Below, in pieces: positions 1 through 64,000 of a DNA stretch of 64,000 nucleotides; positions within the stretch are counted from its first letter, which is position 1, and each line of letters starts with the position of its first letter. Source of the DNA: Nicotiana tabacum (Eukaryota; Streptophyta; Magnoliopsida; Solanales; Solanaceae); contig NC_134087.1 of the NCBI RefSeq assembly GCF_000715075.1, positions 105,749,161 through 105,813,160 of the forward strand, read 5' to 3'. The notes below the pieces were generated by a model. The model was not told the origin of the DNA. It saw only the letters and a program-made list of their open reading frames with translations, and ran no database searches. The translations under genes and the position numbers were made by a program.

Positions 1-212
1 TTGTGTTACTGCTTTTCCATTTATTTGCTGTCTCTCACGTTGCTGTTATTATTTTTCGGGTTTTGTTGTCACAGATCTATTATCTCTGAGTCGAGGGTCT
101 CCCGGAAACAGCCTCTCTACCCCCTCCGGGGTAGGGGTAAGATCTGCGTTCACTCTACCCTCCCCGGACCCTACTGATGAGATTTTACTGGGTTGTTGTT
201 GTTTGTTTATTA
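1..212 (+). mobile_element. Au-type SINE, 3' part
   Basis: The stretch holds the series typical of the Au SINE family of Solanaceae and other angiosperms: a 'cggaaacagcctctctaccc' block, a 'ggggtaggggtaagatctgc' block, 'actaccctccccggaccc', and a tail of 'ttgttgttgtttg' repeats ending near 212. Au elements are short tRNA-derived non-autonomous retroposons moved by LINE machinery. The 5' limit is uncertain because the window starts here, and I cannot identify the A and B boxes. It lies downstream of the carboxypeptidase gene. Confidence 0.75.
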
Positions 213-1144
213 TATTAAAATGAAAGTCGAACGACGTATATAAAATTAATCCGTCAAAAGAACTAGTTCAAGAATATAATATCAATTTCAGATCACTCTT
301 AATTAAGGGTGTCATGCTGGTTCAAACTGTTAAAGACTTCGATTTTCCGACTGACTGGAGAGATATTGAAAGTCTCCAACCTTTTATCATGCTTAAGTTT
401 CTTCTTGGCGTATACTGTAATTTTTAAAATATAATCTGTCTTTTGTAGTAGCTGGAAATTTTGCTGGTAAGCTATCTCCATCTAGTTCTATCTCTAGATA
501 TTGCGAGTAATCTATGTTTAAGGCAAAATGTGTCTGCAGTAAAAAGAACCAAATAGCAAATATAGTAGCTTAATGAGACAAAATATTTCCCGTAATTGGA
601 AAATTTACTGCAAGCAGAGTCTAATGAGCACTGGTTCTGTGTCTAATTTGTAATGCTTGAGCCACATAAAACAGTTCTCTTCGTTTTTCCCCATATTTAT
701 ATTTTAATTTCTTTTCCCCAGAACATTCTTAGAGCTGACCATGATCCTACCAATGGTTGTAAAATGTAGACAAATTTTCACATCTAATTAAATTAGTAGA
801 AACTTACTTTTTCTTTTATAGATCCCATCACAGGCCGACATGCTAATTAACTTGGATTTTGATAACTTAAGAATGTGCTGCATGCCCCTATATATGATGC
901 CCGGCAGGAATAACTCGTCTCAAGTTCAGGCGTGATTAAATTAATCCTAGTTACTCTGGGGTATTGAACACAAAAATTTAATGCTAAATACGATTAATAA
1001 GTCCTTCTCCTCAAAGAAAATCAATTCAATGATAGATTGTAAACACAAATATTGTGAAATGTATTTACATGGTTAGTATAATTTTCATGGAATATATATA
1101 ACTGGAAAATTCTGTCTCAGTACGTAATGTATGTGGATCGTCTT
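213..1144. other. Intergenic, 3' flank of the carboxypeptidase gene
   Basis: AT-rich sequence with no coding potential that I trust. The part just below 1144 should be the 3' UTR of the minus-strand carboxypeptidase gene. No canonical AATAAA signal stands out, which is common in plants. Confidence 0.5.
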
Positions 1145-4100
1145 TCACATAGGAGCAAGATGACCTTGTTTGGACAATTTATCTTGCATCCACCTGTGAA
1201 GCATTTCCAGTGCTGCCTTAGGTTGATCCATTGGAACCATGTGACCAGCATCATGGACCTTTAAGAAAGTTAAAGGCCCATAGTTCTTTTGAACACCTTT
1301 CTCTACACCATCTACTGCAAAAGAAACTTGTGTGGCTTTTCCAAAGGCTTTTTGCCCTGACCATTTCATTGCATGCACCCATCTCGAGTTTCCTGCCCAT
1401 TATAGCAAGAAATTGAGTTTAGTTGTCAATTACTAGGTTGTTTTCATCTTTCAGTTTATTGTAACAAAATTATGTTTATATATCACATATAAAATAAAAA
1501 TAGTTACCGGAAATATATACTAAATCCGGTCAAAGAGAGATCATATCCATGTAACACAATGTATAGGAAGGCCCATTTTTTTTTTGGTTGGTCGGGTAAT
1601 GTTTTGTTTTGACAATAAGTAGTGTCACATGGATATTCTGAATGTAAGGTCAGTTGCCGATATGACTATATTATTACATGTAAATGTTATACATTTGGCA
1701 GCCTACTTGCACTTTCTTAGAACCGGCTTTAACATTTTTTGACTTTGTATTTTAATTTTCTGTGATACATAGGTATAATTAAGTTATTTTGCTTTACAGA
1801 AACATGCTTAATTTTGTCCATATATGAAATTAGATGTTGGGTCAGAGATGAATGAAGCTTACCAAGCCAATTGCAGATAAGGTCATATTCCCCAGCATAC
1901 ACAAGTAGCTTGATACCATCCTCAAGGAGTGAAGGAATTCCCTCTTCAAGATTCCTCATCCAGTCCAACTGCATTGCCTGGTAAACCTCAGAGCTACATG
2001 AAACAAACTCAATATCCCCAACACCAAGTGCCTTTTTAACTTGTTGGTCATTGAGGAAAGTTTCCATTTTTGAGAAGTCATAGCAGAGATCACCCTCACA
2101 TCTCTTCCGCACGTCATAGTACTGCAACTCGGAAATTACATGACTTTAACTTCTCTACACTAACTAACAATGTAAAGAAATTTTTATTGTTACTTAAAAG
2201 ATAACTACAGATAATAAGTGAGATCAGTAATTTGGAAAATGAGACTGCAAGTAGCGTGTTGTACATCATTAGCTCAAAGAAAATGAGATTGCGCTTTCTT
2301 ACATTTTTGTCACCAGCAATGTCCATAATCTTGTTGAAGATGCTTGTACAAACAAGATATGCAGCCATGCAAGCAGTTCCGCCATCTTTTCCTAATATTA
2401 TTTGCATAGAAATAAAGCTAATTAATGTCAAGATTATATTAGCTGCTGCTATATGAAGGAGAAAGAACTTACAGGATAAACAAAAAATTAAGAATTACCA
2501 CAAAGCTTAATTGCCAACTGACATTTTGGATATGATTTCTCTATGGCATTGTAATCAGATTTTTTTATCAATTTCATATCCAGAGCATAGTCAGTGTAGG
2601 CTTTGTATTGAATTTCTGGATCAGTGAGTCCATTACCAATAGCAAATCCCTATACAAATTAAATACACTTGGTTAAGTTATCGGCATGATGACAAATTTA
2701 AATTAAACCTACCTAAAAGTTTAACTGAAAAAAAAAAAGAATGGTGGAGGAGCTAATGAGTTAGAAATACCTTGAGATTTACGTAGATGCCTTCTTTATT
2801 TTTGTTTCCTTGGTGGACCCGAGAAGCAAATGCAGGAATGTAATGCCCAGCATATGATTCTCCAGTAATATAGAAATCATTCTTTGCATACTGAGGGTGT
2901 GCCTTGAAGAAGGCCTATCATCAAAAGAATTTGAATTAAATTTTATTAATTATATCAGTTAAACTTTAGAGACTTATCACGAGCTAAAAAAAGAAGAATG
3001 AAAGAATAAGATCAACCTGCAAGAAGTCATAGAGATCATTGCTTACGCCCCTTTCATCGTGACGAATATCATCATCGTTTGAACTATAACTGAAACCAGT
3101 TCCAGTTGGCTGATCGACGTATATAAGGTTTGAGACCTGTCAAATTGCAATTTATCTTATGTTATCATCATTCTTCAACTAACAAATGAAAGTTGCATGT
3201 TTGATTATAGGATTTAAAGGATTTAACCGGTGTAAACGATTTTTACACTATTGTTATATTTTAACATGTTGTAACATGTTGTATTCGTCCCACTTAAATA
3301 AAGTGAAGAGAAGCGTAGTAGTCATTGATGTCAATAAACGTTGAACTACTTTCGAATTTTTGAAATTCTACAAGTCACAGCTAATGAACAACAAGTGTTA
3401 AAGAAAAAAATGCTAGTAGGTAAAAAGGTATTTTGCATGATGGAGAAAGGTTGAATAACAAATAAAAACATGGAGGGAATTCTTTTAGACTTTTACCATA
3501 TTCAAAAGATCTAACCGACGTTTCTTGAAAAATTAATTGGGTAAAATAAAAAAAATAAAAAATAAAAAGCAAAAGGAAGAAGACAAGAACCTTGTCCCAG
3601 CCGAAATCATTCCAGACAAGAGACATATTATCTGCAATTTTGAATGGTCCGTTTTCGTAAAACACAGCCAATTCACTGCTACATCCTGGCCCTCCTGTTA
3701 GCCATATAACTACTGGATCATTCTTCCTGCTTCTCGATTCAAAGAAAAAGTAAAACATCCTGCGAAAAACATATTAAAAAAACACACAGATAATTTAGCA
3801 TTAACTAATAATACCCATAAATGAAGCAAAAAGAGCATTTAATCCAATTCAAACCTTGCATCTTTAGTATGTGGAAGACGATAATAACCAGCGTGATGAC
3901 CCAAGTCTTGAACTGTAGACCCAGAATTACCAACATAAGATAAATTCAATTTCCTCTCAAAAAGCCTCTGTTCAGAATCCCCTGTTGCTGCAGCCTTGTT
4001 AATATCATGTTTAGGGAATAAATTAAGCTGTCTGATTAGCTTTTCTGCCATTGTTAATGGGAATTTAGGAGTAGAAGATAGGAAAAACTCATCGTCATTA

Positions 4101-4171
4101 GAATTTAAAGTTGATGAGAAAGATAAGGAAATAGAAGCAAGAAGCAGAGTAAGAAAGAGGGATGAAGGCAT
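1145..4171 (-). CDS. SCPL48-like: Serine carboxypeptidase III-like (SCPL48/49 clade), complete, 8 exons
   Basis: Secreted or vacuolar serine carboxypeptidase (peptidase family S10) that removes C-terminal residues from peptides. Exons on the minus strand: 4171-3855, 3759-3591, 3136-3017, 2914-2771, 2649-2499, 2391-2303, 2121-1863, 1392-1145. All seven introns are GT-AG and the phases join without a stop, giving 498 residues, a normal family length. Residues 1-20 look like a signal peptide. The oxyanion/substrate motif [10 protein letters not shown] is at 125-134. The triad is Ser222 in GESYAGHY, Asp410 in [11 protein letters not shown] and His467 in [12 protein letters not shown]-glycosylation sequons NLS and NMS are present. 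The propeptide region '[12 protein letters not shown]' is typical of the SCPL47-49/CP-III group, as opposed to the acyltransferase-like SCPLs. The start is the first ATG after a TATA box. I see no disabling change, and it is the only clearly intact host gene here. Exon borders were set by eye. Confidence 0.93.
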
Positions 4172-4212
4172 TTTCAGGATTTGGGTTTTTCAATGGCTCT
4201 GTAAGCAGTTGA

Positions 4213-4222
4213 GATTTATAAG
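4213..4222 (-). promoter_or_regulatory. TATA box of the carboxypeptidase gene
   Basis: On the minus strand this reads TATAAATCTC, preceded by CTT, about 42-51 bases before the ATG at 4171. That implies a very short 5' UTR if this box is used. Further upstream (4279-4322 on the plus strand) is a GA-rich run, which is CT-rich on the gene's strand and resembles a plant pyrimidine patch. Confidence 0.55.
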
Positions 4223-4349
4223 GGGGAAGATGAGTGTGAAATGGGCATTCCTAGTACTAGTAGGTGTGCGTTATAATGTGAGAGAGAAGAAAAAAGAGAG
4301 AGATGCTAAGAATTTGAGAGAGGAAAAGTGGGGGAAGAAACAGGGTTAA

Positions 4350-6136
4350 CGGGCGGTTTGTTTTGTTTGTTAGAGTGCTGCTAATATGGATCCACGATTT
4401 GAGCAGGACGGGCACATTGTATGCTTATTATTCTCGATAAAATTTGGCGGCCAACATTTTAAAAACTCAATGATTGTGATGACTGATCATCCAAGTACAA
4501 ATAAAAAGAAGTTCTAAGGAAATAGAAAGCATCTAACAAAGAGAGAGATTTTTTTGCAAAATGTGCTACGGAAAGGGAAGATATTTGATTTAAGATTGTT
4601 TCAAACTTTAAATTTTTTAGTTTTTTCTCAATTAAAAAGGAGTCTGTGATCAAAAGGGTGTTCAAATTTCAAAAATTATCAAAAAACTTACTAAACAAAT
4701 CAATATTAAGGGTGTGCTAATAGTTAAAGAACTGAAGAAAAGCATCAAACTCTTAATTAATTGCCATTGCCGAATCAGAGTTGACGGATATCCACTACTT
4801 TATCAAAGTGATTGTTGAAATAAATTGTGGAAGAAGGATTTGTATTTTTCTACTTTTAAAGCGCAATAAATTGCAATTTGAGGCTTTTAAATTTAAGGAA
4901 GGGATTTGAAAAAGAATAAAGTTAAGTAAATTGACTATTATATATTAAAACTAAACTATATTTGAATTCAAAAAAAGATAAAAGTAAAAAGTGAATCAGT
5001 TAATTGAATTCAAAAGAAAGTAAAATAAAAAGGAGAGGAAAAAGTATTGAAAATAGGTTTTGAACCCACGACCTCCAGCAAAGCTGGAAACGAAAGTGCC
5101 GTACAAAATCACTCCTCCAATTCGCCTTTTTGTATCTTGGGTAAGCACACGAAAAATATTTAAGGGGTCTCAGATATATGCAGAAATATATATAAGATAT
5201 ATATACAAAATTTAGTCGAGGCTAACGGGGTCCCGTGACCCCTCAACCTTCAACGCAGATATGCCTATGACAAGTACTAATTCTATAAGGTGAAAGAAGG
5301 GAAGGATTCTTCTTTTCTTTCTTTTTTATTTTGTTTTTTTAAAAGTAATAGTGCAAATATATTTTATACTTCCCCTTATTTTTCATCCATCAAGAAAATT
5401 ATTTAATGATATTAATCATAAGAACATTTGATTAATTTATCATAATCTCTTTCACAAAGTAGTAACGATGGAACTGGGAACTGGAAAAAAATAATTAATC
5501 TCTTTTAATTTTCTAAAGTGACAAAAAATTTGTAGACAAAATTTTTTGGACTAAAATGACGGATAAAAAAGATCATAATAGTGATGATGTACGGGATATA
5601 AAAGTAGAGTACTTAATTGAAATGAGAGCAAATATTCCGTAAAAATTAAAAAAATAAAATAGTTTAATAAATATAAATTGTTGAAAGTTATACAAAAATA
5701 AGCTAGTTCTATTGTCAAATATTTTGGGACGTCTCGAAATGAAAAAAATTGTAGTGCAAAATCAAAAGACGTGTGGAGTGTGACGTTACTTAAAACCCAA
5801 TTATAAGTAACTGTATAAAAATGAATTGATAATATGAAAATTGATGAGTAACTTATTACAAAGGGTTGCACTTGCCAGCAAAAAACAAAAAAAAAAGGGG
5901 TTGCACTTCACTAATTTGTGCAAACGTTCTTTGTAACATACACTCAATCTTAATGATGCATTTGCTTTAATGATTAAATGAAACTTTTATGCTATCATTA
6001 TTCATAAAAAGAACGCATTCCCTACCCCGGTCCTTCACTTTTTCCCCCTTCTAAATAGGTGTTCCTTTACTGAAGTATAGTATTTATTACCCTAAGAATT
6101 AATCATATTCCTATGAATAGATTAATTAAGAACCCT
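4350..6136. other. AT-rich intergenic DNA
   Basis: No credible gene. Around 5050-5270 a sequence with 'gaacccacgacctccagc' and 'ggggtcccgtgacccctc' looks like a remnant of an old dispersed repeat, but I cannot name the family. The right edge is the truncation point of the retroelement starting at 6137. Confidence 0.5.
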
Positions 6137-7302
6137 CAATGGCTGGTGAGCGGTAATAAGTCTTTGGCATGGCGCTGAAATAGGGTCGCGCCGAAGCATC
6201 CCGAGGAAGTGACGGTGCTGGATATGTGGGCCTACTAGACTGACCCCTCCCAAACCGACCTCGGCCCCCAGCCGGGGTACATTTGAACTCCCCAGAATAA
6301 CGTACTCTCTTGTCCCTCTACATCTGCTCTCTACCTCTCAAACGGTAACCCTCAATCCTCCGAACTATCTCCACTACTAGCTGATAAGAAGTCCTCATCT
6401 CAACCTCCCGGGCCATAGTAGCCTGAATACCTAAATGCAGCCCCACAACAAACCTAAGAACTATCTCTGCATCAGTAGGAAGTATACCTGCTGGAGCTGC
6501 TCAAACTGAAACCGTAACTCTTCTGGAGCTGCTCAAACTGAAACCGTAACTCTTCTCTCTGAGACGGTGGAATATACCTGTCCAATAATAGGCGTGTGAA
6601 CTGGTCCCAAGTCATGGGAGGAGAACCTATTGGTCTGCCAAGAAGATAAGACTGCCACCACCTACGGGCCCTGCCCTCCAACTGGAAAGTAGTGAAATCT
6701 TTCCCATGGGACTCCAATATCCTCATGTTGTGCAGTCTGTCCCTGCACCGATCAATGAAGTTCTGGGGATCCTCACGTCGCTGACCTCTGAAGACAAGAG
6801 GGTGTAGCCTAGTCCATCTATCCAATAGCTTTTGCAGCTTGCCAGCCGCAATTGGTCTGGGTTCAGGTGCAGCTGCTGCAACTGGCTGGGCTCCGTCCAC
6901 GGGTAGTGAACCCGGGGTTTGATATACGACAGTTGCATGCCCCGGAGCCTGGGCAGTAGGAGTCTGTACTGCCCCTCTCACCTGAGATGTGGTTGGGTCT
7001 GCTGGAAATAGACCAACCTGGGTCATAGTATCCATGAATCGCAGCATATGGCCCATGACCTCTTGAAAGCCCGGTGCCGACATAAAATCTACCGGGGTTG
7101 GCTCTACTGCGGGCACCACACCCTGCTCCTCGATGATGATATCCTCCACTAGATCAGCCGGTGGTGCAACTAGGGTAACTCTAGGGCGTCATCGTCCCCT
7201 ACCTCGGGCTGGTGCCCTCTCCCGGCCTCTCCCTCGACCTCTAGCAACATGGGGAGCAGCTCCTCCTGGGTCTGGAACATCTGTCGTGCGCGTTCTCACC
7301 AT
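6137..7302 (-). pseudogene. gag: gag fragment, Tekay/Del-like
   Basis: The ATG at 7302-7300 directly follows 'ttctctcatag'. The longest open stretch, 7149-6472, carries the retrotransposon gag (capsid-like) domain with 'LLDRWTRLHPLVF', 'RCRDRLHNMRIL' and 'RARRWWQSYLLGRP', nearly the same words as the gag at 30993. A 32-bp exact tandem duplication (6491-6522, 6523-6554) sits where about 65 bp of the gag domain is missing relative to the other copy, breaking the frame. The downstream 'ILPTDAE' segment is readable in another frame below 6490. The CCHC knuckle, protease and pol are absent. Non-functional. Confidence 0.85.
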
Positions 7303-7472
7303 CTATGAGAGAATAGAAGAAAGAAACTTAGTATACCATCAACTGCACGATAGGAGATGAATAAAGATTAGTTTCCTACACCCTATAGTCTCTCGAAGAT
7401 AAGTACAGACATCTCCGCACCGATCCGCAAGACTTTATTAAGCCTTCCCATAACTTGTGAGACCTATGTGAA

Positions 7473-7490
7473 CCTAGTGTTCTGATACCA
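7473..7490 (-). other. Primer-binding site (tRNA-iMet)
   Basis: The minus strand reads TGGTATCAGAACACTAGG three bases after the 5' LTR end. TGGTATCAGAGC is the usual complement to the 3' end of initiator methionine tRNA in plant LTR elements; here G to A changes one position. Confidence 0.8.
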
Positions 7491-7493
7491 TGT

Positions 7494-10345
7494 TGTCACG
7501 ACCCAATTCTAGTTTAGGCCGTGATGGCACCCAACACCGTTACTAGGCAAGCCAACAGTGAACAATCTAGTAATGTCCATTTTTTTATTAAGTTTTTCAA
7601 ACAACTAACTTTCCTTAAATTTAAAGAATTTAATGAATAATAGATTTTTAAAGCAATCAAAACAAAAGTAGCTAAATGAAATCATAAATGTAGAATTACA
7701 ACCCAAAATCATAAGTCTACTAGTGGGTGCCAAGACCCGATGTCACAAGTGTCTGAACATTCTATTAGAATATACAAAAGAGTACTAGTCTATTGTCTGA
7801 AATGTAATAGACAGAAAATATAACAAAAGGAAGACTTTGGCTGCTGCAGTACGGCTCAGAAGGGCAGCTCACCGTGTAGTCTCGATGCGGGGATCAAATA
7901 TGCGTGCCGAACTAGTAACCAGATGTACCTGCCTCAGATCCTATACATTAAGTACAAAAGCGTAGCATGAGTACATAAACAATATGTACCTAGTAAGTAT
8001 CCAGTCTAACCTCGAAGAAGTAGTGATAAGGGGTCGACTTTCACACTTACTATGGGCAAACAATAGTGTATTAAAATTTTTATACTAAGCATGGATTTCA
8101 TGAATAATACTGAAAGCTCGAGAATAGGAAGATAATAAATCTGCTTTCACAAATATTAAATCCCAAATTTAGTTTCATCATTTAACAGCTTGCATTTGAA
8201 GACATTTAAGCAATATCAATTTATGAATAGTTCCAAAGAATTTTCATGCACAAATTATGTCGAGGTCGTATGTCCCGATCCAACATAATATTTAAACTGT
8301 ACACTGCCGAGGGTCGAACGGCACGCACCATAGATGCATCTATCTGCTACCAAGGTGTTCGTCCCGCTCCACATATAGAAAACATTCAAATAAAACACAA
8401 ATTCTCATTTATAATCAAGTATTTCATTTCACAACTTCAAGTAAGTGAATTTAACCTTTACAATGCTTTTATCAACTTTCAATATGACTTAAGCAATTAA
8501 TTCAACAAGTGGGGTACAAATATTTCAAGTATAGCATGGTATGGATCTTAGACTGCCCGGACAGTAGCATAATAAGTAGCTACGTACGAACTCTCGTCGC
8601 CTCATACGTACGTAGCCCCCACACATAGGAACACATATTAGATATAATTTACCTATGGGGTTAATTCCCTCTTACAAGGTTATAAAAAAGACTTACTTCA
8701 TCTCAAGGCTTACTTTCCGGTCCATGGTTGTGCTCAAACCTCCAAATTTAGTGCCAAACGATGTGAAATTAGTCAATTACTGTATAAAGTAATAAATTTA
8801 TGCTCAGAAATTCATATCCCAATTATTAAAGTGATTGCCCAACTCTAAATGTAAGATTTCTAAAATTTACCCCCGGGCCCACGTGCCCGGATTCCAAAAC
8901 TTTTCGAAGAGAGTTGTTGCCCATAATCCCATTAATTTAAATATATAATTTTTACTAAATTCCATAACCAATTTCGTGGTCAAATCTCATTTTTATAAAA
9001 AACCTAGGTTTTCATCTAAACCCTTGATTTTCACAAATTTTTACATGTTAATCTACCCATAATCAATGTATTTAAATCATGTTGTGTAGAAATTACTTAC
9101 CTCAAAGTGCTAGGTGAAAACCCCTTTCCAAGAGCTCCAAAAATCGCCCAAGATTTGTAAGAAAATGAGCTAAATGGTCTAAGTCTCGTAATTAATAAGC
9201 TGTGCACATGCCTCAGATATTGCATTTGTGACTGGTTCACAAATGCGAGGGTCGCATATGCGACAAAACCATCGCAAATGTCAACCTGGGCTTAGGCTGC
9301 CAAGGTCGCAAAAGAGTTGCAATTGCGGACTCTACTGGGATCGCAAATGCGGCCAATCTATCGCAAATGCGAACACTGCCTAGGTCGGGCTCCTTCTCAA
9401 TTGCGAAGCCCTTCTCGCAAATGCGATGTTCGCATTTGAGAACAATTTCTTGCATTTGCGAGACGTGCAACTGCTACCAAGAAATACCAGAAAACTTATG
9501 TGTTTTTCATCCTTCCGAACATCTGAAACTCACACGAGCCCTCAGGGCTCCACACCAAACACCCACACAAGTCTAACAACACCATAAAAATTTGCTCCCG
9601 CGATCGGAACATTGAAATAACATAAAAAACTATGAATCGGATGCCAAAACGCATGGATTAACTCATGAACTCAAAAACTTCTAAGAATACTTCCGCACGT
9701 CCGATTCCTATCAAATCAACTCGAAATGACTCCAAATTTTGCGTGCAAGTCTTAAATGATATTACGGAACTACTCCAACTTCCAGAATTGGAATCCAAAT
9801 CCGATATCAAAAAGTCCACCCTCGGTCAAACTTTCCAAAAACTTCAAATTTCTAACTTTTGCTAAATGACCCCGAAATGACTTAGGGACCTCCGAGTTCA
9901 CTTCTAGACACGCTCCCAAGTCCAGAATCACTATATGGAGCTATTTTTGGCTTGAAATCCCAAACAGACGTCTAGAATGTAAAAATCTATCTCAACCCAA
10001 ACTTGTGGAATTTGCTTAAAATGCCAACTTTCACTATTAAGTGCCAAAACGCTCCTAGATCATTCAAAACCTGATCCGAACATACGCCCCGGTCTGAAAT
10101 TATCACACGAACCTATTGGAACCGTCAAATCCCGATCCTGAGGTCGTTTACTCAAAATGTTGACCGAAGTCAAACTTAGCCTTTTAAGCTAACCTTAATA
10201 AACCAAGTATTCCGATTTCAACCCGAACCCTTCAAATTCCGAACTAACAATCCCAACAAGTCATAAAATAATAAAAGCACATACAGAAAATCTTATTTAG
10301 GGGAATGGGATCTTAGAAAGAAAAACAACCGGTCGGATCGTTACA
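7494..10345 (-). repeat. 5' LTR of the truncated element (group II)
   Basis: 2852 bp. Its start on the minus strand (TGTAACGATCCGACCGG) and body align with the LTR at 28266-30799. It holds a cluster of CGCAAATGCG-type short palindromes (about 9233-9470), a donor-like GAGGTAAGT on the minus strand at 9095-9103, and a 'ggatcgggacatacgacctcg' type module near 8262-8283. It lacks the GTTGC-GCAAC minisatellite seen in group I LTRs. Confidence 0.85.
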
Positions 10346-10910
10346 CAAAGTATATAATATTTTAGAAAAATAAGAAATATCTATTACTACTATTTTGTCT
10401 CTCTCTCAAATCTATCATTTTGTTCTAATTAGTTATTATTAAGTGAGATGGGATAGGTAAATGATATATTGTTCAGTTGTTGAAAGATAGAGATCAGAAT
10501 TTCTAACTAAGATTGAGTTCCACGAGTATACAAGCTAGAAAGATATTATTTGCTGCTATTCTATTTAATTATGTATCAAGTTCGAAGAAGATCTCAACTT
10601 ATAATGAAGAAATAATAGTAGGCGGCTTTTTTATGAATATTTCAATCAAAATTTCATTGATTGTAGCTAGTGATTTCCCGGGTTAGTGTGTGATCATCAA
10701 TGGTGAAGTAACCCTTCAAATTCTCTCTCCGCTCATGCCAAATAACCCCGGCCAGTTCCACCGAATAAGACCAGAAGCTGATTTAGGGAATCACAGGCTT
10801 AACTTACTTAGGGGATAAAGTAGGAGTCCACTCCCTACGTAACGGTACTTCCATGGTTTGCCTCTTGAGATTCTATTTGAAAAGTAATTGCGAAAACATG
10901 TCTGGATTGA
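10346..10910. other. Intergenic spacer
   Basis: Low-complexity to ordinary AT-rich DNA between the truncated element and the MITE. I see no ORF, RNA or repeat that I can name. Confidence 0.5.
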
Positions 10911-11248
10911 GGGTATGTTTGGTATGAAGGAAAATATTTTTCGGAAAAGTTTTTCAAATTTTCCATGTTTGGTTGGCTTAACTATTTTAGAAAATATTTT
11001 CCTTATGATCTCATTTTCCTCCAATTGGAGGAAAATATTTTCCTTATCAAGAGAAGGGAATGTTTTTTCCAAAACTCCTTCTCAACCTTCCCCACCCCCT
11101 CTCTCTTAAAAAAGTCCCTTTTTTTTTCAAATTTCAGTTTTTCCGTTACCACCCACCCTACTACCCCTCCACCCCACCCCCACCCCAACCCTCCACACCC
11201 TTTCCAGCAATTTTAATTTCTATTTTTTTTGTTTTTTGCACCCCCACC

Positions 11249-13577
11249 TGTCACGACCTGGACTTCCCACCCCTGGGATTCGTGATGGCATATACTCGTG
11301 AAAGCTAGGCAAACCGAGTGTTATAGATTTTATTACACTTTTTCCTTAACCTTTTAACAATTTCAAATTAACATGCGATCAACAGTGGAATAATAATAAT
11401 AATAAAAGAAATGCAGAAGACGAAATCTGATAATTTAACAATATGCTAGTGCGAAAATCCAAAATACAACTCTACCCAGAACTGGTGTCACAATGTCACG
11501 GACCATCTACGAATGCTACAAACGGTTGTCAGAATAGAAAGATACAAGTCTATCTCTGAAGTAAATAAAAACAGAATAGAAAAGATAGAAGGGGACGCCA
11601 AGGCCTGCGGACATCTGCAAGACTACCTCGGGTCTTCGCTGGACTGAAGGAAGCAACCTCGCTACGGTCCAAAAGCTCTGGTATCGAGATCTGCACACAG
11701 TGCAGAGTGTAGTATTAGCACAACCAACCCCATGCGCTGGTAAGTGTCGAGCCTAACCTCGACGAAGTAGTGATGAGGCTAGGACAATACTACCAATCAA
11801 ACCTGTGTAGTTAAAGCATATACAGAAAATAATAATAACGGGAACTAGCAGTTAAAGATGGGAAGGGGAAACATGCTGCTTGGAATATCAAGTACCAATA
11901 GAATCTCAGTAGAAAAACATAAAGAATATCTTAAATTTTGCATCAGTAAGAATAAAAAACAGTAACGAATCAATATCCACTTTTATTCTTTATTGTTGCA
12001 GTGCGCAACCCGATCCAAATCATATAATACTATTGCGGCGTGCAACCCAATCCAAATCATATAATACTATTGCGGCATGCAATCCGATCCAAATCATATA
12101 ACTCTGTTGCGGCGTGCAACCCGACCCCACCTGTCCTCCCTTATTACTCCGTGTTGCGGCGTACAACCCGGTCCCATATAATATTATTGCGGTGCGCAAC
12201 CCGATCCCAATATACAAATCAACACCAATCACAAAAGAATCCCGGCAAGGGAAACAATATCACAAGCAATGACATTCCGGCAAGGGAAACAATATCCTAA
12301 TAATAACATCCCGACAAGGGAATCAACTACAACCAATCCAGTTTCCACAGTTAATTCACAAAATAGACCTCAACCTGAGCCAATACTTTACAATTTCCAA
12401 TTACTAATAATTTCCTCATAAATCTTGTACCACAATTGCTAACCACGGAGTTAAGCATTATCAATACATAATAAAATCACAACAAGTCCGAATATAAGAC
12501 TCAGGGGCATGCTTGACACCAACGTATAGGTACTCGTCACTTCACCTATATGTTGTACTCGACACTAACACATAGCAATTAAGACACAACACTTATTCCC
12601 TCAAGCTAAGGTTAGGCCAAATACTTACCTCAACTTCCACGGCCAAACTCAAGCCTCAAGTACCGCTTTCCCTTTAGATTTTGCCTCCAATTTACTTGTA
12701 TCTAACCCAAATCAATTTAACAACATCAATAAATGCTAAAGAATTCAACCCCAATGCTAAATTATAGGTTTTCTATCATTTTCTCCAAAAAGTCAAAAAT
12801 TGACCCCGGGCCCGCTTGGTCAAAGCTCGAGGTTCGGACCAAAACTCGATCATCCATTCACCCACGAGCCCGAATATGCAATTAGTTTTGAAATCCGACC
12901 CCAAAACAAGGTCTAAATTTCAATTATTCAAAAAGCCTTAACTCTACCCAAATTCCCAATTTCTACCATGAAAATTCTTGATTTTTGATTAAAAAGTGAT
13001 GAAAAATGTTGGGTAATGGAAAGAGTAGAGTTTAGAATTGATTACCAACACTTTGGGGATGAATTTGTGTGAAGAAAATCGCCTCTAGGTCTTGGTAGTT
13101 CAAAAATATGATAAAAATGGGTTCTACCCGTTTTTGCTATTGTTTTAAAAGACTGGGCAGGCCTTTATCGCGTTCCCGATAGGCCTGCCGTGTTCGTGAT
13201 GGGTCAGGACCAAATGGCCTTCACGTTCGTGTTGGATGGTCCGTGTTCGCGGTCAAAGGGCCGCATTCGTGTAGAACAAATCGAGCTCCCTCCCCCAGGC
13301 CCACTAATGCTATGCGTTCGCGTAAGCCAGAACACATTCGCGAAGGGTAACCCACCAAAGCTTTGCGTTCGCGTCCTGAGCTCCGCGTTCGCGAAGAAAA
13401 AAAGACACCTAAGGAAATTTGCCTTACGCGTTCGCGAGTGGAGCCACGCGAACGCGAAGAACAAAATCATTGTGCACCTGCAACAGCTATGGCAGTAGAA
13501 ATTCTAAGTCCAAAACATCCCGAACCCCATCCAAAACTCCAAACCAAACATGCACAGTAACCTAAAAACATCATACA
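11249..13577 (-). repeat. 3' LTR, 5'-truncated (group I)
   Basis: Aligns base for base with the LTR at 18709-20820 plus 25705-25937, then stops where the other copy continues to 26520. The join at about 13577 runs directly into the chromodomain coding region. It contains six GTTGC-GCAAC minisatellite copies (11994-12212), CCGGCAAGGGA units (12239-12321), the donor-like TTGAGGTAAGT on the minus strand (12622-12632) and CGCGTTCGCG palindromes (about 13158-13456). Confidence 0.85.
11994..12212 (-). repeat. GTTGC-GCAAC minisatellite, 6 copies
   Basis: Plus-strand units such as 'ttgcggcgtgcaacccgatc' recur about every 33-45 bp, six times, spaced by 'aaatcatataatact'. Each unit is a 5-bp inverted repeat (GTTGC/GCAAC) with a 5-base centre. 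Same array in the sister LTR at 19466-19678. Confidence 0.85.
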
Positions 13578-16500
13578 GGCTGACCTCTCTACTGAGCATG
13601 AACTGAAGGGAACTTCTTCGATCTCAACTGACGAACCTACCGGTCTGGAATAGCTACCGGATCCTCCTCATAGGTTAAGTCCTTGTCCAAATGGACAATG
13701 CTGAAGTCTAACACGTGGGATGGATCGCTGTGATACTTCCGAACCATGGACATATGAACACTGGGTGCACATCTGATAAACTCGGCGGCAACGCAAGTCT
13801 GTAAGCCACCTCTCCCACTCGATCCAGAATCTCAAAAGGACCAACGAATCTAGGGCTTAGCTTGCCCTTCTTCCCAAATCTCATCACGCCCTTCATGGGC
13901 GGCACCCGGAGCAATACCCGCTCTCCGACTATGAATGCCATATCACGAACCTTGCGGTCGGCATAACTCTTCTACCTGGACTGAGTTGTACGAAGCCTAT
14001 CCTGAATGATCTTAACCTTATCCAAGGCATCCTGAACTAAATCTGTACCCAACAATCGAGCCTCTCCCAGCTCAAACCACCCAACCGGCAACCGACACCG
14101 CCTACCATATAACGACTTATTGGGAGCCATCTGAATGCTCGACTGGTAGTTGTTGTGGGCAAACTCTGATAATGGCAAGAACTGATCCCAAGAACATCCA
14201 AAGTCAATAGCACATGCTCGGAGCATATCCTCCAAAATCTGAATAGTACGCTCGGACTCTCCGTCCGTCTAAGGATGAAATGTTATGCTCAACTCGACCC
14301 GCGTACCGAACTCACGCTGTACTACTCCCCATAAGTGTGAGGTAAACTGCATACCCCGGTCAGAAATGATAGACACGAGAACACCATAAAGACGAACAAT
14401 CTCCCCGATATAAATCTGTGCCAACCACTCAAAAGAATAGGAAACTGCCACAGGAATGAAATGCGCTGACTTGGTCAGCCTATCAATAATAACCCATACT
14501 GCATCGAATTTCCTCTAAGTCGGTGGGAGTTCAATAATGAAATCCATAGTGATCCGCTCCCACTTCCACTCAGGAATCTCAATCTTCTGAAACAAACCAC
14601 CAGGTCTCTGATGCTCGTAGTTTACCTACTGACAATTCAAACACCGAGCTACATAAACAACAATATCCTTCTTCATCCTCCTCCACCAATAATGCTGCCG
14701 AAAATTCTGATACATCTTAGTGGCGCCCGGATGAATAGAGTACCGGGAACTATGGGCTTCCTCTAGAATCAACTCACGAAGCCCATCCACATTAGGCACA
14801 CAAATATGACCCTGCATCCTCAAATCTCCCTCATCTCCAACTGTAACATGCTTGGCTCCTCTATGCTGCACTGTGTCTCTAAGGACAAACAAATAAGGGT
14901 CATCATACTACCGATCTCGGATACGCTCCAATAATGAAGAACGAGTGACTGTGCAAGCTAGCACACGGCTAGGCTTAGAAACATCCAACCTCACGAATTG
15001 ATTGGCCAAATCCTGAACATCCAAAGTAAGCGGTCTCTCACCGACTGGAATATACGCAAGCTCGTCCATACTGGCTGACTTCACTCAATGCATCAGCCAC
15101 TACATTGGCCTTTCCCGGATGATACAAGATGGTGATATCGTAGTCCTTCAATAGCTCCAACCACCTTCTCTGTCTCAAGTTTATCTCCTTCTACTTGAAC
15201 AAGTATTGTAAACTCTTGTGATCCATGAACACCTCACGCGACACGCCATATAAATAATGCCTCCAAATCTTTAGCGCGTGAACAATGGGTGTTAGCTCCA
15301 AATCGTGAAATGGATAATTCTTCTCATGAATCTTCAACTGTCGTGAAGCATATGTAATAACCTTGCCATTCTACATCAACACTGCATCATGTCTAATACG
15401 AGATGCGTCACAATACACTATATATGGCCCTGAACCTGTGGGCAAAACCAACACTGGCGCCGTAGTCAAATCTGTCTTGAGCTTCTGGAAGCTCGCCTCA
15501 CACCCATCCGACCACCTGAATTGGGCACTCTTCTGGGTCAACCTGGTCATCGGGGCTGCAATAGATGTAAACCCCTCCACAAACCGACGGTAATAACCCA
15601 CCAAACCCAAGAAATGCTGAATCTCTGTAGCTGATATGGGTCTAGGCCAGGCTTTGACTGCCACAATCTTCTTAGAATCCACTTGAATACCCTCTACTGA
15701 TACAACATGACCCAAGAATGCAACCAAACTCAACCAAAACTCACACATCGAAAACTTAGCATACAACTGACTATCCCTCAAAGTCTGAAGAACGACTCGA
15801 AGATGTTGCTCGTGCTCCTCCCGGCTGCAGGAATAGATCAAAATATCAATCAATGAAGACAATCACGAAGGAATCCAAATAAGGTTGAACACTCAAATCA
15901 TCAAGTCCATGAAAGCTACTGGGACATTTTTCAACCCAAATGACATCACTAAGAACTCATAATGTCCGCACTGAGTGCGAAAAGCTATCTTAGGGACATC
16001 AGACGCCCTAATCCTCAACTGATGGTAGCCAGATCTCAAATCAATCTTCGAAAACACTTTGGCACCCTAAAGCTGATCAAACAAATCATCAATCCTCGGC
16101 AATGAGTACTTATTCTTGATTGTGACCTTATTTAACTACCGATAATCTATACACATCCTCATCGATCTATCCTTCTTCTTAACAAACAACACCGGCGCAC
16201 CCCAAGTCGAGACACTAGGTCTAATGAAGCCCTTATCAAGCAAGTTTTGCAACCATTCTTTCAATTCTTTCAAATCTAGCGGGGCCATATGATACGGCAG
16301 AATAGAAATAGGTTGAGTGCCCGGAGCCAAATCAATGCAAAAGTCAATATCCTTGTCGGGCGGCATACCCAGTAGGTATGCAAGAAAGACCTATGGAAAC
16401 TCGTGAACAACAGGTACAAAATCCATAGAAGGAATCTCAGCACTAGAATCACGAACATACGCCAAATAGGCCAAACATCCCTTATCAACCATATGCCGAG

Positions 16501-18511
16501 CCTTCATATATGAGATAACCCTACTGGTAGTATGACCAGGAGTCCCTCTCCACTCCAAGCGAGGTAAACCCGGCAAGGCTAAGGTCACAGTCTTGGCATG
16601 ACAGTCCAAGATAGCGTGGTAAGGTGATAACTAGTCCATCCCAAATATGACATCAATATCAACCATATCCAAAAGTAACAAATCTACTCGGGTCTCAAAA
16701 CCCCTAATCACAACAATACATTAACGATAAATACGTTCCACCATAATAGAATCACCCACCGGTGTAGACACATATACATGAGCACTCAAAGAATCACTAG
16801 GCATAACAAGATATGGGGAAAAATAAGATAACATATAGGAGTATGTAGACCCTGGATCAAATAGAACTGAAGCATCTCTACTATAGACCAGAACAGTACC
16901 TGTGATAACTACATCAGAGGCCTCAGCCTCGGGCCTGGCTGGAAGACCATAACATCGGGGCTGGGCCCCACCATCCTGAATCACCTTGGGACGGCCTCTT
17001 ACTAGCTGGCCTCCACCTCTAGCGGCCTGACCTCCACCTCTAATACCTCTACCTCCACCTCTAGCACCTATACCCCCACCCCTAGCTTGTTGAGCGGGTG
17101 GTGGAACACCCGGTGCCTGAACCATGGCATGGGAACCCTGCTGCTGCGACTAAACACCCACTAGTCTTGAACAAGCCCTCCGGATATGACCATACTCACC
17201 GCACTCAAAGCATCCACCTGAGTGTTGTGACTGAGGAAATTGAGACTGACCCTGGTGGGCTGGCTGACCATGAGAATAATTCTAAAGAGGAGGTGCTCTG
17301 ATAGGAGCTGATGGTGCATGGTAGGACTACTGATCAGAATACTGCACATAAAAACCACGGCCACCTGGAGCTCCATGAGAAGTTTGAAGTGCTGAATGAA
17401 ACGACCTGGGAGGATGGACCCTACCAAAAGAATCCCTACCTCCAGATGAGGCACCGTTGAACTTGCTTGAATGACGGGGTCTCTTGTCAGACCCCTGACC
17501 ACTCCCCTACGATAGAACCATCTCAACTCTCCTGGCCACATTGGCCGCATCCTAAAAAGAAATCTCCCTCCCAATCTCCTTAGCCATCTACAATCGAATC
17601 GGCTGAGCGAGTCCCTCAATGAACCTCTTCACCCTCTCTCTCTCTCTCTCTCGGTGGGAGGTATAATAAGAGCATGACGGGCCAAAGCAATGAATCTGGT
17701 CTCGTACTAAGTGAAGGTCATAGAACCCTGCTGGATACGATCAAACTGCCTCTGATAGTCCTCCCTCTGAGTGATAGGAAGAAACTTCTACAGGAATAGC
17801 TGAGAGAACTAATCCCAAGTCAAGGCAGGCGACCCAGCTGGCCTAGCCAAATAATAGTCCCTCCACCAAGTTTTGGCGGAGCCTGACAGACAAAAAGCAG
17901 CAAAGTCGACCCTATTGGTCTCCACTATCTCCATGTTCCAAAGAACCTCATGACAGCTGTCTAAATAATCCTGGGGATCCTCTTGTACCACCATAAGTAG
18001 TAGTGAACAGCTGGGTGAACCTGTCCAATCTCCATAAAGCATCGACAGACATAACTGCTCCATCACCGATCTGAGCTACTACATCCGACTGAACTGCTCC
18101 AACTGGCTGAGCTGCTGGAGTCTGAAATTGGGGAGCCATCTGCTCTGGAGTGTGGGTAGTGGGAGTCTGTGCTCCTCCCCCAGCCAGAGAGATGACTGGT
18201 ACTATAGGAAGTAAGCTTGCCCGGGTGACACTCTCCATAAGGCCCACTAGACGGACCAGAGCATCCTGGAGTACTAGGGTAGAAATAAACCCCTCTGGGA
18301 CCTGAGTTGGGCCCACCGGAACTGTCTAGGCCGGAACCTCATCATCAAACTCTACCTGAGGCTCCGCCACTGGTGCTGTTGCTCTGGGTTGAGCTTTGCC
18401 CCTACCTCAGCCCCTAGCACGACCTTGACCTCGTCATCTGCCCCTCGTAGGAACTGCTGCTGGGGGCTTGGGCTGCTAGTCAGCGGATGAAGAAGCACGT
18501 GTTCTCGCCAT
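13578..18511 (-). pseudogene. gag-pol: gag-pol remnant (gag, PR, RT, RNase H, IN, chromodomain)
   Basis: The order from the ATG at 18511-18509 is that of Ty3 chromoviruses. Gag lies at about 18316-17809. The CCHC knuckle GCFECGEYGHIRRAC is at 17215-17168. The aspartic protease motif FDPGSTYSY is near 16870-16845. RT runs about 16400-15400, including [15 protein letters not shown]. RNase H lies at about 15500-14950. Integrase (HHCC finger at about 14780-14626 and the DDE core) ends near 13970, and the chromodomain spans about 13720-13578. Many stops look like C-to-T or G-to-A decay (CAG to TAG, CGA to TGA), already four within the first 70 codons. A one-base insertion disrupts the FIDD catalytic motif near 15860, and the chromodomain is cut by the LTR deletion junction. 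It is not functional; the domain order supports the Tekay/Del group. Confidence 0.9.
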
Positions 18512-18687
18512 CTGTGAAAGAACATAGTAGAAATTCAAATAGCATTGAGAAACCAAACCGCACGACAGAGATGGATAGAAGTGAAATTGTTCGTAACTCT
18601 ATAGTCTCTGGGGGATAAGCATAAACGTCTCCATATCGATCCCTTAGACTCTACCAAGCTTGTCCGTGAATTGTGAGACCTAAGCAA

Positions 18688-18705
18688 CCTAGAGCTCTGA
18701 TACCA
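18688..18705 (-). other. Primer-binding site (tRNA-iMet)
   Basis: The minus strand reads TGGTATCAGAGCTCTAGG, three bases after the LTR end. It matches the initiator-methionine primer site over its first 12 bases. Confidence 0.85.
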
Positions 18706-19465
18706 ATTTGTCACGACCCGAATTTCCCACCCTCAGGAGTCGTAATGGTGCCTACTTGTGAAAGCTAGGCAAACAGAGTGTTATAGATTTTATTACACTT
18801 TTTCCTTAACCTTTTAGCAATTTCAAATTAACATGTGATCAACAACAGAATAATAATAATAATAATAATAATAAAAGAAATGCGGAAGATGAAATTTGAT
18901 AATTTAACCAAATACTAGTGCGAAAATCCAAAATACAACTCTACCCAGAACTAGTGTCACAATATCACGGACCATCTACGAATACTACAAACAATGGTCA
19001 GAATAGAAAGATACAAGTCTGTCTCTAAAGTAAATAAAACAAGAATAGAAAAGATAGAAGGAGACGCCAAGGCCTACGGACATCTGCAAGACTACCTTGG
19101 GTCTCTGCTGGACTGAAGGCAGCAACCTCGCTACGCTCCAAAAGCTCCGGTATCGAGATTTGCACACAGTGCAGAGTGTAGTTTCAGCACAACCGACCCC
19201 AAGTGCTGGTAAGTGTCGAGCCTAACCTCGGCGAAGTAGTGACGAGGCTAGGACAAGACTACCAATCGAACCTGTGCAGTTAAAGCATATATGGCAAATA
19301 ATAATAACGGGAACTATAAGTTAAAGATGGAAAGGGGAAACATGCTGCGGGGAATATCAAGTACCAACAGAATCTCAGTAGAAAAGCATAAAGAATATCT
19401 TAAATTTTGCATCAGTAAGAATAAAGAAAACAATAACAAATCAATATCCACTTTTATTATTTATT

Positions 19466-19678
19466 GTTGCAGTGCAACCCGATCCAAATCATATAATACT
19501 ATTGCGGCGTGCAACCCGATCCAAATCATATATAATACTGTTGCGGCATGCAACCCGATCCAAATCATATAACTCTATTGCGACATGCAACCCGACGCCA
19601 CCTGTCCTCCCTTATTATTCCGTGTTGCGGCATGCAACCTGATCCCATAAAATATTGTTGCAGCACGCAACCCGATTT
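19466..19678 (-). repeat. GTTGC-GCAAC minisatellite, 6 copies
   Basis: Same array and copy number as the sister LTR at 11994-12212, with independent point changes, so the array predates insertion of the element. Confidence 0.8.
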
Positions 19679-21048
19679 TAATATACAAATCAACACCAAT
19701 CACAAAAAAATCCCGGCAAAGAAAACAATATCACAAGCAATGACATCCCGGCAAGGGAAACAATATCCTAATAATAACATCCCGGCAAGGGAATCAACTA
19801 CAACCAATCCAGTTTCCACAGTTAATTCACAAAATAGACCTCAACCTGAGCCAATACTTTACAATTGCCAATTACTAAGAATTTCCTCATAAATCTTGTA
19901 CCACAATTACTAACCATCGAGTTAAGACTCACGGGCATGCTTCACACCAACGTATAGGTACTCGTCACCTCACCTATACATCGTACTCGACACTAACACA
20001 TAGCAATTAAGACATAACACTTATTTCCTCAAGCTAAGGTCAGGCCAAACACTTACCTCAACTTCCACGGCCAAACTCAAGCCTCAAGCACCACTTTTCC
20101 TTTAGATTTTGCCTCCAATTTACTTGTATCTAACCCAAATAAATTTAACAACATCAAAAAATGTTAAAGAATTCAACCCCAATGCTAAATTATAGGTTTT
20201 CTATCATTTTCTCCAAAAAGTCAAAAATCAACCCCGGGCCCGCTTGGTCAAAACTCGAGGTTCAGACCAAAATCCGATCACCTATTTGCCCACGAGATCG
20301 AATATGCAATTAGTTTTGAAATCCGACCCCAAAACTAGGTGTAAATTCCAATTATTCAAAAAGCCCTAACACCACCCAAATTCCCAATTTCTACCATGAA
20401 AATTCTGATTTTTGATTAAAGAGTGATGAAAAACGTTGGGTAATTGAAACAGTAGAGTTTAGAATTGATTACTAATACTTTGGGGATTAATTTGTGTGAA
20501 GAAAATCGCCTCTAGGTCTTGGTAGTTCGAAAATATGATAATAATGGGTTCTGCCCATTTTTGATACTGTTTTAAAATACTAGGCAGGCCTTCATCGCGT
20601 TCCCAATAGGCCTGCCGCATTCGCGATGGGCCAGGCCCAAATGGCCTTCGCATTCGCGTTGGACGGCCCGCGTTCAAGGAGCTTTAGCTCCTCAGGCCTT
20701 CGCATTCGAGGTCAAAGGGTCGCATTCGCGTAGAACAAATCGAGCTCCCTCCCCCAGGCCCACTAACCCTATGCGTTCATATGGGCCAGAACGCGTTCAT
20801 AAAGGGTAACCCACCAAAGCTATCACGACCCAAACCGATGGGCCGCGACGGGCACCCGGTACCTTACTCAACAACGTAACGTATCTTTCTTATTACATCA
20901 TCATATACACGTGACATACCTAATAGGCCAACGTGATTATTTATAAACTCAAAACATTGGCCGACAAAGCCGTACAATTTTTCACGTACACGACATATGT
21001 CTACAAGCCTCTAAGAGTACATAAATGTCATAAAGGTCGGGACAGAGT

Positions 21049-23975
21049 TGTAAGGCCCCGTGAAAACTTTTGCTAAAAACCCGAGATCTCGTAGTGCAAA
21101 GTCAGGAATATGTGTTAGAAATTCGTAAAATTCGGGCCCTTTGGATTGATCTGTGCATTAAAAGGTTAAGGAAAATATTTTTCAGAAGGGTGCATTTCTG
21201 CGACCCATTATGCGACCGCATAACAGCAATGCGGGCCGTATATCTGCCGCAAAGTGAGACAGTATGTTGGCTAATTTTGAGGTCAACTATGCGGCCAATT
21301 ATGCAATCGCACATCAATATGCGGGCCGCATAGTCATCGCATAATCTCCTTGGAATTTTGCGAGCGGCAGTTCTGCGGTACATTATGCGACCACAAAATA
21401 GGTATGTGGACCGCACTCTTGTCGCATACCTGGGAAGTTTGTTAGTGTTTTGGGAGCCTCGCGGTCCCTTTTGCGGGCCGCATGTCAATTATGCGATCGC
21501 ATATGCGATCACAGATCTGTTCCGGGGCTCCAAATTTCCAATTTTCTGACCCGACCCATGTCAATATATTATATGCTACCCTTCATTTTAGGCCTATTTC
21601 CTGATGCATTTAGAGAGAGAGAGGGTCCTAGAGGGAGAAGGGGTTCTTCATCAACATTTCTCCTAAAATCTTGCTTAAACATTAAAGATTTGTCAAGAAA
21701 GGCACCTAGGTCTTCTTCCTAAAAGGTAAGGTTCTATAACCCAAGCTCTTAATTACTAGATATAACTAGTATAGACCATTAAAATGGTAATCCATGAGGA
21801 TGGGAGTGGATATCTTACATGCATGAGTTCTTAAAGTATTTGGTGAGGTTTTGAGCTAAGGAAGGGATGAGGGATGGTAGGATCTTTCACAAATGGTTTT
21901 AAAAGCATAATGCGTACTTAGTGTTTGAAAATATGCTCAAATGATCTATAACTATGATCACCTCTCTAATTTGTGGTTCGGTTTGTCATGTTCCTAAGAG
22001 ATTGACATTGCTAAGAGTCTCGGAGTATAGTAGGACTTAAGGAAAGCTCAATCAAGGCATGAGGCTAAACTTTCTCTCTCGGAAGTGAATTCCATATTGT
22101 TTTATAAGTTTAATGTGTGGTTTGTCTACAAAAATGATATAGCCTTGAGTCACATTTTCAAAAGAAGGTTAGTATACTAATCGGGTAAGAAGAATTCGAT
22201 CTGTTTAATGCTCCTAGTTGCTCTTATGTGTACTAAATGCCTTGATTGAATGTGCCTATTTGTTGATAATCTGTAAAGATATTTGGAAATGAATTGAATG
22301 AGAAAATGTGAAGCAAATTATGAAATAAGTCTCGACTCAACTCTTATGAACTAACTTCCAAAAGTAGAATGGCCTAAAGGCCTTGTACCTAAACTATGCC
22401 CATAAGTGGATGTCTAGATAATGCTTTGCCTTATAAATACATTCAATGTAGTGCTAGTCCTTACACATTCCAATGTTGAAATTGTTCATTTGCCATGATG
22501 GAAAAAGGGGTAATTCAAGGATAATTGAGGTGATTGCTTGCTTATAACTTCAGTGTGTATTTCAATTGTTGGTTGACATGTTTCCCTTTGGGAGGAATCC
22601 TTTGTGTTGATGATTTTATTACTATTGACTCGAAAATATATGATTTCCGGAATATTCGGTATATTGATATTGGTTGGTTATCCTTGGAGATAAAGGAGAC
22701 GAAAAATGCAGAAAACCAAATACGGCCTTCGTGCCATGAAAAGATGAATCTTGTGAAAGACCCAAAGGGCCAAAGAAATTCTGTTATCGAGATAGATTGA
22801 GCACATTAATAAAAACTATAAAATGTGAGAGGTATTGAGGTAAGCATGGTTGTGTTTATGATATATTTGTATACTTGTATTTATACTATAATTGTGTGCA
22901 ATATCAAATCAAATCAAAAATATTTTTGGGAGTATCATTACAAAACTGAGGAAGGGTGGGTCATAAGGCTCACACCTGAAACTACACATGCCGGTGTAGG
23001 GGTGGATCGTGGTTATTACCCTTAATTGGGATGAACTTGGTAATATTTTTAAATTGGTAACGCCAACCCACACAGCATATGTGGGAAGGCAGCCTAGCCG
23101 ATCGGGCCGTGATCGGACGCCATGCCGCACACATGGTGGTATTGTGCTGGGAATCAAAAACTGGAAATTGTGATTGTGGTACATGTCTCCAAAGGGACAA
23201 CCTAGCCGATCGGTTCGTGATCGGACTCCGAAGTAATAAAGACGGTGGTATAGCTCATATCGGTGCTAATGATCTCCCAACCAAAAATTATATATATTAT
23301 TATTTTCATAAACTAGAAGACTTACATGTTTCAAATTGGATGCTAGTATATTGTTGATTTTGACTTACTGTCTTGTGGTTTCTTTGCTTGTATGGTTATT
23401 CTATTCTGAAATAAGACATTTAGCCTTACATACTAGTGCTATTCGACGACGCTAACCTCCCCTTTGCCAGGGGCACTGTATTGTTTAATGATACAGGTGC
23501 TTCCATAGCAGGCGACATTGGCCAGTGATAGCGGTACTCTCTTTCTAGCAGTCTTGGTGAGCCTCACTCCATCCCAGGGTCATGTCATGTATCTTTTATT
23601 CATTTCTCATCACGTTTTGAGGTATAGCTGGAGCCTTGTTGCCAGTATTTCCCTATTCTATTGTATTTAGAGGCTCCGTAGACTGTTTGTGGGTGATGGT
23701 TAATGTTGGGAGTCAAGACTAGAAAAGTTGGTACTTGATAAGCATGCTTTTCATTAAACTTGTAAACTTGTAATATTTTGTAAACTATGAATGAAGTCAT
23801 TAACGGAAATGTAATGAAAGTTGCTAATGGAATATTGCTTAGTGTTTTGATAAGACAGGATAACATCCCCTTTTTGTTCATGAACTAGCTTCGGTAGAAT
23901 GAAATCTAACAGGCTTGCTCAGTCGGGTTTACTCGGTTGAGCGCCGGTCGTGTTCCACGGTTTTGTGGCGTTACA
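21049..23975 (+). mobile_element. Solo LTR nested in a solo LTR (TSD AGAGT)
   Basis: Starts TGTAAGGCCCCG and ends GTGGCGTTACA, with exact 5-bp duplications AGAGT at 21044-21048 and 23976-23980. Excising it restores 'gtcgggacagagtcccgcc' in the host LTR. It is 2927 bp with no coding domain. It holds a dense cluster of GCGACCGCAT / GCGGGCCGCAT type palindromes (about 21190-21512) and two copies of a CCTAGCCGATCGG...CGTGATCGGA block (23093-23118 and 23201-23226). Confidence 0.88.
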
Positions 23976-25587
23976 AGAGTCCCGCCATACCAAACAATAC
24001 ACGTCTAAATCACACCAACCAAACAAGCAACTCCGAAGCAAATGGAGCACACCAGCATCTTCCGCTGAGCTGATAGCCTACTTAGAGGGCTCTCGGCCTG
24101 TCTATCGGGACCTGCGGGCATGAAATGCAGCATCCCCAAGCAAAAGGGACGTCAGTACGAATAATGTACCAAGTATGTAAGGCACATAAATACATACATA
24201 AGAGACATGAAAGAAATATAGAGTACATGACTCAACCTATAAGTCTAAATAACTTTGTAAATCACGAAATAATTATAGTATCATGCATATGCGTATGAAT
24301 GTCATGTCGTGCATAGGTACATGTTTCATAACATCATCAGCCTCTGAGGGCATCCTATCATATCATCTTTGCCACTGCGGATAAAATCATCAACGTCTAC
24401 CAGCTGATCAGGTGGTGGTGCGTATATAATGTCATAACCTTTCCCATATCCCATATACATATATATACATATATATATACACGTATATAACGTCATCTGG
24501 TCACGGGTCAATGTACATGAATGCAATACATGAAAAATACGTTAATAAATTCTTTCAGAATATCATAAGACCATTTTGCCTTTGAGTAATATCATAAAGT
24601 AAACTCTTTCAACTTTCGTATCTTTCTGACACCCATGAACAAACGATAAAATATTATGACACATGAAAATTCAAGAACATAAATATATCTAATACTTTTA
24701 TGAATAGAGTCAGTCATGGAATTTATGCATTTACACGTTTCATTCGTATCGTATGGATCATGCTAAAAGAAAAAAATAGATAGCCTTAACATATCTGGAG
24801 TAGGAAAAACTCCGTATAATATTCTGTTGGAAACCTTTGTGGATCGAACTTAGAACCGAAAAAAATCGGATTAAACAAAATCTTGCTTTGTTTTGAAATG
24901 AAAATGCTTCTGCTTTCAACGTTCTTGGCTGATTTGTGTTTGGCCTTTTTCACAAAGAATTCCCAAGAAGCAATTTCGTTTGAAATGAAATGCCTCTACT
25001 TAACGTTCTTGGCTTTTTAATTTTAAGCCAAAGGCAGATTAGTTTGGCTTTTTTATAAAAAATTCTAATCTTATCCAAAGTCTTGTTAAGACTTAATTCA
25101 TGGTATAATAGCCATTTGGCAAGGTGACTTAAGAGTCATCTTTTGCCTATTGTGGCTTTATACCTCGTGGAAGGGTGGGTGAAGATTATTAATCTTTACC
25201 CACTTATTAGTTAACTGGGTAATGTTTCGTTACCCGGTAATTAATTAATTACCTGCATAATTTAAAAATTATCTCAAATTACTTAAAATACTACTCTCTT
25301 TTAACACACCTTATACACCTTACTATCATGTCTATAGGGTACCTTGTATGGTACTAGTTCATAAATATCGGGTATTTTAGCTCGGGCCGTATTTTATCTC
25401 AAAATGCCAAACTTCAACAAAATTTATTTTCTTCGACTTGCTTCCCCTCTCACCTTCACGAATTTACTAATCACTTGTGAAATAGCATAATCCTTATAAT
25501 CTCCAAATAGTCTTTTACTTGGACTGATGTCAATTACCTTACGACAGATTCTACGTACAATACTTCAGGGTGCAACATTATCGTAAC

Positions 25588-25699
25588 TTAATACTGCGAA
25601 GCGTGACATCACCATAATGTAATACTGCAAGGCATAACATCCTCGTAATATAATACTGCAGGACGTAACATCATCAACGTAATATTGCGGGGCGTAACA
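25588..25699 (-). repeat. Short tandem repeat at the solo LTR's 5' end, about 30 bp x 4
   Basis: Plus-strand units begin 'taatactgcgaagcgtgaca', 'taatactgcaaggcataaca', 'taatactgcaggacgtaaca' and 'taatattgcggggcgtaaca', spaced 29-31 bp. They include the LTR terminus itself. Confidence 0.75.
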
Positions 25700-27021
25700 A
25701 AAGCTTCGCGTTCGCGTCCTGAGCTCCGCGTTCAAGAAGAACAAAATGACACCTGAGGAAATTTGCCTTACGCGTTCGCGAGTGGAGCCACGCGAACGCG
25801 AAGAACAAAATCATTGTGCACCTGCAACAGCTATGACATCAGAAATTCTAAGTCCAAAACACCCCGAACCCCATCCGAAACTCACTCGAGCCTTCGGGGC
25901 TCCAAACCAAACATGCACACTAAACTAAAAACATCATTGGACTTACTCGTGCGATCAAATCGCCAAAATAACACCTAGAACTTCAAGTTTAGCATCAAAA
26001 TCAAAGAAAAATCTCAAGAACTCATAAATTTCAAATTTCACAACTGAGGGTCCGATTCACGTCATATGAATTCCGTATCTTACCAAATTTTACAAGCACA
26101 ACTTAAATACCATATAAGACCTGTATCGGGCTCCGAAACCAAAATATGAGCCCGATACCATCAAAGTCATTCACATTCAAATTTCCAAAAACTCTTATAA
26201 TTTCAGTTAAACAATTTTCTTTCAAAAATTTATTTCTCGGGCTTGGGACCTCGGAATTCAATTCTGGGCATACGCCCAAGTCCCATATTTTTCTACGGAC
26301 CCTTCGGGACCGTCAAATCACGAGTCCGGGTCCATTTACCCAAAATATTGGACGAAGTCAACTTAAATTCAATTTTAAGGCAAAATTAGCATTTTAATCA
26401 AATTTTCACATAAAAGCGTTTTGGATATACGCCCGGACCATGCACGCAAATCGAAGTGAGATCAAAGGAGGTTTTTAAGGCCCCGAAACACAGAATTAAC
26501 TTGTAAATCAAGTCCCCTCACCTGCCCCCCACCCCGCACAATTGTTTTTACTTTTTTTTTGTTATTTCAAATTTCTATTTTTTGGTACCCCCCACCCCGC
26601 CCTCGCCCCTCCTCCCGGAAAAAAATATTTTAAATATATTTTCAGTTTTAGTTTTTTTATTTATCGGTTTAATGGTTCAAATTTTTACAAGTTTCAAAGT
26701 TATGAGTTCGGAGGTTTATGTGTTTGGAAGTTTACGGGTTTAGAAATTATAAAGTTTACGAGTTCGAAATTTCGCACTTTTTAAAATTTAGCGGTTCGAA
26801 CGTTTATGAAATTTGTAGGTTCGAAAGGTTGTTGGTTTGAAAGTTTATGGCTTCATGTTTATTATATCTAGATTATTTATGAATACTCTTAAGAAGTCAT
26901 TTTCCTTAATTTTCGTACCAAACACCGAAAAATGAATAACATTACTACTTGTTTTCCAAGAAAATATTTTTTTGGAAAATATTCTTCGCGGAAAACATTT
27001 TCCGTTATACCAAACACACCC

Positions 27022-27766
27022 AAAGAGTTTAAATGAGAGAGGTAAATGAGAATATACTAAATGTTCTCCAGGAAATGTGGAGAATTCTAAAAGACATATA
27101 ATTGGAACACGAGAGATTACGTATTCGTTTTTCTTCGAGAAAATTAAGTGCTATGAATTTAATGTCTCTCCCATTTCTTTGCGCTAAAGAAATCATTTGG
27201 CACTGAAGTTTGTGCATTGAAGGTTTGGCTGTGAGTAGTGATCCAGGCTTGAAACATATGTTGCTTGTAAGGCAAATATTTTTGTGGCCCATTGAAAACG
27301 TAAATGCAAGTGGTGTTTGTTGGGTTTCCGTAAAGCAATGGAATTTTGAGAAATTAATGTATTATATATTGGGAGATGCTAAACGACCACACTGGTGTGA
27401 CCCAAAGTTGGCCACACCATAAAAAAGACATAAATGATCCTCTAACTAATTAGCCTATATTTTTCCCTCCAAAATATAAAATTAAATTTTAAGTCTTGAA
27501 GTATACAAAAATTAAATATTGGGAGATGAAGAGTTTTGTGTATTATATTTGTATTTCCATTGTATTTATGTGTATTTTATGTTTATACAAATTATACGAT
27601 TTAGTATGTATACAAATTATTATATTTTCCTTCTTTCTTAAAAAAAATACGGTATACGATGTATTGTACTTCCTTCATATCAAACCAAGTCAAGTAGACA
27701 CTTTACCCTATCTAAAAAATGGATTCAAACCAAGAAAATTCGGTGGTGCAAGAAAATATGAATCCA
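27022..27766. other. AT-rich spacer
   Basis: Flanking DNA right of the MITE-like element. Nothing codes convincingly, and I cannot assign a repeat family. Confidence 0.45.
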
Positions 27767-28265
27767 TATCTACTTATTATTTATATTTCATAATTAAATT
27801 GCTAATTATATTCCAAATATAACGATTGGTGTCAATTGACTAGTGGAACCATAATAAACGTAATTATATGGTCGTTATCAATATACGCATGACCTTAATG
27901 AATAAAATTATATGTTGGCTACTATACACATATATATAAACGTTCAATGTAACTATATATAAAGCGCAACAATGTAATTAACTAGTGTCAGTATCTACTT
28001 ATTATTTATATTTCATAATTAAATTGCTAATTAAATCCTAAAATATAACGATTGATGTCAATTGATTAATGGAACCATATATGTAATTATGGTCGCTATC
28101 AATATCTACTTATTATATATATAGATGTTAAATGTAACTATATATAAAGCGCAATAATGTAATTAACTAGCATCAATATCTACTTATTATTTATATTTCA
28201 TAATTAAATTGCTAATTATATCCCAAAATATAACGATTGGTGTCAATTGACTAGTGGAACTATAG
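27767..28265. repeat. Local AT-rich tandem repeat, left block
   Basis: Three copies start at about 27767, 27992 and 28177 with 'tatctacttattatttatat' and continue with 'gattggtgtcaattgac' (27825 and 28228) or the variant 'gattgatgtcaattgat', 'tggaacca', 'ggtcg.tatcaatat' and 'taactatatataaagcgcaa'. Periods are about 225 and 185 bp. The same words return right of the retroelement at 39671-40250, so the array was split by that insertion. Confidence 0.75.
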
Positions 28266-30799
28266 TGTAACGACCCGACTGGTCGTTTTGCTTTTTAGAA
28301 CCCTGTTCCCCTAAATAAAACTTTCCGCGCTTGCTTTAACTGATTTACGACCTGCGGGGATGATTGGTTTGGGATTTGGAAGAGTTTAGGTTGGAATAGG
28401 CTCATTTGATTCCTTAAGATTTTCTTAAAAGGTTAAGTTTGACCTTGGTCAACATTTTTAGCAAACAGACCCGAATTCGTGTTTCGATGGTTCCGGAGGG
28501 TCCGCAGAAAAATATGGGACCTGGGCGTATGCCCGGAATCGAATTCCGAGGTCCCTAGCCCGAGTAATGAATTTTTATTAGAAATTATTAAACTGAAATT
28601 CTAAGGATTTAAAGAAACTAAATAATGATTGATCACATTGGTATCGGGCTCGTATGTTGGCTCCGGAGCCCAGTACAGGTCCAATATAATATTTAAGACT
28701 TGCCCGCAAAATTTGGTGTCAATCCGAGTAGTATAAGTACGTTTCGGCACATTAGAAGTGAATTGAAGAACTTGAAGTTCATAGGTTTGATCCAATTGGT
28801 TTTAAGGGGCGATTCTTAGATTTAGCATTGTTTCGGTCGTTCCGAAGGTTTGAGCTGGTCCGTTTCATGATTTCAAACTTGTCGGTATGTTCGGGCAGGG
28901 CCCGGGAGCCCCGAGCGTCAATTGGACGAGGCTTGAGTGAAGTTGGAAATTTTGGGAAGGAGCTGAAGCTCCAGTTATCTGTCATAACCGCACCTGCAGT
29001 TGGTCAGTCGCAGGTGCGAAACCGCAGAAGCGGTCAACCTCTCGCAGATGCAGCCAAGCCAGGCCAGGCCCAAAGCTGCAGAAGCGGAGCTGCAAATGCG
29101 GCTTGCATCTCGCAAATACAGCCCAACAGCTCAGTTGAGATTCCGCAGAAGCAGGCTCCTTTCCGCAGATGCAGTGGGCACAAGTGCAGCCCAGGACCGC
29201 AGATGCGGAAATCACTGAAGCAGTGAGCTTCATTTATTACGGGCTCTAAGACATTTTGGCCATTTTTCACTCACTCATTGGGCGATTTGGAGCTCTTGAG
29301 AGAGAACCTTCACCTAGCATCTTGAGGTAAGTTTACTATTTCTAGTTTAATACTTGAGTTTTGGGTAGATTAACACACTAAAATTAGTGGAAATCATAGG
29401 GTTAAAGCAAAACCTAGGGTTTTGACAAAAGTTAGATTTGACCACGAAAATTGTTATGAAATGAATTAGAAATCATATATTATTGATCCTTGGGTTATGA
29501 AGAACTTTCTTTGAAAATTTTCGGAATTCGGGCACGTGGGCCCGAGGTCGGATTTTAGGAAACTTGTGTTTAAGGGTGGGGAATTGCTTAAATAGCTAGA
29601 ATGTGACCTTGTGAGCTTGTATTGACTAGTTCCTACCTCGTTTATCTAGTTTTGGATCGTTCGGCTCCAAATTGAGAGTTCGGGCTCGTTCTTGGTATTG
29701 GAAATGCACTTTGGAGCGAGGTGAATCTCCTATCTAACCTTGTAAGAGGGAATTGTCCCCATAGGTGATGTAATCTAATAATTTGCCATTAAATGCGGGG
29801 GCTACGTACGCACTAGGTGACGAGATTCCATGCATAACTACTATTATGCTATGTCCGGGTAGTTTAAGACCCAAAGCATGCTTTATGTGGTATTTTTGCA
29901 ACTCTATGTTTAATTTGGATTGTTTAAATCATGGTGATTATGATAAATGAGACAGGAACATGATCTTTCTTGGCTTTCTTTTTTAAAGAGAAGTTGATAA
30001 TTCAGTAAGTAATTGCTCCCCAGTTATATGTTCTTGTTTGCTTGTTGCTATGTTTAATTACATTTGATCGCGTTGCATGGTTGATTCGCGAGCGGGGTAA
30101 TAGATGCATCTATGGTTCGTGTCGTTCGACACTCGGCAGTGCACAATTTACTTTTATGTTGGATCGGGCCGTATAACCTCGGCACTATGTTAGTTCTTGC
30201 TATACACTGCTAATTATTTGTTTTATTCATGCTTAGTATAATTCATCTCTCATATTATTTGACCCTAGTAAGTGTCAAGTCGACTTCTCGTTTCTACTTC
30301 TTCGAGATTAGACGGGATACTTACTGGGTACATATTGTTTATGTACTCATACTACACTTTTGTATTTAATTGTATAGGATTTGAGATAGGTACATCTGGC
30401 TATCAATCTGGTGCGCATCCCTGAGCATATTTCGAGACCTCCATGGTGAGCTGCTCCCTTCCTGTACTGTTCATCAGCTTGATGGAGTCTCTCTTTATTT
30501 ATTTTTGCTGTCTATTCTATTTCGAACAGTAGGATAGAATTATTCTTTTGTATATTCTACTAGATGCCCACAACTTCTGACATCAGGTCTTGGGACACAC
30601 ATTAGTAGACTATTCTTTTGGGAAATGTATAATTATTTTTGGTACATTACTGGTTATTACTTGTTTTAACTTTAACTTAAGAAATTACTGTAATTGTTTT
30701 GGTAAAAGTAAAATGAGAACTTATTCACATTTCCGCGTTGGCTTGCCCGGCAATGGTGTTGGGCGCCATCATGACCTATAATGGAAATGGGTCGTGACA
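28266..30799 (+). repeat. 5' LTR (group II)
   Basis: 2534 bp, aligning with the minus-strand LTR at 7494-10345. Modules: CGCAGATGCGG / ACCGCAGAAGCGGT palindromes (28985-29220), TTGAGGTAAGT (29322-29332), 'taaccttgtaagagggaatt' (29736-29755) and a 'ggatcgggccgtataacctc' module (30160-30180). No GTTGC-GCAAC array. Confidence 0.85.
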
Positions 30800-30802
30800 A
30801 CA

Positions 30803-30820
30803 TGGTATCCGAGCACTAGG
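30803..30820 (+). other. Primer-binding site (tRNA-iMet)
   Basis: TGGTATCCGAGCACTAGG three bases after the 5' LTR, one change from the usual TGGTATCAGAGC. Confidence 0.85.
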
Positions 30821-32327
30821 TTCACGTAGGTCTCAAAAGTCATGGGCAAACCTAATAGAGTCTTGCGGGTCGGTACAGAGACATCTGTATTTATCTTTGA
30901 GAGGCTACAAGGTATTAGGAAAACTACTCTTTATTCATTTCCTATCGTACAATGGTTGGTCTACTAAATTTTCCTCTTCTATTCTCTTACAGATGGTGAG
31001 GACACGCACGACTGATGTTCCAGACCTGGGAGGAGCTGCTCCCACCATTGCTAGAGGCCGGGGGAGGGTACTGGCCTGAGGCAGGGGACGAGGGCGTCCC
31101 AGTAGCACCACTAGCAGACCCTGCAGGAGATCCTATCATTGAAGAGCAGGGCGAGGTGCCCGCAGCTGAACCTACCCTGGCAGACTTTATGACAACATCG
31201 GGTTTCCAGGAAGTCATGGGCCGTATGCTGCGGTTCATGGACACCATGACTTAGGCTGGTTTATTTCCAGCGGATCCAGCTACATCACAGGTAGGAGGGG
31301 GAGCGCAGATCCGTACTACTCAGGCGTCACACAGCTGCAGTGTATCAGACTCCGAGTGCACTACTCGCGGATGGGGCTCAGCCAGTTGCTGCAGTGGTTC
31401 CCGAGCCCAAACCAGTTGCGGATGGTGACCCGCAGAAGCTATTGGATAGATGGACTAGACTTCACCCTCCTGTCTTTGGGGGTGAGCTTTATGAGGATGC
31501 CCATGATATCATTGATAGGTGCAGGGACAGACTGCACAACATGAGGATATTGGAGTCGCATGGGGTAGACTTCACTACTTTTCCGCTGGAGGGTAGGGCC
31601 CGTAGTTGGTGGCAGTCTTATGTTCTTGGCAGGCCAACAGGTTCTCCTCCCCTCACTTGGGGTCAGTTCACACAGTTTTTCTTGTATAGGTATATTCCAC
31701 CCTCTGAGAGGGAAGAGGTGCAGTATCAGTTTGAGCATCTTAAGCAAGGTCAGATGTTCATGACCGACTATGAGGCGAGATTTTCTGAGTTGTCTCGCCA
31801 TGCTCTCATGATACTTCCTACGGATGCAGAGAGAGTGCAGAGATTTGTTTCGGGGTTGCACCCCGGTATTTGAGCTAGCATGGCCCGAGAGGTAGATATG
31901 GGTACTGAGTATCAGCTAGTGGTGGAGATTGCTCGCAGGATTGAGGGTTATCGCCAGAAGGGTAGAGAGCAGTTTCAGCAGGACAAGAGGGCCCTATTTT
32001 TTATAGATTTCAGAGGTGCCCTAGCTAAGGGTAGGGGGCACCCAGGAAGGGTTCAGCCCGACAAGCCCCCGCATTCAGCACTACCACCACCTCCCCTAGG
32101 TGCTCTAGTAAGACCTTATTTCAGTGCGATGTCGGAGAGTTCTTACCATCCACCAGCTATTCAGGGTTCCTCCAGCGGGTATTCTGGTCATCAGGGTTCT
32201 TCCAGTGCTTACTTTAGTGCCATGCCAAAGAGTTCATATTGCCCACCAGCCATTCAGGGTTCTTCTAGTAGATATTCGGGTCAGCAGGCTTAGACTTCAG
32301 GGCAATAGGCTATGGTGCCGAGGGGTT

Positions 32328-32369
32328 GCTACAAGTGTGGAGATCCGGGTCACATGAAGAGGACCTGCC
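32328..32369 (+). other. gag CCHC zinc knuckle coding segment
   Basis: C-x2-C-x4-H-x4-C pattern, CYKCGDPGHMKRTC, the nucleic-acid binding knuckle of retroelement gag. Two stop codons (32291 and about 32306) now separate it from the capsid domain. Confidence 0.85.
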
Positions 32370-35300
32370 CTAGGCTTCGGGGCAAGGTAGTAGAGCAGGG
32401 TCAGCAGTCTATGATTTCAGCACCGGTTGCTCAGCCTCCTAGAGGCGGGTGACAGACGGGTAAAGGCCATCCTAGAGGTGGAGGCCAGGCAGGGAGAGGT
32501 CAACCAACTATTGCTCAGTCAGATGGAGGCCAGCCAGCCGGTGCTCCATCCAGATTCTATGCCCTTCTGGATAGGCCAGATGCATTGGCCTCAGATGCTG
32601 TCATCACAAGTATTATTTCCCCCTGTGGTAGAGATGCTTTGGTATTATTCGATCCAGTGTCCACCTATTCATATGTATCATCTCTGTTTGCTCGTTTCCT
32701 GGTTATTCCTCCTGCGCCTTTAGGCACTCATGTTCATGTGTCCACTCTTGTGGGCGATCCTGTGGTTGTGGATCAGATCTACCGGTCCTGTGTGGTCACA
32801 TTCTGTGGTTTCGAGACTAGAGCAGATCACCTATTGCTCGATATGATCGACTTTGAGATCATCCTAGGCATGGATTGGTTATCTCTATATCACGCTGTCA
32901 TAGATTGCCATGCCAAGACTGTTACATTAGCAATGCCAGGGTTGCCAAGGTTGGAGTGGAAGTGTTTCACAGTTAATACATCTAGCCGGGTTATCTCTTT
33001 CCTGAAGGCTCAACATATGGTCGAGAAGGGGTGTTTGGCATATTTGGCTTATGTTCGGGACACCACCGCAGAGTCTCTGACGATTGATTCAGTTCCAATA
33101 GTACAAGAGTTCGCCGATGTGTTTCCTTCTGATCTTCCTAGCATGCCACCGGATTGTGATATTGATTTCTATATTGATTTGGCTCCAGGCATCGAACATA
33201 TATCTATCCCACCGTATCGTATGGCTCCTAAAGAGTTGAAGGAGTTGAAGGAGCAGCTTGAGGAGTTGTTAGCAAAGGGGTTTGTTATACCCAGTGTATC
33301 ACCTTGGGGTGCACCAGTTGTTAGCAAAGGGGTTTGATCTCCGTTCAAGTTATCACCAGTAGAAGATCAGGGACTCGGATATTCTTAAGATGACTTTCAG
33401 GACCGATATGGTCATTATGAGTTCTTGGTGATGTCTTTTGGGCTGACCAATACCCCAGCAACATTCATGCATTTGATGAACAGCGTGTTCCGGCCCTATC
33501 TTGACTCGTTTATCATAGTCTTCATTGATGACATTCTATTGTATTCGCATAGTCAGGAGGAGCACGCGGAGCATTTGAGAGTTGTATTGCAGAGATTGAG
33601 GGAGGATAAGCTTTATGAAAAATTCTCCAAGTGTGAGTTTTGGCTCAGTTTAGTGGCTTTCTTGGGGAACGTGGTGTCCAGCGAGGGTATTCATGTTGAT
33701 CCGAAGAAGATTGAGGCAGTTCAGAGTTGGCCCTAACCGTCCTAAGCCATAGAAATTCGCAGCTTTCTTGGTTTGGCGGGTTATTATTGCCTGCTTGTTC
33801 AGGGATTCTCATCTATCGCATCGCCCTTGACCAAGTTGACTCAGAAGGGTGCTTCATTTGTATGGTCGAATGAGTGTGAGGAGAGCTTTCAGAAGCTCAA
33901 GACAGCCTTGACCACAACTCCAGTGTTTGTTTTACCATCAGCTTCAGGTTCATATACCGTGTATTGTGATACTTCGAGAGTTGGTATTGGGTGTGTATTG
34001 ATGCAGGAGGGTAGAGTTATTGCTTATGCTTCTCGTCAGTTGAATCCCCATGAGAAGTACTACCCTGTTCATGATTTGGAGTTGGCTGCCATTGTCCACG
34101 TGTTGAAGATTTGGAGGCATTATTTGTATGGTGTGTCTTGTAAGGTGTTTACTGATCATCGTAGCCTCCAACACTTGTTCAAACAGAAGGATTTCAATTT
34201 GAGGCAGCGGAAATGGTTGGAGTTGCTAAAGGATTATGATATTACTATTTTGTACCATCTGGGGAAGGCCAATGTGGTGGCCGATGCTTTGAGCCGGAAG
34301 GCGGTGAGTATGGGAAGTTTGGCATATATTCCAGTTGGGGAGAGACCTATTGCAGTTGATGTTCAGGCCTTGGCCAATCGGTTCGTGAGGTTAGACATTT
34401 TGGAGCCCAGTCGGGTGTTGGCTTGTGTGATTTCTCCGTCTTCCTTATATGATTGCATCAGAGAGCGCCAGTATGATGATCCCCATTTGCTTGTCCTTAA
34501 GGACAGAGTCAAGCATGATGATGCTAGAGATGTGACTATTGGTGATGATGGGGTGTTGAGGATGTAGGGCCGGATATGTGTGCCCAATGTAGATGGGCTT
34601 CGGGAGTTGATTCTGGAAGAGGCCCATAGCTCGCGGTATTCCATTCATCTGGGTGTCGCGAAGATGTATCAGGATCTGAGTCAGCATTATTGGTGGAGGA
34701 GAATGAAGAAAGACATTGTGGGATTTGTGGTTCGGTGTCTCAATTGTCAGCAGGTGAAATATGAGCATCAGAGACCGGGTGGCTTGCTTCAACGGATGTA
34801 TATTCCAGAGTGGAAGTGGGAGCAGATCACCATGGACTTTGTAGTTGGGCTCCCACAGACTTTGAAGAAGTTCGATATTATTTGGGTGATTGTGGATCGG
34901 CTGACCAAATCCGCGCACTTCATTCCTGTGTACTACCTATTCTTCAGAGCGGTTAGTAGAGAGTTCTATATCCGGGAGATTGTTCGCTTGCATGGTGTCC
35001 TAGTTTCCATCATTTCAGATAGGGGCACTCAGTTTACTTCACAATTTTGGAGGTCTATGCAGCGAGAGTTAGGTACTCAGGTTGAGTTAAGCACAACTTT
35101 TCACCCTCAAACGGATGGGCAGTCCGAGCGCACTATTCAGATATTGGAGGACATGTTGCGTGCTTGTGTCATTAATTTTGGAGGGTCATGGGATCAGTTT
35201 CTACCGCTTGCAGAGTTTGGTTATAACAACAACTACCGGTTGAGTATTCAGATGGCTCCGTATAAGGCTTTGTATGGGAGGCGGTGTAGATCTCCAGTTG

Positions 35301-35914
35301 GCTAGTTTGGGCCGGGTGAGGCTAGGCTATTGGGGACAGACTTGGTGCAGGATGCTTTAGACAAGGTAAAGGTGATTCAGGAGAGGCTTCGTACAGCACA
35401 GTCGAGACAAAAAAGTTATGCTGACAGGAAGGTCTGGGATGTGTCCTACATGGTTGGTGAGAAGGTTCTGTTGAAGGTTTCACCGATGAAGGGTGTTATG
35501 AAATTTGGGAAGAAAGGAAAATTGAGTCCTCGGTTCATTGGGCCTTTTAAGGTGCTTCGGTGGATTGGGGAGGTGGCTTATGAGCTTGCTTTTCCACCCA
35601 GCTTGTCGAGTGTGCTTCCGGTATTTCATGTCTCTATGCTCCGAAAGTATATTGGAGACCTGTCTCATGTTCTGGATTTCAGCTCAGTTCAGTTAGATGA
35701 TGATTTGACTTATGATGTGGAGCCAGTGGCTATTTTGGAGTGTCAGGTTCGAAAGTTGAGACCAAAGGATATAGCTTCAGTGAAAGTGCAGCAGAGAGGT
35801 CGGCTCGTGGAGGAGGCTACCTGGGAGACCAAGTGGTAGATGTGGAGCAGATATCCTCACCTATTTGAGGCTTCAAGTATGTTTCTTGACTCGTTCAAGG
35901 ACGAATGTTTCTTT

Positions 35915-35927
35915 AAGAGGGGGAGGA
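35915..35927 (+). other. Polypurine tract
   Basis: AAGAGGGGGAGGA directly before the 3' LTR, the primer for plus-strand DNA synthesis in LTR elements. Confidence 0.8.
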
Positions 35928-35929
35928 TG

Positions 35930-37833
35930 TGATGACCCGACCAGTCGTCTCATGATTTATCGCTCTATTTTCCCCATTTCAGCTTCTTATTGCTTTGTTT
36001 ATTGATTCTATATGTGATCGTGTTGGTTGGCTCGGGTTCGAAAAGGTTTCGAGAAGGTTTGAGACACTTAGTCTCTTTTGAGGAAACTTAAGTTGGAAAA
36101 GTCAACCGGATGTTGACTTATGTGTTAGAGGGCTTGGATGAGAGTTCCGATGGTTCGGATAGCTTCAGGAAGTGATTTGGGACTTAGGAGCATGATCGGA
36201 ATGTGTTTTGGAGGTCAGGAGTAAATTTAGGCTTGAATTGGCGAAATTGGATTTTTGGCATTTTTCGGTTGATAGGTGAGATTTTGATATAGGGGTCGGA
36301 ATGGAATTTCGGGAGTTGCAGTAGTTCCGTTGGGTCATTTGGGATGAGTGTGCAAAATTTCAGGCCATGCAGACATGGTTTGGTATACTTTTTGATCAAA
36401 AGCGTAATTCGAAAGATTTTGGAAACTTAGGCTTGAGTTCGATGTGTTTTGGTTGATTCAATGTTGTTTGAGGTGTTTTGAAGATTGGTACAGGTTTGAG
36501 TAGTGGTATATGATGTGTTTGTGCCTTTGGTTAAGTTCCCGGGGGCCTCGGGGTGTTTTCAGATGGTTGGCGTATAGTTGGAATTTTTGGTGAAGCTGCA
36601 GAATTTTCTGCTTCTGCTGTTTCTGCACCTGCGAATTGGGGACTACATGTGCGATGCCACAAATGCGAGGAAAGGACCGCAGAAGCGGTCAAGGATACGA
36701 AGGGCAGAGGCATTAGATGCGGTGTTCTGAGCGCACTTGCGATGGCGCAAGTGCGGTTATTTGGCTGCAGATGCGGAGATTGGTCGAGTAAGTGGAAACC
36801 GCAAATGCGGTGCTTGGTACCGCAGAAGCGGTTGCACAAGTGCGAGATCTGGACCGCAGGTGCGAAAAGCCTGGGCCAAAATGTATAAATTATTTCCTTC
36901 GCGATTTTTGAGCTATTCCACTATTTCTATGTCGATTATTTGAGCTTTTTGGGCGATTTGAGGAAGGATTTCATTGAGGTAAGGATTTTGGACCTAAAAC
37001 TCGTTTCTATGATATTATTTCATGGATTAAGGCTGTAATTAATGGAATTAAGGGCTTGAGATTAAGAGACCGTAAAATGGGAATTTTAGGGGTCATTTGG
37101 ACTCCGAGTTTAGTGTTCTTGGTATGTATGAACTCATGGGAGGATAAAGATTCCATTGATGTGATTTTTATCGAGTTTCGAGACGTGGGCCCAGGGGTTG
37201 GGTTTTGGCCAATTTCGGAATTTTTGGTAGAATTTGATTTATTTCGCATAGGCTTCGTCCCTTTAGCCTATTCTAATGTTATGATTCTGATTTTGGGTAG
37301 ATTCGGCACGAGTTGAGGCCGAGGCGAGAGGCAAAGGCATCATAGAGTTGTATTTTCATCCGGTTTGAAGTAAGTAACCATTGTAAATCTGGAATTGAGG
37401 GTACAAACCTCAGTATTTCGAATTGTTTTGATAAATGAGGTGCACACATGCTAGGTGACAAGCGTGTGGGCATGCACTGGTAGAGATTGTGACTTAGTCT
37501 GTCCCGTAGCAACTATTAAGCCGCGTATTAGAATTGAAATCTTATAAGATTCCGTATTTTAGACATTTACACTGTATTATTGGCTGTATGCCATGTTTGG
37601 GGCCTTGTGCCGACCGTTGAGACCCTTAGGGGCATTTTACTGTTCTTCCTCACTCTATATGTTTGAAAGCATATCCTCAGTTATGTTTTTCCCTGTTTAA
37701 TGTTTTAAACTGGTTTTATCACTCTACTTCTTAAGTGTGAGGACTGTTTGGACTAAGTTTCCTTGAATTCTCTGTTATGCCCGAGTGACTGTGAGGTTAA
37801 TGACTGAGAGAGGTTGAGGATCTAATGGTGAGG

Positions 37834-37885
<52 letters not shown>

Positions 37886-39670
37886 GGATCGGGCTACACG
37901 CCACAACGATACTTATATGGATCGGGTTGCACGCCACAACGATATATATATTGGATCGGGTTGCGCGCTGCAGCGATATGATGTTTGGGCTGTAGGAGCC
38001 CCTCCGGAGTCTGTACACCCCCAGTGAGCATAGTCGAGTATTAACTATGGATTGGGCCAATTTCGGAATTTTTGGTAGAATTTGATTTATTTCGCATAGG
38101 CTTCGTCCCTTTAGCCTATTCTAATGTTATGATTATGATTTTGGGTAGATTCGGCACGAGTTGAGGCCGAGGCGAGAGGCAAAGGCATCGTAGAGTTGTA
38201 TTTTCATCCGGTTTGAAGTAAGTAACCATTGTAAATCTGGAATTGAGGGTACAAACCTCTGTATTTCGAATTGTTTTGATAAATGAGGTGCACACATGCT
38301 AGGTGACAAGCGTGTGGGCGTGCACTGGTAGAGATTGTGACTTAGTCTGTCCCGTAGCAACTATTAAGCCGCGTATTAGAATTGAAATCTTATAAGATTC
38401 CATATTTTAGACATTTACACTGTATTATTGGCTGTATGCCATGTTTGGGGCCTTGTGCCGACCGTTGAGACCCTTAGGGGCATTTTACTGTTCTTCCTCA
38501 CTCTATATGTTTGAAAGCATATCCTCAGTTATGTTTTCCCTGTTTAATGTTTTAAACTGGTTTTATCACTCTACTTCTTAAGTGTGAGGACTGTTTGGAC
38601 TGAGTTTCCTTGAATTCTCTGTTATGCCCGAGTGACTGTGAGGTTAATGACTGAGAGAGGTTGAGGATCTAATGGTGAGGATTATATATATATATTGGAT
38701 CGGGCTACACGCCACAACGATACTTATATGGATCGGGTTGCACGCCACAACGATATATATATTGGATCGGGTTGCGCGCTGCAGCGATATGACGTTTGGG
38801 CTGTAGGAGCCCCTCCGGAGTCTGTACACCCCCAGTGAGCGTAGTCGAGTATAAACTATGGATTGGGCTGAAGGCGCAACAATTACTATAATTATTACTA
38901 TTATGAGATATTATTGAGCCTGAGTGCTGAAAGTGAGTACTGAGTGACGAGAGCTGAGTCACGAGTGACTGAGAGGCTGCCCGAGAGGCCATATTATGAG
39001 TGATACCTTGCCCGAGGGGCCCACTTATGATATTTTCACTGATTTTACTCTTCTTTTAAAATAAGTCTCTGTTGAAAATTTTCTAAGTAAATGATTTAAG
39101 GTATTCTAATTGAAACTGAAGTTTTATGACGAAACTAGTTTTTAAATTGTGGAGTTTGATCTGTTATCCTATTGTTTACTCCTTTATATCATTTTAACTG
39201 CTCGTCACTACTTTCAGACCTTATTTACTTTAGTTACTTACTGAGTTGGCGTACTCACGTTATTCCCCGCACCTTGTGTGCAGATCCAGGTGCCCGAGCG
39301 GCAGAGTGAGGGTCCTCAGCATTGTCAGAGTTTGCCGGAGACTTCAAGGTAGCCGTATGACGTCCGCAGCCTTGCTTTCCTCCTTCCTATCTTGTTCTTT
39401 TCTGCATTTTAGACTTGTGATGAGTTAGACAGTCGGTTTGTATATTTAGAGGCTCTAGACTCGTGACACGAGACGTTTGGGCTTTGTTGGTTAATGTTTA
39501 TTGATTTATGCATATTTTTAGCTTTTTATACATTTCTTATGAAAAATTGAGATTTAAACTCGTGTTAGAAAATGGTTTTATAAAAGAAATTCGTTGTGAT
39601 TAAATGTTTGGGTTGGCTTGCCTAGTAATGTGATAGGCACCGTCAGGACCGGGTATTTGGGGTCGTGACA
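35930..39670 (+). repeat. 3' LTR (group I) with internal 848-bp tandem duplication
   Basis: Begins TGATGACCCGACCAG and ends GGTCGTGACA, 3741 bp. Modules: ACCGCAGAAGCGGT palindromes (36610-36875), TTGAGGTAAGG (36974-36984) and three GTTGC-GCAAC copies (37883-37975, again at 38697-38790). Without the duplication it would be about 2.9 kb, near the size of the other group I LTR at 18709. Confidence 0.85.
37207..38868 (+). repeat. Tandem duplication, period 848 bp, inside the 3' LTR
   Basis: Unit 1 is 37207-38054 and unit 2 is 38055 to about 38868. They differ at only a handful of bases plus a shorter (TA) tract in unit 2 (37836-37881 against 38682-38695). The join reads 'ggattgggcc' and the end of unit 2 reads 'ggattgggct', a short shared word at the breakpoint. 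Confidence 0.9.
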
Positions 39671-40918
<1,248 letters not shown>

Positions 40919-40923
40919 CTTGT

Positions 40924-43900
40924 CGTACCGACCCGACTGGTTGTTTTGAGCAATTTCGCCCGGTTTGGCAATTTGAGGTCACGAGTAGCTTCATATAATG
41001 TGTATCGACTTGCGTGCGTAGTCTGGGCGTGAAACCGGAAAGCTTTTATGTGAAAATATGAAAAAATAGTAATTTTTAGAGTTAAAATTTGGGTTTTAGT
41101 TGACTTTGGTCAATATTTTTGGTAAACAGACCCAGATCTGTGTTTCGACGATCCCGAGAGGTCCGCGGTAAAATATGGGACTTGGGCGTATGCTCGGAAT
41201 TGAATTATGAGGTCCCTATCATTAGAAAACAATTTTTGAAGAAAACTCTTGTGCTGGTTTTTGAAGGAAATAAAGAAATGAATTAATGTTTGAACTCATT
41301 GGTATCAGGCCCGTATTTTGGTTCCGGAGATCGGTACAAGTTTGTTATGATATTTAACTCCTATCTGTAAAATTTGGTGAAAACCGAAATTGATTTGACG
41401 TGATTTGGACGTCCAGTTGAAAAGTTAGAAAATCATGAGTTTTGAGGTTAAATTCATAGTTTTTATATTATTTTGATGATTTGATTGCACGAGCAAGTCC
41501 GTATGATATTTTTAGACTTACGTGCATGTTTCTTTTCGAGCCCTGAGGGTTTGGGTGACTTTCAGATAGGTTTAGGCTATGTTGCGCTTGTTTTTGGAAG
41601 CTTCATCGTCGTTTCGTCAAGCAAAAATATTACCACATTGAGCAAATGAGATCAAAATTCAGTTTTATTTGAACCACTAGATCCGTACCAGAATTATGGA
41701 GTCATAGGAAAAAGAATTATCAAATTTGGACATCGTATGAGGAAGTTATGCTCATTTTCGTGTCAGCAAAAATTGCTAATTCTAGTGTGGTCGCAAATGC
41801 TAACTTTTTATTGCATTTGCGGTGCCCAGTTCGCAAATGCGAGATTTTTATCGCAAATGCAAGATCTTAGTCGCAAATGCGACTTCCGCCAGCCCTGCAT
41901 TGTTCGTAATTGCGAGGTGTTCGCAAATGCGAACCCTAGGTCGCAAATGCGACATCTGAGGCCTGTTAAGTGAGGTTTTTGACGAGAATTTCACCCATTT
42001 TTCCATTTTCTCAAACCCTAAACCTCCATGGGCGATTTTTCAAGGACCCAAACTTCTCCAAATTATTGGGTAAATGTCTCTAATCAATTTTCAACTATAT
42101 TTCGTGATTATATCTTAGATTTAACATCAAATTCATGAGAATCTAAAGGAAAATTTGGGAAAAATTGTGAAATCTTTCAAAAATATAAAATAATGATTTG
42201 AATGACCAAATGACGTCGGAATTAGATAATTTTTATATCGGTGAACTCGTAGTGGAATGGGTGTTCTATTTTTGTAAATTTTGTCGGGTTCAGAGGTGCG
42301 GGCCCGGGGAGTTGACTTTTGTTAACTTTTTTCAAATTGTATAAGAATCATAGTTTTGTCAATTGAAATTGTTTTCTCTTGCATTGTTTGATGAATTCAA
42401 GTCATTTTTGGCTAGATTGAGCCGAGCATTGATGAATTGGTAAAGAAAAAAATAAATTGAGTATTGAATTGGCCGGATTGAGGTAAGTATCTTGCCTAAC
42501 CTTGTGTGGAGGACTTCCCCTTAGGAATTGAGTCTTCTATGCTAATTGTAGTCCTTGGATGCGAGGTGATGAGTGTGTGCTCGGACTTATTTATGGGAGA
42601 TTTTCCTCTAGGGTTCTTAGGTCCTTATGTGGAAAGTACCCCGTTATGATTGAGTTTCCTAGTTGCTTAAATTGCCTCTATGTGCTCCATATGACGTTGT
42701 TAGCTTTCCTCTAATTCTTACGTGTTACATGGACCCTTAATTGCCTTCCTTATCGTTTTGATACTTCTTGATTGTGTGTTCCTCTATGACTTCGTGCAAA
42801 TAGGTTACATGTACAATTGTTGTGGTTACCGGTGTAGTTATTACGTGCGTATTATGTCTTGTTGATTAGTTGAGGTTTCATTGTGAAGTTAATTGTTGGT
42901 ACAAGTTTGGTTATAGCTAATTCCCTTGCCGGGACATATTTAATTCTTACTGTTGGTTCCCTTGCCGGGACGTGTTGATTCTTGTTGTTGACTCCCTTGT
43001 CGAGATATTGTTGTTTCCTTATTATTCCCTTGCCGGGATTCTTTTGTGATTGATGTTGATTTGTATATGGGATCGGGTTGCATGCCGCAACAATATTATA
43101 TGATATCGGGTTTCACGCCGCAACAATATTATATGATTTGGATCGGGTTGCGTGCCGCAACAATACTATATGGGATCGGGTTGCACACCGCAATAATATT
43201 ATATGGGATCGGGTTGCACGCCATAACAATATTATATGATTTTGATCGAGTTGCACGCCGCAACAATATTATATGATTTGGATCGGGTTGCATGCCGCAA
43301 CATCACTATATAATTTGGATCGGGTTGCACGCCGCAACAGTACTATATGATTGGGATCGGGTTGCACGCCGCAACAAGAAAGAATAAAAGTGAATATTGA
43401 TTCTTATGGTGAGAACGAGAGTAAAAGCACGAAGGGTGATGTCATGCACTTTTTGCTGCTGCGTTTATTTGTTGTTATATTTTCAAATGTTTAAACTGTT
43501 TAATTCCTTTATTGTTGTGATCCTTTGTGTTAGAACCCACAATATTTTCAATACCTCACCGTATTTATATATATTTATTTATATGTTTATATACACACAC
43601 ACACGTTCCATTACTTCAAACTTCAATAATTGTTACATCTTTAATTCAATTAGTTTCTCAATTATATCCCCTTAAACCGTCTGAGGTTGTATTTTTCTTA
43701 AAAAGGAATTTCTACTAAGTTTTAAGTTATTAACTCTCATGTTAAAGGCAATAATCCATTCGATGTTGTATTTTAAATTAAAAGGGGTACCTTCTTTACT
43801 CAAAGGATTTCCAAATAAACAACTTCATCTTTTCTCGCTGGCTTTCCTAATTAGCTTAGAAATTGTAATTTTACTTATATTAGGTAAATGGGACTTCTTG

Positions 43901-44748
43901 GACATATTGAGTGCATGGTACAGACGTAATGTATTGTATAGCATGTGGATTTTGTTGTTAAAAGTGAAATGAAAAATGAAATATGGGGGAACAAGGTGCC
44001 ATGTGTGTTGAAGGTTCGGAAGTTGAGATTAGGATATGAGAAGTCGAGGGTTGAGATGGTCGGGATTGTGTACTAGACATGATGTTATTGATTTAGTTGG
44101 CATTGCCTTCTTTATTTGGATACATTCTTACTTGTCTCTGTTCCTGTTATGTCAGTATTGATTTACTTGGTTATCATTCGTTACTACCCGTGTTCTCCCT
44201 TTATTGCTCCTACTTTTTTTATTTTGATTTCTCTCCGCTATTGGTATTACCACGTCATCTTTCTCTCAATATTTTACTATCATATCATGTTCATTTCATT
44301 TGACCAGTAGGTGTCTTAACTGTTCCTCGTCACTACCCCACCGAGGTTAGTCTTGATACTTACTGGGCACCACCGTGGTGTGCTCATAGTACTCTTCTGT
44401 ACATTTTTGTGTATAGATCCAGGTATTTGATCGGTAGTAGCTGTGCGGGTCATTTCGATGGAGACTCAAGGTAAACCCGGTACAGCGTTCGCAGGCCTCG
44501 GAGTCACCTTCATTTGTACTTAATTCCATTTGTTCCTTTTGTTTTGTAGTAGTGATGTATTTATTTTATATAATTACTCTTAGAAAGGCTTGTGACTTGT
44601 ACCACCGATTTTGGAAATTGTAATTTGTTCAGAATAATTTAATTTAAAGTTAGTAAGTATCCATGTTATTACCGAAAATGTTAGGCTTACCTAGTTTAGA
44701 GACTAGGTGCCATCACGACTCCTTTGGAGGGATTTTGGGGTCGTGACA
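40924..44748 (+). repeat. 5' LTR of the LARD-like element (group I)
   Basis: Modules in order: GTCGCAAATGCGAC palindromes (41790-41955), TTGAGGTAAGT (42478-42488), TCCCTTGCCGGGA units (42921-43039), GTTGC-GCAAC array (43070-43377). Ends GGTCGTGACA. Confidence 0.87.
43070..43377 (+). repeat. GTTGC-GCAAC minisatellite, 9 copies
   Basis: Nine units of 'gatcgggttgcacgccgcaa' plus 'caatattatatgat..', about 33-37 bp each, with mostly intact 5-bp arms. The sister LTR has nine matching units at 49585-49892. Confidence 0.92.
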
Positions 44749-47429
44749 AGTTGATATTAGAGCTCTAGGTTCATGGGTGCTACAAGTCATAAGCAGGTTT
44801 AGTAGAGTCTTGCGGATCGGTACAGAAATGTCTGTACTTATATTCGAGAGGCTACATAACTATTAGAAAATTCCCCTTCTTTCATTCCTTATCGTGCGAT
44901 ATTGATTCAGATCAAAGTATATAACTTATGTTCCCTTACATCCACTAGAGTATAATATTACGCTCTCAGCGTTCGCCATGCGCCAGTGGTTTGTGATGCT
45001 ACCTTTTAGGTTACGAAGGAGTCAGGGATGCTTAGACATTGCCTCGACATGTTGTCCAGGCTGAAGATACAGAGGCATTAAGAGACTATTCAGTCGTTCA
45101 TATAGAGGTGCAGCGGTTTCCGACATCTGATTGATAAATGCGAGCTTGGTAAGGTTTAATTGGTTGCCTAGTCATCGCGATTGTGGCAAGGCCACGAAGT
45201 GGGTGTTGATTGGGAATAGTTGGTGATATTGGAGTATCTTGTGATTTTTGTTGTATGAACTTTGAAGGTTAGTTTTACGGATCATCAGACGTTGTTTTCT
45301 ATGGCTTTGCGCCAAGTGGAGGAGTCCAATAGCGGTATTCAGATTGCAGAGTTAGATTTATATCAGATTTGGCCTAAGGTATATGTATATGTGGTATTGG
45401 TAGGTTTCCAGAATTTGTATATGACTAAGGTCTGAGATCTTGCATGGGACGATGTTGGGACTTTGACTAGGATTATTGAATATCTACTATCCGAAGAAAT
45501 GGGTCAGCTTTGAGGTATTGGGTCAGCATAGCGATGAAGTAATTGGTCCTTTGAATAGGAAATCTCTACTGGCATTTATGGAAGCACTCTTGTATTGGAC
45601 GGTTTGTGTGACTCGGTCAAGTTGGGGAGGTGCAGTCCTGATGGCTTAGTCGTGCGGGCGGATCTCAGAAGGGTCTCGATGGTTCGACAAAGGCTTGAGT
45701 TGGCTGTCTACTATGGGCGTAAGGAATATGTGGTACATTGTGACTTTCTCCTGAATATGTATCAAAAATTAATAGAGTGTTGACCTTGTTGGCTATCATA
45801 TGTGAAGGGTGTGCATTTTTGGAAGGGACCTTGAGTTTTGGTTTGCGGGTGCATGGCTAGTAGCATGGTGATTACTGGGTTTTGAGGCTTTCGGGGTTCA
45901 TGTTTTGTTACACGACCAAAAATCCTATATGGATGCTTCAGCAGAATAATAGGGTGTTAGTGATATATCAGCCATTTGATTTGCGTAGTTGAGTTGGGTA
46001 TGGAAATTTCGGTATTCCTGAGGTTTGGGGCTAGATTCCCTCATGAATGGACTATTTCCTGTTTGCGGATCTTGAAGATATGTTGAGAATGCAATAATTA
46101 ATAGCATGTAAGTTGTTGTGGATCTTTTTAAAGCATACTTACCTATTTGGAAATAATCAGGATTTGGGTTGGTGGCTATTTGAAAGCTCAATGAGAATAT
46201 GTATCTTGTATCAGATCAAGTTTGAGGCTCCTGTGAGATTGTCATTATGGTTATGTTATCGGGCAGAATGGATATTATTTGTGACCCTAGCCTATGTTAT
46301 GTGCTACTCTTTTATGCTGTGTTAGGCGGTGAGGTTGTATGATTATTGCCCACACATGTTGTAATTTTGTTCAGGCCTTATGGCGATGCGGGCAAGATAA
46401 CCCTCGTGATGTTGATTTGTTCATTGCACCTTAGTTGTTCTTTTTTCTTTTGTGTTCTAGCACTTATATTCGTTATTTCCAGAGTTTTACTTGTGCACTC
46501 TATTGTGCCTGATATCAATATTTATGTGATCAGTGGACCCGAGCATTTTGTCTTGATGAGTATTTGGGAGCGGGCTGCGTGCCGCAACGGATGTTATGTG
46601 GGGTACCCTTTCATTGTGTTTATTTGGTGTCATGTTTTCCCTCTGTGGGACAATTTGATGAAAGACTATACTTTTGTTGTCACACATGTTGTACTTGTTA
46701 GATAATTCTTATAATTGGCTTTCCCTTTTTTGTGCTGCATAATTTAGTTATTGTTGGTTTGGTGTACGAACTGTGTAGTGTGAGAATCTGTGTGGTTCCG
46801 TGGTGAGTTGATTTTGTACTGGCTAAGATGAGCTTCTTAGACATGAGATTTGTACTATGGTATTGAGGGTGAGGAGTGATTGGATGTATGTGGTTGTTTT
46901 TGCTAAGAGTTGGGTAATGGCCCTTGGCGGGCGAAAGAGTTTCTTGACTTGTTGACTTCATGAGCAGCTATGAATATCCACATGTTTCTTTATCAAGGGC
47001 AGTGTTGTGGGGGTCCGGAACAAGGTTATATTCAATGTGAGGTGTATTGCTGGCATTTAGGATGTTATTTGAACAGCTATGATGGTCAAAGGTTATTGCT
47101 TTGGGCATTTGAGTTGTGTGGAACAACATGTGATTGTATACTGGATTGGAATTTTGGCTCGATTCAGCTTGTTTAGGTTCATGCAGTGTGATGATGTGGG
47201 ATTCAGATCCTATGATGAATTTCAGACGGTGAGGTTTGGGTTTTGTCCTAAGGATATGGACTAAAGATGAGATGAGACCATCAGTTAAGTTGCATTGTCA
47301 GTCCTACATAGGTTTAGGTGACGGGGAATTGCCCCAAGTGTGTGTATGAGGAGCTTATGCAGTGGTTCGATGGCTTTGGAACGACTCCGGGCACATTCGA
47401 GGACGAACGTATGTTTAAGTGGATGAGAA
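44749..47429 (+). other. Interior of the LARD-like element, non-coding
   Basis: Begins with a decayed primer site ('ttgatattagagctctaggt', 44751-44770; the usual form is TGGTATCAGAGCTCTAGG), then a leader shared with coding elements ('gagtcttgcggatcggtaca', 44803-44822). The rest gives only short ORFs without retroelement motifs. One GTTGC-GCAAC-like unit lies at 46570-46590. 'aaggacgaacgt' style sequence and a weakened polypurine tract (about 47415-47429) precede the 3' LTR. Confidence 0.75.
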
Positions 47430-50400
47430 TGTAACGACCCGACTGGTCGTTTTGAGCAATTTCGTCTGGTTTGGTAGTTTTAGGTCACGAGTAGCTTCAT
47501 ATTATGTTTATCGACTTGCGTGCGTAATCCGGACGTGAAAACGGAAAGCTTTTATGTGAAAATATAAAAAAGTAATTTTTAGAGTTAAAATTTGGTTTTT
47601 AGTTGACTTTGGTCAACATTTTTGGTAAATGGACTCGGGTCTGTGTTCCGACGATCTCGGGAGGTTCGAATAAAATTTGGGACTTGGGCATATGCCCAGA
47701 ATTGAATTCCGAGGTCCCTAGCATTAGAAAATAATTTTTGAAGAAAATTATTGTGCTGGTTTTTAAAGGAAATAAAGAAATAAATTAATGTTTGAACTCG
47801 TTGGTATCAGACCCGTATTTTGATTCCGCGGCTCGGTACAAGTTTGTTATGATATTTAAGTCCTATCTGTAAAATTTGGTGAAAACGGGAATTGATTTGA
47901 CGTGATTTGGACGTCCGGTTGAAAAGTTAAAAAATCATGAGTTTTGAGGTTAAATTCATAGTTTTTGATACTATTTTGATGATTTTATTGCACGAGCAAG
48001 TCCGTATGATATTTTTAGACATGCGTGCATATTTTTTTTGGAGCCCCGAGGGCTTGGGTGAGTTTCGGATAGGTTTAGGCTATGTTGCGCTTCCAAAAAT
48101 AAGCGCAACATAGCCCAATTTAGCCTATGTTATGTGTACTCTTTAACATCGTCGTTTTTTCAAGCAAAAATAATATCATATTGAGCGAATGATATCCAAA
48201 TTTAGTTTTGTTTGAACCATTAGATCCGTATCAAAATTACAGAGTCATAGGAAAAAGAATCATCAAATTTGGACATCGTATGAGGAAGTTATGCTCATTT
48301 TCGTATCAAAAAAATTGTTGGTTCTGGTGTGGTCGCAAATGCTAACTTTTATCGCATTTGCGATGCCCAATTCGCAAATGCAAGATTTTTATCGCAAATG
48401 CGACTTCTGCCAGCCCTGCGTTGTTCGTAATTGCAAGGGGTTCGCAAATGCAAACCCTGAGTTGCAAATGCGACATCTGAGGCCTGTTAAGTGAGGTTTT
48501 TGACGAGATTTTCACTCATTTTTCAATTTTCTCAAACCCTAAACCTCCATGGGCGATTTTCCAAGGATCCAAACTTCTCCAAATCATTGGGCAAGTGTCT
48601 CTAATCAATTTCCAACTATATTTTGTGATTATATCCTAGATTTAACATCAAATTCTTGAGAATCTAAAGGAAAATTTGGGAAATATTGTGAAATCTTTCA
48701 AAAATATAAAATGATGATTTGAAAGACCAAATGGTATCGGAATTAGATAATTTTTATATCGGTGAACTCGTAGTGGAATGGGTGTTCTATTTTTGTAAAT
48801 TTTGTCGGGTTCCGAGGTGCGGGCCTGGGGAGTTGATTTTTGTTGACTTTTTGCAAATTGTATAAGAATCATAGTTTTGTCAATTGAAATTGTTTTCTCT
48901 TGCATTATTTGATATATTCAAGTTATTTTTGGCTAGATTCAGCCGAGCATTTATAATTGGTATAGGAAAAGCTAAATTGAGTATTGAATTGGCCGGATTG
49001 AGGTAAGTATCTTGCCTAACCTTGTGTGGGGGACTTCCCCATAGGAATTGAGTCTTCTATGCTAATTGTAGTCCCTGCATTCGAGGTGACGAGTGTGTGC
49101 TTGGACTTATTTGTGTGAAACTTGCCTTTAGGGTTCTTAGGTCCTTATGTGGAAAATACCCCGTTATGATTGGGTTTCCTAGTTTCTTAAATTGCCTCTA
49201 TATGCTCCATATGACGTTGTTAGCTTTTCTCTAATTGTTACGTGTTACATGGACCCTTAATTGCCTTCCTTATCATTTTGATACTTCTTGATTGTGAGTT
49301 CCTCTATGACTTTGTACAAATAGGTTACATGTACAATTGTTGTGGTTACCGGTATAGTTATTACGTACTTATTATGTCTTGTTGTTTAGTTGAGGTTTCA
49401 TTGTGAAGTTAATTGTTGGTACAAGTTTGGTTATAGTTGATTCCCTTGCTGGGCATATTTAATTCTTACTGTTGGTTCCCTTGCCAGGACGTGTTGATTC
49501 TTATTGTTGACTCCCTTGCCGGCATATTGTTGTTTCCTTATTATTCCCTTATCGAGATTCTTTTGTGATTGGTGTTGATTGTATGGGATAGGGTTGCACG
49601 CCGCAACAATATTATATGGTATCGGGTTGCACGCCGCAACAATATTATATGATTTGGATCAGATTGGGCGCCGCAATAATATTATATGGGATCGAGTTGC
49701 ACGCCGCAACAATATTATATGAGATTGGGTTGCACGCCGTAACAATATTATATGATTTTGATCGAGTTGCACGCCACAATAATATTATATGATTTGGATC
49801 GGGTTGCACGCCGCAACATCACTATATGATTTGGATCGGGTTGCACGCTGCAACAATACTATATGATTGGGATCGGGTTGCACGCCGCAACAAGAAAGAA
49901 CAAAAGTGAATATTGATTCTTATGGTGAGAACGAGAGTAAAAACATGAAGGGTGATGCCGTGCACTTTCTGCTGCTGTGTTTATTTGTTGTTATCAATTC
50001 AAATGTTTAAACTGTTTAATTCCTTTATTGATGTAATCCTTTGCTTTGATCCCTTGTGTTGGAACCTACAATATTTTCAATACTTTGCCGTATTTATATA
50101 TATACATTCAAATACTTCAAACTTTAATAATTGTTACATCTTTAATTCAATTAGTTTCTCAATTATATCCCCTTAAACCGTCTGAGATTGTATTTTACTT
50201 AAAAAGGAATTTCTACTAAGTTTTAAGTCATTAACTCTCATGGTAAAGGTAATAATCCATTCAATATTGTATTTTAAATTAAAAGGGGTGCCTTCTTTAC
50301 TCAATGGGTATCCAAATAAAGAACTTCATCTTTTCTCACTAGCTTTCCTAATTAGCTTAGAAATTGTAATTTTACTTATATTAGGTAAATGGGACTTCTT

Positions 50401-51266
50401 GGACATACTGAGTGCATTGTACAGATTTTATGTATTGTATAGCCTGTGGATTTTGTTGTTAAAAGTGAAATGGAAAATGAAATGTGGGGGCACACGATGC
50501 CATGTGTGCTGATAGTTCGGAAGTTGAGATTATGATATGAGAAATCGAGGGTTTAGATGGTCGGGATTGTGTACTAGATATAATGTGATTGATTTAGTTG
50601 GCATTGCCTTCTTTATTTGGATACATTCTTACTTGTCTTTGTACCTGTTATGTCAGTGTTGATTTACTTGGTTATCTGATTTACTTTGTTATCGTTTGTT
50701 ACTACCCGTGTTCTCCCTTTATTGCTCCTACTGTTTGTATTTTGATTTCTCTCCGTTGTTGGTATTACCACATCATCTTTGTCTCGATATTTTAGTATCA
50801 TATCCTGTTCATTTCATTTGACCAATAGGTGTCTTGACTGTTCCTCGTCACTACCCTACCAAGGTTAGTCTTGATACTTACTGGGCACCGCCATGGTGTG
50901 CTCATACTACACTTCTGTATATTTTTGTGTACAGATCCAGGTATTTGATCGGTAGTAGCTGTGCGGGTCGTTGCGGTGGAGACTCAAGGTAAACCTGCTA
51001 CAACGTTCGCAGGCCTCGGAGTCACCTTCATTTGTACTTAATTCCATTTGTTCCTTTTGTTTTGGAGCAGTGATGTATTTATTTTGTATAACTACTCTTA
51101 GAAAGACTTGTGACTTGTACCACCGGTTTTGGGAATTGTAACTTGTTCAAAGTAATTTAATTTAAAGTTAGTAAATATCCATGTTATTACAGAAAATGAT
51201 AGGCTTACCTAATTTAGAGACTATGTGCCATCACGACTCCTTTAGAGGGATTTTTGGGTCGTGACA
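47430..51266 (+). repeat. 3' LTR of the LARD-like element (group I)
   Basis: Starts TGTAACGACCCGACTGG and ends GGTCGTGACA. Same modules as its partner: palindromes 48333-48475, TTGAGGTAAGT 48998-49008, TCCCTTGCCGGGA units about 49441-49559, nine minisatellite copies 49585-49892. It carries a private inverted insertion at 48078-48115. Confidence 0.87.
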
Positions 51267-51271
51267 CTTGT

Positions 51272-52159
51272 TCATTCGGCTTATTTGTTTTTTCCATATT
51301 AACCAGAAATATTATGATGTTGTAACAACATATTTCCAACCGGTTGAGAATAAAATCATAGACTTAAGATTCAACCTAATTCTACCTACACACTACTAAA
51401 ACGGTTGAGAATAATAAATGCTTCATTGAGAAGCTAAATAGTTGGCATGAGAAGCTCAATGGTAACCTACCAATCGGATTCTTTTTGGAATGGAGAAGAG
51501 ATTTTTTTTTTGTGATTTTACTGAAAATTTTCATTAGGATATTTTATATGTATAATTTATAAATTAAATATTTTCTTAATTTTTGTATCAGATAAGCAAA
51601 CATTATCATATAAAACGAAGGAAATTAAAAGTGGAAGAACCAGGGATTCATAAAAAGGGATTCAGAAAAAAAAATATATTAGGATGTCACACTTAATGTA
51701 ACATCGGATAATTTTATTTACAAAAATTTTAGCAATTGAAAAAGAGAATCATTTGACAATTTTTTATTTCTACAAATCTAAATCCTGCTCTCCAATATTT
51801 TATTTTTCTTTATTGATTTTAGTACCTTAATGCACCATACTTCAAATATTAGTTGGATCTTAAAGCAAATTTCGAATGCTAATAAGTTCGATAAGAGAAA
51901 ATTAATAAAAATATTTATTGGAAAAAAATATTCTAATAGAAATTTAGTAAAAATAATTAAAGGAAAAAAAGGTACTGGAAAACATTATCCAACCGGATAT
52001 TCTTACGGTTGGATGAAGAGCTCATGAAAAGAATTTTGGGTAAACTAAATGGATGCATTGAAGAATGTAAAGTCTTTTTTGAGGATGGTAAAGGGTTCAT
52101 TGAAGATTGTGATTCAAATTTTAAGAGACAAACCCTAACTCTAATATTCAAATATAATA
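51272..52159. other. AT-rich spacer with unassigned short ORFs
   Basis: Two overlapping short plus-strand ORFs (51830-52027 and 52009-52230) are lysine-rich or acidic and have no family that I recognise. They may be a decayed gene or chance ORFs. Confidence 0.3.
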
Positions 52160-52168
52160 CTATAAATA
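52160..52168 (+). promoter_or_regulatory. TATA box upstream of the 107-codon ORF
   Basis: CTATAAATAC-type box 71-79 bases before the ATG at 52239. The ATG context is AACAACAATGG, close to the plant initiation consensus. Confidence 0.45.
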
Positions 52169-52238
52169 CAATTCTATACATAATTAATCTCATTCATCTA
52201 AATTATCATTTAGAATTCAAATTTCTCTGAAAACAACA

Positions 52239-52562
52239 ATGGAAAGAACCCCTACTAAGAAATTTATCGATGAATCTCTACATGGTTCACCCGTCAACCA
52301 TAACATCTTGTACCAGGACGTTAGGAACAAGTTGAAGAACTTGAAGACGGAGACAAACCTGTTGATGCTATGTCTGACAAGGGAAATCGGAGCAGACTAT
52401 ATTAAACGTCTTCTCCTTGATTCTTACCCGCTCACTTCCTTCTACGACATGCTTGAGGAACTTCTAGCCGAGCAAGATGAAGAACCCAATACTCCTGTGA
52501 TTGTTATAAGTAGTGATACTGAAGCTAAAAGTATTTTCCAAATATTATTTGGAATATGTTGA
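52239..52562 (+). CDS. Unrecognised small protein, 107 aa
   Basis: I do not recognise this protein. It is the best candidate gene outside the transposons in this part of the window: an uninterrupted ORF, a strong ATG context and a TATA box about 75 bases upstream. The product is mixed-charge and leucine-rich, apparently helical at residues 27-75 (VRNKLKNLKTETNLL, then YDMLEELLAEQDEE), followed by TPVIVISSDTEAKS. The VIVISSD stretch with adjacent acidic residues has the form of a SUMO-interaction motif; that reading is inference. There is no signal peptide or membrane segment. It could be a real small gene, exon one of a longer gene (the last residues FQILFGIC look less constrained) or a chance ORF. 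Across the retroelement insertion, its nearest non-transposon neighbour is the broken gene at 63599. Confidence 0.4.
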   Translation: MERTPTKKFIDESLHGSPVNHNILYQDVRNKLKNLKTETNLLMLCLTREIGADYIKRLLLDSYPLTSFYDMLEELLAEQDEEPNTPVIVISSDTEAKSIFQILFGIC

Positions 52563-53546
52563 AAATTATCAATTAATCAATGAAAATGCTTATTTAGTAT
52601 TTATTCTGTTTCATATACTTTTGATTCTTATTTTATTGCTACATGTTTTAAAATATCTTTGTTCCTTTAATCCCTTGTTAATGTTATTATGGAACCAAAA
52701 GAAATACCTTTTTTTAGGTAAAGTATGGTCACTTTGCCTATCTATAACAATATAAAAATTATCACTCTAATATTAAAAGAATAAATTTAAGGAAGAATAG
52801 CTATAACCATAATACTGACATAGTGTAGGTGAAATTTCTATTTCACTAAATTAATGAAAAAATTAAGGCATATCTCAGAAAATCAAAACAAAAGAAGATG
52901 CATAATTCAGCTTCACTGTGAATTATGTAGATCTCAAAGAATTTAACCAGTTTCAAAAGCTTTAATTCAGAAAATTAGAACCATCACAAAATTTCTACAA
53001 CTAACAAATTGGAACTATTTGCATGTAATTGAATAGTATTTGGTTTTAGTTAATGCAAAGTTTATTTATAAAAATCAGAGCAAAATATATCAAAAAATTA
53101 AATCACACAAAGTCCGGTTTTAATTCTAGTGAAACTAAAATAATGTTATCCAAAATTCATTCTAAAAGAATTTTTTTTTTCTCAAAAAACTAATCCAGAA
53201 AGCTTAATCAACAAGGATTCCAAGTGTCACCTAAGCTGATTGCTGCAAATATTTAATACATAAATGTTGTTTATTATTACGTTTTTGAAATCTACATAAT
53301 TCATAAACCACATATTAATCGGACAAAGATCACATCAAAGGTTAAACATGATCGAAATGCTAAAGAAGTCACAAAATTCGAACTTCATAGATAGTGAAAG
53401 AATGAAGAAATTAAACATAAAATAATCATGCCCAACTTCATTACAATACTTGATATATAAAAGTAAAAATAAAGTCATCAACTTTTGCACACCAAATAGA
53501 AATAACAAACACTTTTCAAACACAAGATAACATATGAACTAAAATT
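52563..53546. other. AT-rich spacer, likely 3' flank of the gene now at 63599
   Basis: Before the retroelement inserted at the GACAT site, this DNA was continuous with 63597 onward. Read on the minus strand it therefore followed the stop codon at 63599-63601 and would be that gene's 3' UTR and downstream region. No coding sequence is supported here. Confidence 0.45.
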
Positions 53547-53551
53547 GACAT

Positions 53552-56425
53552 TGTCACGACCCAAAATCCACTAAGGGTCGTGATGGAGCCGGACACCACT
53601 ATCAGGCAAGCCAACCACAATTTACTAGCAATTACTCATTTTAATAATTTTGAAATCATTTCCTTTAAACAAATACATAATAAATAATAAACTCCGCTGG
53701 ATAAATGAGGATGTCTTTACCAAATTTAACTACTGAAAGATCTCGTGATTATTCCATAATCCGGTGTCACAAGTGCATGAGCATCTACCAGTGAATGCAA
53801 TAAAATACAGTGACGGTCCGGAATATAAGTGGACAGAAATGAAAATGCAATACAATACTTTGAAGGAGACTCTGCTGGCTATGGTCGTCTCGATAAATGC
53901 AACTCACCCGAGTCTCCGTATCAACCATGCCGCTATGCCACTAGCCAAACATAAACCTGTGCAACAAAAATGCACAACAAATGTAGTATGAGTACGAAAA
54001 CAACGTGTACCCAATGAGTATCCCGTCTAATTTCGAAAAAGTAGAGACGAGAGGTTGACTTCGACATTTACTAGTAGTCCAATAGTAATATATTATTAAT
54101 GCGAGTAATCATGGATTTATTAAGAACAATAGTAAATTCAAATAAGTCATGAAACAGGTAAGAGTCCCTTTTTATTAAAAGTCTCCGGATTCATAATCCG
54201 TTAATTAACAATTATCTCAAGTCGGGGAGAGCAAATATCAATATCCATAACTCTCAAGGCAAGCAATACAAGGATGCGCAAATCATGCCGAGGTCGTACG
54301 ACCCGATCCAACAGAAATGTAAAATGTGCACTGCCGAGGATCAAGCGGCCCAAACCATAGATGTATCTATTACCCTGCTCGCGAATCATCTATGCGACGC
54401 GGTCGACATAATATAAACAAACACCATGCTCTCGAATCATACATGCGACGCAGGTACACATAGAATCACATATTCAAACAGTTAACCAAGACTTCATCGG
54501 GGAATAACTATCCAAGGAAAATCCAATTCTCTTTTTACAATTCAAGAAAATGAAGCTCAATACTTTAGAAATTCACTTACTAATCCGATGTGATTTAAGC
54601 AATTCAAACCGTCAATAGGATTACAAATATTTTCAAGTACAACATGCTTTTGGGTCCTAGACTACCCGGACAATAGCATAATAGTAGCTACGCACGGACT
54701 CTCGTCACCTCGTGCATACGTAGCCCCCACAAATAGGAGCACATAACTAATTAACTCACCTATGGGGACAATTTCCTCTTACAAGATTAGAAAGGAGACA
54801 CACCTCGCTCCGAAGATCCATAACCGGCATTTCCATGCCCCATCCAAAAACCCGAATCGATGCTAAATGTTCCAAAGCTAGCCAATAATTATGCAAATCT
54901 ATTAATATATGCTCAATTACTCATTACAATTCAATTTATAGCAATTCCTAACCTCGATCGAAAAGTTGACAAAAATGCCCTCGGGCTCACGTGCCCGGAT
55001 TCCAAAAAATTTTGAAGGATAAGTTTACCCACAACCTCATGAACTCAAATATATAATTTACTCTAAATTTCATACCCAAAATCGTGGTCAAATTCCAAGA
55101 ATATCAATTTTCTAGGTTTTTCCCTCAAACCCCAAGTTTCTACCAATTTCATGCTCAAATCCGTACATAATTATTGTATTTAACTCAAGATAGGTGGGGA
55201 TAGCTTACTTTATTGTTGATGATGAAAATCCCCTCTTGAAACCCTCCAAGAATCGCCCAAGCCAAGAAAATATGAGAGAAAATGGCAAAATCCCGATTTT
55301 TAAAACACTCATTGCCTCCAGTCCTTTCCGCACCTGCGGTCACTTGGCCGCTTCTGCGGTTACAATACCACATATGTGGTCCTCCTCCTCTGCCCAGCCC
55401 GCTTCTGTGCCGCACTGGCCGTATATGCGGTCTCGTAGGTGCGGGATTTCCTTCGCACCTGCGGCCTCTGAGCCCTTAACTTCTAACCGCTTCTGCGGCA
55501 CGACGACCGCTCCTACGGCTCCGCACCTGCGGCCCTAGCCTCGCAGGTGCGGTTACACCAGCAACTTCAGCCTCCTCCAAAATTCTATTTTCGATCCATT
55601 AACCACCCGAAATCCACCCGAGGCCCCTAGGACCCCAACTAATCATACAAACCAGTCCCAAAACATATTACGGACTTGCTCGAGGCCTCAAATCATATCA
55701 ATCAACGCTAAAATCATGAATCGACCTCCAATCCAAGCTTTATGAACTTTAGAACTTCAAACTTCTACTTTCAATGTTTAAACCTAGCAAATCACGACCG
55801 ATTGACCTCAAATTTTGCACACAAGTCATATTCGACAGCACGGACCTATTTCAACTTTCAGAATCGAATTCCGACCCCGATATCAAAAAGTCCACTTCCG
55901 GTCGAACTTCCAAAAAACCTTCAAATTTCTATCTTTAGCCAAATAACTCCAAAACGACCCACAGACCTCCGAATTCACTTCCAATCGTGCTCCCAACTCT
56001 AGAATCACCATACGGAGCTATTCCCAGACTCGGAATCCCAAACGGACATCGATAACACTGTTATGCACTTCAACCCAAACTTATGAAATTTCTTCCAAAA
56101 TGCTAACTTCCACAATAGGCGCCGAAACGTTCCCGGGTCTTCCAAAACCCAGTCCGGACATACGCCCAAGTCCGAAATCATCATACGAACCTGCTGGAAC
56201 CTTCAAATCCTGATTTTGAGGTTGTTTACTCAAAAATCCAACCTTAGTCAATTCTTTCAACTTAAAGCTTCTGAATTAAGAATTCTCTTTCCAAATTAAC
56301 TCTGAACTTCCCGGAATTCAATTCCGACCATGCGTACAAGTCATAATACCTGAAGTGAAACTACTCATGGCCTCAAACTGCTGAATGACGCGCTAGAGCT
56401 CAAAACAACTGATTGGGTCATTACA
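53552..56425 (-). repeat. 3' LTR (group II)
   Basis: Plus strand begins TGTCACGACCCAAAATCC and ends TTGGGTCATTACA. Palindrome cluster at 55325-55555 (CGCACCTGCGG, CCGCTTCTGCGG) and a 'gaggtcgtacgacccgatcc' module at 54290-54309. Confidence 0.88.
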
Positions 56426-56438
56426 TTCTCTCCCACTT
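56426..56438 (-). other. Polypurine tract
   Basis: Minus strand AAGTGGGAGAGAA immediately before the 3' LTR. Confidence 0.75.
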
Positions 56439-59400
56439 AAACATAAGTTCGTCATTGAACGTGCTGAGAACTACACTGAAGTAGTTTGAAATCAATGTTT
56501 AACACCTCGTGCAACTACCACAATTCAGTTGAGCACATTAGCTTGATCAATTCTGAAGATATTCCCTTTTATTCAAGCAAACAAGCCTTAGAGCCCAATT
56601 CCAACATCCGAAATTCTATGTTAGGCCTATTTCCAACATACGCTCACCGAATTAATAACTACACGCAGTACCAAAACATGACTGCATAGCTTAGTCGAAT
56701 TCGCACCTTGCACCACTTTACTCACAGGACCACAATAGTATTCTCTGATCAAATTAGTCGAAATTCCACGAATTTGATGCTCCCAATGCACCTCATGATA
56801 TATATAAGTCTTGCTCTAACTTTTACAATACCGCCACGATGGAAGAGATGTGTAGAAATTCATAACCAACTGCTGAATCAATAAATCATTGGGTCTATAC
56901 TCCTGACAAGAACCATCACCTCATTTTGAACCAAATAATGATCTTAACTTCTTAATATACTTCATATAATCAGATTGCACTGATCCTAACTCCAATGATC
57001 TCATCTCACCCAGTACAAACTGCTCAGGCAATAAGCCATTCCGGACATGATCAAAAGTCTCATATGATGCCACAATGTGCCAATAGGCTACCAATTCGAA
57101 CGTGATACAAAGGAAAACGAACTCTGAAAAAGTAATCCAATTGCCCCGCTTGAGAATCATACATGCGACGCGGACACATAGCTAATATGAGTTTTTCTCA
57201 GAATGATAGGAAACAAAACACATAAAAACAGATATAGGAATCTATACTCAACATCACATTATTGCGGTGCGCAACCCGATCCAAACAAAATACCCATGGC
57301 GGCGTGCCACCTGATCCACACATAAAATTCACAAAGGAGTTACACATTGAGCCAGATTGCTCATTACAACAAAATACCAAATATCAGTCACAAGCACACA
57401 AAATGCATAATACCATCCCTGGGGAGACATATAGCGCCATAGGCTACAAAACTCAAGCACAACTAAGGTGCGATATACGATTTGAATCTCAAGATCCATC
57501 TTGCTCATATAACATCATCTCTGCGCGAAACCTCAACACATAAGAAATTTACCAAGCCGTCTCACAACTCATATGGCGCAATATATCATTACATGAAATA
57601 GTTGACGACGAAATAGTACCCCGACTACTCTTCCATAAGGAGCGCATTGCTGAAATGAACACATCTGGCCTAATATAGAGCCCATATTCACACTTAGATC
57701 CATCCACAGACCTCAACCTGATTCTAATCACACTGAACTAGTCTAATAACCTTTCAGATGTCCATAATAACTCCCATTTTTCTCATAACACCCGAGAACT
57801 ACCATCATGACCGAGGAAATCCTCCACAGTCCACAACCCAATAAATCGAGTGCCCTCCAAGCATCAATTCTCAATTTAACGACATCACTACAATCTTCAT
57901 ACTTGGTTTAACTCTTCAATCAATCAAGTGACTACATGCCACACTTATACAACCTTCCCGTGGGGCACGCTCCCACAACCTTCCGTAACAGATAATAGGC
58001 ATGTGCATCCAAACCACCGGTCGTACTAACGCTGAAAAGCGATCAAGAATCCTTAACCAGGATGAAAAGCCTTTTTCACAAAGCACCAATCTCAGGTGAC
58101 GTTGAGGACAATACCGACTTACTTTAAACATCGAAACTCCCTTCCTACTCATCTGAGCCCGTGACATCCTTGTCAACACTGAACTGCAACCTTGATCCTT
58201 ACTTCAATTTCCATACCACTTACTACACCCATCATGCCAATATGCGATAGAACACGATTTTCATCATAACTCCGGAACCACTAATAGGTTAATGCTTCAC
58301 CATATAAAAACTTTTCACCTAACTCACTTCAAGAGAACCATAGTAACACACAGGTGAATTCTCATAATCGTAGAATATGCAAATCTCTAAGTAGTGGTCT
58401 AAGCCACCATATCCCTTCCGGGATCCGCCTCCACATAACAGGCCATAACAGTAGAATGCTTCTGAAGGAATTGATCACTACCACCAATATGCCAACTCAA
58501 CTATGGCTAACCAATCTATCTTCTTCCAATTTATCCTTGATTGCCTTAGAAATAATAATAACTCCATTCAACGTATAACACACTGCATCCGCACTTATCC
58601 CGAGTGACCTTGAATCACGAGATCATGTTGTCTCAAATCCTACGAACCATTTCATACCCCACAATTGCTACACTGCAAGTCAAAACATCATAGGACATTC
58701 TAATTCTCTTCTTATAAGCTGCTACAAAGCTTGCTTCTTAACCATACCTATAGGCTCGAAATCATTAGGCACCACATACCCCTATGAATCCACTAGTACC
58801 ATTGTTGAGAGCCACCTACTCTGACTTGGCCCCGAACATAATCAACGCCATAAATCTTTTAGCACATGAATACCCTCTCGACGAAGCACACGGCAGAATC
58901 ACTTCCCTTGAAACCCACATCTATACAAGGCATAAATCCTGAATCCTTCCCCAAGTCTGAACATTAGCCAATAAGGCCAACCATATCACACTTTTAACAA
59001 TTCTTTGGCTCAAATTACCACTTATGTTCTTTTCCCGTAGCTGAAATAGCCCATCAATATGCTAATAACCATAAACCTCGCAAGTAGTTAACCATGTAAC
59101 CCAATCATAGGCAGTGGGACTCTCTCACTTAGCTCGAAGCCACTATTACACAACTATGAAATTCACCATAATTCTTTATCTCTTATTGACATAACCTTGC
59201 GCAATCAACCACCAAAATTCTTGGAATCTTCCTGTAAAATGCCTTTTATACTCTGAATCATCAACCACATTTGCACGACCGATCTCTTTGATGTACAAGC
59301 AATAGAATTCTTCGTAAAAGCCTCGCCAACCACGCGACCACTAACCTACTCATAGGGAATAACCCACATGTGGAAATCACTTCCCGACATCTTCCAACGC

Positions 59401-60703
59401 TACTGCATGGGGTACAATCACTACGACATCAATAACCCATCATGAGTCTGAGCTCACTCTCTAGCCGCACAAGTCCATTCACCCCTCGTGGACATCAATT
59501 AAATGTATGGAAACGTCCTTCCAATTCAAAGTTATATCAAGCAGTTCAAACGTCCTTTATTTCAAGCAGCTCCTTCCCGTTATATCAAATCTCCTGCCGC
59601 ATAATAGCCCATACTTCAACTTAAATCCGTAAACCCCAATCACCAATCACTAAAATCCCCAAATCATTCCAAACTATCCTTAAGGTGTGTAGAAATCCTA
59701 CCACAAAGCCCACACGCAACTCCGCCACACTCCCACTTTGGCGTAACTCACCCCTTTAATCGACTACTCGACTTTTACTTCTTATAATTGGCCTTCTAGA
59801 AATTTTAACCACCGCCTGACACTCCCCACATGTCCTTTCTCATCCTTCGCTGCTCAGTTGTTGCCTTAAATAAAATCTATCTTCGCAGCACTTGAACCCT
59901 CAAGTCGCTACTAGCCTTAAACTTTTCCGAAGAAAATCTTTCTCGAGCCGTCAATATTAGAAACACCGATTCAATCCTGAACCCCGTAACCCATGATCCC
60001 TGACAGTCGTTTCTCCCATATTATTTCATAATACCTTACCCCAAAGGCAAATTGCAGAAGACCATAACACCGGCGAACTTAACACATACAAGAGAGGATG
60101 ATGACACTACATCGCAGATGAAAATTCCACCACGCTCGAAAATACCAAGTCTCGTTACTCCATCACCCTAAATCTAAACATTTATAGGCCAATTGCTTTT
60201 CCTCCACCGAAAATGAAATATCAGATCTCTGAATCGTGCATTGAGTGGACTTCCTTTCAAATCATTCACCGCCCCAACAAATAGGCAAGTATCCTATCAT
60301 CAAGTCAATACTGTGCGATAACCAATCGTGAGCATCATAGCAACCTGTGCATAGCCTCCAAGCTCTTAGAAGAACAACTACCGAGCCGAAATGATAGAAA
60401 AATCCTTTCGCAAGACGACGACAATAACCCAACCAACTATACCGGGAGAAACATTCTGCACCACATCTGTAGTACCATTATAATTCTTCAATTCTCGATT
60501 TAAAACAAGTGGTTCGCACCACGTAAGATTGAGTAGGAAGGAAACAAAGGCATAAGCCCCAAGGGATCAAATCGCACGATGAGGAATCAAGAAGGGAGGT
60601 GCTCCTAACAGTCTTGTAGCCTCTCGAAGATAAGTACAGAAGCCTCCGTACTGATCCGCGAGACTCTACTAGACTTGCTCATGACTGGTGAGACCTAAGG
60701 GAA
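56439..60703 (-). other. Interior of the second LARD-like element, non-coding
   Basis: No retroelement protein motif found in any frame by eye. The leader next to the primer site shares 'gtagagtctcgcggatcagt' style sequence with the other elements. Two GTTGC-GCAAC-like units sit at about 57261-57318. A few words (for example 'tgtactgg.tgagatgag', minus strand near 57004-57022) resemble the interior of the element at 40924, suggesting a distant common origin. Confidence 0.7.
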
Positions 60704-60721
60704 TCTAGTGCTCTGATACCA
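60704..60721 (-). other. Primer-binding site (tRNA-iMet)
   Basis: Minus strand TGGTATCAGAGCACTAGA, three bases after the 5' LTR; an intact 12-base match to the usual initiator-methionine site. Confidence 0.87.
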
Positions 60722-60724
60722 TGT

Positions 60725-63591
60725 TGTCACGACCCAAAATCCACTAAGGACCGTGATGGCACCGGACACCACTGTCAAGCAAGCCAACCACAATTTACTA
60801 GTAATTACTCATTTTAATTATTTTGAAATCATTTCCTTTAAACATATAAATAATAAATAATAAACTCTGTTGGATAAATGAGGATGTCTTTACCAAATTT
60901 AACTACTGAAAGATCCCGTGATCATCCCAGAACCCGGTGTCACAAGTGCATGAGCATCTACCAGTGAATAAAATAAATACAGTGATTGTCCTAAATATAA
61001 GTGGACAGAAATAAAAATGCAATACAATACTCTGAAAGAGACTCTGCTAGCTACGGTCGTCTCGATAAATGCAACTCGCCTGAGTCTCCATATCAACCAT
61101 GCCGCTATGCCACTAGCCACACATAAACCTGTGCAACAAAAATGCACAGCAATTGTAGTATGAGTACGAAAACAACATGTACCCAATGAGTATCCCGTCT
61201 AATCTCAAAGAAGTAGAGACGAGAGGTCGTCTTCGACATTTACTAGTGATCCAATAGTAATATATTATTAATGCGAGTAATCATGGATTTATTAAGAACA
61301 ATAGTAAATTCAAATAAGTCATGAAACAGGTAAGAGTCCCTTTTTATTAAAAGTCTCCGGATTCATAATCCATTAATTAATAGTTATCTCAAGTCGGGGA
61401 GAGCAAATATCAATATCCATAACTCTCAAGGCAAGCAATACAAGTATGCACAAATCATGCCGAGGTCGTATGACCCGATCCAACATAAATGTAAAATGTG
61501 CACTGCCAAGGGTCGAGCAGCCCGAACCATAGATGCATCTATTACCCCGCTCGTGAATCATCTATGCGACGCGGTCAACATAAAATAAACAAACACCCTG
61601 CTCGCGAATCATACATGCGATGCAGGTACACATAGAATCACATATTCAAACAGTTAACTAAGACTTCATCGGGGAACAACTATCCAAGGAAAATCCAATT
61701 CTCTTTCTACAATTCAAGAAAATGAAGCTCAATCTTTTAGAAATTCACTTACTAATTCGATGTGATTTAAGCAATTCAAATCGTCAATAGGATTACAAAT
61801 ATTTCCAAGTACAGCATGCTTTTGGGTCCTAGACTACCCGGACAATAGCATAATAGTAGCTACGCACGGACTCTCGTCACCTCGTGCGTATGTAGCCCCC
61901 ACAAATAGGAGCACATAACCAATTAACTCACCTATGGGGACAATTCTCTCTTACAAGGGTTGAAAGGAGACTCGCCTCGCTCTGAAGATCCATAACCGAC
62001 ATTTCCACGCCCTTCCGAAGACCCGAATCGATGCTAAATGCTCCAAAGCTAGCCAATAGTTATGCAAATCCATTAATATATGCTCAATTACTCATTACAT
62101 TCAATTTATAGCAATTTCTAACCCCAATCGAAAAGTTGACAAAAATGCCTTTCGGGCCCACGTGCCCGGATTCCAAAATTTTTCGAAGGATAAGTTTACC
62201 CACAACCTCACGAACTCAAATATATAATTTACTCTAAATTTCATACCCAAAATTGTGGTCAAATTCCAAGAATATCAATTTTCTAGATTTTTCCCTCAAA
62301 CCCCAAGTTTCTACCAATTTCATGCTCAAATTCTTATATAATCAATGTATTTAACTCAAGATAGGTGGGGATAGATTACGTTATCGTTGATGATGAAAAT
62401 CCCCTCTTGAAACCCTCCAAGAATCGCCCAAGCCAAGAAAATATGAGAGAAAATGGCCAAATCCCGATTTTTAAAACACTCACTGCCTCCAGCCCTTTCC
62501 GCACCTGCGGTCACTTGGTTGCTTCTGCGGTTCCACAAGTGCGGTTACAATACCGCTTCTGCGGTCCTCCGCCTGTTGCCCCAGCTCGCTTCTGCACCGC
62601 ACTGGCTGCATCTGCGATCTCGCATGTGCGGGATTTCCTTCGCACCTGTGGCGTCTGAGCCCTTCACTTCTAACCGCTTCTGTAGCACGACGATCACTCC
62701 TGCGGCTCCGCGCCTATGGCCCTAGCCTCACAGGTGCGGTTACACCAGCAAGCAGCAACTTCAGCCTTCTCCAAAATGCTATTTTCGATCCGTTAACCAC
62801 CTGAAATCCATCCAAGGCCCCCGGGACCCCAACCAATCATCCCAACCAGTCCCAAAATACATTACGAACTTGCTCGAGGCCTCAAATCATATCAAACAAC
62901 GCTAAAATCACGAATCGACCTCCAATCCAAGCTTTATGAACTTTAGAACTTCAAACTTCTACTTTCGATGTTTAAACCTAGCAAATCACGTCTGATTGAC
63001 CTCAAATTTTGCACACAAGTCATATTCGACATCACAGACCTACTCCAACTTTCGGAATCAAATTCTGACCACGATATCAAAAAGTCCACTTCCGGTCAAA
63101 CTTCCTAAAAACCTTCAAATTTCTATCTTTAGCCAAATGACTCCAAAACGACCCACAGACCTCTAAGTTCACTTCTAATCGCGCTCCCAACTCTAGAATC
63201 ACCATACAGAGCTATTCCCAGACACTGTAATGCACTTCAACCAAACTTATGAAATTTCTTCCAAAAAGCTAACTTTCACAATAGGCGCCGAAGCGTTCCC
63301 GGGTCTTCCAAAACTCAGTCCGGACATACGCCCACGTCCGAAATCATCATACGAACCTGCTGGAACCTTCGAATCCCGATTCCGAGGTCGTTTACTCAAA
63401 AATCCAACCTTAGTCAATTCTTTCAACTTAAAGCTTCCGAAATGAGAATTCTCTTTCCAAATTAACTCCGAACTTCCCGGAATTCAATTTCGACCATGCG
63501 TACAAGTCATAATACCTGAAGTGAAGCTGCTCATGGCCTCAAACTACTAAACGACGTGCTAGAGCTCAAAATGACTGATCGGGTCGTTACA
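60725..63591 (-). repeat. 5' LTR (group II)
   Basis: Plus strand begins TGTCACGACCCAAAATCC and ends GGGTCGTTACA. Palindrome cluster 62495-62745 including ACCGCTTCTGCGGT; 'gaggtcgtatgacccgatcc' module at 61462-61481. Confidence 0.88.
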
Positions 63592-63598
63592 GACATAA

Positions 63599-64000
63599 TT
63601 ACTTTCCAACATTTTCAGACAACTTCAACCCAATAAATATGCCCGCTAACATAGCAGAAGAAATAGCACTTGCTGCACTTTCATTTGTTACTACTTCTTC
63701 ACTTTCTTCAACGGCCGAGCTTGAAGATGACTCTTGTGAAAAACTTGTTTTTTTAAATTTGTTGAAGACTTCTAAGGCTTCATCATAATATTGGAAAGCA
63801 TGAAAGTAGCTACCCTCGACTCCAACAAGCATTTTAACACACTCAGACTAATTTTTGTATATTCCCGGCTTCTTACCACAAAAAACAACAAACACCATAG
63901 ATTTGAGTTTTTGTTTACCTTCAACAAATTTTTCAAATTCATCGAACGCCCATATGGCCGCATTGTGAGACTTGAAAAACTGGAAGATGCTACGCTTAAC
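63599..64000 (-). pseudogene. Cauli_VI / RNase H1 N-terminal domain gene, 3' part, with stop
   Basis: On the minus strand one frame runs from the window edge to TAA at 63601-63599, interrupted by a single TAG at 63850-63848. Around that stop the product has the signature of the RNA-DNA hybrid binding domain shared by RNase H1 N-termini and caulimovirus viroplasmin (Cauli_VI): FVVFCGKKPGIYKN before the stop, then YFHAFQYYDEALEVFNKF. The stop sits where the family usually has a tryptophan, so a single G-to-A change explains it. A serine/glutamate-rich linker and a short alanine-rich hydrophobic C-terminus follow. Such domains occur in plant host proteins and in integrated pararetroviral DNA; with the 5' part outside the window I cannot tell which. 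The retroelement at 53552 inserted just beyond its stop codon. Confidence 0.6.

Follow-up and report, generated by a model that had tools for sequence, protein, structure and literature searches.

The question raised by element B (28266-39670, from TG at 28266 to CA at 39670) is how one retrotransposon with its parts in order came to carry two LTRs that do not match. Element B is a Ty3/Gypsy-type plant retrotransposon, and the window around it (the whole 64,000-nucleotide stretch of Nicotiana tabacum DNA analysed) is plant repeat DNA. The features of B and of its flanks were:

27762..28265, plus strand: left flank, AT-rich array, unit type 1
28261..28265, plus strand: left flank 5-mer tatag
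28266..30799, plus strand: 5' LTR, 2534 bp, "group II" type, TG...CA, from termini and block matches
30803..30814, plus strand: primer binding site TGGTATCCGAGC, PBS-like, after the 5' LTR with spacer ACA
31295..31873, plus strand: gag ORF piece, Retrotrans_gag PF03732, E 5.8e-16
32453..33337, plus strand: protease and start of RT, RVP_2 PF08284, E 2e-23; RT start from the translation
33316..33336, plus strand: 21-bp filler in RT, at a deletion
33746..34567, plus strand: RNase H ORF piece, PF17917 and PF17919
34568..35305, plus strand: integrase ORF piece, PF17921; rve PF00665 below the curated cut-off
35306..35839, plus strand: SH3/Tf2-1-like C-terminal integrase domain, PF24626
35915..35927, plus strand: polypurine tract AAGAGGGGGAGGA, directly before the 3' LTR
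35928..39670, plus strand: 3' LTR, 3743 bp, of a subfamily unlike that of the 5' LTR
37201..38868, plus strand: tandem duplication in the 3' LTR, copies 37201-38057 and 38049-38868
39671..39675, plus strand: right flank 5-mer tatac, 4/5 match to tatag
39711..40416, plus strand: right flank, AT-rich array, unit type 2, with a core of ~100 bp in common with type 1

Pieces of gag, protease, RT, RNase H and integrase occurred in that order on one strand of B; gag, protease, RNase H and integrase were supported by Pfam, and RT was recognised by reading the translation alone. No RT Pfam family was reported for the submitted pieces, which included 32453-33337 (33338-33745 lay outside the submission). 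In-frame stops interrupted the frame, so that the copy looks dead, and B is an old, broken element. The tandem duplication (~0.82 kb) accounted for part of the length of the 3' LTR, and its two copies differed by 12 substitutions in 814 sites. The first-pass annotation had both LTRs adjoining a proper primer site and polypurine tract, and this held: PBS-like TGGTATCCGAGC, which we take to be of the initiator-tRNA-Met type, followed the first LTR, and the purine tract AAGAGGGGGAGGA preceded the second. Of the 3' LTR limits given there (35930-39670), the end stood and the start moved two bases earlier, to 35928.

The 5' LTR began TGTAACGACCC and ended GGTCGTGACA, and the 3' LTR began TGTGATGACCC and also ended GGTCGTGACA. 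Between the two, blastn returned no match of at least 60 bp at E 1e-3, and a forced global alignment gave 53% substitutions. The LTR pairs of the other elements in the window all matched (3/3), with 8.4% (element A, compared just as far as its LTRs match), 8.1% (element C) and 7.2% (element D) substitutions; the mismatch proposed for B was thus borne out. Forced alignments of other unlike LTRs in the window gave 49-52%, and that of the 5' LTR of B with the LTR of a group II element, G2 (6130-10345; its minus-strand LTR at 7494-10345), gave 36%. The LTRs of B had termini in common, the LTR starts carried a conserved stretch, and the local score of the 5' against the 3' LTR was 46, compared with 27-30 for five first-order random sequences. 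The two appear to be distant homologues at most. With that local score and the common termini, "different subfamilies of one clade" would be a fair phrase for them, and their assignment to different subfamilies is supported by the alignments.

As the first-pass annotation had it, the 5' LTR of B aligned with the LTR at 7494-10345, in five blocks at 71-85% (blastn). The match of B to G2 was unbroken from 30225 to 32169, through the LTR end, the PBS and gag (65-84% per 200-bp bin). In the gag half, the DNA of B was 76% identical to G2 and 57.5% to A, and its gag protein was 69% identical to that of G2 (144 aa) and 50% to that of A (110 aa). The spacer between LTR and PBS was ACA in B, G2 and D, AAT in A and AGT in C. 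With this spacer and the unbroken match, the 5' LTR, PBS and gag of B behave as one block, which follows G2. The 5' LTR also matched the D LTRs in blocks at 70-85%, and the C LTRs at its positions 174-453 (73-75%) and 1968-2112 (69-70%; all blastn); because a "group II" LTR also matches those of C, the division into groups I and II is not a clean one.

The 3' LTR had been assigned to group I from its GTTGC-type repeats. The repeats were present, and the assignment did not stand. Matches to A and C (blastn) were confined to the GGATCGGGTTGCACGCC minisatellite (~100 bp, 74-84%), which also occurs in the interior of D, and the remaining matches were blocks of ~100 bp to the D LTRs (70-71%). A match that consists of the minisatellite alone, found inside D as well, points to a third LTR type rather than to group I, and the 3' LTR of B is effectively such a type. 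No other element in the window carried it.

From its LTR termini and domain order, B presumably belongs to the Del/Tekay chromovirus clade, in a Solanaceae host. It resembles Del/Tekay-type Solanaceae elements in domain order, in its long LTRs and in a polypurine tract directly before the LTR, and a PBS of the initiator-tRNA-Met type is a further trait in common; it differs from them in its mismatched LTRs, RT deletion and in-frame stops. The search with the B integrase scored 7994 proteins, and its relatives were taken from the best 120 of these. Among the matches listed, most that carried an organism name were from plants, Solanum verrucosum and Nicotiana attenuata among them; two stood under bacterial names (Robertmurraya and a Snodgrassella MAG) and are probably contamination. 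This list gives no link to gag or to the LTRs. Pfam did not report the chromodomain PF00385 at 35306-35839, where PF24626 was found; PF00385 was precomputed for one relative, P0013, which matched 82% of the integrase query at 79% identity. The scan of viral contigs found no relatives of B, and a pattern scan of genome contigs for the PPT-LTR junction gave 0 matches. A protein profile run over genome contigs returned 3 short loci (L001-L003), in bacterial records, which were left unused.

Both LTRs of an element are built at reverse transcription from a single U3 and a single U5, and the mismatched pair of B consequently points to a chromosomal event after insertion. B is probably, though far from certainly, a composite of two insertions in one repeat array, the reading that the first-pass annotation also leaned towards; break repair or recombination of chromosomal DNA would later have fused them. 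The two would be related retrotransposons of chromovirus type that belonged to different LTR subfamilies and landed, both in one orientation, in a single AT-rich array. A later chromosomal deletion or recombination would have run from the coding region of one element into that of the other and removed everything between the two points, so that the first element would survive as 5' LTR, primer site and gag, and the second, now attached to it, as polypurine tract and 3' LTR. We infer the two insertions, the order of events and the position of the join, which would lie downstream of about 32170 and before the 3' LTR begins. The LTRs differ, the group II-like gag is linked to the 5' LTR, the pieces from gag to integrase are in order, and array DNA flanks B on both sides, with a different unit type on each. 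Fusion of two insertions would explain why the LTRs are mismatched, why the layout is intact and why the array changes across B; the ACA spacer, in common with G2 and D and unlike those of A and C, also favours it. Against it, homologous recombination at only ~70% likeness is expected to be rare.

The flanks gave evidence in both directions. Both were AT-rich array DNA, as the first-pass annotation had stated, but they were not of the same unit type. Repeats were 79-96% alike in the left array and 86-95% in the right, and left and right had just a core of ~100 bp in common (74-83%). CAATTG landmarks fell at 27833, 28059 and 28244 on the left and at 39717, 39860, 40026 and 40168 on the right, and were spaced at 142-226 bp within either array. 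If the flanks are joined, 28244 and 39717 come to lie ~63 bp apart, so that the unit register breaks at B. In an empty-site comparison, both sides were array DNA and differed in unit type and register. The register break would fit two insertions in different units with the DNA between them lost, but the argument is soft: the first 40 bases of the right flank matched neither unit type clearly (92/500 shuffles reached the score for type 2 and 14/500 that for type 1), and repeat arrays can be irregular. The weak resemblance of these bases to type 1 would fit one continuous site.

The outer 5-mers tatag and tatac nearly matched, as had been noted earlier (4/5), and count against fusion. Between the two flanks of B, 5-mers match at 4/5 or better in 4.5% of cases by chance and exactly in 0.6%. 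Neighbouring elements carried exact 5-bp duplications (CTTGT in C, GACAT in D). The rule given in the cited passages of PMC4668562 allows one mismatch in a TSD, and tatag/tatac would count as a TSD under it. This near-TSD speaks mildly for a single insertion.

The stretch 33317-33336 had been named as a candidate switch point in affinity, and no switch was demonstrated there. B had 18 bp at 33315-33334 where A had 149 bp, a net loss of ~131 bp of RT, and the 21-bp filler at 33316-33336 was an exact copy of 33264-33284, 52 bp upstream. By its sequence, the site is a deletion with templated filler, that is, a repair scar. Passages of PMC5217109 report break-repair junctions with templated insertions in Arabidopsis and tobacco, which the filler in B resembles. 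Immediately left of the scar B was 69% identical to A (last full 150-bp bin), and immediately right of it 71% (first 200-bp bin); over full bins identity ranged from 63 to 69% on the left and from 65 to 80% on the right. The binned identities thus showed no step in affinity to A at the scar, which counts against fusion, and the scar was rejected as evidence that the lineage changes there. No pol match to B was seen in the group II copy, whose match went no further than gag (B 32169). Observed/expected CpG was 0.44 to the left of the scar and 0.55 to the right; four coding stretches ranged from 0.44 to 0.56, all below five LTRs (0.86-1.03). CpG depletion, taken as a proxy of age, showed no clear step across the scar in B. 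Two elements may have been joined at the scar, or it may reflect an unrelated later deletion and repair.

The composite could also be one of assembly, with the contig joining two different elements through their coding regions. This is unlikely, although it deserves some weight. Assemblers can fail at junctions that fall within a repeat family, and passages of PMC7251063 offer wrongly assembled different families as an explanation of odd ages in tomato and potato. However, the available relatives reach only ~73% identity to B in coding DNA, which makes them too distant for an ordinary collapse, and B has array DNA of related type on either side.

Overwriting of one LTR of a single insertion by that of another subfamily, through gene conversion or break repair, is rather improbable as well. 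The 4/5 match of the flanking 5-mers would agree with it, as would the fact that no lineage switch was found inside the coding region of B, and the conserved stretch at the LTR starts could serve as an entry point. But the tract would be 2.5-3.7 kb long, of very different sequence and with clean outer ends, whereas the converted regions described for plant LTRs in the cited part of PMC7251063 mostly span 100-1000 bp; nor would overwriting explain why the array type changes between the flanks.

The first-pass annotation was right that the LTRs are of different subfamilies, but the recombinant arising at reverse transcription that it had also offered, here taken as formed from two RNAs packaged together and inserted in that form, is very improbable: strand transfer would give hybrid LTRs that match one another, and those of B differ at 53%. 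In its favour are the 4/5 TSD match at B and, in passages of PMC4079200, proliferating recombinants between subfamilies of grass centromeric elements, many with intact TSDs, for which template switching is one proposed route. It is more doubtful still that the form with mismatched LTRs was itself a replicating or directly integrated unit, in which cDNA ends of two subfamilies were joined before integration and tatag/tatac were duplicated, so that two LTR types could sit on one insertion. That one family has merely diverged in its LTRs since insertion is scarcely credible and was rejected: common termini and a local score of 46 (27-30 in five random draws) speak for it, but the forced alignment counts against ordinary divergence (53% substitutions compared with 7.2-8.4% in neighbouring pairs), and an element that old should have lost the protein domains that are still recognisable in B.

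Fusion of two insertions has known counterparts. Devos et al. in 2002 and Ma et al. in 2004 are said to have attributed intact elements without TSDs to unequal recombination between elements. In pear, 578 of 7,247 elements were intact without a TSD and were suggested to be products of such recombination, and 7 intact Tekay elements without TSDs stood beside 20 with them (PMC4668562, cited passages). These TSD-less elements resemble B in their LTR-interior-LTR layout, in the loss of the DNA between two insertions and in having LTRs that are not sisters. They differ from it in that the partners described in those passages were of the same family, whereas the LTRs of B are clearly of different subfamilies and its 5-mers match at 4/5. 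The centromeric CR recombinants of grasses are similar to B in that subfamilies of one chromovirus clade were exchanged; according to the cited passages of PMC4079200, they proliferate, many have intact TSDs and their LTR pairs are similar enough for the insertions to be dated. The LTRs of B differ from one another, unlike those of the CR recombinants, which points to an event in chromosomal DNA. Among the entries listed by word-match searches of an open-access library, none described a single element with LTRs so unlike one another.

B most likely belongs to a known sort of genome rubble, the scar of a fusion between elements. If tatag/tatac were a real TSD, B would challenge the rule that both LTRs come from one template. 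LTR-based dating and family classification fail on composites of this kind, which preserve a record of diverged elements exchanging sequence or fusing; B is a clear case, with LTRs too different for the difference to be confused with age.

The reverse transcriptase (RT) region of B, the Ty3/Gypsy-type retroelement with mismatched LTRs, carried a deletion where the first-pass annotation had placed a candidate switch of lineage (near 33317-33336).

33264-33336: RT deletion with filler in B, net loss of about 131 bp

The 21-bp filler was a copy of sequence 52 bp upstream, and on its sequence the deletion with its copied filler is a templated-insertion repair scar.

Plant-type integrase sequence, with 58-63% identity to B, was also found at three loci (L001, L002 and L003) on short contigs of bacterial genome records (an Acidobacteriota MAG, Labilibacter sediminis and Streptomyces clavifer), where it is probably contamination. 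Two of the listed relatives of the B integrase (P0057 and P0082) likewise stood under bacterial names.

Three other LTR elements of the window, A, C and D, had matching LTR pairs, the A pair being compared over its matching part. Element A was irregular too when read by eye (13350-13620 and 20790-20860). By eye, its 5' LTR started abruptly at 20821, adjoining sequence like another LTR end (GGGTCGTGATA), and on its 3' side no PPT was visible and integrase sequence ran into the LTR body.

40924-51266: C, LTRs 3.8 kb, interior 2.7 kb, exact TSD CTTGT
53552-63591: D, LTRs 2.9 kb, interior 4.3 kb, exact TSD GACAT

Neither C nor D matched any of five B protein pieces (tblastn, E 1e-5), and both look non-autonomous.

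37201-38868: tandem duplication within the B 3' LTR, unit about 0.82 kb

The two copies aligned over 814 sites, of which 12 (1.5%) carried substitutions; at equal rates, the duplication would have arisen after A, C and D had inserted.

11991-12374, 19462-19845, 37875-37979, 38686-38790, 43064-43377, 49578-49893: minisatellite GGATCGGGTTGCACGCCGCAAC

The group I label of the B 3' LTR had rested on this minisatellite. Because it was common to the LTRs of otherwise unlike elements and to the D interior, it is, as judged from its distribution, no clean subfamily marker.
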